A stretch of DNA of 64,000 nucleotides from the NCBI RefSeq assembly GCF_965638725.1, contig NC_134950.1:19854932-19918931 (forward strand). Reading direction: 5' to 3'. Both the position numbers and the translations under genes were made by a program. Below, piece after piece: positions 1 to 64,000 of the stretch. The notes below the pieces were generated by a model. It was not told the origin of the DNA, did not search any database, and was given only the letters and a program-made list of their open reading frames with translations. Each line of letters starts with the position of its first letter. Positions within the stretch are counted from its first letter, which is position 1. The DNA is from Aptenodytes patagonicus. Lineage: Eukaryota; Chordata; Aves; Sphenisciformes; Spheniscidae.

Positions 1-1637
1 TAGTACTATACACAGGCTTTACGCTGACTAAAACATGCACAATCTCTACAGGCACTTGTTTAAATTAAAAACTAATATAAACTATATAATCTAAATAAGT
101 ACTAGCTCATATCCATTGAATTAAAATGCACATTTTATTAAATCACACTTGCTGATTATCAGGCATACTCATATACAGGGGTGCATTACAGGAAAACAAA
201 ATTTATCAAGCTATGCTTTGCAGCTGACGTTAAACAGGAGAAACATCTGCAGTTAATGGACTGAACTAATTTGATCCACTGACTTATGTGAAAGATTTCA
301 AATTTTCATTCTTTCAACTAATTGTTATTCACAGAAGAAAAGGTCTCCTACTTTTTACTCCCAAGCAGTTCCTCAGCTGTTCAAGGATTTAGTTCATTCA
401 AAAGTTGAAAAACGGAGGAAAATACTGTCATTACACCTACTAAACAATTATCTGCTTATAAAAGCTATCTTAACACTTAGAGATGAAGGGTCCACATAAC
501 ATAGAAGCTATCATCAACTCAGTGTTTTGACTTCTTTTAGAAATTGAACAGCAAGTAGTCTTAACTTAATTTGGAATTCAAATCACAGAATTAAGGTGAC
601 ATCTATATAGTTGTATGCAGCATTAAAAAGTATCTTTTTAAAGCTTCACTAGATCTGTAAAGAATTTACCAACCAGTTGAGAGCTTCCTCTTATTCTTGG
701 AATAAGTAAAGGTAAACAGGAAATAAACAGTTATTTTTTGTCTACCACATATTCTGCATATGTTTTAACCTCACTGGCAAAGCAGTAGTCATCATACACA
801 AAAGAAGAATACATTTCTCTAGATTGCTATTTGTTTATGTAAAACAACATTCTGCAAGAGTGGCAAGAAGTAACGGTAGTTCAGATGACAGCACAGTGCC
901 AAGAAGACCTACCTCAGGTACTCTGCTACTGTACTATTGAAATCTATTATTATATAACCATAACTCTTGAGGGTTTTTTTGAATGCTTCTAGGTACTACA
1001 CTGCTGCGTTCATGGGTCTACAACTCAAAAGAACACTAAGTATGACTTACAAGAGTAAGCAAAAATAAGTCATGTTCATTAAAAAAAAAAAAGGCAGTTC
1101 CCTTAAACTTTAATCACTGTCCGCCAAACTTCTGAAAGAATCTTCAACAGACAGAACAATCTGAAGTCTCAGGCAACTGCTTCTTGACAAAGCAGGATGA
1201 GAATCACTTACATTTGTAATGAAAGCCTACTGACTGATGACTGGGTGGATGCCGCCATTAACTGAACCTCTTAAAAAACCAAAACGTCACTTGCCAAGTA
1301 CTTCTGGAAAACGCAGAGAACAAATTTTCTTCAAGTTTGACACAGGATAGTTTTAAAACGCAATTTTAAAACCCTGTCATAGCTGTTTAGAAAACACTCC
1401 TCATTAGAGCTATCTTACCACAAAATACACTTACAAATGCACTACACAGACTTTTGAACTCTGAAGGAATATGCAGATTAAAGAATGAATTTGACTTAGT
1501 TTTTATCTGTCTTGATTGTTTTGCAATTAGTAAAATCAGAACTGGGAAAAGTGGTGGGTGGGTGTTGGGAGAAGGAAAGAAGTGCAAGAACCTGTAATTA
1601 AAAAAGAAAAGGTAACCAAATTAAATAAGACGTTTAC
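1..1637 (-). other. EBAG9: EBAG9 intron 2 (partial)
   Basis: This AT-rich sequence lies downstream of the EBAG9 first coding exon on the minus strand. I looked for the next EBAG9 coding exon on the minus strand and did not find it, so it should lie off the left edge. No repeat family was recognised. The short open frames here have no coding character. Confidence 0.6.
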
Positions 1638-1720
1638 CTGCATATTAATTTTTTAATGAAAGAAAGCACTGCTGCCAGGCAAGTACAGATTTTAAAGAGT
1701 CGAAACTGTGTTATGGCCAT
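1638..1720 (-). CDS. EBAG9: EBAG9 first coding exon (N-terminus)
   Basis: EBAG9 (RCAS1) is a small Golgi/secretory-vesicle membrane-associated protein that negatively regulates regulated exocytosis, for example lytic granule release. Read on the minus strand, the exon starts at an ATG (1718-1720) in the context ACCATGG and encodes MAITQFRLFK, then a hydrophobic, cysteine-containing stretch ending in LICR. This matches the highly conserved EBAG9 N-terminus, whose hydrophobic segment anchors the protein. The exon runs from 1735, after a pyrimidine-rich TTTTGCAG acceptor, to 1638, before a GTAAAC donor. It stops inside the Arg codon, so the frame continues in the next exon outside the window. 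Fifteen bases of 5' UTR precede the ATG. The upstream exon is non-coding and lies in the CpG island near 9.1 kb. The identification is from family knowledge; the splice signals are seen directly. Confidence 0.93.
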
Positions 1721-1735
1721 GGTGAGAAACCCTTC

Positions 1736-4700
1736 CTGCAAAAGAAAAAAAGTTAGATGTAGAGGATTATACATCTTTACATAGCCCTTAAAGTCAATTT
1801 CCTTAGTTGCTGATAAGCAAGGAGTATTCTGTGAAACTCTATTAATGCAAGAAAAGAGAGGAGGTACCTGGAGCAAAGACGCTACCTGCCTACTATCAGG
1901 ACATTTCACTGATGTAAATAATAGGAGTACCCAATGTATATGGCCTTTAAAGAAACAGTACATGATCATAGGTAAAGTCACAGTTAACACTTTTAAAGGG
2001 GAAGTGCGGGCAATCAATTGCAGTGACTGTACAGCTGATCTGTTTTAGACACTAACAATGGCACTGAACACCAGCAATGCAAGGACAGCAGAATAATCAT
2101 CAGTAAGAAGCTCACACTTGCTTGAGCAAGTCTTGCATATACAAATTATAAATTTAGTCATTAAGTAAAAACCCAAAATTGGCTGTTTAGTTTCCATTTT
2201 GATGGAAATGTATGATGAGAACAAACATTGTTTCTTTCAGAACCAGCGTCACTGAAAAATCATCAGCAAAGAAAGATTCTGTTCATCCTGTGTGCCCTAT
2301 AGCACCAGTTAACCCCTAGATCTATCAATACTCCTGTGCCAGACTGGATCATGCCAGCAAACCCAGCCAAGAAAAAAAACTGATCTTTGGCTGAAGCCAC
2401 TTATGTTGGCAGCTATTTTTCAGTGTCAATTTGATAATCTAGAGAATTTATACTCAGTATACCACATTATTCCAACAGATCCCCTCAAATAGGTACAGAC
2501 TGAGTCAAAACAACCTGCTGTAATTCAAGGATCCCCTTTCTCTCTTCTACAGGTGAACATTTCAGAGTAAAGAAGATGATGTTAGGCTTCACAAATAGCT
2601 TTTCATTATATACATCTACACTTGCAACAACATTTTCTGTTGTAAGTTTAACATACCTCCTGGTGAGAAGAGAAGGCAGCCCTGTGACATTTTCCTCAGG
2701 CCATGAGCATTCCATGGAAGGACAGCTTGATTTCAAATATGCTATGGCATTTAAATCACTTTTTATACTCCAGGCTTTAAGTTAGGAAGAGTCAGGAAGG
2801 TGGATCATTAGGTAGGCTGCTCCAACACTGCCCTGAGGATTTTATTAAAAAGTACATAATGGGATTTGTGAGCTTCATGGAGCTTTGATTTATTTTTTTA
2901 TTGGTGCTCATTTGCTAGATAATGTAACTAGTATTAAACACTGTAGTAATATAGTACTGGAAATATTGCTTCACATACAGTCCAGATAAGGAATTTCTGC
3001 TACTGAAAAAATCATACAGGTTGGCTATTAAACAAACAGGCCCTTTTACTGTAAAATGGAAGGCTTACATCAGTAAGTAACCACCAAACTACAGACCACA
3101 CTCCCAAGCTGTAGCTCAGGAGAGAGGCCTCATAGGACACATTTCACCTCTACTCCAACACTAGCATTGTCTTAATCTCATTTCACGGGAGACTTAAAAA
3201 TGTAGAGAACCTTATACAAGAGTGGGCATTAAATGAACTTTTCATCTAACAGGAATAGGGAACAGTCAAACTTCCCACAAAGAAGCAAGAACAGCAGACA
3301 CCGTCCAACTCATTTAGCTTTTAAAGACATATCATTTCATATTGTGCTCAAGCACTTCCTTACCTTCTGAAATAAACAATTTTGACAATATCTAGGTGAC
3401 AGGAGAATGCATCAGTCAAGAATTTGAAGGATTCAGAAATAGTGGAAGTTAGTGAAAAAACAGTGGATAGCAGCTAGATGGACAGTTCTCTATTCTAAAG
3501 GTAGAAATTATTGCAAACTAATGCTGAATTGGTGAAAGAAATTGTTGCTTTTAAAAGAGGCAGCTAGAAGCCATCTACCTGGGATTTGAGGTATGAAGAG
3601 CAGGTAAACTGCTGAAGTGAGAATAAAGGTACATCTTTTCTGAAAGGAAGCTTGTTTAGAAGCTTGCTCCACTCTTCTCTATCACAATTCTTGGCTTGGG
3701 GGGCAGGAGGGAAGGAGCAGAAAAGTACTCAACGTTAGAAAGAGTAAAGCCATTTTCCCCACTGTTTAGCCTACCTAATTGCCACACTGGACAGCCAAGA
3801 CAGATCCTAAATTAAAAAAACAAACTATTGATTGAAAAGGTTGTTTTAGGAAGCAACCATTACTCAACAACTTCTGCAGACTTATAGGCACATATTATTT
3901 GTGCCTAAGTTCAAAGGACTGGGAAGTTTATGTGCAAAACTAAAACCAGAACAACATTCAAGTGTGTCACACATATATATACACACATAGATATGTATGT
4001 GTACATATATATATGTGTATATATATAACGCCAGTTTTTCAACTAATCTCCATTTTTTTTAATATATCAAATTGTATACTGTATTGACTTCCCAATATAA
4101 AGTTAAACAACTAAAAAAATAGAATCCACAAGAAGTCTGGCTTGCAAGCCAGAAGCTGATCCATTTTTCCCAGGTTATTCCTATACATGAGTGACTACAC
4201 TTCCAATATCACCAGTATGCCTGTCTGGCAGGGCTCAGTAGCTATCATCATTCCCCATAACAATCAGATAACTCGTCCCTCTCCACTTTCTATGTGTCAT
4301 TCAACAATTTCAGATTTACGATGAGACACACACACACACAATCACATAACGTGTTTGTATCAGAGCTGCATTTCACTTCAACTGTGACAGCGCTAGGCCC
4401 TTCAAGACAGTAAGTATTGTTTTGCCTACCTCTTCTCTGAACTTTTATTGTAGTCTTCCCAATTAAGTTAAGCTCTGTGCACTACAAATTGTCAGATGCA
4501 CAACTGGAGTTTTGGCAACAATATGCTATCAGCTAGCCGTAGTAATATTAGCAATTCTCCACCTTTAAAAAGTACTTTCATCAGTGTATCTAGTTTTTAT
4601 ACTGCTAATTAAGATATGAAGCAGTATATATGCATTAATTTTAGCAATATGCTAAAAGCTGTTTAAAATAGAATCTCGAACCAATTATTGTCTCAAGATT

Positions 4701-7700
4701 AGGACAAGTCAAGCATTCTCCCCAGTGCCTGAAACAGTACTTGAAGCATTTGCATTGTTGCTCTAAGGACAGCACTACCCAAAAAGAAAAGTTAAAGGTA
4801 AGCTAAAGGTTTTGAGTTTTGTTTGGTGCCTTTTGGGGTTTTTTTCTGTGTTTTGTTTTTTTTGTTTTGTTTTAGGTTTTTTAGTTAATTAATTTTCTCA
4901 AAGGGAAATAATTTTATATTCTGAAACAGTTGTATGAATACAAATGTACATAGAACCTTAATATTTCCTGAGTTCACTGCAGACTTAATTCACCTTATAC
5001 CATTATACTAAACTTGTTCAGTGAAACAAAGTGTTCATTCTTTTCTTGCTGTCCACCTTTCTCAAACACTGGAAAGAAGCACAGCCATGTATCTTCCTCA
5101 TCTCATGAATGGGAACAAGTACTGAACAGTGTAATGCTAAATGGCAGGGCACAACCTTCTTTCTTCCTTTTCTTCTCTTAAGTCTTTCCCTGATTATCAA
5201 TCCCAAAAGGAACTACAATTATATCAGCAGCCGACTATGACACAGGATGGCACAGAGACATAATACAAGGTGGCAGTACTCCAGCAAGATTCCTAGAACA
5301 CTTATTAACAAATGGAGGCAAAGGTGAAACACTGGAATAGAATTCAGAAAATCTGATAGAGTTGTCAGTTGCCTGATATACCCTTGTGCATATCACGCTT
5401 CATGCCTCAGCTTCCCATTTGTAAAATGGGAGAGAGCTTTCCTTTTCCCATTATTCAGATTGCTTCTAATGTATTACGTTTATCAGACTTACTGTCAACT
5501 GAACTTTTAAGTTCCATTACAACAGATAAATAAGCAAATAAATCAGAACATGAATACTAATTAATTTAATTCTAGCAGTCAATGCAATGATTTTGTAACA
5601 GACAACAAATTTAGCTGGACTTTGACTTGCGTAATTCATACTGCCTTCTATTGGTAAAAAGTCACAGCAGTTGCTCACATGGAAGATGAGCACAGAAAGG
5701 ATTAAAGCATGGCAGCAGCAAGATGTTAAACACATTAGAGCCAAGTCAGAAGAATGAGGCAACTTATCCCTGAAAACATTTTATGGATCCATAAAGGAAA
5801 TATAGTGAAGGGAGGGAAAGTTCAGAAGTTTATTGAACTAAAACACTTTTACATTGCTTTCAGCTTGCAGCAGTGGCCTCGTTAGAACTCCTGGCACCTC
5901 TGACTTCACTGACACAAGCCAGCAATCATCCGTGGCATGCATAGTCCAGTTGAGTTAGTCAACTATGGTGCAATAAGCAAGACTCTCACTGGCCATCACT
6001 GTACAATGAGCACGTTGTCATCTGGAGAAGCACTTCCTCTTTCATACCTAATTGCACACACAAGCACCACTTAAACAATATTTCAAGAGACAGAGACGAT
6101 TCTAAAATAAAGTCACTTTGTGGCACTAAAATTGCTTTAGAGACTTGTTTTCTCCTAGTGAACTCATCTCCTACTGACATTGAAAAAGATGTCAAAACAC
6201 TCATATTATAGAGTGCCTATCCTGCTCTCCTCTGTTCTGCTTCAATGCTGACCGATTTGTACTGTGTAGTTTTCTTTAGATATCACCATCTTCGGAATGG
6301 AATTTCTGCCTTGAATTACCAGTGCTTTGTGAATTGATTATATTTTATTTCACATCATCTCATCTGTGACTCTGGAATTAATACATGAAGACATCTTGGA
6401 AACAGTGACTTTAACTTATATTAAACACAGCTAGCTACAGAGCCAAAGGATGGCACCTAAATCAAGACTAAAAATAACTTCTCTGAAACTGAAAGGTTCC
6501 CCACCAACTACATATTTACATCAGTAGCCACAAAAAAAGCCTCACCCTCCTAAAGCAAAACAATAGCACAAAACACTAACATGGCCTTGAGTGCTTACAT
6601 GTGTCAGCACCAAAACTCCACAAAAGCACCACTGAACCAGTATGTTTTCACTAGAATAGCTAATAAAAACCTAGCAAGTACCATATGATTAGTCCAAAGT
6701 TTCAGTGGCAAGGATAGGATTTCTTAAAAGTTCATTTTGCATTAAATTTTACAGAAGTAGAGTGTCCACATCAACCTGAAGATGCCCAAGTAGGTTTATA
6801 GGGAGATGGAATCTTATGAAGATTAGTAGATAGAGTTAAAAAAACTGTTTATTTTCAAGCATGCAAACCCTCCTCCAAATCATGTACGCTACAAGATGTA
6901 CAGGACATTCTGTATTTTAAAAAAGGCAACATAATGATTCAGTACCTGACTGAATGCTATTCCTGAAAGACACAACCACCATCTCCTGCATTTCAAAGAG
7001 AACAACCATGATTCAGTAGCCTAATGAGGAGGTTTCACTCCCCTCTTCCTGGTTGATTTGTGTTTGGTTTTTTGTTTGGTTGGGGTTTTCTAAATCACTT
7101 TATATAGAAACGTAATATTAGGGACACTGGAAGAGGAAGAAAAAACTTACCACGTCAATGTCTTTACCACTGAGTTTGATAAATGGATAGATTAAATGGC
7201 AGCATGACTGAACCTTGAAGCCATGCTACTGTGGCATTAGAGAGAGGAGCGGAATCCAAAGGGAAGATTCGGAGGCATCTCCTCTATCTAACTATCGGTA
7301 GGTGGTCAGGGGATGTCCGTAATAAGCACTGTAGTTTCAACACTAATTCTCCAACTTTCAGTGCAAGCACCGTAACTAGGCAGTTGTGAGGTAGCTGGGA
7401 GAGAAGACTACTCTGCCTATGATTTATGCGAGTGAGCTAAGTCATCCAAGGTGCTCAAATCCAGGAAGAGATTTCACGACTATCGGGAGCTGCAGAAAGT
7501 ATCAAAATTCAAGAAGGAATGTTTTGTCTCCCTAACTAAAGGCAGTAAAAATTGGTGCATGCTGGCGATGCCTAAGTTATGCCTAGACACCCAACACTCT
7601 GTTATATGACATCCAGAGTTTCAACTTTTTTTTAAACATGCTACTCCTAGAGCCATAAAACTTCTATAGTAATACCACCTCATCTCACCCCTTCCTCTCC

Positions 7701-9081
7701 AAGAAACTGAATATAATTCCAATCTCGTTTATGTGAACTCTTGAAGCCTTCTGTTCTGAATTAGAATAAGTTCTAATTTTCAAAGCAACATTAGTTAAAA
7801 TAGAAAGTTTATGTCCACTAACTACTCACAGTCATTCTTTGACAATTCTTTATCTATATATGCTACTGCCTTCTGAAAACCAACATGCAGAACAAAGATT
7901 GAAGTCATGCAATACCATGATACTACACTACAACTTCATCCACATTTGCAAGAAGTCTTTGACATAATGCACTAATTCATGTAACTGACTTCACAACACT
8001 GGAGAAGTTCTCAGACACAGAACCAGAGTTTAAGAGACCCTAGTTCTCCTCCAGTCCTTATTAGTCATCCTGGACTTGTTATCTGTATCTACATGGAAAG
8101 CTAGAAACAACAAGTTAACACACTCTCACTGTTACTACCACAAAATTGTCTTGCAACATCTGCTGTCTCAACAAGCACCAGCTATTTACAATCAAGATAC
8201 ACTACAAGACATGCTGTACAAGATGGCTTAAAGAAATCTCTACGGGGTGCATCCGTATTTCTAGATCATTCAGAAGGACTATAAAGCAGCAAGCTATACT
8301 ATTTTTCAATAGATGTGCAACTGAGGCGCTTACATTGTGAATTCATGACCATGAAATAGTACCCCACCATCCTACAGAACAGCCCAGGCTCGAGTGTTAT
8401 TAGGGACAGCACCAAAGCCAGATGGTAGCACTTAAGTTTTCTGTGACTCGTTAAGAGATTCTTAAGTCTTTAAGGGTGTACTGAGCAACTTTCACATTAA
8501 CTTCTATGCAATTTGTCAGTCAGCATGAAAAAAGAAAAAATTCAGACTAGGTAACCCCACGCAATGCAGTCCCACAGAGCCCCTAGAAACACCAAAAAAA
8601 GCTTAAACCCCGCCAGCTCTGACAGGACGCGGTCCGTCCCCCCCGCCCCGCCCCGCCCCGCCCCTCCCCTCCTTTTCCACAGAGTGCCAAACCTCCCAGT
8701 CCCCAAACGCTGCCTGCCGACCCGTCAGTCACTTCATGTTTTTCCCAGCCCGTGAGATTTCGCCCCCCTCTCCGCCCTAGAAGGGGCCCGGACCAGCCGG
8801 GCAGGGACACGGGGCGGCCGCGGGCCTCTCACTTCCCAGGAACGGCCGGGCAGGCTCGCCGCTGGGCGAGGGCCGACGGGGCGCAGATGCGGCGGCGGCC
8901 ACACCGCCCCGGGGCCGGGGCGTCCCGAGCACGGAGGGGAACGGGGCGGGGACGTTACCGAGAGAGAACCGCGAGGACCAGTCCCGCGGCGGGAAAGCGC
9001 CGAGGCCGGGCCCCCTGCCCAGCCGTGCCGAAGCGGAAGCGGGCACCCGGCGACGAAGGAAGCGCCCCCCCCCCCGCTCAC
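1736..9081 (-). other. EBAG9: EBAG9 intron 1
   Basis: This 7.3 kb intron lies between the putative non-coding exon 1 and the first coding exon. It is AT-rich and free of recognisable CR1 or LTR insertions. It contains a mixed CA/TA microsatellite at about 3968-4027, a short (AC)n at about 4326-4340, and a G/T-rich low-complexity stretch at about 4820-4880. No other gene is supported. Confidence 0.6.
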
Positions 9082-9620
9082 CTGCCCCGAGGAGGAGGGC
9101 TCTCCAGGGGGCGCGGGGCGCCAGGGGCCGAGGCGGCCGCTCCCGCAGCCTCCGCCCTCGCCGGCCACCCCTCATTCAAAGCCGGGCGCGCGCCGCTGCT
9201 CCGCCGTCTCCCGCGCCGCCATCTCGGCCTCCTGTCACCCGGGAGACGGGCCCGCCCCTTCCGGCCGCCCCTCTTCCCCTCGCGCCGCCAACCGGCGCTC
9301 GCGCCTGTGCCCGCGGCTCCCGCCCTGGGCCGCTGAGCCAACGGCTGCTGAGGGGCCGGGCCGGGCTGGGCCGGGCCGACGTGGCCTCTCGGTGGGGGCC
9401 GCGCTCGGCACCCAGCACAGGCGCGCCGGGCTGCCCCGCGGCCCGCCCCCGCCGGCCTCCTTCACTCTCCCGCTCTCCTTCCTTCCCGCGGGCCACACCG
9501 CGCCTGGTGAAGGCCGCCCTGCGCGGCAGGCTGCTCCCCGTTCGCCGGGGCCGCGCCCCGCGCCTCGCCACAGCGGCCGCCTGGGCCCAGGCGGGTTTGA
9601 GCCAGGTCTTTGTCACTTCG
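8560..9620. promoter_or_regulatory. EBAG9: CpG-island promoter of EBAG9
   Basis: A sharp block of very GC- and CpG-rich DNA sits in otherwise AT-rich sequence. It includes a run of tandem CCCCGCC GC boxes at about 8640-8668 (Sp1-type) and dense CpG through 9.5 kb. It is located where the EBAG9 5' end is expected, upstream of the ATG exon on the minus strand. The many long open frames in all six frames are typical of stop-poor GC-rich DNA and are not genes. Divergent transcription to the right is possible, but no spliced exon could be identified. Confidence 0.8.
9082..9230 (-). other. EBAG9: putative EBAG9 non-coding exon 1
   Basis: On the minus strand, GGGGCAG|GTGAGCGGGG at 9082/9081 is a strong splice donor inside the CpG island. 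It is the natural partner for the acceptor at 1735. The exon's upper (5') limit is not defined by the sequence; the value given is an estimate of the transcription start region. That EBAG9 has a 5' UTR first exon is known for the family; the assignment here is inference. Confidence 0.5.
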
Positions 9621-12600
9621 AGGAACTGTGATAAAAAAGCGTTGGTCTTTAATGTTATCAGGGTGCTGCATATGTGGTTGTAAAGGTATTTCTGTGTGGT
9701 TGGCTAGATGTAAATTTGGAAGCTACTAAAAAAAAAATCACTGAGGTAGCTTCTGACGGGGGTAGCCTTAGTTGGCAGTGGGTCTTGCCAGTGTCGCAGT
9801 TTGTTCACCCAGATGCTTCAAAAAGTGCTTGTGCATGTTAACTGGGTGGCCTCCGGGTACAGTGTATTCATTCACTCCTGATGTGTAGAAAAGGGAAGGA
9901 GGAAGATGTTAAGTAATCTAAGGTTTTTCCAGAGCTCTGTGTATGCTTCCAGTTGCATTACATTTGACAGGCTCAGTAGATGAGGGAGACTGTCCCCTTC
10001 TCACTGGGAGGCCTAGTCACCTTCTAAGAAGGCACTGATATAAATTCCCTTCAACTCCGTACCATGCAGTTCTTTCTGCTCTCATATATCTTCCCTTAAA
10101 GGCTTCCTGTTCTGCCAGTAGAGCTAACCTGCTAGCTGCTGTTTTCTGTACTGTGGTTCAGGCAGTGAGGAGGTGGATGCTAGGAGGATGGCTCTCGTGG
10201 GGAGGCACTGGTATCATACAGGGTTCCTTCGTTTCCCTCTTCCCATGTCCTGACAGATACTGTAACTTCATTTCCCCAAGTCTTCATCAGAAAGCAGGCC
10301 CCAAAGTGGCAAGGAGCCAAGCACGATGTGGCTGGCAGCAGGGCAGGGGCCTCGCCAGCCAGGACCCGAGCAGGGCAGGCTGGGGGCAGCTTGGAGTCCA
10401 GACTGTCAGGCAGGTTTCTGGTGATGAGGCAGATCCGAGGACAAGCCAGGGAGTCAGTCTACTGGTCCAGGATCAATAGAGTCCGTAGCAAGTCAGGGAA
10501 CAGCCATGGCCAACCTGAAGGGCAGCACTCCTGCGGTGTTGCTCAAGTGGGGACTGACACCCTTATGCCTGCAGAACCTGCATGCGATAAGAGAAACTCA
10601 ATATATGCAATGCTGGTTTTAATTTTAAGCACCATTTCAAAACCATTTGTGTAGAAAAGACTTAGACCTTTCAGTATAGCTTTCTGTCTGAAGCAGAAAC
10701 TGGAAAATAATCTTCATCTGTATTCACACATAAAAGCAAACCATGGCATGGCACACGGGGAGAAGTCAGGTTTTGAAGATAGCCAGTGACATTTCCTTTG
10801 AGAACACATTCAGGTTTTGGCATTACAGTATATATACTCAATAGGGAATATGCCACAGTGAGAATGAAACATTTTAAAATATGCATACAAACACCCACAC
10901 TTAATTTAAAAACTGCCAGCATGGCTCACCCACACTATCCCCCTAAATGCACAACAGGCCTGTGTGTGGCTGTTGCATTAATCGGAAAAAATCCCGGAAA
11001 TTGGCAGACCACCAGTGAAGAATAACTGTCTTCATAAAAACATAATTATGCAACTTCAAATTTAGGAATACTATAAACATAACAATTTCTAAAAGAAATG
11101 TTTGCAGGGATAAATACTTCTCTGTTCAAAAATGTCATTAACCCTTAGCTCTTAAGTTTTTAACTTCGATTCCTTTGGATCAGTTAGTTTTCCCAGAGAG
11201 ATACTCTTAAATCTTAGATATCTCATTGCCGCAGCAAATGTAGTACTGCTACAGTAAACTAATAAAGTTTGTTAGGGAACTACATTTTTTTAAATTAATG
11301 CTTTTATTTTCTTTTACAGATATTAAGGATTAAACATATCAATCAGATCACCTGACAATTTGCAAGTTTGCTAGTGTCACTTCTTTAAAGCAATTTCCAT
11401 CACTTCATGGTTGATCGTTCCACAGCCACTGGGTAGATGCTGTCCTGATACATTCACGTTTCTATTTAATAACTTCATTCTGTCTGTAGAAGGGGTACAG
11501 TCTCTCTTTCAATATGAATTCTCCTTCCTACAATATATGTGCTTCATTTACTTGTGTGCTCTCTCACTGTTCAGTCATTTGTTAAAGCTACAAATAGCTT
11601 TTGTATCTAAGGGTACCTTTCCTCAGTTACAGTCCTGTTGAATTGTGCAGTAACTCGAGTTTTACATTTGCAGAAGAGATTTTACCCTCGACAAGTGTTG
11701 GATTCTGGTCAAAGTAGAGTTTTTATAGTTTCAACCACAGAAAAATTGCAGGATTTTACTATAAAATTCAGGAGTAAATTTCTATACTGCTGCTACAAAT
11801 TCATATTCTGCTCTTTGAAATTTCATCATTAACTGTCTTGAAACTCTAGATGAGAGGGGGCAGTTCCATCGTTAGATACATTTTCCATTCCTTTGTCGTA
11901 TTCCTGAGCACTTATTTTTGGTAAAATCTAAGTATTGTTCAAAGAGTTTGCCTAAGTTTAGGCAAATGTGTGTCCTAGCACGTATGAAAATCTGTCCCCT
12001 TTCCCAAATAAGTAGGCAAGTAGTCATGAAAGCCTCTTTTCTCTCTAAAGGTCTTCCAGGCTGAAGCTCTACTCTCCGCTGCCTCTGCCAGCATACCTTA
12101 CATTCCTTCCCTCATGCACATTAAGGCTCGATATGCCTTGTAGAGGAAATTTCCAGATGGTGATCTTGGTGAGAGGCCTTTCTAGGAAAATGCAACAAAC
12201 TGACTTTTAACAAGCATATAATATGTAAAAAATCGTATTTGAAACTGTGAAAAGGCGCACACCCAAAGTAGTTTTTCTGGAAGCAGTGGCCAAGAGAGGC
12301 CAAAGAGCAGCAATGACTGCCTAGGTCTCCCTGAGCCCAGAGCAGACTGTGGAAGTTTGACCTTCTGCTGGACTTGGCAGTTTTCGTTGCTCCCCTGAGA
12401 ATGAGCCAGGGTTTCTGTCTCCTTCAGCATCTCTCTGCGAGGCACTGATCTTCACACTGGAGCCTGGCCAGCTGACGAGACCTTCTGGGGGACAGAACGC
12501 CCAGTTAGCCTAGAGGAATACCCACCTCAGGCTGAAAAAGGCTGGTTGGTTTGTTCAGTGCTGTAAAGAACTTAGAGGTGATAAAGAATGTGTGACTTCA

Positions 12601-12634
12601 GCCTGATGCTGAGAAATTTCCTGGAAAGATGATC
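9621..12634. other. intergenic DNA, EBAG9 to left CR1
   Basis: I see no supported gene, RNA or repeat here. A GC-richer stretch at 10300-10560 holds overlapping open frames without recognisable protein similarity. The region ends exactly where the CR1 3' end and the inverted-repeat arm begin. Confidence 0.5.
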
Positions 12635-14026
12635 CTTAGAATCATAGAATCATTAAGGTTGGAAAAGACCTCTAAGATCATCGAGTCCAACCGTCAACCC
12701 AACACCACCATGCCCACCAAACCATGTCCCTAAGCGCCTTATCTACTCGTCTTTTAAATACTTCCAGGGTTGGTGACTCAACCACTTCCCTGGGCAGCCT
12801 GTTCCAATGTTTCACCACTCTTTCAGTAAAGACATTTTTCCTCACGTCCAATCTAAACCTCCCCTGCCGCAACTTGAGGCCATTTCCTCTTGTCCTATCG
12901 CTTGTTACTTGGGAGAAGAGACCGACACCCACCTCGCTACAACCTCCTTTCAGGTAGTTGTAGAGAGCGATGAGGTCTCCCCTCAGCCTCCTCTTCTCCA
13001 GGCTAAACAACCCCAGTTCCCTCAGCCACTCCTCATAAGACTTGTTCTCCAGACCCCTCACCAGCTTCGTTGTCCTTCTCTGGACATACTCAAGCACCTC
13101 AACGTCCTTCTTGTAGTGAGGGGCCCAAAACTGAACACAGTATTCGAGGTGCGGCCTCACCAGTGCCGAGTAGAGGGGCACGATCACTTCCCTACTCCTG
13201 CTGGCCACACTAGTTCTGATACAGGCCAGGATGCCATTGGCCTTCTTGGCCACCTGGGCACACTGCCGGCTCATGTTCAGCCGGCTGTCGACCAGCACCC
13301 CCAGGTCCTTCTCTGCTGGGCAGCTTTCCAGCCACTCTTCCCCAAGCCTGTAGCGTTGCCTGGGGTTGTTGTGGCTGAAGTGCAGGACCCGGCACTTGTC
13401 CTTGTTGAACCTCATACAGTTGGCCTGGGCCCATCAATCCAGCCTGTCCAGGTCCCTCTGCAGAGCCTTCCTACCCTCGAGCAGATCAACACTCCCGCCC
13501 AACTTGGTGTCGTCTGCAAACTTACTGAGGGTGCACTCGATCCCCTCATCCAGATCATCGATAAAGATATTAAACAAGACCGGCCCCAAAACTGAGCCCT
13601 GGGGAACACCGCTCGTGACCGGCCGCCAACTGGATTGAACTCCATTCACCACAACTCTCTGGGCCCGGCCGTCCAGCCAGTTTTTGACCCAGCGCAGAGT
13701 CCACCTGTCTAAGCTGTGAGCCGCCAGCTTCTCTAGGAGAATGCTGTGGGAGACGGTGTCAAAGGCCTTACTGAAGTCCAGGTAGACCACATCCACAGCC
13801 TTTCCCTCATCCCATCCTGGTCATAGAAGGAGATCAGGTTGGTCAAGCAGGACCTGCCTCTCATGAACCCGTGCTGGCTGGGCCTGATCCCCTGGTTGTC
13901 CCGCTCATGCCTTGTGAGCGCCCTCAAGATGAACCGCTCCATCATCTTCCCCGGCACCGAGGTCAGGCTGACGGGCCTGTAGTTCCCCGCATCCTCCTTC
14001 CGGCCCTTCTGGTAGATGGGCGTCAC
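12635..14026 (-). mobile_element. CR1 LINE, 5'-truncated (left-arm copy)
   Basis: The element is on the minus strand. Its 3' end is at 12635 with the CR1 terminal motif (rc of CTTAGAATCATAGAATC). Its 5' truncation is at 14026, at the RT position GTGACGCCCATC. It encodes the C-terminal part of reverse transcriptase: [58 protein letters not shown] (the FADD catalytic box), and the thumb/C-terminal region ending [20 protein letters not shown] small deletion near 13812, which removes the residues between FYDQ and DEG, breaks the frame, and another frameshift is at about 13430. It is not functional. The same element, inverted, forms the outer end of the right arm. Confidence 0.95.
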
Positions 14027-15214
14027 AAGTTAGAAGATGGATCCTTGGCATAGTGTTAGCATTTGAATTCAAGTCCTCTAAATACTTGAGTATCTAGCAT
14101 GTTGCTTTATAGAAATAGTTATCTACATGGATATGCTTGTGTGTGCATGTCTGCATGCGTATGATTTGCATTTAGGAAAATAGGAGAGAGAGCGCATAGC
14201 ACGGAAAGACAAGGTGATGAAGTTTTGTTGGGGAAAGCATTTAGGAAAGCAAAGGATTTTCTTTCTAGGGCTTGGTGGGTTTTTTTGAGGGGGGAGAATC
14301 ATGAAATTGTTCTTTGTTTCTTCATACTTCGGCATTTGTTAGAAGAATTTCTACTTGTTGGTAAAATGTGAGTTTCCTTTCTTTTTTTCATGCCCTTTGC
14401 CAGATCTAATAATCTCATTTCCAGAATTGCTCTAAAGTTAGGAAAAGAACTTAACAGAAGAAAAACCCTTAAATTAATCATGAATCCTCCTTTTCCCATT
14501 TTAAAACAAATCAATTCAGCCAAAAAGACCTATGTTATAGCTCAAAAACTTCAAAACTCAAGTTCTTATCTGAGCACCTATGTGCCAAGCCCAAGTGGCT
14601 GTTGGAAGTGTTGAGCTCCCAAGATCTGACGAAAATCAATGCCAGCTTCAGAGAAACTTTACTGCCTCAGTAAAATTTGGATTGGGACGTCTAGATCCCA
14701 GTTTTGATGGGGGGGGTGGGGGTGGGGGGAACCAACAGCTGGTTTTGAATATAACTGCGTAACCTCAAATATATAGTCTAGAGGAGAGAGCAATCAAAGA
14801 AGGAAAATAAGGAAGTGAAATAAGTACATTTTTTCATTCTTTATCAAGTTTTCCTGTTTACCTCACGATAGTGAGGAAGCATTTTAAATCATCTTTATCA
14901 TTGCAGCAGTCAGTAGGCAGAAAACAGGCATAGATAAGGCTCTTTCTGATCTTTGTTCAACAGAGGAAGAACGGTTTTCTTCCATCCACTGGCTATCTGA
15001 TGAAACATCTCCTTGCAAAAAATATGTCAACAGGTATTTTGAAATGTAATCTGAACTACTCAAATATTAGCAAACTGATCCAGGATTTGGGCAGAAACTT
15101 ATCTCAGAATGAAATGCGCATGAAAAAGTTAACAAACAGATTAGCTAAATAAGAGCGTTTTTCAATTCAAGTTACAAAAAAAGATTTTGTAATGCTTAAC
15201 TGCTACTGCCACTT
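14027..15214. other. unique intergenic segment in left arm
   Basis: This is non-coding sequence shared with the right arm. It contains a G-rich tract at about 14709-14731 (G8TG5TG6-like) that could form a quadruplex; the complement in the right arm is at about 59681-59702. No gene is supported. Confidence 0.5.
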
Positions 15215-15634
15215 TGTCCTGGTTTCGGCTGGGGCAGAGTTAATTTTCTTCCGAGTAGCTGGTACAGTGCTGTGCTTTGGATTTAGCATGAGAACAATGT
15301 GATAACACACCCATGTTTCAGTTGTTGCTAAGCAGTGTTTATACTAAGTCAAGGACTTTTCAGCTTCCCATGCTCTGCCAGCGACGAGGCGCACAAGAAG
15401 CTGGGAGGGGGCACAGCCAGGACAGCTGACCCACGCTGGCCAAAGGGATATTCCATACCATGTGACGTCATGCTCAGTATATGAACTGGGAGGGGTTGGC
15501 CGGGGGACAGTGATTGCTGCTTGGGAACTGACTGGGCATCAGTCAGCGGGTGGTGAGCGGTTGCATCACTTTTTTTTCCCCCTTTCCCTGGGTTTTTGGT
15601 TTTCTCTCTCTCTCGTTGTTTTACCTTCCATTAC

Positions 15635-15670
<36 letters not shown>

Positions 15671-15822
15671 GTTATTATTTCAAGTATTAAACTGTTCTTA
15701 TCTCAACCCATGAGTTTTCTCACTTTTGCTCGTCCGATTCTCTCCCCCATCCCACCGCGGGGGGGGAGGGCGAGCGAGCAGCTGCATGGTGCTCAGTTGC
15801 CGACTGGGGTTAAACCACGACA
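15215..15822 (+). mobile_element. solo LTR of an avian endogenous retrovirus
   Basis: The LTR begins TGTCCTGGTTTCGG and ends TAAACCACGACA (TG...CA termini). It is flanked by a perfect 5-bp target duplication, CACTT at 15210-15214 and 15823-15827. It carries an ATTAAA-type signal and an (ATT)n microsatellite at 15635-15670. There is no internal retroviral sequence, so this is a solo LTR left by LTR-LTR recombination. The 5-bp duplication and sequence style fit avian ERVL/ERV-like LTRs; the exact family was not assigned. The copy at 58609-59199 in the right arm is the same insertion, duplicated. Confidence 0.92.
15635..15670. repeat. (ATT)n microsatellite inside LTR
   Basis: There are about twelve uninterrupted ATT units. 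The matching tract in the right arm is much shorter (about 58758-58781), one of the clearest length differences between the arms. Confidence 0.9.
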
Positions 15823-18800
15823 CACTTCCATTGTAGATTCTGAGGGCGTTGCATTCCACCCAGTTACACCTGTACTGGGGCTAACAACTTCTGCTTCTGT
15901 TCAACTAAAGCAGCATTTCTCTTTATGGAAACTTCATTACAAGGTTCACCTTGGAAAGTGTTAGAAAATAGCATTTAAGATGCAGCTCAGCTTTTCCAGA
16001 ACAGAGGAGTTAAAAAGCAGAGGACATTTATACAGAGCAGTGAACTGCTCTGGACCTTACATTTTTGGGGATGCCTCTCTTTCTTTTGCAAGGGAGCAGA
16101 AGTATAAACACGGAATATTTATTCTGGTTTTCCTTTCTCAGCTGGAAGAAACTGAGCTGCTGCTGCCAGCTCTGGGGAACGCTCATAGGCGAGTACTGCA
16201 TTTCCAGAAAGTTTGAGTAACTCTGAACTAAAGCAGCTCTTCCAGAAAGGCATCTTGTACTCAGGAAAGCATTGAAAAATGAAGGATCCACCATATTTCT
16301 TCATGGTTTGTTCCAGTGATTAAGCAACTGTACTTTTACAAATGCCATCTTGGTTTAAATTTGAATTTGTCTGACTTCTATTTCCATCTACTCTTTATAC
16401 CTTTCTCTGTCAGATTAAAGCGTCCTTTTTCCTGTTTTCTCCCTGAGGAGGTTCCGACACATCACAACCATATTTTCTATCAGCTTTCTTTTCAATGAAC
16501 TAACACGGGGAGATTTTTAAAGCTTAACTAGCAGTGTTAGCCCTCGATAATTCCTTTTTCTCTTCCAGCACTCCGTTTTTTCCTTCTTCCTTTCAAAATT
16601 GCGAGTCGTACATCATGAGTGTCAATCTCACCAATGCAGCATACAAAGCTAAGGCCAGTGTTAACGCTCATCTCTGTTCATTTGTAGTCAGATCCCATGG
16701 AAGCAGATGATGAGTTTTTCACCATGATTTCCAGTGTCATTGCTTTCCAGGGAATTAAGCGTTGCTTCTGCCCTCTGCAGTAGATGTAAAAGCTCAACAC
16801 TGCGCTGACTTTGTACACAGACAGTTGAAGGGAGCCGGCCAACAGAAGAGGCCAGGTTGCTCTGCCCTTGTCAGTATTCACCCACAGGCTGCCAGCCACA
16901 GATTTTATCAGCAGCAACGTGATACTTTACCTCGGGATCAATGATTGAAAGAATGGATAACCTCTTTCCTAGTAACTCCAACAAACAGAAATCAGCAGGG
17001 ATTTCTTAGAGGGGTATTTTTTATGATCTACTACTAAATCACTTCAATAGTTACAAGGTAAGCATAAAGAACATTTTTAAGAATAATACTGTTCAGGTGG
17101 AAAGCACCATGGTAAATGTGAAATACACTAAAGTGAGATTAGGCCTTTTCTCATTCCAAGCAGGATGCTGATTAAGCTATTCATTACACTAAAGTGATGA
17201 AGTATAAATTATTTATGAGGAAAGGAACTTACTTTTCCTCCTTTTGGGCTCCAGCCATTACAAATTTGGCTCTGCAGCCACAGCTGTTTCCTTTAGAAAC
17301 TGAGTAGCTGAGAAAAACAGGCCAAGTAGAACACAATTCTGATGTCAATTGCAAATATTTAGAAACTTAAAGAAAGCCAGCAGGTAAAAGCATTGGGTAT
17401 TTTTCATTGCTCCAGTGAAAACTCAATCACTAAGTTAAAGCCAAAGTGCCACAATCACTACAATTAAACATATTCCATTATGTGAAAGAAGAGATAAGGA
17501 CATGGGCTAGTGCAGAGCTGTCACCCCAAAGGATCCTCTGGAGAGAAGAACTGAGAAGCAGCAATAATTTTTTAATAGCACTGATGGACTCTTACTGGAT
17601 TTAAACAGACTTCAGACATACTTGTTCTCCAAGTGATAAAGGTCCGTATTGAAACATTATGGCAGTAAACAAGAATGAAGAATAATGGGAAAAAAAGAAT
17701 AGGAAAAAAAAACAATTGAAAAACCTGCGGTGGCAAAATGATAAGGTCCTATCTAAGATGTGAGTCCAAATCTCAGCAGAATTCCTTGCTGATGTTACTG
17801 TTTTATAACATTTTTTGACTGGACTGTGTCAACGTGGAGAAGTATTCACGGGGAAATAATTATCAAACAAATTAGAATCTAACCAGTTTCAGGTCATCGT
17901 GTATTTCGGACCCCTCAGGGCCTGACTAAGGGAGAGGCTAAGCTAACTTTTTTCTATTGGGCTTTCATTGACAGCAGTAGGACTATTCAATTCACTGTCA
18001 CATAGAATTTGGATTAGTGCGCATCCAGGGCTATACCAATTTGCTCTAGCTGTTATCTGACCCATTATTTCAATGTCAATATACAAACTGATTTTATTTT
18101 TTACAGGCTTGCCTACAAAAAGACCAAGCCGAATCAGCTACTAGAGTGTATGTATAGGGCTGCCATCTAAAAGAAGTATATGCCCACAGCTGAGGTAATT
18201 CACATCAATCCTAAATTGTCATTTCTTGGCTATCTAGTTCTGGGCGCTGTCTGCCTTTGTAAGGAACAGATGCATTTCATGACATTGAAAATGCTGACAT
18301 TTTGAAGAAAAAGTAGTTAATGCATCTGTCTGTCTGTATGTGCTATAGGTATGGGACCTTTAGCAGCACAGACCGTCTTATTTTTCAATGTGTGAAAAAA
18401 CCTCAACAGGACAATAACGTTCTGGCTGAATCCTGAATGTTAACGATCGTTTTCGGTACTCAACCAAATGAGTAGAAACTGAGATTGTGCAGAGAACAGT
18501 TTGCAAGACGAGGCCACCCTGTGCATCTGAGAATAAAACCTGCGGTTAAAACAAAAATATGAGGCCGCTAAGGGCACCTGTTTATTCCTCAAGAAACCAT
18601 CTCCCATTGCTGGTATCACCCCAAATCTAGCTTCGTTCTTAGAAGATCCATCAAGATACCTCTGATCCGTCCGCTCCAGCGTCACTGGGATCTGCACGTG
18701 TTGTCAAACATGCTTTTTGCCTAGCTACTGAATGGAGGCTGCACTGGTGTGATTAACAGAACTCACTGCGGGAACATGCGGCGTGGGGCTGCTTACATCA

Positions 18801-19778
18801 GAGAGCAGCCTGCGGTACCCTGAGACGGGAGCCGCTGGTGTGTGTCTGGGAGGCAGTCACTCTCCCCGCTTCCTTCTGGGTCTCTGAATGCTCTTGCATT
18901 TTAAGCCAGTCTGGGCAGAACTTTACAACTTATTTTTGGAAGCATGTGAAAGAGCTGTTTGTCAAGCCTTTAACTCCAGATTGGTCAGCACAACTTTCTG
19001 AAAATTCATACGGCGTTCAGTCTTTATTCTGTGCCAAGCATGAGCTGCCTACAGAGGAGAACTACACCGCACTTAGAGCAACTGCACTTCAACTGTCGTG
19101 TTCTAGATGGAATCTCAAACGTTTACTCATCAGACAACAAGCCTTCCACAGTTTGATGTATGAATACCTTAAGTCTGGCCCTCTCCCACCACAGTGAAGG
19201 AAATCAAGTGGAAGCTCTGGAGCAAGATACTGTGTGCCCATGACACGCTGCAGCCATTCATCAAGCAAAGACTTTTAAAGTCACATGCAAAATATCGAAG
19301 AACATCAGCAAAGACCTCTAAGAACAAAAGAGGAAGAACACGGAGGATATTTTACAGCCTCGCCATATATTAAACATACACTCAGCTAGGGTGTATTCTG
19401 GTAGATTGTGTGAAGAAACGTTCTGTACTCCATCAGTTACTAGCACTGGGTAAATCAAGCCGAGAATGAAGAGCTCGGAATAAATATACGTATATGCAAT
19501 TCAAACAGAACATACTCATTGCAAATGAAGTGGCAATCAAACATTGAATTAACATACTCAATGCAAATAAACGTTTTAAAAAAACAAGATGGACTTTTAA
19601 GTGGAAGAAATAATTTTCTTCTTTCTGACATCCACCATTATTTAACAGTGTAGAGACAATGACATACAGCGAGTATGCTCAAACTGGCACGAAGGTAGAT
19701 TTAAAACAGTACAGCACAGGCCCTCAGAAGGAGTATCTGTATACTGCAGCAGATCCCTGATCCTGGCTCCTGCGATGT
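15823..19778. other. unique intergenic segment in left arm (distal part)
   Basis: This non-repeat sequence is duplicated almost exactly at 54664-58608. The only longer open frame is the 119-codon one listed separately. Nothing resembling a known exon was recognised. It is probably neutral intergenic DNA that was carried along in the duplication. Confidence 0.5.
18838..19197 (+). other. 119-codon open frame, duplicated, unknown
   Basis: This open frame begins MCVWEAVTLP and ends KSGPLPPQ. It has no signal peptide, membrane segment or motif I recognise. The identical predicted protein occurs on the minus strand at 55244-55603 in the right arm. Identity is expected from the recent duplication and is not by itself evidence of selection. 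There is no promoter or splice context. It is most likely a chance open frame and is kept only because it is the longest non-CR1 frame in the passenger sequence. Confidence 0.15.
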
Positions 19779-21200
19779 TCCAGTCTCAGCAGGAACTCAC
19801 TCTTGTGTAGACAAGAGGTGTTTGTGACCGGTTACACCGCGTCCCGTTGAGCGTCAGTATTGCCCAGTTTACACTGACTTTTGTCTAGTGCCAGTCTTCG
19901 CCATCGCCTGTTGCTAGACTCTTCTCTCACGTCTGTTCCCCAGTTCGCAGTCTGAGCAGAGAAGTTATTAAAGCACTCGCCGCCCGGCACCGACAGTCCT
20001 GCTGCTGCCATTCCATCCCAGCCCCGTGGAGGTGACTAGCTCAGCTCAGCCCCAGCCCCAGCCCCAGCCCCAGCCCCAGCCCAGCGCGCACGCAGCGCGG
20101 GAAGCAAGCACCCGGCCCCGCCGCAGAGCACGTCCTCTTTCTCCGGTAAAGCCGAGGGGCTGGGAGGCAGCAGCGGGGCTGGAGGCCGGCGGGGGAGCAG
20201 CCACCGCCCTCCCCACGCGAGAGGCGCGGGTGCCCCCGCCCGGCTCCTCGGGGAAGAGCTCACAGCGGGGCGGCAGCCAGGCGCAAAGCCACCGCTGCAG
20301 GCACGACTTTCTAAGCAGCTAGCCAAGAATAGCTGCACGCGAGGTGACGGTTTTTAGAGGAGCATTCTAATTAGGAGGATTAAGATTTATGTTGAGTCAA
20401 TTCATTTTTCACAGCAGCCGAGTCACAACAGTATCCAATCGCTCATTCAGTTCCTGCTTATGCTTCTCCTCCACTTCATCGGCTATTACACATGTCAAAT
20501 TGAAGATGGCAAAAATTAAACGTTCTCACTTCAAAGCCCCTGATCCTCTCTATTCATCAACTTTATTTTCGCAGCTATTTATAGACCTGGCCGATGTTGC
20601 AGTTCCAGATACGAGAATTTAAAATGTATCATCTTAAGAGTCTTACCTTAGCAAATTATTGTATCACACTTAAATTTCAAAAGGCCCCAAAGATCCACAT
20701 AATTAAAAATTACCAGTAATATGGGCAAAGCTAGAAAACAGTAGTTGTGGATCAAAATAGTGACTCTCTAATTAAAGTAAATGTGAAGAGAGGATTATTG
20801 ATGAAAGATATGGCTGCCATTTTTTGTTTGAAGAGTTCATCTTCCTATGAATTACTGAGTGAGTATTTGCAACGCAAGTCAGAGACCGCAAACCACTCAC
20901 TCTCTAGCAAAGAAGTACCGAGAGGAATGCCACCAACAGCGTCATGTAGTCTTAACTTCTTCAGGCTGTCCAGCTACTTAGGGAAAATTAGAAAGGATAT
21001 GCTCAGTAGCATGTCATATCCCATTTTCCACACTTTTTCCCCCTTGTGCATTTCTAGTTAGCACAGTTGTTAATCACGCTTCTTTTTTGAAAATCTGAGC
21101 AAGTCTGCACAACCATATAAAATTATGGATTATTAAAAACTGGAATAGGTGACACCATATTACAGTGCACTGATAGAAGAGTCTTAAAACCGCAAGTCCA
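19779..21200. other. intergenic DNA between left arm and ENY2 3' end
   Basis: The region includes a CpG-richer block at about 19980-20330 with a (CCCCAG)n repeat at about 20050-20082, followed by ordinary AT-rich sequence. No exon of a known gene is recognised. PKHD1L1, which is next to ENY2 in human, is not seen. Confidence 0.5.
19980..20330. promoter_or_regulatory. GC-rich, CpG-containing block, possible orphan promoter
   Basis: GC content rises sharply over about 350 bp, with several CpGs, a run of CCCCAG repeats and GC-box-like CCCCGCC. It lies about 200 bp outside the inner end of the left duplication arm and about 1.1 kb downstream of ENY2. No associated exon could be identified on either strand. 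It could be a promoter for a non-coding RNA or a relic of a lost gene. Confidence 0.3.
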
Positions 21201-21208
21201 CAAAATTT

Positions 21209-21214
21209 TTTATT
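21209..21214 (-). terminator. ENY2: candidate ENY2 polyadenylation signal
   Basis: The plus-strand TTTATT reads AATAAA on the minus strand, 168 bases beyond the ENY2 stop codon. It is the first good signal downstream. Confidence 0.5.
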
Positions 21215-21381
21215 AAAATAACACCAAGTTTAAGAAATTGATGCAATGCAAAGAAACTTCAACTCATCATCCAAAAAAAAAAAAAGATTTTCCATCCTTA
21301 AGTATGGAAACTGCATTCCAATCCTGACATGATTGACATAATACAGAGAGAGAGACACTGTATCCCAGATGAATGTCAAAG

Positions 21382-21458
21382 TTAAAGACTGGCATGCTGC
21401 GCAAGGAAGGTTCTTATTCTTTGCAAGAGTTCTTTCTTTACACTGTCTGGTACCAAGG
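21382..21458 (-). CDS. ENY2: ENY2 last coding exon
   Basis: This exon encodes the ENY2 C-terminus: completion of an Ala codon, then [17 protein letters not shown] and LAQHASL, followed by TAA at 21382-21384. The acceptor is TTTCAG before 21458. This segment forms the last long helix of ENY2, used to pack against Sgf11/ATXN7L3 in SAGA and GANP/Sac3 in TREX-2. The phase (2 bases completing GCC) fits the previous exon's donor exactly. An overlapping 110-codon frame on the same strand is a shadow. Confidence 0.96.
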
Positions 21459-22386
21459 CTGAAACATAAATAAGAAAGCAAGAAGTAAAAAACACAAAAT
21501 GGAAAATATGCTAATACCAGCCTTTTATAACAGCTACTTCTATTCTTTCTTTGTTCTTGCAATTCTGTTAATACCTAAAGTAACTGAAGCTACTTGATTT
21601 TCATATAGCATATCTACATTTCTCCCATTCAAAACAGGCTAAAACTGAAGTCTATTGAGAACACTGTTGTTATTGGCAGTTAATAGTTAGCCTAGCCATA
21701 GTCAAGAAAATTGGAAAGTTTGAGGGAAAGGATTATTCAACTGTAAACAGGATATAATAATCAGAAACTAGTTTGATTATCCTACTTCTTTTCTTCACAA
21801 ATTTAAGACCAAAAAAAAAAAAAATCTCAGCCATGACCTCAGCGTAAGGGTCTTCAGAAAGTTCTTTTGAAGGCCTATTTTTATTGAAGACTTAATGAAG
21901 TTTCTCCCCCTAACACCAAAGCCTATCAGAGAGTCCAAGAAGAACTATATAAAGATGACTGCAGTATTTTCTTAAGAGACTGCATTTTTCTGTATCTGTA
22001 CGCTATGTGCTTTCCTTTTCCCACTTCCCATTACAGTAGTACTGTTAGTACAGATTTTCCATCTTAAAAAGAATTGGAATTTTAAAACATCTCTGCCTCA
22101 TAGCCCAAGTTTCCTTGGGACCATTAAGTCAATTATAAAGATGAATACAGACTCGACTAAATAATGTAACCTGCAAAAGTAGGCTACACATACAGCTTTT
22201 TATAGATTTTGAATGTCTGTTACACAATACAAATTCACGTTTTATTTGCAGTTAATATCAAGCTATTAACATTTTTTCCTTGAATCCAACACAGGCAAGT
22301 TCATAGTGCTGCTTTCAAAATATTAATGAAATACAGGTAGGTATGTTTATTGATGTATGACCGCATCCATCTTTGCGTTTTCTTAC
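21459..22386 (-). other. ENY2: ENY2 intron (last)
   Basis: This 928-bp intron has a GTAAG donor at 22386 and a CAG acceptor at 21459. It is AT-rich and carries nothing else that I recognise. Confidence 0.85.
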
Positions 22387-22461
22387 CTCTGCCTTTGGGA
22401 GTGATTTCTGCCACCAAATCATCAACAGTAACATGCTCTAATCCTTTTTCTTTAATGACAT
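22387..22461 (-). CDS. ENY2: ENY2 coding exon (VIKEKG...TPKGR)
   Basis: This 75-nt exon on the minus strand encodes the end of an Asp codon, then [18 protein letters not shown] and ITPKGR, and the first base of the next codon. It is flanked by CCCCAG and GTAAG. The sequence is essentially the vertebrate ENY2 consensus (human has E for the junction D). The frame joins both neighbouring exons without a gap. Confidence 0.97.
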
Positions 22462-24381
22462 CTGGGGAAGACCAAGACACATAATTTTAAGTCTTTTAAT
22501 CCATTCATTAGAAGACAAAACCTGCATGCATAGGTCATCGGAGAAGATGAAGTAGCTTGTGACCTAAATGTAGGTTATTAACTCGGTACCTACACTGCAT
22601 TGTACAGTGGATTTCGTCTCTTATTCGTACCATAGGTTTAAGGATGGGAACTTGTCACTACTAATGCATCTTGATCAGCTCGTATTTTAAAATCAAATGT
22701 TACCAAGTTTAAGCTTATCTGAGCATTACCAGATGTGCATATTACTGGAGTGTTGTAGCAGTTCACAAGTTGGTCTGCTTATCTCTTCAAACACATTATT
22801 TACATAATAGTGAGAAAGAGATGCAGTTGGAAAAAGACTTTGGGACATTCAACAAGGGAGAGCACAGAGACAGTAAATATTAGTCTTCCTAACTGGCTTA
22901 AACAACATCTCTCCATATGTTTCAGCAAAGTAAAAAAGCGTATCTGAAAGAAAGGTATATATCTACAGCAAAATAAAAGCTATGATTAAGATATACTGTA
23001 TGATTAATACATACCAGTATTTAAACAAATTGTCTACTTACAGTGCCTTGAAGACTACTGAAAAATGCAGAAGTCCATGCTGAGAAGAAACCTCAATTCA
23101 GTAGCATAAACCTAAAATATTTTGCCTAAACATGACTGTTTTTAACTATATGTCAGTATAGGATTGATTGTCCCCAAGACACTAAGAATGTTTTCTGAAC
23201 TGACATCACATGGACTATTTGCAAACTTTTTCTTGGCTGAATTCCCTTCTAGAAATTAATCCTGGATTGCTCAATTATTTGCCCTAATCCACAATGGCAA
23301 GAGGCTCTAGAACAAGCTACCGAAAAACTGCCACACACCCTAACAAAACCAACCACCCCCCAAAATCCTTCTTTGTCCTTTCTATTGGAGGTTATTGGGC
23401 TCTTAACAGGGACAACCAAACTTACATTTGCATTCTCAGCAGCTGCAATTACAGTTCAAAATACTAATGTAAACAAAACAATTTTACATAACTTTACTAT
23501 AGCAGAGTATAAAGTGTATAGTTGAGAAGGCAGATAAACATCCCTTTTGCTATCTGTACTACTGAAATGGGTAATCTCTGGCAGTGGCATCAGGCAGACA
23601 ACTGCAAGCATGAATCATTTCAGCCTTCTCTGCAAATCCACCTATGAAAACAATTTAACACACTCAGCCCTACAAAAAGAAAAACTTTGTAATGGAACAT
23701 CGAGTTGCTGGGCACAACAGACCAAATCAGAATTAAAGCGAAAGCTCAAGGGATTTGTCATTTGCTTTAAGAAAATTTCATCATGCTGTAATATTCCTGG
23801 ATGCTTAAATACTATTTATAACAGTTTCATATAATTTACAAGGCAATAAATTGTAGTAATACTAAATACTTAACTCAAAACTAAAGATTTGGGTATTTAG
23901 AGGCTCATCTGCTTGTTTTATCTCATCTAAGTAGATGCTCTTATTTTCAAGAATTGTGTTCAGAGAGAGTACAAATGCACTTCTTTCTCTCCCCTATGCA
24001 GACAACGGAGTTCTCTAAAGTTTCTAAGTTGCATACCGCTGTATTTGCTCCATTTTCCTTTATCTTGGTTTTTATTCTCCTGTGGTAAGGAAGTGATTTC
24101 TCTCAAAACACAAAACTGTATCATCATGAATATTTAGGGAACCAATTCCAATCTTTTCTCAGAAGCTTAACAAGTTTCAGATCAGAAAAGTTTCAAGATT
24201 TTTTTTTTTTGCCAAGCTGGCAAGATACTTTCTTGCATGCAAAACCAACTGCCAGGGATACTTTCCTCTTCCCAAGTCTCATTTAAATTGACTGTTAGGC
24301 AGTAAAGCTTTCATCTGGGACTTCCATTTGGCCAGAACCTCAGTTGATTACAAAGGATATTAGTTATTTGACCACCGTTAC
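22462..24381 (-). other. ENY2: ENY2 intron
   Basis: This 1.9 kb AT-rich intron contains no recognisable repeat. A 95-codon plus-strand frame at 23547-23834 has no coding character. Confidence 0.8.
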
Positions 24382-24452
24382 CTTTGCAGTGTGCCTTCAA
24401 CTGATCTTTCCAGCCGCATTCAATTAATTTGGCTCTCAGCAACTCTTTAAGG
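24382..24452 (-). CDS. ENY2: ENY2 coding exon (LKELLRAK...AHCK)
   Basis: This 71-nt exon encodes [18 protein letters not shown] and KAHCK, identical to the conserved vertebrate ENY2 core helices. The acceptor is TTAACAG before 24452; the donor is GTAAC after 24382. The exon starts with the last base of an Arg codon and ends with the first base of an Asp codon, so both junctions are in phase. Confidence 0.97.
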
Positions 24453-26325
24453 CTGTTAAGACAATACACAAACTTGTTAGGAACAGCAAACACTCCCAAT
24501 AGCTTAAATATGCTTCAGTGTGAAAGTTAAGCTTACAATTACTACTCATAGCAGAACTCCCAGACCAGCAGCAGAAATGGCTGAACAGCAGCATGTGAAT
24601 CCTAACCCGAAAGAGTACCAGTTTCAGTTTACCATGTTGGACTACGAGGAGTCAGCAGCTCAGGAGCTAATTCACAGTATTTCTACAGGCAGCATTGATG
24701 CTGCTGCCACAGAAAAGAGGTAGAAGGCCTTGAATCACTTGAACTGCCCGAGTCTACTCTGTTAGCAAATGTATGCTAACTTTCAAAGTTAGAATATTTC
24801 ACCTGAAACCAGGCCTTCAAAATAAATAAAACATTCCCCCCTCCTTTCTGGAAGCAGAATTCTGTACTACTGTCTTCAACTGCAGGTTTCTCTCCCCAGT
24901 TACACTTTACCTCGCGTTCGGTGAAGACGAAGGGATTGTCTATCCTATCTTCCTAAGTGTGGTTAGCAATTATAAGCATAAGCAACAAGGATTCAAGGAT
25001 TAAACAGGGAAGACACACAACAATCTGCCACAACGATACATCTACTCCATATATCAAAAGAGAATACTGAAAGCTAGCTAAAAAAGTGAAAATTAGTACT
25101 GAAAAACAGAAGGGAAAATGAAAGTTATGATAAAATAAGCTTTAATATCTTCATCCTTTATTCCATCAGCTAGCAAGCCTACTTATTCTGTACCATCCTA
25201 AATAACTCTAGCAAAATTCTGTTTCTGTGAATGAAAGGATTGCAGCAAGAGGCTGAATTGTGTCAGTCTAATCCTTTTTACTCAGTGAATTGTGTAGAAG
25301 GCAGATGAACTGATGACAAAAAGCAGAGTAACAATACAGGTGAAATTCACTGCTTCCAGGTATTTCTTAATTCAAGAAATCTGAGTGCTCTGTCTCTGAT
25401 CATAGTACAGCTCTGATAAAGCTTGTTTCTAATACAGCTTTTGACATCCAGTCAAAACTCTTCTTACCCTTAAATTAAAGTAAAATAGGTCCCAATACCA
25501 TTTCAAGAAATTGCTTGCTCTGCTGACGCTCTGTGCAATCTCCAAGGGGACTGTCACAACCAGGGAAGAAGTAGAGCACAGACACCAGCTCAGTCTACAG
25601 AAGGTTACACTAGGTACAGGGCTATGCGATGACCTAGGAAGAAGACTCCTTCTCACACAGGCCTTGAAAAATGAAGGAAATAGAGCTTTTGGTGTGTGGT
25701 GTTACAAATATAGTGAAATGATGAGGAGGGAAATGTCATAAGCATGCTAGCGATACGTAAATACAATGCAAATAGAACAGACTGAAGAGACAACAAAAGG
25801 CCGAAAACTAGCTGCCACACTACATTGCGTAATTTACTCGTTTGCCTTTATGGGGATCTCTACAATGACTTGCACAAGTGCTGTTTTATGTGTTCCACTG
25901 TACACTTCTTTCCCTAACAAAACAGATAGGAACACAAGAAAAGCTTGAAAGCAAAAAGGAAAGTTTTGTCTCATTCTTTTTATCAGGAAATAACATGATT
26001 TAACTGCAACAAATCGCAATTAATGGTGATTTTTATATGAACAAAGAGCTTTCCAACACAATATACCAGAATAAGAAAAAGCTTTAGAGTTTATAGGCCA
26101 ACCACCCCATCCTTTATTTTCCCAGCTTCTCTTTTCAAGTGTAAAACTAAAACTGTTCAAAAGGCAAAAATATTTTTTATGTAGCTTTATATAATACACA
26201 AGACTTTCACATGCAGACATTTGAAGAATTTAGAGTTATGTTTACTTAATCTTTACTTCTAGGTATAGTTCACGTTTGATAATATTTCAAGCCTCTCACT
26301 GGCATGGAGGAGGAAGCCTACTTAC
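24453..26325 (-). other. ENY2: ENY2 intron
   Basis: This is a 1.9 kb intron. It contains a small open frame on the opposite strand (24577-24723, listed separately) and no recognised transposable element. Confidence 0.8.
24577..24723 (+). other. small coding-like open frame, unknown (possible retrocopy fragment)
   Basis: Starting at an internal ATG (24577), the frame reads MAEQQHVNPNPKEYQFQF, continues through an acidic DYEESAAQELI segment and ends AAATEKR with a stop at 24721-24723. The composition (balanced, charged, no low complexity) is more protein-like than the surrounding frames, and a few codons upstream are also open. I do not recognise the family. It lies antisense inside an ENY2 intron, with no visible promoter or splice structure, so a decayed retrocopy or chance are both possible. 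Confidence 0.25.
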
Positions 26326-26393
26326 CGTTCTCGCTCTCCTGTTTCTATTAGCTTTTGGTTAATGGTTGCTCTCATCTGGGCATCTTTATTCAT
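26326..26393 (-). CDS. ENY2: ENY2 first coding exon
   Basis: ENY2 is the ~100-residue subunit shared by the SAGA histone H2B deubiquitinase module (with USP22, ATXN7, ATXN7L3) and the TREX-2 mRNA export complex (with GANP, PCID2, centrins, DSS1). It is nuclear and couples transcription to export. This exon encodes MNKDAQMRATINQKLIE and TGERER, and ends in the Arg codon before GTAAG. I start the CDS at ATG 26391-26393. The exon itself begins at 26402 after CAAACCTAG, with Ile-Ser-Lys in frame ahead of this Met. Human ENY2 has MVVSK there, so a short upstream coding exon is possible, but I could not find it. With the internal start, the four exons give 96 residues, against 101 in human. Confidence 0.95.
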
Positions 26394-26912
26394 TTTGGAA
26401 ATCTAGGTTTTTCACAAACCTACACAGAGCAGAAGAGAGTTTTGACAAATACTGGCGACATCAACACAACGAAAAGAAAAGTCACTTGCACAGAACTACG
26501 TGCAGCGCCACGCCCATTTACGCCTCCCCGCAGCGAATGGTCGGCACACCCGTACGTGACCAGCTCTGGTGACGAGCACGCACGCAGCGGCATCGGAACG
26601 GCGTTCGCCCGGCTGCCCTAGCGCCGGCGGGGCCGCCAGGTCACCGGGCCGCTTGCGCGGGCGCGGCCTCCCCGCAGCCCGGCCCTCCCGGCCGCCGCCT
26701 CACCCGCCCGGCCCACCCAGTGGCTCCCCCGCCGCGGCCGGAGCGAGGAAGCGGGCGCGGGAAAGGCGCCGCCAGGCCCAGGCCCAGGCCCAGGCGCAGT
26801 CCCGGCTCACCCCGCCGCGGCGCCGCCAGTCCCCGACGGCAAAAGGCGGAGCCGCCTCCCGGACGCACGACCCGCCTCCTGCCCGGCTCTCCCCTCGCGC
26901 GCGGGCGCCGCC

Positions 26913-26924
26913 GGGAAGCGTAGT
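26913..26924 (-). promoter_or_regulatory. ZNF143/SBS-type motif 1
   Basis: On the minus strand this reads ACTACGCTTCCC followed by G, a full match to the ACTAYRNNNCCCR motif bound by ZNF143/THAP11 at promoters. Confidence 0.65.
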
Positions 26925-26949
26925 CCGGGGAGGTGCCGCCAGCTCGGCG

Positions 26950-26963
26950 ACTACAACTCCCGG
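26950..26963 (+). promoter_or_regulatory. ZNF143/SBS-type motif 2
   Basis: ACTACAACTCCCGG is a full match to ACTAYRNNNCCCR, 26 bp right of motif 1 and in the opposite orientation. Confidence 0.7.
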
Positions 26964-27001
26964 CGCGCCCCGGGGCTGACGGCTGCGTCCGTCGGGCCTG
27001 G

Positions 27002-27020
27002 ACTACCCCTCCCAGCATGC
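27002..27020 (+). promoter_or_regulatory. ZNF143/SBS-type motif 3
   Basis: ACTACCCCTCCCAGCATGC has one mismatch in the core but includes the extended CCCAGCATGC tail typical of ZNF143/THAP11 sites. It is 120 bp upstream of the NUDCD1 ATG. Confidence 0.65.
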
Positions 27021-27139
27021 CCCGCCGCCGTCGGACGCCAGCGCGGCCCTTCCCGTGGCGCTCCGCGGCGGCTGCCGCGCGTCGCCTGAGGGGCCGCCGG
27101 GTTGCTGCCTGTTCCTGAAGTTTTCCCCGGAGCCGCGGC

Positions 27140-27257
27140 ATGGCGGGCGCCGCCCACTGCTCCCTGCGGGCCAAGCGCCTGCTCCTGGACCCCAAGTTCG
27201 AGGGCTACAAGCTGTCCCTGGAGCCGCTGGCCTGCTACCAGCTGGGGCTCGACGCGG
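27140..27257 (+). CDS. NUDCD1: NUDCD1 exon 1 (N-terminus)
   Basis: NUDCD1 (CML66) is a ~580-residue protein with a central CS/NudC domain flanked by propeller-like sequence, an HSP90-linked co-chaperone/adaptor. Exon 1 encodes MAGAAHCSLRAKRLLLDPKF and continues EGYKLSLEPLACYQLGLDA, matching the vertebrate N-terminus with conservative changes. The start is the first ATG in the CpG island with context GCGGCATGG, and it aligns with the human start. The exon ends one base into the next codon at a GTGAGG donor (27258). Exons 2-4 join in frame. Together they encode about 214 residues, roughly the first 37% of the protein; the CS domain lies in exons beyond the window. Confidence 0.96.
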
Positions 27258-30200
27258 GTGAGGAGCGGGGCTGGGTCCGGCGGCGTGCGCGGCGCGGGGG
27301 GGGTGCGGTCGCCGGGCCTCCCCGTCGCCCTGCGGCCCGGCCGGCCCTTTAGGCAGCGAGGGAGGGTTCCGGATCCGTCCGCGTTTCCCTCCGTCCTCTT
27401 GCGGTGCTCCGCGGCCCGGCCCAGCGGCCCTGGGTGCAAGCGTGCCCTGAGGTGGGGAAAGCCCGGCCCGCCTTACCGGGAGGCCTGCGCGCCTGTCCCC
27501 TGTCGGGAACGGCGGGCGTTTAAGAGACTCGGCGTTTCGTCTCGACTTTTCTCGTTATAATTGGGTGCAATGTTGTCATTGGAGTGTGTCCCCCCGTCCC
27601 CCCCCCAGCCTCGTGTGGCTTCATGGTGGACCAAGGTCTCCGACTTGTCAAAATGTCGAATCATTGTCTTGCAACTGTCTGCCACTGCGAGTTTGACCTT
27701 AGTTTCTAAATGGTTAAGAAAATCTGTGTGCTAAATCTGGCCTTGGCTTGTGCACACGTGGTAAGGTCAGATGACCAGCTGAGGTAGTTCAAAGTGATGG
27801 TGTCTGAAACGAATACATTCGATTTAGAGACCCGTATATGAAATGAGTATCCATTACAAACTTTAGCTAATTAACCCTTTTTCCTTCTTACTCTGCCCAC
27901 AGTTCAGAGGTGGATCTTCAGCCTGTTAATTCCATGCTCTGCTTTTTCTGTTAGGCATTATGAGCGTTTGAGGTATTGGTCCATTAATGGATGATTTCAC
28001 TGAGTTCTCAATTCACCGAGAAGAACATTAACACAGTCATGTTGGGTGTGTGCCTACAACCTTACCCATGCCCCCTGAAATCTCTCAGCATTCGAGCTTT
28101 ATTGATTTGTGAAATTTAGGTCTTTTGTAAGGTGGACAAATTAGTTTCCTTTTTTTATAAAGCTAGGACAGTAATATACAATTTGGGTGGACTGATCTCT
28201 GCCTCTATATATTTACTGAACAATATACCTGTCTACAGAGTTATCTGTTATATGTTACTTTAGTTTTGTGTTGAATACATTGTATTAGTAGTGGCACAGA
28301 AAGGTATGTTTGCCATGGTGAACTGTCAGCAATAAGACTGAAGTTGTACGTGAATTGTGTATTGAAGGATGAGTGAATGAGTTAGGTGACACTGTATATG
28401 TATCTATGACAGAACTGGAAAATTTAATGAGAGTAACACGTTTGTTTACGTAGTTTGACATTTTTACTGTAAGATTGATGTAGGTGTTGTCTTTTAAAAG
28501 ACACTCCAAATGTGAGTGTATGTGTGTTAGGAGCATACTACAGCCGTGTCAAAGATGGCAACAGTTAGCATAGCAAAGCTACAGTCTCTTAGTTTGTCCT
28601 TTATTTGATGTTCTCCTTATGGTCAAACAAGCTATGTGGTTCTTGGATAGTCAGTTGTGCACCTATTCTAAATAGATGAGGATTACAGATTTTCATTAAA
28701 ATATTTGAATGATGGAGTTGCTAATGGAGAGATGGATCTAGTCAGTTCTTGTCTGTTCAGATATTTTGCGTAATAGTTACAGTAACTTGTGTGATAGAAG
28801 ATGGGTATGTGTGTCTGTGTTCTTTTCTTTCTCCTCTTCTCACAGCACAAAGACCCTGACTCATTTCAGTCCAATTTATTTGGCTGTCCTACTAAATCAT
28901 TAATACCAAGTCACTTACTCTGTTCTGCGTGTGTGTGTGTGTATATAGATAGATATCAGTCCACTGGAGAGTGGAAAGCCTTTTTTGTTGTTGTTGCTTT
29001 TTAAAATTACTAACCTGAAATATAAACCAAACCAGGCCCTATATCTGTCGTCTAGGTATTTTGTTTGTCCATATTTCAGCCTGCTCTTAGGCCATACAGC
29101 TGGCTCACTCTCCTTGCTGGTTTTCTTCTGCTTACTTCAAGGCAGTTTCCTCACAGTACAGAGATGTTCTGTACCTGAACTTTGTATTTTCTGGTGTCAG
29201 TGGTCTACATATGCAGTAGACTGAGGGCATCCTTCCATAACTTGACTTTTATGTTGCGCAGGAATAACGGGTTGAGTTGTAGAGACCATGGATGGTGTAT
29301 ATATATATATACACACAGTGTATTATATTTTTAAAATTACTGCACGGGAGAATAAATTAATACTGTGCAAGAAGGCCAAGGACTGCTGGTTTCCAACATG
29401 TTTTTGAGCTGATTAAAAGTCTCAGGAACATGATGAAGAACTTGGTAGTTTGTGGATTATTAAATTAGTATTTGTCACTGAGTGAAGAGTTTGATTTTAT
29501 TTCCTTGAAGTGGGAGTGAGTAAAGTACAACAACTGAAAAAAAGGTCAAATGTTTAGGAACACTGTCAGCATGACTAATTTGTGATTTTATTCATAACTG
29601 TGTGCAAAAATGTTGTAGTAGAATCTGGAAGATTAATGTGCAAAGGCTGTTGAATTTTTTGTTTGTTTTCCAGGAAACTATTTCAGGAGTGCTTGGATTT
29701 GGAGTTCTGCCTGTGTGGCATCCCAAACTTCATGGCAGTAAGATGAACATGTAGGGTTTACAGTACTTGGAATATGTGACAATAAATAGAAATAGGTACT
29801 CATTCTTAAGTAGAACTGAGTTACCTTGGCTGTAGTTGAAGTATTTATGCAGCGTTACTACAAACTTGTGTATTAAACATCAGAGTATTAATCTTCTTTG
29901 TCAATATTTTCATCTATGTTTTTATATTTATCAATTTTTATGGATTTCACTGCTAGCTATAAAATAAAATGACCAAAAAAAATTGACACATGGAATTGAT
30001 GCAGGCTTCTACTACTGGAGCAGGTAGAGAGCAGCACATGATATTGCGGGGCAACTTGTGGTGGTTGTCATGCTCACATGGACTACAATGAGCTTCATTT
30101 CCTGACCATCGTGTAAAACTTAGTATTCAGTTCTAATTTGCCTTTAACTGTGAAACTGGTTGCCTGGAATTTGCTGTGGTCAGATGTGCAGCTGAAGCAG

Positions 30201-33200
30201 AAAGAAATTTTAAAGTTATCTATCTATTTACCACAGAGCTAATAAATAAATAAATAGAGGGGAGTTTTCTAGTGAATTTCTTAAATATATGGTCACAGTG
30301 AAGAAGAATGGTGAAATTCTGATATCTTATGTTCCCTTTTAAATACTCTGATTTGCACATTATTCTTTTATTTCTTCCTTACTCCTACCCATTCTGTCCT
30401 AGTTAATCTAAACTTTCAGTTTTTTCTCTTTTCTCATCTCTCATCCTGGTAACATGTTTCGACCAGTAATGAGTCCCACACTATTATGCCCTTAATTCCC
30501 AAATCTTCACCGTAAATTTTGTCTATTTTTCTCCTTATTTTCCTTAGTTTATTTCCATAACTTATTTTCAAATGCTTCCTTTGCATTGAGCTTTGTAATG
30601 CCTTTCTTTTAGATCACTGAACCTTTGGGAGGGAGGAAAGAGCGTCTCGTTTACTGTCACCTCTTCTGCCCTGCCCTGATCTGATCTCAGCAGAGCCCAA
30701 AGCAGTGATTGTGGGGCAAATCCTTGTCGCCAACAAGGAGCGTGTCTAAGATGCGTGAGGTTTTTAAAGGAATGAGAACCTTGCTCTTGGCTTCCACTGG
30801 TCAGATGTAACTTGATTCCTTTTTTTTTGTTTTTTTCCCCAGGGGCCTAGAATTTTTTCAAATGTGGGTATCCCTCATGCCTTTCCTTTCTAGCTTGTCT
30901 ATTTGGCAGAACCATTACACATACGATGTAGTGTATGCTTTTAGATATAAGAACATCTGAAAGGCATAGTAAACATTCACTCCAGCTTGGAGCTCTTGTT
31001 GCAAGCCAGGAGAATATGCAGAGAATGTATTCTTTTGATCACATGTATTTATGTTTTTTTTAATCACTTTTCTTGAAAAATGGTGTTAATAAATGACTGC
31101 CCTATTTGTAGCCTGTTTAGACTAGAAGGTCTGTACTTCAGTGAAAAGTAGTCATCCATTCACCGTACTTTAGTGAAAAGTAGTTGCCCATTAGTAATGA
31201 TACATGGAAAACATACATTTGAGTCTTTTTATGGAGCCAAAGGCACTGACATGTTTCAAACATTTATAGAGATTTCCATTTGAATTTTCCATTTCTATTT
31301 GAAAAATTAAATATAGAAAAAAGTCTTTAAAGTATGGGAACTACTAAGAAACTGTGAGCCACGGCTTTTTCAGATATTTACAGCTGTAGTTCATAAATCT
31401 AGGTTTAGGTCTCAGGCACATGTGTATCTGTTTTTGGGTTGTACTTTAATTTCTTGAGAAAGAAAAAGATAACGCAGAGGCGAGTTCTGCCTTGTAATTG
31501 GTGTTAAAGAAAATGGTTCTTGCAGCTGGCACAAGTCAGCTTATAAATCAAGGCATTGCTATAGTGATGCTTTCACAAATGTCTTTCTAGTTTTTGGACC
31601 TTGTTCAATTTATTTATTCAGTTTAGTGTGTGATGGATCCCATTTACTTTTCACACCTGTGTAAGTAATTTGATCAGGCAAAAATACTTCATTACATGGT
31701 ATCTGTCAGCCTGTGCTTGTTTTCAGCAAGCTATGTGTTTATTAAACAGTAAATTTTTGTGTTTAGTCTATTAACATACTTACTGCAGTAGAATAAACAA
31801 GCCTTGTACTTTTAATCAACAACAGCAGTGAGATGATGCTGCCATTAACAATAAAAACTTATTTGTTAATATTAAAAGAAAAAGAATTAGTGCATGGTTA
31901 GAAGGATCTTTGAATGCTGATACTAGAAAATAAATTAATGTAATCTCTTCCACTAGCAGATAAGTGTATATGAAATACTAAATTGCTTCCACTGGGTGGC
32001 ATTGCAAAACAAAGTATGACATACAAGCATATAACATTCAATGCCCCAAAATAATATGTTGATATAATTATTTTACATATTTTCTGGTATTGTAAAGTTC
32101 TTTCAATGTATTCAGTAAAACATCTAAAAATCGGGGGGAGGGGGTGTTTCTCACCCTTTTTTCTCTACTTTTTTTTTTCCAGTTCTTCTTTATAGTGTTT
32201 GATGGCAGATGTAAGACTTCACTATTCATTTAAAGTATAAGTCTCTTGATAGTGCTCTTTATTCAGAGGAGTTTTGTTTTGTTTTGTTTTTTTGCAATGC
32301 AGAGTAATAATTATAATAAGATCCAGTTAGGTTAGGGACACCTTACTCCTGTTCATTCTTATGAGTTGCTTTGTATTTAGTGCTTTTGCTTTTAAGTAAA
32401 GGTGGTGTGAGTGAAAGTCTTTGCTTAATTATCTTTGAAATATTTTGAGTCAAATTATTTTTTTTAAGCATGGAGCTGGAGATAAATACAATTTTAGAAA
32501 AGTGGCATAATTTTCTTTGTACTGGTCTGAAATATCACACCTGACTAGGGTTGTTGGGAAATAATATTGAAAGCTGAGATTTAATTTATACATTCTGTAT
32601 ATTTGCTCTCTTTTCTGGTGTGACAGAGTATGAATCAATGTTCCTGGGTTTTAGTAGTGCAGATCTAGTTATCAGAAACTTGAAGGAGACCATGTATCAT
32701 TCTGTTGAATATAGCTGTCATTAACTGCTGCTTGTCAATTGAACCCAAAAAGTTGAAGCTAGTGAATTAGTCTGGGACTCTTAAAAAAAAAAACAAAAAC
32801 AAACAAAAAAAGCCACACACCCCCCAAAAAAACCCCAACCAAACAAAAACCCCACAACAACAAAAAATCAGCAAAAAATCCTGACCGAACAACCAAACAA
32901 AAACCCCCCAAACTATGTGACTGAATAAGGTGATGATCTGATTGAAATATTTCTTCTTTTCCCTTTGTATTAACTTCTCCTTTTCTGAATTTACTTTTTT
33001 AAAAATCTTCATTTCTTCTCTCTTTTGTCCTTCATTTTTTTGCACGCAGCTGTTAGTTTTCTCATTTTTCCAAGGACCATCAAGAAAACTTGAACCTGGA
33101 AGGCTGTAGAAAGGAAGGAATGAACTTCATCCTAGTGTAAAATCTCCTATAAACTATCTGAGCACATGGTACATGATAGCAGATGGCATCTGTGCACAGA

Positions 33201-35918
33201 TTTCACTTGATCACAGAATGGGTTTCAGTTAATCGAGGATGGAATAGTTTCTCTAATTACTTCTTGGCAGAGAGCTATATATACAGGATACATTCTGCAA
33301 GCAGTTGATAACCTTATTTCAAGTGTTTCATGACAGTAGAGCACACATTTGTTTGATTTCCTGGTTTAAAATCACCTACAAATGGTATAGTTTCTGACTT
33401 CTGTTTATGAGGAGTTAATTGCATATTCCAATTATGCAAGGGATTTGAATCTCCTATTCCTGACCCCTTAGTATTCAGTGGTTGTCAGGACTACATGCTG
33501 AAAAACTCAAGGACGGAGAATTTATTCACGTTCTTCCAGCTTTTATAAAGCTTATCACCTTACAATTAGTAATCAATAGTATGTTGTTCCAAGAATTTTC
33601 TTGAAAGATTATACATTTGCTTTAGGAAGCATCTAGTTTGGACTATTTTCACTATTTGTGTGTTTTAGTTACAATTCTGACAGTAGCAACATGTATAGGG
33701 GGTCGGGGGGAAGAAGTGGAGAAAGGAAGCTCTACAAAATAAGGCAATTTTAGATTTTTCTGTGCTGAAAAAGCTTTACATGCTTCTGCATGTGTATTCT
33801 AATTTCAGAAGATCAGTTAATGTAGCTATACAGAAAGTAGATGACGTACTTGGTTTCACTGAAAATAATTATCCTAGATTATATTTGGTGTGTCTTTAAT
33901 TGTTTACAGAATATTCACATCATCTCTTGTCGTGTTAGGAAAAACATCTCTGTGATAAAGCTTGATTGTACAAACAGCTTTAAAACATGTTTTCACAACA
34001 CATCCTTCTAATATCTTTTACAGTGTAATTTACTGTAAAATATTCTAATCAGTTAAAGTAGAAATTGGAATGAGTAACAGTCTTTTCCATTATGACAGGT
34101 GTATTTTCTTCTCGCTCCTTTGTTGATATTCTAGCTTTTTTTGAAGGGCCATGGCTTGGGCAACAGTAATTTATTAGTTGCAGAGGTACGGAAATCCCTC
34201 CTGTGTGGTGAATATGAATAATGATTTGAGCTGAGTGGAATTAATGCTGTTGGTTTGCAAATATCAACAGTGATTAGGAGACTAATTGCTAATTATACTG
34301 TCGTTTTGTGAGCATTTTGTATAGTATGACTGGATTTTTTAATTAATCAGACAGTATAATCTTGCATAGTTTCCTATAGCCACTTTTATGTTAATAGCCA
34401 GTATCTCTAATGGGATCAGTTCTGATCCATCTAGTGACTATCTGATTGATGGTATTGTGATAGCTATGCAGTGGCACTGATATTGCACTATCAAATGAAC
34501 TACTGTTTGGAGTAATTGGTGTTCTGACAGAGTAGAATAAACTACTGCTTCTTCGGTAGGTTCTAAGTAGATGCTAAAGAAGAGTGTAAGAAATCTAAGA
34601 TGAGGACTGCTGCTTAGAGTTGTGAATGGTCCCTGTTGCGGGGGTGGATGGAAGTGAAATACTGGAAATAGCTTTGCTCTGTTTCTGAGCAGAAAGGAGA
34701 AGAAAGTGGAAGCTGAAAAAGTGGGAACTAAAATAACTGTTGCTATGAGAAGGATTAGCCTTGAGGTGCTTTCCCCATACCTTGGGTTTGAAGGCTAATC
34801 ATCATGGGCTGACAGAGTTTACTTAAAACTTTCTAAAGGATTTTGCTTGTTGTGTGAAGTTTGAGATCATCTTCCTGCAGGGAAGCTAAGGATCCTGGGA
34901 TGACTGTACTGGAGAGTGAACTGGAGTTCCAGTCTGTCTGAGACTATTTGCAGAAGGATGGATTAGACTTCTGCTAATGTCTTTGCTAAAACTTGAGGAT
35001 TTTTCTGTATTTTGAGATGTTGGGACTTAAGCTGCTTGATCTCTGTATAGATATGGAATAAGAAGAAAGAGCTGCAGCTAGTTTAAATAAAAACTTTGTT
35101 AGTCTTAGAACGATAACCCCAGTTGTGATTACTCGTAGCTGACGAGACGTTTTCTATTTGGAAAAATCTTGCTCAAGTGGATGGCTGTAAGTAGCATGCT
35201 TCTTGCCTTAAAGAAGGTGCCATTATAGTGAACAGCCATTCTTTGCAGCCTCTTTCAGTTAGAAAAAGCTTAGTCTGAAATTTTCATGGTATCTTGGACA
35301 TTTCTCAAGATTTCAACCTCAGTGGGAGTGCTAGGAACATAGGTTTTTTAGTAACGACCATGTACTAATTCTGCTTTGTACTGTTTTAATCTTTTGTATT
35401 GCAAGTGTTGATAGCTTGGTTCAGAATTTAAAACTATGAAATCCATGTAGTTAATGGGATATTTCTTTTGGCTGTTGTTTTCTTGGAGTTACCGTAGAGC
35501 AGAATTTTTTTCCCTTACTGTAGTACCATGTACATATCAGGAATCATTCATGCTCTTCCCAAGCAGACTTAAAAGTAGGTTTTACTTAGTTGTTGCATGT
35601 GTGTTTCGTCTTCTGAGGGTTATTGACAAATTGAATCTCAACACATGTTGGGAAGAGACAGCGTAGGCCACTATAAATGGTAATAGTTATTACATGATCA
35701 CAGTGAATGACTGCAGTGGCCTTTGGTGTGGATGACCTGCTTTCCAAGTTTATGGTGAAATTTTAAACTGTGTATACATACTGTATTTTTCTTCAAATAA
35801 ACCAGACCTATGGACTAAGGATGGAAGAATATTTTTGAATTGTTAGTTTGAACTTTAAATTACTTAATTATAAATAAATAATTGTTGAAATAGTCTTTTT
35901 TTTTTTTCCCCCCCCCAG
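27258..35918 (+). other. NUDCD1: NUDCD1 intron 1
   Basis: This is an 8.7 kb intron. The first 300 bp belong to the CpG island. Beyond that it is AT-rich, with a (GT)n/(GATA) tract at about 28928-28955, a TA/CA tract at about 29299-29320, an (AATA)n at about 30240-30255, and an A/C-rich low-complexity block at about 32782-32912. No CR1 or LTR was recognised. Confidence 0.7.
32782..32912. repeat. A/C-rich low-complexity tract
   Basis: About 130 bp consist almost only of A and C on the plus strand (AAACAAAAAC, CCCCAAAAAAACCCC). The open frame on the other strand through it is compositional. Confidence 0.85.
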
Positions 35919-36073
35919 CTGTAGCAGAAGTGAAACTTCGTGATGATCAATATACCCTTGACCACATGCGTGCTTTTGGCATGTATAATTATCTTCACCT
36001 TGATTCCTGGTCCCAGGATAATGTCTACTATGTTGATCAGTTTGGAAGGGTTATGAATCTGTCAGTGACTCTG
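35919..36073 (+). CDS. NUDCD1: NUDCD1 exon 2
   Basis: This 155-nt exon follows a long T/C tract ending CCCCAG. It completes an Ala codon, then encodes [37 protein letters not shown] and [14 protein letters not shown], with a GTAAGA donor. It aligns gaplessly with human NUDCD1 in this region ([20 protein letters not shown]). The upstream poly-T/poly-C run is unusually strong. Confidence 0.97.
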
Positions 36074-37708
36074 GTAAGAATAAACCTTTTTTAAAAATTA
36101 CTGAATTTGAAAAGGTAGGGGATAGGTAAGATAGAAAATATGGCAAGGAGGATTCGAATGCAAAAACTGGGGGAAGCTGTTGCCAGGAAGACAGGTAGAT
36201 TAACAAAAATGCAGTTCAACAGGAAGGATGAAAGGATTTTAAGTGAGGTTTCTGACATCTTTGCATTAATAGTATTGCATTAGTATTGAAATAGTATTGC
36301 ATCTGCTTCCATTCTGGGGAAGACAGACATATGGTGACAAGCTGAAGAAAAGAGTAGACACTTTTCTAGTTGCCGGCTGTTTCTCCCCTATGTTACTTGA
36401 TGTTTGTCTGTTTGCTAATTTGAAAATCCAGTCATAGATATAAGGAGAGAAAGAAGCTGTACACATTAGAATTAGAAATGAAAGCCTTTATATACTAATA
36501 GGTTAATCTGGGCATCACTCATTGGAAGCAAAAAGATGCTGGTGGTCCTGCGCAAACTTGAAATAGAGTGTAAGTAAGCTAGACCAAGTCTGAAAAACAT
36601 GACGGTTTTCTGCTTTTATACTGATGTTCTTAAGTAGTCAAACTTTTTATTTCTTTTGAGCCTTTTTGCTGCATGGATGCACTAGATTCCATTACAAAGT
36701 CATTCATCATTCCAGAGGGTAAAGGACATGGCTCTATGGACACCGTGTTTCTGGTACATGCTTGGTCATTAAGGAATAGAAGATTGTGTTACTGGCAGTG
36801 ATTTTGCAGCTGTGACAATGTCTTCTTAGCTTTGAATGTATAATTTAGAGTAAGATTATATCTCTGACAATTTTGACTTGTATCCTGTTGAGCAATAAAT
36901 ATATGCTTACAGTTTTTCACCACAAAGTAGGATTTTTTTTTTTTGTTTTCATTACTTTGATAACTCAATCCTTTTGACTTATCAAGTATAGCTTCTTAAA
37001 TGTTCATCTATGCAGAAGGAAAAAAAAAAAGTCCGGAATTGTATCCAGTTGTTAGCTAATTTAAATAGCGATGTTTCGTTCATGAACAGTTATTTGGTTA
37101 ACATTTTATGTTGAGAAAGGTCATAACATAATAGATACTCCATTCTCATAATAAGATTTGCTCTGGCAGTAAATGATTCAGGGCTGCTGTTTGATTTTTA
37201 CATAAAACAACGTTAATTTTATATAACAAGTCAGTTGAATTCTGCTATGAGATTAATATAATTCCAGAAAATACAAAATGTGTCGCATACTAATACTTTC
37301 CTGCTTTCTATAGCTGTTCCTGTTTCATTCATATATTTTGGTGTGGCAGCTTCTTCCAGTTACTGTAACCTGACTTTTGGAATCATGTTTGTTGACATAA
37401 GATTAATTAGACTGTGTGAGTGTTAAATAGAAGGAATCTTTAAGTGAGTTGGGTGGAGGAGAAAGTCTTTAACCTTTTATTACTCAAATGATTCAGAGTG
37501 ACTGTATACTGCTGAGATGTTTAAAGTTTATGGAGTCTCTTCATACTGTTCTTTCTAGACTCTACAGAATGTTTTGTTCTGCAGTCCACAGACTACTGGC
37601 CTAAACATATTTCATTGCTATAACTGACTACATGTAATTTTCAGGTTTGGAAAGGAAAATATCCATTGTCATGCTACCAAGGAATTTGACTTGTAACCCA
37701 GAAGGGAC

Positions 37709-38307
37709 TGTTGTGGTTTAACCCTAGCCAGCAACTAAGCACCACACAGCCACTCACTCACTTCCCCCCCGGTGGGATGGGGGAGAGAATCGGAAGGGTA
37801 AAAGTGAGAAAACTCGTGGGTTGAGATAAAGACAGTTTAATAGGTAAAGCAAAAGCCGCGCACGCAAGCAAAGCAAACCAAGGAATTCATTCACCCCTTC
37901 TCATCGGCAGGCAGGTGTTCAGCCATCTCCAGGAAAGCAGGCCTCCATCACGCGTAACGGTTACTTGGGAAGACAAAACACCGTAACTCCAAATTTCCCC
38001 CCACCGTCCTTCTTCTTCCCCCAGCTTTATATGCTGAGCATGACGTCATATGGCGTGGAATATCCCTTTGGTCAGTTGGGGTCAGCTGTCCCAGCTGTGT
38101 CCCCTCCCAACTCCTCGTGCACCCCCAGCCTACTCGCTGGTGGGGTGGGGTGAGAGGCAGAAAAGGCCTTGACTCTGTGTAAGCACTGCTCAGCAATAAC
38201 TAAAACATCCCTGTATTACCAACACTGTTCCCAGCAAATATCCAAAACATAGCCCCATACTAGCTACTATGAAGAAAATTAACTCTACCCCAGCCAAAAC
38301 GAGCACA
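37709..38307 (-). mobile_element. solo LTR, same family as 15215-15822
   Basis: On the plus strand it starts TGTTGTGGTTTAACCC and ends AAAACGAGCACA; the element is in minus orientation. The flanks are GGGAC (37704-37708) and GGAAC (38308-38312), a 5-bp target duplication with one mismatch. It has the family's internal landmarks (TTCATTCACCCC, the GACGTCATATGG segment and the TTAACTCTACCCC terminus). There is no internal retroviral sequence. Confidence 0.9.
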
Positions 38308-38698
38308 GGAACAAAAGAAAACACAGGACAATGTGTGATTTTTGAGAGAGTGTGGCTTACTGTGTGCAAGGTTCTGGAAGTAGAAATTACTAGGCCAGGG
38401 CTAAGGTGAGAGAAATCCTGAAATGGTAGTTCTAGATTTTCCAGGAAATACAGGTTTCCAGAGGATGGTAGGCTGAGAACTGGAGCTGCAAAATAGTTCC
38501 TTTACTTTTCATAGAACGTATAAGCTGTTGGAGCCTTTGGCAGACTCTTGCTGAGACAGAATAATCTTCTGGGACTTCTTCCAAATCTTTTGAGATCATC
38601 TGGATTCCCAGTAGGAGTGTCTAAAGGAAAGAAGCTTGTCAGGGAAAGCCTTCTGTGAGGTGTGGCTTGTCACAATCTCATTTTTTGTGTTTTTTCCT

Positions 38699-39226
38699 TG
38701 TGGTTGGTTAACCTTGGCTGGCTGCCAGGCACCCACCCAGATGCTCCTTCACTCCCCCTCCTCAACAGGATGGGGAGAAAATAAGACAGAAAAGCTTGTG
38801 GGTTGAGATAAAAACAGGAAGATCACTGTGACCGATTACCGTCACAAGCAAAACAGATTTGACTTGGGGGAAATTAATCTAGTTTATTGCCAATTAAAAA
38901 TAGAGTAGGATGATGGGAAACAAAGCTCCTGCCAGGAGCTTGCTCCAGCGTGGACTTTCTGTGGGCTGCAGTGTGGATATCTGCCCCACTGTGGTCCTCC
39001 ATGAGCTGCAGAGGGACAACCTGCTTCCCATGGTCTTCTCCAAGGGCTGCAGGCGAACCTCTGCTCCGCACCACCGTCTTAGCTGACAGGCTCAGCTGTG
39101 CCCTGTGGTGAGTCCATTGAAGCCAGTTGGAAGCGGCTGTGTGCAGCACGGGGCAGCCTTGTCCTCTTCTCATAGAGGCCACCCCTGCAGCTCCCCACTG
39201 CCAGCACAGCACAGACACCCAATACA
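38699..39226 (-). mobile_element. solo LTR of an ERVL-type family, internally deleted
   Basis: In minus orientation it begins TGTATTGGGTGTCTGTG and ends at the rc of TGTGGTTGGTTAACC. It is flanked by a perfect 5-bp duplication, TTCCT at 38694-38698 and 39227-39231. An AATAAA lies in the minus reading near 38890. I recognise the TGTATTGGG...GGTTAACCAACCACA LTR type common in birds; at 528 bp this copy is shorter than the usual members, so it has internal losses. It is a different family from the other solo LTRs. Confidence 0.85.
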
Positions 39227-42200
39227 TTCCTTTATTAGGAGGGCGCTAAAGCATGTAAATTTCTTTCTTGGCAGATAACTAGATAAAGGATTTTACAACA
39301 GGCAGTAATTTGCATTTTTATATGCAGTAAATTGAAATAATATTCTTTCCTAGGACTGGTGAATCCATTGGAATGTTCAAGAAAATGGCACTTGGTTAAT
39401 ATCTTGTCACAAGTTTTAGTTCCACCGGACTGTGAAATAAATATCCGCCATCTTGTGTCCTAATATGCAATACAGTGCTGTTTTGCAAAGGAAACATGTT
39501 TGCATATGTATAAAGAGGAATGTGTATTCAGAAACATCAACAAGGTGTCTCATTACAAATGTGCCTGGCTGTGTATTAGTCAAATGTATATTACAAATAA
39601 TACTGTTTTCAGCCAAGTATAGCTTACAAGTTAGCAACGGCCACAATTAAAATTAATGTCTGTCGTCTTTAAAACAGAAGAAGAAACAGGTTAACATGTT
39701 TATCCTAAATCCAAAGTGAAAGAACACATAGGCTTTTTAACACATAATTATTTCTAGTTTTGCTTCCTATTTCTGTTGCAACTTTGATTCTAGTATGGTA
39801 GTGTGTTAGTTATCCGTAAATCACGAATTATCCCTGCAACTTAGGTGTTTAAAACGATGTCATCTGTGAAGGCAAAAAGTATAGATAATACCTTGCCACT
39901 TGCTCAAAATCAAACATAATTGAAAAAGAAAAGTGATCGACATGAGCAGTTTTTCTAAGTTGATGGATGGGTATTCAAGTGGGTTTTTTTTTATACCAGG
40001 TTGCGAAAGTTGTTGCCCTAACTTGACTGGAAATACTGTATAAAAGCTTTAACATTCTTCTATTACAACTATTGTATTTCTTTCATTTGGTAAGCCAGCA
40101 TCGATACTTTGTTTTAAAGATCCAATGGGTAGTATAGTGACAGGATTACCGAGTTGTTTTTTTGGGGATTGTGGGGTTTTTTACATATGACTTGACTTTT
40201 GTAATTACTTGATGTTTGTAATACTGGAATTTAGCTGGAAAATAATTCAAAGTTTTCTCCTACAGCAGTTAAATACTTGGACTTGATTTCTCGACCTTCA
40301 GCTCTTTTTGCAAAGATGACTGTTTCTTTTTATATTCAAATAATGGAATTGAGAAATTGTGGCAACTGTAACTCTTCTCACAATTAAAATCCTTAATGGT
40401 ATCTATATTTTCATCTTTCTGAATTCCAGTAAGAATTAGCTGTGGAATGCTGTTTCCGTAACTTTCAGTTAAACTAAGAACAACTGTTAGAGGCACCAGA
40501 AACAACGTGAGAATGCTGTTTGAAACAGGTCACAATAAGGAAGCAGATAAAGTGAAGAACAACAAAATCTTTTAGACTTCTGTATTAGGGTTTTAAATAC
40601 TGGGCTCTTAGTTATTCAGAATGCTGGGTGTGGACATTTTTGCTCAGAGAGACATGTCCAATGCCTAGATGTTTTGATTGTTCATAAAAACAAAGTTTTG
40701 TATTTGTTATGCCTACTTCGTGGAAATTGCCATATAACTTACAGCTTTTATTTTTTCCTTTCTCTTTTGGTATGTTTTTTCTTTTCTCATTCCCTGTCTT
40801 TTCCTTGGAAAATTCATTCTTATTTTAAATCTCTTACGAGATATCGCTTGTTTATACAGTATGACGAACTGGTTTTGACTTTGGAACAATACAATTTCTT
40901 AATACAACTTAAAAAAATTAAATCTTATAGGCATGCCACTTTAAATCTTACAGACATGCCAAAGAACCTAAGTAAAATTTCACTACTTAACTATGTAAGC
41001 CAAGACACTCTTACTTAAATGGAGCCTAGTGGGGTGGAGTCAGGAACAGAGGGAATTTTTAAGCTTGCATTTTACATTTTACCTCTTGTACCTGCACACT
41101 GCCTCCTTATCCTGAGCAACTAGAGTACACCCTGGCTTGGTCTGCCTGACTTGGCCTGTGGAGGAACTGTTTGCTCAGAATTTCTATACAAATTTGAAAC
41201 CTGGGCTGCTTAAAAGGCTCAAAATCAGGGTTAGTGCCATAGGCAGGTGAGGCAGACGAGCTGCTGAAAGGAAAGGGGTTGTAATAGTGAAGGCACCCAG
41301 ATGAAATCTGGAACAGACCAACAGAATGACAGAGGCCAAAAGGAAGCAGAGTATGCTGTCAAGAAGTGGGCAGAGCTAGAATTAAAGACCAGTGGAAGAG
41401 ATGAGAGAGAGACTTGGGAGTGAAAAATAGTTAAACAAAGGAAGAATATTTGTAGAGAAGTGAAGGGAGATGAACTGGCTCTGACAAGAAGCTGCATCTA
41501 GTTTTTTCTTAAAGAAACTGTGTTGCTGTCATTTAAACCTAATTACAGCGAGTAAATCTGACTTCTTTTAAAATCGCTATAGTTGTTTTAGCCAGTTCTT
41601 ACTAGTACAAAACATGACTATAGTATCTCAGCATCCCCTCGTATTTCTGAAGCAGGGAGTTACTATTAACCCCTGTTAACCAGCTGGTGAACAGAGAAAC
41701 AGTAAGTCAAAAAGCAAATCTGACACAGAAGGGTTTTGAGGACAGGTTTTGTTTCAGCTTCAAATAGGTCCATCCTTTTCATTGTCAGACTGAGATTAGA
41801 GACTGTTCTAATAAATGCCTAAGGTTAAATTAGTGAACAGAAAGGTTGTGAATAAGAGCATTTCCTTTCTTGCCTATTGAGAGAAAGGCTTTGTAACGTG
41901 TAATGAAGATTATTTTTGACTTTTTTCAGGAGATGTATTGAGTCCTGACGTTTCTGCTCAGTGCTGATAAATCTGATATGGGCTTTAGAAGATTAAATGG
42001 TTGATAGTTGTTTTGTTTTTTTTTTTTTTTAAATTGCATCCAAAACTATTTGAAGCTTACTGTTAAGATTCACTTGAAGGCTGGCAAAAGTGTGGTCTTC
42101 TGTAATGTTACATAGTATAGCCCTGTAAATCACTGTTAACAGGGCTGATGTTTCTTCTTTCCATGATCAGATGCATGGGATTTAGATTTACACACACACA

Positions 42201-42845
42201 CACACCCCACCCCCCCAGGCACAGTAGTCATGCAACTTGCTAGTTACAATGGAACACTTCTATTGTAGAAAATACTGCCTTTCAGTGAAACCTTAAAATT
42301 AAGTAAAAGATGAGGAAGCCAAAATTCTTTGTATCTAATGTTTGTAGGATTTTTGTTTGTTTTGTTTGGGTTGTGGGTTTGTTTGGTGGGGTTTTGGGGG
42401 TTTGGCTGGTTGTTGTTTGTTTTTTTTTTTTTTTAATTCTTTCATTTTCCCCTCCTGAATGTGTTACAAATTAGTGGAATAGTTCAAGGGGCATAGTGAT
42501 GCAACTGAGCCTACAAAGTGACCCTGAATGCTTCCAATAATTAAAAATCAAATTTGCATCTTTTCCATTGCAGGTTTCATAATAGCCCTTGTGCCTTTTT
42601 GTAGTACACAGTAATCTCTAATATGAATTCAAGTAGGCCCAAAAGGCAAGCAGGCTATCTGTCTGTCATCTGGTCTTTTTTGCTGTTGCTTATTAAAATG
42701 GTACTTACCCAAATCCAATTTATCTTGCTTACCTTCGAACATGTTTTAAATGCACATCTGATTTTAATAACATCTGGAAAATATGAAGGATTTTAAATCC
42801 CCTCAACTACAGGATTCCCAACAAATGAGGCCACGGCATGCTTTA

Positions 42846-43830
42846 TAGAATCATAGAATAGTTTGGGTTGGAAGGGACCTCTAAAGGTCATCTAGTCCAA
42901 CCCCTCTGCTGTGGGCAGGGACATCTTCAACTAGATCAGGTTGCTCAGAGCCCCGTACAACCTGACCTTGATTGTTTCCAGGGATGGGGCATCCACCACC
43001 TCTCTGGGCAACCTGTGCCAGTGTTTCACCACCCTCAGCGTAAAAAATTTCTTCCTTATATCTAGTCTCAATCTAACCCCCTTTAGGTTAAAGCCATTCT
43101 GTCTTGTCCTGTCGCAACAAGCCCTGCTAAAAAGTCTGCTGCCATCTTTTTTATAGGCCCCCTTTAAGTACTGATAGGCTGCAATAAGGTCTCCCCGAAG
43201 CCTTCTCTTCTCCAGGCTGAACAACCCCAACTCTCTCAGCCTTTCTTCACAGAAGGGGTGTTCCATCCCCCTGATCATTTTCGTGGCCCTCTTCTGGACC
43301 TGCTCCAACAGGTCCGTGTCTTTCTTATGCTGAGGGCTCCAGAGCTGGACACAATACTCCAGGTGGGGTGTCCCCAGAGCAGAGTAGAGGGGCAGAATCC
43401 CCTCCCTCGACCTGCTGGCCACGCTTCTTTGGATGCAGCCCAGGACACAATTGGCCTTCTGGGCTGTGGGTGCACATTGCTGGCTCATGTTCAATTCTTC
43501 GTCCACCAGTACCCCCAAGTCCTTCTCGGCAGGGCTGCTCTCAATCCCTTCATCCCCCAGCCTGTATTGATGCTGGGGGTTGCCCTGATCCATGTGCAGG
43601 ACCTTGCACTTGGTCTTGTTGAACCTCATGAGGTTCACACAGGCCCACTTCTCGAGCTTGTCCAGGTCCCTCTGGATGGCATCCCGTCCCTCTGGTGTGT
43701 CAACCACACCACTCAGCTTGGTGTCATCTGCAAACTTGCTGAGGGTGCGCTCGATCCCACTGTCTGTCATTGATGAAGATACTAAACAGTACTGGTCCCA
43801 ATACGGAGCCCTGCAGGACACCACTCGTCA
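42846..43830 (-). mobile_element. CR1 LINE fragment, 5'-truncated
   Basis: Its 3' end is at 42846 (rc TTCTATGATTCTATAA). On the minus strand it encodes the RT C-terminal half: [11 protein letters not shown] (FADD box), [70 protein letters not shown]. It keeps a nearly open frame of about 290 codons but lacks everything upstream. Its sequence ([15 protein letters not shown]) marks a CR1 subfamily different from the copies at 12.6, 48 and 60 kb. Confidence 0.93.
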
Positions 43831-44010
43831 CCAATCTGCATCTGCTTTGCATGCACAAATGTGCTCTTTCTGTGTTGCATACACGTGCACAAGTGCAAAG
43901 AACTGTTTTAAAGGCAGTGCTTTGTATATATATTTTTGACTGCCTTACTTCATAGATCAGAATGAGTGAGTTTCTTTTACTAGAAGTAAATATGTACGTA
44001 GATGATTCCG

Positions 44011-44031
44011 CCCCCCCCCCCCCCCCCCCCC
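44011..44031. repeat. C21 homopolymer
   Basis: There are twenty-one consecutive C residues, with another C10 run near 44236. Runs this long are prone to length error in assemblies and may block polymerases. Confidence 0.9.
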
Positions 44032-44985
44032 AAGCTATCCATTGCTTGAGTGAAGATAGAGGTACAGGAGATGCTTAGAAAATATGATAATAATTGGTGG
44101 CTGAAATTCCAGGGCCTGTAATGAGACACTGTTTTAATCTGATACTTTTTCAGTGCTGTTTCTTAGTCTCATGACCACCCTTACTGTAGTAAGAGAGTGC
44201 ACTTTGTGTGGCACAGAACAGATAAATACTTGTTCCCCCCCCCCCCGTTTTTCAATATAAAAATAATGCTTCTGTTTGTTTGTGCTTCCTTTTACATACT
44301 TGTAAATATCTCCAAAATTGTTCCTGTAATGTTTTTCTTTCCAATTCTGTTTTTCTATTTTTAAAAATGTATTTCTACTTAAATATCTTTTCATTTTAGT
44401 GACGCTAATGCTGATTTTTAGTAACAAGGGAAGAATTTCCTTATTGGTAAGCAGAGTTTTCTGATTTGTGGAGCTTCTAAAATAATTGTAGATCAACTGA
44501 CTGGAAATGAGCCTAGTAAAATAAAACTGAAAATAGTTTAATTGGCTCTATGACCATTAGTTATGTTCTCAACATAGTCTATTTGTTGTTGGATTAAGAA
44601 GATAGATTGGGTTTAAAAAGGGAAATGTTGATCTGTAAAGGCCAGTCAGGCACCTTTTTTTTCCAGAGATGATTGTTTATTTGTTCAAATGTATGTAGGT
44701 ATGCTAGTCTGCAAAGTATCTATGAAACCTGTTGTATTTAGTTTTGTTTTATTTATGATATATATAAAACTGTCTGAGAGATGAGGGGAAAGGACCATAA
44801 CTTCATGAGAAATGTTTCTTTAATATACAGAACAGAAACAACAGGAACTGGTTTTGTTTGTTAATACTGGAAGACCTTTATGGAGACCTCATCAGATCTT
44901 GAAGTCTGTGAATCAGTATAAGGGGCAAGGTGGTGAATACTTTTTTTTTTTTTAAATTATATGGTTAGTGTCCACCATTTGTTTT

Positions 44986-45956
44986 AGAATCATAGAACAG
45001 CCCAGGTTGGAAGAGACCTCAAAAGATCAGCTGGTCCAACCTTCCATGGGAAAAGGAGCCTAGATGAGATTATCTAGCCCCCTGTCCAGTTGCATCTTGC
45101 AAACCTCCAGTGATGGGGACTCTACTATGTCCCTGGGGAGGTTGTTCCAGTCATTGATTGTTCTCACTGGAAGAAAATTCTCTTATGTCTAGACGAAACC
45201 TCTCCTGGTGCAACTCTTGTCCGTTGCCCTTTGTGTTCTCTGTGTGACTTCTTGTGAAGAGAGAGCCTCCGTCCTCTTTGTAGCTGTCCTTCAAGTACTG
45301 GAATGCTGTGATAAGGTCCCCCCTGAATCTTTTCCAGGGAGACAAGACCTAACTCCTTCATTCTTCCCCCATAGGGCAGGTTCTCCAGCCTTTTGATCGT
45401 CTTCATGGCCTTCCTTTGGACCCTTTCCAGTCTGACCATGTCTTTTTTCAGTTGTGGGGACCAGAACTGGACACAGTACTCCAGGTGCAGCCTGGCAAGC
45501 AATGAGTAGAGTGGGATGATCACATCTCTGTCTCTTCTAGTAATGCTCCTGCAGATGCAGCCCAGGATCTGATTTGCCTTTGTTGCTGCAGTGGCGCACT
45601 GCTGATTCATGTTCAGCTGCTTGTCCACCAGGACCCCCAGGTCCCTTTCAGCAAAGCTGCTCCCCAGCCACACAGATCCTAGCCAGTACTGGGCTCTTTG
45701 GTTATTCCGTCCCAGGTGCAGGACCTTGCACTTGTCTTTGTTTAACTTCATGCAGTTCTTGCTAGCCCTCTCTTCCAGGCTCTCTTGGTCTCTGTGGCTC
45801 TCCCTTGTGACATGTCTACCTCATCATCTAGTTTAGTGTTGTCAGCAAATGTGGTGAGGGTGCTTTCAATCCCATCATCCAGGTAATTTATGAAGATGTT
45901 GAACATCATGGGGCCTGGTATCAATCCCTGGGGGACCCCACTTGTGACAGACTGCT
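44986..45956 (-). mobile_element. CR1 LINE fragment, third subfamily
   Basis: Its 3' end is at 44986 (AGAATCATAGAACAGCCCAG). On the minus strand it encodes MKLNKDKCKVLHLGRNN, LVDKQLNMNQQCA, RSITRRDRDVIIPLYSLLA and EYCVQFWSPQLKKDM. The frame is broken near 45346 and again toward the 5' end. It is more degraded than the other CR1s here, so probably older. Confidence 0.9.
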
Positions 45957-47546
45957 AGCCCTTTTTATTTAGCAACTACTTAGTTCAGTTGAAAAACTTC
46001 AAGCAATTAAGTTCTATTTCAGTTATTTGAAAGTTTATAAAGTAGAGGTCTGACTGTGATGTTGCTGAATCTTCAGTCTCCATCTCATGTTTTTCTGTAA
46101 GAATATTTTGTTTGTGCTCTTAATGCTGCAGCCTGATCTGCTTAGTAAGTAGCTGATCAAGCTGTATTGCTGATAAAGCATGTCCTGACCGTTTTTTAAA
46201 CTGTGATGCCAAGTTCTTTTCAAATCATAAAGATTTGGTCAGGTTTTTTTTCTAACAAGCCTCTTGGATATTCAGAGATTACTTCAACTCACAAAAGGGA
46301 GGTAAATCGTAGTTCTAAGCAGGCAGCGGTGTTGCTGGCATTCTGCAAGCCAAATAATGAGCAGAGTTACAAAGCCTATTCGGCAAAGAAAGGGCTGTAT
46401 GTAAGAATGAAGGCACAAGATAAAGAATAATCCCTAAAAGATATTCTGGAAGACATGCCTTTGTACTCAGTGACAACAGCTGGAAATCCAGTTTACAGCA
46501 CAAAAGCAGTTTCTTCTGTTAGAAGTAGCAGGAAATGAAGGCGGCAACACTGAACTAAAGCAGGAGTTCTGAGAGCAATTACTAGAAATATAGATGAAAT
46601 TGGTAATCTAACATTCATTTTGCAATATTATTCAGTCAGGCTGTTTTGTGTAAGGTTTATACAGCAGGAAATACTGGATTTTTCCTTTTTTTGTAAAATT
46701 TAGTGATAGGTGTCGTTTTTTTTAAAAATCCATATATCTGTTGTTCACTGGACAATTGTATCATCTGTGCACTTTGTTCACTATAGTGTCTCTGTTTATT
46801 CATGCTCAAAAACTATCTATGCTTGTAGTTTGGCTTAAAAACAAAAAAATAAGATTGCAGTGTGCCACTGATACAGTATGCTAAATAAATTTATCCTGAT
46901 GGGTAATATAATCATAATGTGATGGAAAAGTTTTTTGCAAATACAATATGGATTAGTACAGCTTTTCTTTGCTAGCTAATCACAATTGTTACTTCTCTAA
47001 CTTACTGAATAAAATAACCACTCTAGGAAAGCTGAGAAATGATATATCAGCTTGAACATACTAGTTGTGTAAGAGAATAGGCTAAAATTCTTTTTAATTC
47101 AGAAGTGAGTTTTTATGAACTAGTTTGAGTACAATTCTGTGGCTTTAATTTCTTTTAAAGTCTCCACATTTTTACTGGGATTAGAATTATTTGAGGTAAG
47201 TGATTAATTATATGGCAATGCTATGGGAAAAGAAGTGAAAAGCTTTTTTTTAATGCAAAATATAATTAGTGCTGTAAAATGGAAGGAAAAAAAAATTGAG
47301 TGCTGAAATATCTATTATAGAACACTCATGTTTTCAGTAAATAGAAACCAATTTAATGATGCCATTCCACCACCTTTCCCACATATGTGGGAATGATGCT
47401 TGCTACCCACTTTTTTCCAAATGTGCTCAACTGCACAAAGAAACTGGTAAATTGCTGCTGAGATTTGTTATTCTTAATTTGTCTGTAATACTTATTGAAA
47501 TTGATAAATACTTCAAAAGTCTTAGTGTGTGACTGTTTGCTTATAG

Positions 47547-47732
47547 GACACTGCTCTACAAAAACCAAGAGAAGTTTTCAGGCTACCTACGGACTTGACA
47601 GCTTGTGATAATCGCCTTTGTGCCTCAATACACTTCTCATCTTCCACATGGGTTACCCTTTCTGATGGTACAGGAAGACTGTATTTAATTAAATCAGGCA
47701 AGCGTGGAAACAGTGCATCTGAAAAGTGGGAG
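47547..47732 (+). CDS. NUDCD1: NUDCD1 exon 3
   Basis: This 186-nt (62-codon) exon encodes DTALQKPREVFRLPTDLTA, CDNRLCASIHFSSSTWVTLS and DGTGRLYLIKSGKRGNSASE, then KWE. It is close to human NUDCD1, which has IGTGERGNSASEKWE at the end. The acceptor is TTATAG; the donor is GTAAGT. The exon is phase 0 at both ends, so its skipping would preserve the frame. Confidence 0.97.
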
Positions 47733-48002
47733 GTAAGTTGTGCAATAACATATTTAAGAATTGAACATCTACCAAATAATTCTCACTCTTACATTTCTTA
47801 TGAGAATTGCACGTATGTAATGTTGTAAAGAATTAAGCTTTAAATCATAACTGTATCACTGATACAGGATTGTGTTAAAGTATAAAAATCATTGGTTTTT
47901 ATGCTAATGACTAAATTAGTGATTTCTTTATGCACAAAATACCTAAAATTCAGGTGTTTGAAAGGGAGCAGCATTTTGACTGAAGAAGAATCTGTCTAAG
48001 TA

Positions 48003-49563
48003 GAATCACAGAATCATTGAGGTTGGAAAAGACCTCTAAGATCGAGTCCAACCGTCAACCTAACACCACCATGTCCACTAAACCATGTCCCTAAGTGCCT
48101 CATCTACTCGTCTTTTAAATACCTCCAGGGATGGGGACTCCACCACTTCCCTGGGCAGCCTCTTCCAATGTTTCACCACTCTTTCAGTAAAGACATTTTT
48201 CCTCACGTCCAATCTAAACCTCCCCTGCCGCAACTTGAGGCCATTTCCTCTTGTCCTATCGCTTGTTACTTGGGAGAAGAGACCAACACCCACCTCGCTA
48301 CAACCTCCTTTCAGGTAGTTGTAGAGAGCAATGAGGTCTCCCCTCAGCCTCCTCTTCTCCAGGCTAAACAACCCCAGTTCCCTCAGCCGCTCCTCAGAAG
48401 ACTTGTTCTCCAGACCCTTCACCAGCTTCGTTGTCCTTCTCTGGACATACTCCAGCACCTCAACATCCTTCTTGTAGTGAGGGGCCCAAAACTGAACACA
48501 GTATTCGAGGTGCGGCCTCACCAGTGCCGAGGACAGGGGCACAATCACTTCCCTACTCCTGCTGGCCACACTCTTTCTGATACAGGCCAGGATGCCATTG
48601 GCCTTCTTGGCCACCTGGGCACACTGCCGGCTCATGTTCAGCCGGCTGTCGACCAGCACCCCCAGGTCCTTTTCCGACAGGCAGCTTTCCAGCCACTCTT
48701 CCCCAAGCCTGTAGCGCTGCATGGGGTTGTTGTGGCCGAAGTGCAGGACCCGGCACTTGGCCTTGTTGAACCTCATACAGTTGGCCTGGGCCCATCGATC
48801 CAGCCTGTCCAGGTCCCTCTGCAGAGCCTTCCTACCCTCGAGCAGATCAACACTCCCGCCCAACTTGGTGTTGTCTGCAAACTTACTGAGGGTGCACTCG
48901 ATCCCCTCATCCAGATCATCGATAAAGATACTGAACAAGACCGGCCCCAGTACTGAGCCCTGGGGAACACCGCTTGTGACCAGCCGCCAACTGGATTGAA
49001 CTCCATTCACCACAACTCTCTGGGCCCGGCCGTCCAGCCAGTTTTTCACCCAGCGCAGAGTACACCTGTCTAAGCCGTGAGCCGCCAGCTTCTCTAGGAG
49101 AATGCTGTGGGAGACGGTGTCAAAGGCCTTGCTGAAGTCCAGGTAGACCACATCCACAGCCTTTCCCTCATCCACTAGGCGGGTGACCTGGTCATAGAAG
49201 GAGATCAGGTTGGTCAAGCAGGACCTGCCTCTCATGAACCCGTGCTGGCTGGGCCTGATCCCCTGGTTGTCCCGCTCATGCCTTGTGAGCGCCCTCAAGA
49301 TGAACCGCTCCATAATCTTCCCCGGCACCGAGGTCAGGCTGACAGGCCTGTAGTTCCCCGCATCCTCCTTCCGGCCCTTCTTGTGGATGGGTGTCACATT
49401 GGCAAGCCTCCAGTTGTCCGGGACCTCCCCTGATTAGCCAGGACTGCTGATAAATGATGGAGAGCGGCTTGGCGAGCACCTCCGCCAGCTCCCTCAGCAC
49501 TCTTGGGTGGATCCCATCTGGCCCCATAGACTTGTGAGTGTCCAGGTGGCGTAGCAGGTCATT
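48003..49563 (-). mobile_element. CR1 LINE, 5'-truncated, long RT frame
   Basis: Its 3' end is at 48003. On the minus strand a 439-codon frame (48078-49397) runs through much of the RT domain: [75 protein letters not shown] and the CR1 C-terminus. The catalytic box reads FADN instead of FADD, so the enzyme would be dead even if expressed. The upstream frame ([19 protein letters not shown]) is separated by a frameshift near 49430. The 5' truncation point abuts a run of GTAAAA repeats (49564-49600). Confidence 0.95.
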
Positions 49564-49600
49564 GTAAAAAAAGTAAAAGTAAAAAGTAAAAGTAAAAGTG
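49564..49600. repeat. (AAAAGT)n-like simple repeat at CR1 5' junction
   Basis: The tract is GTAAAAAAAGTAAAAGTAAA and similar units, directly against the 5' truncation of the CR1. It may be pre-existing target sequence or filler created at the junction. Confidence 0.7.
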
Positions 49601-51090
49601 AGTGTTTCTCACTTTAGGTGGCTAAATGCTTGTATAGCAGAACTTTTTCTAAAAAACATTTCCCCTTTCCCTTCCCTATTCACATGTATCTGTCTAGGAT
49701 TCCACCCCCACCCCCACCCCCCATCTTTTATTGTTTGCTATTTCAACTGGCCTGGGGCATAAGACATTTTTTTAAAAAGTCTGAAATTATTGTCAATCAA
49801 GCTAAAAGCTACTTTCATTTTTAAGTTAGGAGATTTTTGGTTTGTGTGTTGTTTGTCTGTGCAGATGTAATTGTGCTTGAAATAGTCACCATTTAATTTG
49901 CCCCATCTTAAAAATGCATCCACAGAGACTAGAATAAAACTTAAACAAAACTGCTGATTAAAAGGCTTTGATAAGTAACCCTGAGGGTTACCTGCAGAGC
50001 AGGTATAATGTAAGCAATATTATTTCCACCTCCCTGGTAGGGAAAATCCTCATACTATGCACTTAGCTCTGGCAAATGGTTGGTGCTTAATATTTTTACT
50101 TAAAATTGTTGCTTGTAACTGAAGTATGTTTGTATGTTTCTCGCGATTAAATTGTTTACATAATTAATTCTTTTAAAGAGTCTTGATAAGGAGCATTTTT
50201 TTGTATCCACATTGAAGTGATCTTAGTACACTAATAATGGTATCGGTTATCCTGCTTGGACACAACAAATACAATTAAGTTACATTTCTACCTGAGCTAC
50301 TGAGTCTCATGGTCTGTGGTTAGCTCCTCTTTAGTCATGAAAGACGAATCTGGTATAAAGCTCCCACATTTTGCATCTATTCTCTTTATTAGAGGGCAGT
50401 TTCCTAAGCAATCAAGGAGGTTTTAGTATTGGTAGGAACTCGGGTATATGTCCTGAAGTGGAAGATTTCAGCATGATTGATTACCTCCTTCCCCTACTTC
50501 TTTTGAGAGTTCAGTAACTAAGAAATTGGTCATCCTGTTCTTTAGATGGTTGGTGATAAATACCAACTAGTTTTTATTCTGTTCTGTGTGAGAATGTTGA
50601 TGCATAAATAAGTTATGTTGGAGTTGTCAGTGTAACAAAACCATGAGATTTTTATGTTGAGGTGCTGTCACCTTTTAAATTCACTTTTTGAGTATTTAGA
50701 GCACCCAGTGGTTTACGGTGATGTTAACATCCCAACCCCATAAATCCTCAAACCTCATAAGGTTTCAGTAACACCAGCTGGATTGAGCCTAGACTCATTC
50801 AGCCACTGCAGCTTCAATTCCTTGTCATTTATTCTTTCATTTTCATGTGTTAATGTTCTAGCAAATAAAGAATATTCTATTTCTTCTTCTTCTCTGCTGT
50901 TTGGATTAATTGTTTTTATCTTCTTGGGGTTTTTGCTGAATAAGTACTTTTTTGAGAAAAGCTGAAACACATAGTTTCTAGAAATAAAATTTCCAGCTAT
51001 AGGTACCAACTGCTAAATGTCACAAGCCACAAGACATGCAGTCCTTCTGTATAAAATTATTTCATGTTTACAGTGGTGCTTATTAGCCTT

Positions 51091-51688
51091 TGTGCTGGTT
51101 TTGACTGGAATAGAGTTAATTTTCTTCATAGTAGCTAGTACGGGGCTGTGTTTTGGACTTGTGCTAGAAACAGTGTTGATAACACAGGGATGCTTTCGTT
51201 ACTGCTGAGCAGGGCTTACACAGAGTCAAGGCCTTTTCTGCCTCTCACCCCACCCCACCAGCGAGTAGGCTGGGGGTGCACGAGGAGTTGGGAGGGGACA
51301 CAGCTGGGACAGCTGACCCCAACTGGCCAAAGGGATATCCCATGCCATATGACATCATGCTCAGCATATAAAGCTGGGGGAAGAAGGAAGGGGGGACATT
51401 AGGAGTGATGGCGTCTTGTCTTCCCAAGTAACTGTTACGCATGATGGAGCCCTGCTTTCCTAGAGATGAGATGGCTGAACACCTGCCTGCCGATGGGAAG
51501 GAGTGAATGAATTCCTTGGTTTGCTTTGCTTGTGTGCGGGGCTTTTGCTTTACCTATTAAACTGTCTTTATCTCAACCCACGAGTTTTCTCACTTTTACC
51601 CTTCCGATTCTCTCCCCCATCCCACTGTGAGGGGAGTGAGCAAGCGGCTGTGTGGTCCTTAGTTGCCGGCTGGGGTTAAACCACGACA
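51091..51688 (+). mobile_element. solo LTR, same family as 15215-15822
   Basis: It starts TGTGCTGGTTTTGACTGG and ends TAAACCACGACA, with a perfect 5-bp target duplication GCCTT (51086-51090 and 51689-51693). It carries the shared ATTAAACTGTCTTTATCTCA segment near the 3' part. There is no internal sequence. With the minus-oriented copies at 37709 and 58609, it forms inverted LTR pairs on either side of NUDCD1 exons 3 and 4. Confidence 0.92.
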
Positions 51689-52457
51689 GCCTTTCAATAT
51701 TTCAGTAATATTTATGTACTCTGCCTACCTAGTCCCATCCAAATATGGATGGACTTTTCCAAACCATATACATAAAAATTCAAAAACTTCTAACCTTAGC
51801 TCCTCCTAAACATGAATATTATACTCCTTCATTGAGTTATAGGTTTTTGTTTCTTACTCCGCTTCATAAAGCTTTATAGAGAAGGAGAATTGAATCTCTT
51901 TGTAGAGATAGTAGCCAAATAAAGAGAGCCCCCCTCCCCTCAGTACTGGTTGATTAAATACCGGCAGCAATGCACTGGACCTTTTTATCTTCTTATTTGC
52001 ATATGTCAAGGTCTACAAAGATTTTCAGGACGTTGTGGTGTCTAGAGAGGGCCTTGGTGAAATGCCTACATTTTCATCTTGAGTGTAAGACTGTTTTCCC
52101 CAGTTGATATGCTGTGTTGGTGGATCCTGTTCCATTCATCAGTTGTTGTACCTCTACTTATTGTAGTAGTAAACAGCCATAATGCAGACGGTTTTGTGGA
52201 TCTTTGTGTAATGGGCCCTTATAATGATTTTATACTATAAACAATAATAAATAAAAGTATTTCAGAACAGTGGCTTGATAGCCAAGGAAGGAGGAACTGG
52301 AAATGTATTAAATTCATGGATTCATATTGGCAGAGAGGTTTGTGGGAAGCAAACTTTAACTGATTTGACATTCACTGAAGCCTTTCACTGCTTTCTGAGA
52401 AAGAGCAAGACTTCCAGTTTTAACTGACTGACTTTTTACTACAATTTTGTTTTCTAG

Positions 52458-52641
52458 ATTGTGTTTAATGAAGAACTAGGAAGTCCATTTATTATAGCAC
52501 ACAGTGTTTCATTTGTAAAATCTGATATGCATTCAGTAGCTGTGCTGCTGCTTAGGGTAGAAAAAGATGAATTGGACGCAAAAGGAAGTGGATTTCATAT
52601 TACCTTGGAATGGGTTACGATTGCAGCGATAAGCAAAGAGG
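52458..52641 (+). CDS. NUDCD1: NUDCD1 exon 4
   Basis: This 184-nt exon follows GTTTTCTAG and encodes IVFNEELGSPFIIAHSVSF, VKSDMHSVAVLLLRVEKDEL, DAKGSGFHITLEWVTIAAIS and KE, then one base of the next codon before GTAAGT. It matches human IMFNEELGDPFIIIHSIS and LDMKGSGF..LEWVTI. It is the last NUDCD1 exon in the window. The next exon was sought up to 64000 and not seen. Confidence 0.97.
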
Positions 52642-52854
52642 GTAAGTGTTTTACATTTATATTACTGGTGAGTAATGTTTAAAAAAAAAAAAATTATGCT
52701 TTTATTCTTTTGTCTTAGAAGTTGATTGTTCCTCAGGTCCTGATATTTCCTTTCCCCAAAACTTCAGCTTGGACTTTACATAGGTAGTTTTTTCTTACAT
52801 TTTGAGATCAAGTTATCGGTTGTAGACTTAAATTCTGACAAACATTTGGAAGAC

Positions 52855-54663
52855 AGGAAGAAGTGGCGGGGCTCATTGAGAGGGCTTTAAACTAGGTTCG
52901 AAGGGGGAAGGGGATAAAACCAGGCTCACTAGAGATGAGCCTAGGGGTGGCGTGCCGATGCCGGGGGTGAAATCGATAGCCCAATTGAAGTGCATCTACA
53001 CCAATGCACGCAGCATGGGTGGCAAACAGGAGGAGCTGGAAGCCATTGTGCAGCGGGAGAGATATGACTTAGTCGCCATCACAGAAACGTGGTGGGGTGT
53101 CTCTCATGATTGGAGTGCTGCAGTGGATGGCTATAGACTCTTCAGAAGGGACAGGCGAGGAAGGAGAGGCGGTGGGGTGGCCCTGTATGTTAGGGAGTGT
53201 TTCGATTGTCTAGAGCTCAACGATTGTGATGATGATACGGTTGAGTGTTTATGGGTAAGGATGAGGGGGAAGGCCAGCGAGGCAGATATCCTGCTGGGAG
53301 TCTGTTGTAGACCACCCAACCAGGATGAAGGGGTGGATGAAGCATTCAAGCGGCTGGCAGAAGTCTCTCAATCGCTAGCCCTTGTTCTCGTGGGGGACTT
53401 CAACTTCCCGGACATCTGCTGGAAATACAACACGGCAGAGAGGAAGCAGCCTAGGAGGTTCCTGGAGTGTGTGGAAGACAACTTCCTGACACAGCTGGTA
53501 AGTGAGCCTACCAGGGGAGGTGCCTCACTTGACCTGCTGTTTACTAACAGAGAAGGACTGGTGGGAGATGTGGTGGTCGGAGGCCATCTTGGGCTTAGCG
53601 ACCATGAAATGGTAGAATTCTCGCTTCTTGGTGAAGTAAGGAGGGGGGACAGCAAAACCACAACCATGGACTTCCGGAGGGCGGACTTTGGCCTGTTCAG
53701 GACGTTGGTTGAGAGACTCCCTTGGGAGACGGTCCTGAAGGGCAAAGGGGTCCAGGAAGGCTGGACGATCTTCAAGAAGGAAGTCTTAAAGGCGCAGGAG
53801 CAGGCTGTCCCTGTATGCCGTAAGAAGAACAGGCGGGGAAGACGACCGGCCTGGCTGAACGAGGAGCTCTTGCTGGGACTCAGGAAAAAAAGGAGAGTTT
53901 ACCACTTCTGGAAGAAGGGGCAGGCGACTCAAGAAGAGCACAGGGATCTCGTTAGGTTGTGCAGAGAAGAAATGAGAAAGGCAAAAGCCCAGCTAGAACG
54001 CAATCTGGCCACTGTCGTTAGAGACAACAAAAAAAGTTTTTACAAATATATTAATGACAAGAAGAGAGCCAAGGAGAATCTCCATCCTTTATTGGATGTG
54101 GAGGGGAACATTGTCACCGAGGATGAGGAAAAGGCTGAGGTACGCAATGCCTTCTTTGGCATTAAGTCAGACGAGTTATCCTCAGGGTACTCGGCCCCCC
54201 GAGCTGGAAGACAGGGACGGCGAGCAGGATGAACCCCCCATAATCCAAGAGGAAGCAGTCAACGACCTGCTACGCCACCTGGACGCTCACAAGTCTATGG
54301 GGCCGGATGGGATCCACGCGAGAGTGCTGAGGGAGCTGGCGGAGGTGCTCGCCAAGCCACTCTCCATCATTTATCAGCAGTCCTGGTTAACGGGGGAGGT
54401 CCCGGATGACTGGAGGCTTGCCAATGTGACGCCCATCCACAAGAAGGGCCGGAAGGAGGATGCGGGGAACTACAGGCCTGTCAGCCTGACCTCGGTGCTG
54501 GGGAAGATTCTGGAGCGGTTCATCTTGAGGGCGCTCACAAGGCATGTGCAGGACAACCAGGGGATCAGGCCCAGCCAGCACAGATTCATGAGAGGCAGGT
54601 CCTGCTTGACCAACCTGATCTCCTTCTATGACCAGGTGACCCGCCTAGTGGATGAGGGAAAGG
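52855..54663 (+). mobile_element. CR1 LINE, ORF2 5' half, interrupted at 54663
   Basis: The CR1 is on the plus strand, starting within a few bases of 52855 in the sequence ahead of ORF2 (GGGCTTTAAACTAGG). It contains the endonuclease and the first part of RT, up to [13 protein letters not shown]. The expected continuation ([13 protein letters not shown]) is missing: after AAAGG at 54663 the sequence jumps directly into the inverted-repeat arm (ACATCGCAGG). CR1 resumes 5.7 kb later, at 60384. The last 238 bp (54426-54663) correspond to 60384-60621, so that stretch is present twice. Confidence 0.95.
52952..54232 (+). pseudogene. CR1 ORF2 endonuclease domain frame
   Basis: This 426-codon frame encodes an APE-type endonuclease: YTNARSMGGKQEELE (N-terminal Asn), VAITETWWG (catalytic Glu), LVGDFNFPDICWK (Asp/Asn), SLDLLFTN, and LGLSDHEMVEF (the SDH motif). 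It then enters the linker before RT, with NARRPAW-like RRGRRPAWLNEELL. A frameshift near 54180 moves the RT part into another frame (54054-54660), and RT is then cut off by the passenger. All endonuclease signature motifs look present, so the element is fairly young, but ORF2 as a whole is not functional. Confidence 0.85.
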
Positions 54664-55243
54664 ACATCGCAGGAGCCAGGATCAGGGATCTGCTGCAGTA
54701 TACAGATACTCCTTCTGAGGGCCTGTGCTGTACTGTTTTAAATCTACCTTCGTGCCAGTTTGAGCATACTCGCTGTATGTCATTGTCTCTACACTGTTAA
54801 ATAATGGTGGATGTCAGAAAGAAGAAAATTATTTCTTCCACTTAAAAGTCCATCTTGTTTTTTTAAAACGTTTATTTGCATTGAGTATGTTAATTCAATG
54901 TTTGATTGCCACTTCATTTGCAATGAGTATGTTCTGTTTGAATTGCATATACGTATATTTATTCTGAGCTCTTCATTCTCAGCTTGATTTACCCAGTGCT
55001 AGTAACTGATGGAGTACAGAACGTTTCTTCACACAATCTACCAGAATACACCCAACTGAGTGTATGTTTAATATATGGCGAGGCTGTAAAATATCCTCCG
55101 TGTTCTTCCTCTTTTGTTCTTAGAGGTCTTTGCTGATGTTCTTCGATATTTTGCATGTGACTTTAAAAGTCTTTGCTTGATGAATGGCTGCAGTGTGTCA
55201 TGGGCACACAGTATCTTGCTCCAGAGCTTCCACTTGATTTCCT

Positions 55244-55603
55244 TCACTGTGGTGGGAGAGGGCCAGACTTAAGGTATTCATACATCAAACTGTGGAAGGC
55301 TTGTTGTCTGATGAGTAAACGTTTGAGATTCCATCTAGAACACGACAGTTGAAGTGCAGTTGCTCTAAGTGCGGTGTAGTTCTCCTCTGTAGGCAGCTCA
55401 TGCTTGGCACAGAATAAAGACTGAACGCCGTATGAATTTTCAGAAAGTTGTGCTGACCAATCTGGAGTTAAAGGCTTGACAAACAGCTCTTTCACATGCT
55501 TCCAAAAATAAGTTGTAAAGTTCTGCCCAGACTGGCTTAAAATGCAAGAGCATTCAGAGACCCAGAAGGAAGCGGGGAGAGTGACTGCCTCCCAGACACA
55601 CAC
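55244..55603 (-). other. 119-codon open frame, copy of 18838-19197
   Basis: It encodes the same predicted protein as the left-arm frame, without any amino acid change. It lies on the antisense strand of NUDCD1 intron 4. There is no family match and no expression signal; it is probably non-coding. Confidence 0.15.
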
Positions 55604-58600
55604 CAGCGGCTCCCGTCTCAGGGTACCGCAGGCTGCTCTCTGATGTAAGCAGCCCCACGCCGCATGTTCCCGCAGTGAGTTCTGTTAATCACACCAGTGC
55701 AGCCTCCATTCAGTAGCTAGGCAAAAAGCATGTTTGACAACACGTGCAGATCCCAGTGACGCTGGAGCGGACGGATCAGAGGTATCTTGATGGATCTTCT
55801 AAGAACGAAGCTAGATTTGGGGTGATACCAGCAATGGGAGATGGTTTCTTGAGGAATAAACAGGTGCCCTTAGCGGCCTCATATTTTTGTTTTAACCGCA
55901 GGTTTTATTCTCAGATGCACAGGGTGGCCTCGTCTTGCAAACTGTTCTCTGCACAATCTCAGTTTCTACTCATTTGGTTGAGTACCGAAAACGATCGTTA
56001 ACATTCAGGATTCAGCCAGAACGTTATTGTCCTGTTGAGGTTTTTTCACACATTGAAAAATAAGACGATCTGTGCTGCTAAAGGTCCCATACCTATAGCA
56101 CATACAGACAGACAGATGCATTAACTACTTTTTCTTCAAAATGTCAGCATTTTCAATGTCATGAAATGCATCTGTTCCTTACAAAGGCAGACAGCGCCCA
56201 GAACTAGATAGCCAAGAAATGACAATTTAGGATTGATGTGAATTACCTCAGCTGTGGGCATATACTTCTTTTAGATGGCAGCCCTATACATACACTCTAG
56301 TAGCTGATTCGGCTTGGTCTTTTTGTAGGCAAGCCTGTAAAAAATAAAATCAGTTTGTATATTGACATTGAAATAATGGGTCAGATAACAGCTAGAGCAA
56401 ATTGGTATAGCCCTGGATGCGCACTAATCCAAATTCTATGTGACAGTGAATTGAATAGTCCTACTGCTGTCAATGAAAGCCCAATAGAAAAAAGTTAGCT
56501 TAGCCTCTCCCTTAGTCAGGCCCTGAGGGGTCCGAAATACACGATGACCTGAAACTGGTTAGATTCTAATTTGTTTGATAATTATTTCCCCGTGAATACT
56601 TCTCCACGTTGACACAGTCCAGTCAAAAAATGTTATAAAACAGTAACATCAGCAAGGAATTCTGCTGAGATTTGGACTCACATCTTAGATAGGACCTTAT
56701 CATTTTGCCACCGCAGGTTTTTCAATTGTTTTTTTTTCCTATTCTTTTTTTCCCATTATTCTTCATTCTTGTTTACTGCCATAATGTTTCAATACGGACC
56801 TTTATCACTTGGAGAACAAGTATGTCTGAAGTCTGTTTAAATCCAGTAAGAGTCCATCAGTGCTATTAAAAAATTATTGCTGCTTCTCAGTTCTTCTCTC
56901 CAGAGGATCCTTTGGGGTGACAGCTCTGCACTAGCCCATGTCCTTATCTCTTCTTTCACATAATGGAATTGTAGTGATTGTGGCACTTTGGCTTTAACTT
57001 AGTGATTGAGTTTTCACTGGAGCAATGAAAAATACCCAATGCTTTTACCTGCTGGCTTTCTTTAAGTTTCTAAATATTTGCAATTGACATCAGAATTGTG
57101 TTCTACTTGGCCTGTTTTTCTCAGCTACTCAGTTTCTAAAGGAAACAGCTGTGGCTGCAGAGCCAAATTTGTAATGGCTGGAGCCCAAAAGGAGGAAAAG
57201 TAAGTTCCTTTCCTCATAAATAATTTATACTTCATCACTTTAGTGTAATGAATAGCTTAATCAGCATCCTGCTTGGAATGAGAAAAGGCCTAATCTCACT
57301 TTAGTGTATTTCACATTTACCATGGTGCTTTCCACCTGAACAGTATTATTCTTAAAAATGTTCTTTATGCTTACCTTGTAACTATTGAAGTGATTTAGTA
57401 GTAGATCATAAAAAATACCCCTCTAAGAAATCCCTGCTGATTTCTGTTTGTTGGAGTTACTAGGAAAGAGGTTATCCATTCTTTCAATCATTGATCCCGA
57501 GGTAAAGTATCACGTTGCTGCTGATAAAATCTGTGGCTGGCAGCCTGTGGGTGAATACTGACAAGGGCAGAGCAACCTGGCCTCTTCTGTTGGCCGGCTC
57601 CCTTCAACTGTCTGTGTACAAAGTCAGCGCAGTGTTGAGCTTTTACATCTACTGCAGAGGGCAGAAGCAACGCTTAATTCCCTGGAAAGCAATGACACTG
57701 GAAATCATGGTGAAAAACTCATCATCTGCTTCCATGGGATCTGACTACAAATGAACAGAGATGAGCGTTAACACTGGCCTTAGCTTTGTATGCTGCATTG
57801 GTGAGATTGACACTCATGATGTACGACTCGCAATTTTGAAAGGAAGAAGGAAAAAACGGAGTGCTGGAAGAGAAAAAGGAATTATCGAGGGCTAACACTG
57901 CTAGTTAAGCTTTAAAAATCTCCCCGTGTTAGTTCATTGAAAAGAAAGCTGATAGAAAATATGGTTGTGATGTGTCGGAACCTCCTCAGGGAGAAAACAG
58001 GAAAAAGGACGCTTTAATCTGACAGAGAAAGGTATAAAGAGTAGATGGAAATAGAAGTCAGACAAATTCAAATTTAAACCAAGATGGCATTTGTAAAAGT
58101 ACAGTTGCTTAATCACTGGAACAAACCATGAAGAAATATGGTGGATCCTTCATTTTTCAGTGCTTTCCTGAGTACAAGATGCCTTTCTGGAAGAGCTGCT
58201 TTAGTTCAGAGTTACTCAAACTTTCTGGAAATGCAGTACTCGCCTATGAGCGTTCCCCAGAGCTGGCAGCAGCAGCTCAGTTTCTTCCAGCTGAGAAAGG
58301 AAAACCAGAATAAATATTCGTGTTTATACTTCTGCTCCCTTGCAAAAGAAAGAGAGGCATCCCCAAAAATGTAAGGTCCAGAGCAGTTCACTGCTCTGTA
58401 TAAATGTCCTCTGCTTTTTAACTCCTCTGTTCTGGAAAAGCTGAGCTGCATCTTAAATGCTATTTTCTAACACTTTCCAAGGTGAACCTTGTAATGAAGT
58501 TTCCATAAAGAGAAATGCTGCTTTAGTTGAACAGAAGCAGAAGTTGTTAGCCCCAGTACAGGTGTAACTGGGTGGAATGCAACGCCCTCAGAATCTACAA

Positions 58601-58608
58601 TGGAAGTG

Positions 58609-59199
58609 TGTCGTGGTTTAACCCCAGTCGGCAACTGAGCACCATGCAGCTGCTCGCTTGGCCCTCCCCCCCCGCGGTGGGATGGGGGAGAGAATCGGAC
58701 GAGCAAAAGTGAGAAAACTCATGGGTCGAGATAAGAACCGTTTAATACTTGAAATAATAACATAATAATAATAATAATAGTAATGGAAAGTAAAACAACG
58801 AGAGAGAGATAAAACCAAAAACCCAGGGAAAGGGGGAAAAAAAAGTGATGCAACCGCTCACCACCCGCTGACTGATGCCCAGTCAGTCCCCAAGCAGCAG
58901 TCACTGTCCCCCGGCCAACCCCCCCCAGTTCATATACTGAGCATGATGTCACATGGTATGGAATATCCCTTTGGCCAGTTGGGGTCAGCTGTCCTGGCTG
59001 TGCCCCCTCCCAGCTTCTTGTGCGCCTCGTCGCTGGCAGAGCATGGGAAGCTGAAAAGTCCTTGACTTAGTATAAACACTGCTTAGCAACAACTGAAACA
59101 TGGGTGTGTTATCACATTGTTCTCATGCTAAATCCAAAGCACAGCACTGTACCAGCTACTCGGAAGAAAATTAACTCTACCCCAGCCGAAACCAGGACA
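58609..59199 (-). mobile_element. solo LTR, duplicated copy of 15215-15822
   Basis: On the plus strand it starts TGTCGTGGTTTAACCCC and ends AACCAGGACA. It carries the same target duplication as the left copy (AAGTG at 58604-58608 and 59200-59204), showing that the LTR inserted before the segment was duplicated. The AAT microsatellite is shorter than in the left arm. Confidence 0.93.
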
Positions 59200-60383
59200 A
59201 AGTGGCAGTAGCAGTTAAGCATTACAAAATCTTTTTTTGTAACTTGAATTGAAAAACGCTCTTATTTAGCTAATCTGTTAACTTTTTCATGCGCATTTCA
59301 TTCTGAGATAAGTTTCTGCCCAAATCCTGGATCAGTTTGCTAATATTTGAGTAGTTCAGATTACATTTCAAAATACCTGTTGACATATTTTTTGCAAGGA
59401 GATGTTTCATCAAATAGCCAGTGGATGGAAGAAGACTGTTCTTCCTCTGTTGAACAAAGATCAGAAAGAGCCTTATCTATGCCTGTTTTCTGCCTACTGA
59501 CTGCTGCAATGATAAAGATGATTTAAAATGCTTCCTCACTATCGTGAGGTAAACAGGAAAACTTGATAAAGAATGAAAAAATGTACTTATTTCACTTCCT
59601 TATTTTCCTTCTTTGATTGCTCTCTCCTCTAGACTATATATTTGAGGTTACGCAGTTATATTCAAAACCAGCTGTTGGTTCCCCCCACCCCCACCCCCCC
59701 CATCAAAACTGGGATCTAGACGTCCCAATCCAAATTTTACTGAGGCAGTAAAGTTTCTCTGAAGCTGGCATTGATTTTCGTCAGATCTTGGGAGCTCAAC
59801 ACTTCCAACAGCCACTTGGGCTTGGCACATAGGTGCTCAGATAAGAACTTGAGTTTTGAAGTTTTTGAGCTATAACATAGGTCTTTTTGGCTGAATTGAT
59901 TTGTTTTAAAATGGGAAAAGGAGGATTCATGATTAATTTAAGGGTTTTTCTTCTGTTGAGTTCTTTTCCTAACTTTAGAGCAATTCTGGAAATGAGATTA
60001 TTAGATCTGGCAAAGGGCATGAAAAAAAGAAAGGAAACTCACATTTTACCAACAAGTAGAAATTCTTCTAACAAATGCCGAAGTATGAAGAAACAAAGAA
60101 CAATTTCATGATTCTCCCCCCTCAAAAAAACCCACCAAGCCCTAGAAAGAAAATCCTTTGCTTTCCTAAATGCTTTCCCCAACAAAACTTCATCACCTTG
60201 TCTTTCCGTGCTATGCGCTCTCTCTCCTATTTTCCTAAATGCAAATCATACGCATGCAGACATGCACACACAAGCATATCCATGTAGATAACTATTTCTA
60301 TAAAGCAACATGCTAGATACTCAAGTATTTAGAGGACTTGAATTCAAATGCTAACACTATGCCAAGGATCCATCTTCTAACTT

Positions 60384-61790
60384 GTGACGCCCATCTACCA
60401 GAAGGGCCGGAAGGAGGATGCGGGGAACTACAGGCCCGTCAGCCTGACCTCGGTGCCGGGGAAGATGATGGAGCGGTTCATCTTGAGGGCGCTCACAAGG
60501 CATGAGCGGGACAACCAGGGGATCAGGCCCAGCCAGCACGGGTTCATGAGAGGCAGGTCCTGCTTGACCAACCTGATCTCCTTCTATGACCAGGTCACCC
60601 GCCTAGTGGATGAGGGAAAGGCTGTGGATGTGGTCTACCTGGTCTACCTGGACTTCAGTAAGGCCTTTGACACCGTTCCCACAGCATTCTCCTAGAGAAG
60701 CTGGTGGCTCACGGCTTAGACAGGTGTACTCTTTGCTGGGTCAAAAACTGGCTGGACGGCCGGGCCCAGAGAGTTGTGGTGAATGGAGCTAAATCCAGTT
60801 GGCGGCCAGTCACGAGTGGTGTTCCCCAGGGCTCAGTTTTGGGGCCGGTCTTGTTCAATATCTTTATCGATGATCTGGATGAGGGGATCGAGTGCACCCT
60901 CAGTAAGTTTGCAGACGACACCAAGTTGGGCGGGAGTGTTGATCTGCTCGAGGGTAGGAAGGCTCTGCAGAGGGACCTGGACAGGCTGGATCGATGGGCC
61001 CAGGCCAACTGTATGAGGTTCAACAAGGCCAAGTGCCGGGTCCTGCACTTGGGCCACAACAACCCCATGCAGCGCTACAGGCTTGGGGAAGAGTGGCTGG
61101 AAAGCTGCCTGTCAGAAAAGGACCTGGGGGTGCTGGTCGACAGCCGGCTGAACATGAGCCGGCAGTGTGCCCAGGTGGCCAAGAAGGCCAATGGCATCCT
61201 GGCCTGTATCAGAACTAGTGTGGCCAGCAGGAGTAGGGAAGTGATTGTGCCCCTGTACTCGGCACTGGTGAGGCCGCACCTCGAATACTGTGTTTAGTTT
61301 TGGGCCCCTCACTACAACGACATTGAGGTGCTGGAGCGTGTCCAGAGAAGGGCAACGAGGCTGGTGAGGGGTCTGGAGAACAAGTCTTCTGAGGAGCGGC
61401 TGAGGGAACTGGGGTTGTTTAGCCTGGAGAAGAGGAGGCTGAGGGGAGACCTCATCGCTCTCTACAACTACCTGAAAGGAGGTTGTAGCGAGGTGGGTGT
61501 CGGTCTCTTCTCCCAGGTAACAAGCGATAGGACAAGAGGAAATGGCCTCAAGTTGCGGCAGGGGAGGTTTAGATTGGACGTGAGGAAAAATGTCTTTACT
61601 GAAAGAGTGGTGAAACATTGGAACAGGCTGCCCAGGGAAGTGGTTGAGTCACCAACCCTGGAAGTATTTAAAAGACGAGTAGATAAGGCGCTTAGGGACA
61701 TGGTTTGGTGGGCATGGTGGTGTTGGGTTGACGGTTGGACTCGATGATCTTGGAGGTCTTTTCCAACCTTAATGATTCTATGATTCTAAG
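60384..61790 (+). mobile_element. CR1 LINE 3' part (right-arm copy)
   Basis: The CR1 begins at GTGACGCCCATC (60384), the same truncation point as the left-arm CR1, and ends with ATTCTATGATTCTA and AG at 61790. It encodes [20 protein letters not shown] up to the CR1 C-terminus ([19 protein letters not shown]). Frame breaks are a 9-bp tandem duplication (GGTCTACCT) near 60640, a lost base near 60680 and an in-frame TAG at about 61294. Unlike the left copy, it keeps the residues [10 protein letters not shown]. It is in the same orientation as the interrupted CR1 at 52855-54663. Confidence 0.95.
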
Positions 61791-64000
61791 TAAAGTTTTA
61801 TACGTGTGTGGTTAATGTAATTAGAAAACAAGATAGAACTTTACTTTGTGACATAATGAAATGCAATTCCTGTCTGGCTTGATCTTGTAAAATCGAGGTT
61901 ATACAGAACTATTTCTAACTAATGTCTGTTATACTTTTCAAAATGTTGTACAGCCGGATATGAGGTTTTGTTTGGTTATGTTTTGGGTTTTTTGTTGGGT
62001 TTTTTGTTGGTTTTTTAGCCTCCAATTAACAGTGTTGTGGGATTGGAATTAGTGTGAGATAAATATAAGAACTGTAGCATAAAAAGTAAATACTGCATAC
62101 TAGGTTTTCCTACAATGAAAGAGTATGAAGTTATTCAGTTAATTTTAGACCAACACATTAAAAACATGTTAGTGTATTAATACCTACTAATTAATGTATT
62201 ATCCTCATAAATTTTGGCAAAGGGTAATTCATCTGTTCAGTATGACCATATATACTTACCTTAAATATCATGATTTCTATAAAGGATACAAGACCCCATG
62301 CTTCAGCGTCTGATTTAAAGATGTGTGGATTAAATGAACTTACCTTTTGGGAGGACTGTGATGTGGTCTCGTTCATTATCTTCCAAAAAGTATGATTTTG
62401 ATACCGATAGAAACAAGATCTTTAACTACTTGAACTAAAGCAGTTGATTGCATACTGCGATGTTACTATCCAAATGTTCCTCGGTCTCCTACATATAGTG
62501 TGGATAGGAGAACAAGTGGCTTTATTCACGTTGCCTGCTGTTGAAACCTTGGGTGATGGAAATATTTCTAAGAGAGCCAGAAAGCCACGAGAGATTGCCT
62601 TATGCTTTTGTGGCCAGCTCAACAAGAGAAAGAAAACTCTGAACATTACTGGTTATATCTTGTAAGAAAAATTAAATCAGTAATACTGCCAGTGTAGAAC
62701 TGAAGACGGTTGCTTAAAGAGAGCACTAACACAAACTTTTACTGTATTTTATAATACTGTATATTTTCATAAACAAGTTCTTTTTTACAGTGTGTTTTTT
62801 AGAACTTAAGACAAATGTTCATGGAATGAAACTTTTTCCATAAAAGTGGATCTAAAAATCTTCCCAAAAAACTTGCCAGTTCTCCAGCATTTCCAAGGAA
62901 CAGACAAAATTTTTGTAATTGCAGTCAGCAGAGATGTAAATAACAAGATTCAAAGCAAACTTTAATGATGAAGAGAGAAATAAGTTTTGATTTCTTTTAA
63001 ATAAACACCTTGCAAATCAGCGTGATGTATGAACCAGTCTTGGAGATGAAAGCTGTTTTGAGGAATTACGCTACTTTACATCCTCTCTCATCAGTAGGCA
63101 ATCGCTATGCTTAACTTTTCTTGAAACTCTGCAGTTTATCAAATCAGATTGCAGTAGAATTAAGTAGTTAACCAACGAGCCGTTTCTCAGGTTACCAAAA
63201 TCTATGCTTTATCAAAGCAAAGCCTTGACACATAGTTATGTCTCTTGACACCAACAACTGTGAGAGTCTCTGCCATGCCTGGTTGGCTAGAAAAAGTGAT
63301 CACACCTACCGCTATTGTATTACCAAAGAACAAAAACGGCGGCATGAAGATGAATCTGAATGGAAGCAGGGGTTAGGTCTGTTCACATGTTGTGTGGTAC
63401 TTCAGAGGGTTGTGACAAAGGTGTACCCTTTCAAAGTTTGTTGTTTTCTAATGTTTTAGGAATCCTCACTGTAAAAGCTTGAAATGAAGAGCCACCATGC
63501 TGCTTTCTTAGACTCAGAAAATGTTACATGCTTAGCTTTCCTCTGACCTTCTTCACAAGAAAAATCATGTAGTATAAACTTAATAAAAAAACCATAAAGA
63601 CTGACTTAAAAAATTTAAACATGTTGATGATTGAAAATACTCTACAAAAGGTTTGGTCACGCAACGATAAGTTGTGATGTTGTAGAGGCTTTTAATAAGT
63701 GAGCAAATGCTGTGAGAGAGACGTGCAAACAGATTTGATACGTTTCAGCGCACAATTCAATTCGGACAGTTAAATAACAGCGCATTCAGTGAGTGGCTAA
63801 CTTCCCACTATAACAAAGACATGCTCTTTTTGGTCATGTATCTAAGCCGAGGTAATTTGTTAATTTTTCAAGCAGGTTACCCTGTTGCCTGGAGTCTTCT
63901 GACTCTATAGATCTCTTACTCTGTCTCTAATTAGAATGGTTGAATCTCTTCAATTAATACCCGCCCCCCACCCCGACCAAACTTTTTAGGAAAAAGGAGG

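Follow-up and report, generated by a model that had tools for sequence, protein, structure and literature searches.

A CR1 Element in a NUDCD1 Intron of Aptenodytes patagonicus Is Split by an Inverted Copy of the EBAG9–ENY2 Interval, Probably through CR1-Templated Repair

Introduction

Repair by synthesis on a dispersed repeat is known from several reports. In the duplication-dependent strand annealing (DDSA) model of Fiston-Lavier et al. (2007), the repair of a break within a repeat uses an ectopic copy as the template for synthesis, and the flank of that copy is duplicated; in fly, for which the model was described, the scars consist of short tandem repeats and of microhomology-bounded gaps (PMC3276153, PMC3420103). 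Pace et al. (2009) reported repair-mediated duplications in interrupted transposons, including six events in chicken. Their accepted events had donors less than 5 kb away and inserts of up to 619 bp, candidates with donors farther away measured up to 3,424 bp, and retrotransposition tails accompanied 17 of the 29 interchromosomal candidates examined (PMC2671141). Hartlerode et al. (2016) described long-tract gene conversion with non-canonical termination in engineered mammalian reporters, templated by the sister chromatid; one clone displayed homologous template switching, and every cloned breakpoint of this type, in a limited sample, carried microhomology or added bases (PMC5104497).

Among the papers listed in searches of an open-access library, none matched the present case, either for CR1-linked duplication or ectopic recombination in birds or for template jumping or transduction by CR1. 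Repair that couples a homologous with a nonhomologous step was reportedly described by Richardson and Jasin in 2000. In LINE 5' transduction, or chimeric retrotransposition, the flank and the LINE 3' end move together.

Here, we analyze a window of 64,000 nucleotides from the A. patagonicus genome, in which an inverted duplication interrupts an old CR1 copy. Its closest known kind is repeat-templated, synthesis-dependent repair (DDSA, repair-mediated duplication): the route is known, and the record at this locus is unusually readable.

Gene Setting and the Inverted Copy

Genes were placed by tblastn, using human protein queries (Table 1). As initially annotated, one arm of the duplication (L) lies between EBAG9 and ENY2, and the other (R) lies in NUDCD1, within the intron that follows its fourth coding exon. 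The inverted copy said to split a CR1 in that intron is borne out by a single alignment of 7164 columns and 98.4% identity, in which 19778-12635 (L) reappears inverted as 54664-61790 (R). The arms are ~35 kb apart, share 5.7 kb of unique DNA, and differ by 9-, 18-, and 4-bp indels. The names CR1 and LTR are those we presume for these repeats, rather than assignments from a repeat library.

Table 1. Features of the two arms and neighboring genes, in window coordinates.
Feature	Position	Strand	Basis or detail
EBAG9, residues 1-28	1720-1637	-	tblastn
Left CR1 target-site duplication, 3' copy, AAGGATCATCTT; absent at R	12626-12637	-	sequence comparison
Left CR1, 5'-truncated; putative template for homologous invasion	12635-14027	-	alignment
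Passenger source, EBAG9–ENY2 intergenic	14028-19778	-	alignment, gene placement
Left CR1 target-site duplication, 5' copy, AAGGATCCATCTT	14034-14046	-	sequence comparison
ENY2	26402-21385	-	tblastn
NUDCD1, residues 1-221, four coding exons	27140-52661	+	tblastn
R5, CR1 5' half (endonuclease, RT start), ending at junction	52860-54663	+	Pfam, genome matches
CR1 direct repeat, first copy (second, 60383-60621)	54425-54663	+	alignment
Putative end-joining junction, resident CR1 to passenger	54663-54664		sequence comparison; blunt, or GG microhomology with 1-nt loss
Passenger, inverted copy of 19778-14028	54664-60382	+	L/R alignment, genome search
LTR-like repeat within passenger	~58601-59202	in R	alignment
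Copied 5' target-site-duplication copy in R, AAGGATCCATCTT	60364-60376	+	sequence comparison
Segment A, CR1 copied from L	60383-60594	+	0/212 differences vs L; contiguous with copied unique passenger
Segment B, resident non-L CR1	60595-61397	+	34/784 differences vs L
9-bp tandem duplication private to R, near the inferred break; possible re-invasion scar	60631-60639	+	0/31 family copies
Segment C, 3' end of the CR1, once more L-like	61398-61790	+	2/393 differences vs L

The unique passenger differs between L and R at 10 of 5117 sites (6/3937 plus 4/1180, LTR-like repeat excluded), or ~0.2%, and the unique part of the inverted copy occurs exactly twice in the 1.35-Gb genome. All five candidates for 54664-58600 were scored; the two full-length matches are R and L, and the other three are fragments of 116–154 bases at 71%. 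The flank 59203-60382 likewise matches just R and L among the best 40 of 981 candidates scored, the remaining 38 covering the CR1 part of the query alone.

Within the passenger, the LTR-like part carries an excess of L/R differences (13/601), which counts against the repair account favored below. Conversion from another LTR-like copy was considered and rejected, with no near donor found: the best other match to the whole stretch, from L or from R, reaches 88–89%, and the best match besides R to a 111-bp tract of L reaches 91–92%.

Near-identical arms are difficult to assemble, and the arrangement is read from the assembly. Nevertheless, an assembly artefact at the CR1 repeats is very improbable, given a single 171-Mb contig, a window with no N, a junction at 54663/54664 that unites sequences having no useful homology, and both the indels between the arms and the mosaic CR1 in R, which a misjoin would not make.

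Direction of Copying

The left CR1 is flanked by an imperfect target-site duplication. Both copies are present at L only, R holding the copied 5' one alone, which identifies L as the source. It is scarcely credible that the intron was instead the source and the EBAG9–ENY2 interval the acceptor. Identity is symmetric between the arms and would suit this reverse direction equally, but the duplication-like copies flank the CR1 on both sides at L only, and the left CR1 piece of R ends within the reverse transcriptase, short of a CR1 3' end.

The Resident CR1 and the Junction

Pfam detects Exo_endo_phos and RVT_1 to the left of the passenger and RVT_1 again to its right. The left piece, R5, starts at 52860, as do 34 of the 40 other scored genome matches. 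It diverges from the family majority by 3.3% and 3.9% (11 and 28 family copies, respectively, chosen by similarity, only 11 of them covering its first part). Among the best 40 scored, the closest other copy reaches 96% for 52860-54500; for the last 264 bp, the closest other scored copy is at 98%. Thus, R5 had aged long before the 0.2% duplication, although it may represent a CR1 sub-lineage that the sample covers poorly. A search at R found no target-site duplication for the resident CR1; CR1 insertions often have no clear one.

R5 reads ...GAGGGAAAGG/ACATCGCAGG across the junction, L reads ...GAGACTGGA/ACATCGCAGG at the matching position, and an uninterrupted CR1 reads ...GAGGGAAAGG/CTGTGG. 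The join had been annotated as blunt and free of visible microhomology; this stands on a strict reading, and the alternative is GG microhomology with one A lost. A CR1 direct repeat, as annotated on both sides of the passenger, measures 239 bp with 95.4% identity, so that 54663 corresponds to 60621 in CR1 coordinates. Such a repeat is expected under the repair account, because run-on copying from the break to the truncation of the left CR1 must leave one.

A Mosaic CR1 to the Right of the Passenger

What had been described simply as the CR1 3' part does reach the CR1 3' end, but it is a mosaic of L-like, independent, and again L-like sequence (segments A, B, and C). Two-state segmentation of the L/R differences over 59203-61788, with rates chosen after seeing the data, placed a copied-to-independent switch at 60595 (lnL +46) and a return at 61398 (lnL +11), a third break adding +1.5; a laxer setting gave 39, 10, and 0.8, with the first two places unchanged. 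Left out of the comparisons with family copies were L022 (a short match), matches under 95% of segment length, and L070, whose sequence is that of L038; this pair was counted twice in one segment comparison.

Segment A is identical to L and differs from R5 at 10 of 212 positions; taken alone it is indecisive, the nearest other family copy lying at 0.94% difference. Inside the CR1, the L/R difference rises near 60595 from ~0.2% to 4.3%, a step that lies close to the break coordinate. The A/B boundary is resolvable to ~60543-60705, an interval of ~162 bp that contains 60621, and agreement of switch and break within the 1408 bp would arise by chance about once in nine cases.

The L/R distance in segment B is typical of two members of the family (median pairwise distance of 4.35% across 55 copies), and segment B of R lies 2.2% from the family majority. 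The closest other copy is at 97% both for B of L and for B of R (best 40 of 4164 and of 3943, respectively). The idea that a third CR1 had recently converted segment B was rejected, as no other copy exceeds 97% among the best 40 scored, though a donor may have been missed.

In segment C, 17 differences would be expected at the rate of segment B (P about 6e-6), and of the 2278 pairs that 68 family copies form, none is as near, the minimum being 1.79% (one doubled locus removed). The AG that follows the CR1 end (61789-61790) was considered as copying into the flank of L and set aside, since several other listed copies share it. Because segment C is L-like, a second conversion tract must be added to the repair model. 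The last 393 bp are best read as such a tract, produced either by patchy heteroduplex repair in the same event or by later arm-to-arm conversion, which could have run in either direction.

Probable CR1-Templated Repair and Its Rivals

We favor, at roughly three chances in four, a repair reading of the sequence. An old CR1 copy would have resided in the NUDCD1 intron and suffered a double-strand break at 54663/60622, perhaps losing the bases just 3' of it. The right broken end, consisting of CR1 sequence, would then have paired with the inverted, 5'-truncated CR1 of the EBAG9–ENY2 interval and been extended there. Synthesis would have run past the 5' truncation of the left CR1, copying ~5.7 kb of unique DNA, before the new strand was released and joined, with no useful homology, to the left broken end. 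The inverted copy, the switch from L-like to resident sequence near the break coordinate, the age of both resident pieces, and the role of L as source can be read from the sequence, from which the break, the strand invasion, and the end-joining are inferred. Of the two models in the initial annotation, this is the one that gains support, with old CR1 sequence flanking the break coordinate, passenger-side CR1 copied from L, and L as the source by its target-site duplication; neither model foresaw the L-like last 393 bp. A point against repair is that 54663/54664 lacks clear microhomology or an inserted base. Simple crossover between the inverted CR1s was rejected, as it gives an inversion and no duplication.

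More tentatively, and rather doubtfully, all the switches might belong to a single repair event driven by homology, running from the left CR1 (61790-61398) to the resident CR1 (61397-60595), back to the left CR1 and its flank (60594-54664), and finally to end-joining. If true, the locus would preserve, from the germline of a natural population, a record of template switching as long-tract synthesis proceeded on ~96%-identical dispersed repeats.

The A/B/C mosaic also resembles repeated switching between two CR1 templates in a FoSTeS/MMBIR-type process, in which a fork stalled in the intronic CR1 would switch by homology to the left CR1, copy 5.7 kb, and return without homology. Such a fork would fit the confinement of homology to one end and the non-homologous return. 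We consider it unlikely: the return near the departure coordinate (54663 = 60621, at a resolution of ~160 bp) would be a coincidence for a fork, whereas it is expected for a two-ended break. Fork switching uses templates and an order identical to those of repair, without the two-ended break.

The other model initially proposed, 5' transduction with a template jump, fares worse. Under this chimeric CR1 retrotransposition, reverse transcription of an ENY2 read-through RNA would start at the left CR1 3' end, and the enzyme would jump at 54663 to another CR1 RNA. With ENY2 encoded on the minus strand, read-through would cross 19778 to 12635 in the CR1 sense; moreover, the arm ends at the CR1 3' end, and the L-like last 393 bp, taken singly, fit this model better than plain repair. 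However, the ~800 bp of segment B are not L-derived and have no donor above 97% among the best 40 scored matches. R5 is old and mutated, its closest other scored match (best 40) being at 96%, although a source may have been missed or lost, and no target-site duplication marks R. The closest pairs among the sampled family copies differ by 1.84% (B), 1.79% (C), 1.27% (first part of R5), and 0.47% (the short segment A), which suggests, in a sample not picked to find young copies, that CR1 had little activity at the time of the 0.2% duplication. On balance, retrotransposition is improbable.

Comparison with Described Systems

As in DDSA, the acceptor break would fall inside a repeat that is also present at the donor: CR1 occurs at both loci, and non-L CR1 flanks the insert. 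The donor-to-resident switch near the break coordinate is a second likeness, and a third is that the resident repeat (R5 at 3.3–3.9%, B at 2.2%) is older than the duplication. R also contains the private 9-bp tandem and a 9-bp gap at 56966 bounded by AAT, which may be scars of the types described for DDSA but could both come from ordinary slippage or deletion. Unlike in fly DDSA, an avian CR1 LINE provides the homology, the copy lies inverted, and the CR1 is a mosaic of three segments. The locus resembles the events of Pace et al. (PMC2671141) in that an old TE copy is split by DNA with one other genomic location, and departs from them (donor within 5 kb, short insert) in its ~35-kb spacing, 5.7 kb of unique DNA, and a homologous end that is TE–TE. 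With the case of Hartlerode et al. (PMC5104497), it shares one homologous end, kilobases of copying, and another end joined without homology; in contrast to their joints, neither microhomology nor added bases are clear at 54663/54664. LINE 5' transduction would likewise carry the flank and the CR1 3' end jointly, but R contains old pieces of a resident CR1 and a patch that does not derive from L, and the 3' part is not wholly source-derived.

The initial annotation called this an unusual way for a LINE to move unique DNA, which overstates the matter: the LINE would have served as homology, and such repair is described (PMC3276153, PMC2671141, PMC5104497). One genome alone can indicate how repair templated by diverged LINE copies may bring kilobases of unique DNA into an intron. 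The identity step between copied and resident LINE at the break coordinate needs no outgroup to tell repair from retrotransposition, and this test could be run genome-wide in birds. The 7-kb inverted repeat flanks ENY2 and the first NUDCD1 exons, where it could later give rise to inversion or conversion.

Genomic setting of the duplication

Gene models, built by tblastn of human protein sequences against the window, place the left arm (L) between EBAG9 and ENY2 and the right arm (R) in the NUDCD1 intron 3' of the fourth coding exon. The arms lie in inverted orientation, are 98.4% identical over 7164 alignment columns, and share a unique passenger found exactly twice in the 1.35-Gb genome, which its CR1 elements and genes suggest is that of a bird. 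They form a 7-kb inverted repeat around ~35 kb holding ENY2 and NUDCD1's first four coding exons; arm-to-arm recombination would invert this block and split NUDCD1. The polarity of the duplication can be read internally, because the left CR1 lies between two TSD-like copies, AAGGATCCATCTT (14046-14034) and AAGGATCATCTT (12637-12626), whose longest exact match of 7 bases was lengthened by visual alignment with one indel allowed, whereas at R the copied 5' sequence is present and the 3' one absent.

Features of the duplication and its surroundings (window positions)
Feature	Position	Strand	Content or basis
EBAG9 first coding exon	1720-1637	-	tblastn
L arm	12635-19778
ENY2 exons	26402-21385	-	tblastn
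NUDCD1 residues 1-221, four coding exons	27140-52661	+	tblastn
Left LINE piece (R5)	52860-54663		endonuclease domain and start of reverse transcriptase
R arm	54664-61790
Passenger	54664-60382
Right LINE piece	60383-61790		reverse transcriptase
Segment A	60383-60594		L/R differences 0/212
Segment B	60595-61397		L/R differences 34/784
Segment C	61398-61790		L/R differences 2/393

Structure of the split CR1

At R, the passenger interrupts a LINE. The initial annotation's claim that a CR1 stretch is repeated on both sides holds, at 239 bp (54425-54663 and 60383-60621, 95.4% identical), and R5, the 5' half of the split element, stops at the CR1 coordinate that corresponds to 60621. The R5/passenger junction, earlier called blunt and free of microhomology, can be read so, or as use of GG with loss of one base. 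The right CR1 has no visible target-site duplication.

Two-state segmentation of 59203-61788, with rates picked after the data were seen, gave two switches in L/R identity, at 60595 (lnL gain 46) and 61398 (lnL gain 11), a third gaining 1.5. The first can be placed only to ~60543-60705, because a 10-bp deletion private to L (13813-13816, equivalent to 60595-60607 and right at the switch) and a 9-bp tandem repeat private to R (in 0 of 31 family copies) sit there.

The segments were compared with 11 to 68 other CR1 copies of the same genome (one twice-fetched locus dropped), chosen by similarity to R or L and hence a close sample, not a random one. In segment B, the L-R distance (4.2%) is similar to the median of 4.35% between copies; in segment C it is 0.51%, against 1.79% for the closest pair among 68 copies. 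L and R share 61655 A and 61707 G, seen in 0 of 70 other rows, and 61685 A occurs in four of the 70 (one locus counted twice). For segment A, another copy comes as close as 0.94% difference; the segment's L-R identity, which taken alone would not be decisive, counts because it is continuous with the copied unique passenger. In genome searches scoring the best 40 of 1315-5518 candidates each, the best match outside the L/R pair was 96% for 52860-54500, 98% for the 264 bp before the junction, and 97% for L's segment B, R's segment B and segment C. None of the scored copies is thus a near-identical source for R5 or B.

A third CR1 of the family (48001-49564), oriented as the left one and 95.4% identical to it, has four rare variants in common with L in the interval corresponding to 61337-61359, possibly a short conversion tract or a sub-lineage.

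Origin of the right arm

Being old sequence without such a source, R5 and B are most simply read as remains of one CR1 long resident in the intron, and segment A with the passenger derives from L. The L-to-resident switch coincides with the break site that former contiguity of R5 and B would require. We therefore prefer, at a probability of roughly three in four, the CR1-templated repair of the initial annotation, amended by the CR1 mosaic: the resident CR1 would have been broken between R5 and B and repaired with the left CR1 as template. A switch at the break coordinate is the signature expected from such repair but not from a read-through RNA retrotransposed with a jump to a second CR1 RNA. 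The latter, also proposed earlier, is now disfavoured and very improbable, as the CR1 should then be L-derived up to its 3' end, yet segment B appears to be resident sequence. Fork switching is an unlikely alternative. The L-like segment C is a misfit with the plain version of templated repair, which did not predict it; it may reflect patchy heteroduplex repair, a nascent-strand template switch or later conversion between the arms. If the arms convert, the duplication may be older than the 0.2% divergence outside the LTR-like repeat suggests. Also not simply accommodated are the lack of a visible target-site duplication at R, a blunt joint, and the surplus of differences in the LTR-like repeat.

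The route at R would be duplication-dependent strand annealing, a form of synthesis-dependent repair (PMC3276153, PMC3420103). Repair-mediated duplications recognised by TE splitting, six of them in chicken, appear in PMC2671141; R likewise has a TE split by duplicated DNA, but the duplication is larger and the donor farther. It also resembles long-tract conversion with end-joining (PMC5104497), although the joints cloned there each had microhomology or added bases, unlike a blunt joint at R. The kind of repair is already known, and R is a new, clear case.

Differences in the LTR-like repeat

Outside the LTR-like repeat of the passenger (58601-59202 and 15212-15830), 10 of 5117 sites differ between L and R; within it, 13 of 601 do, a rate ~11 times that of the rest, with 7 of the 13 in 58888-58981. 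No near donor was found for this excess; over the whole stretch, other copies reach 88-89% at best. A further inverted LTR-like pair (37701-38307 and 51091-51695), ~12.8 kb apart and 90% identical, is 67-69% identical to the passenger's repeat.
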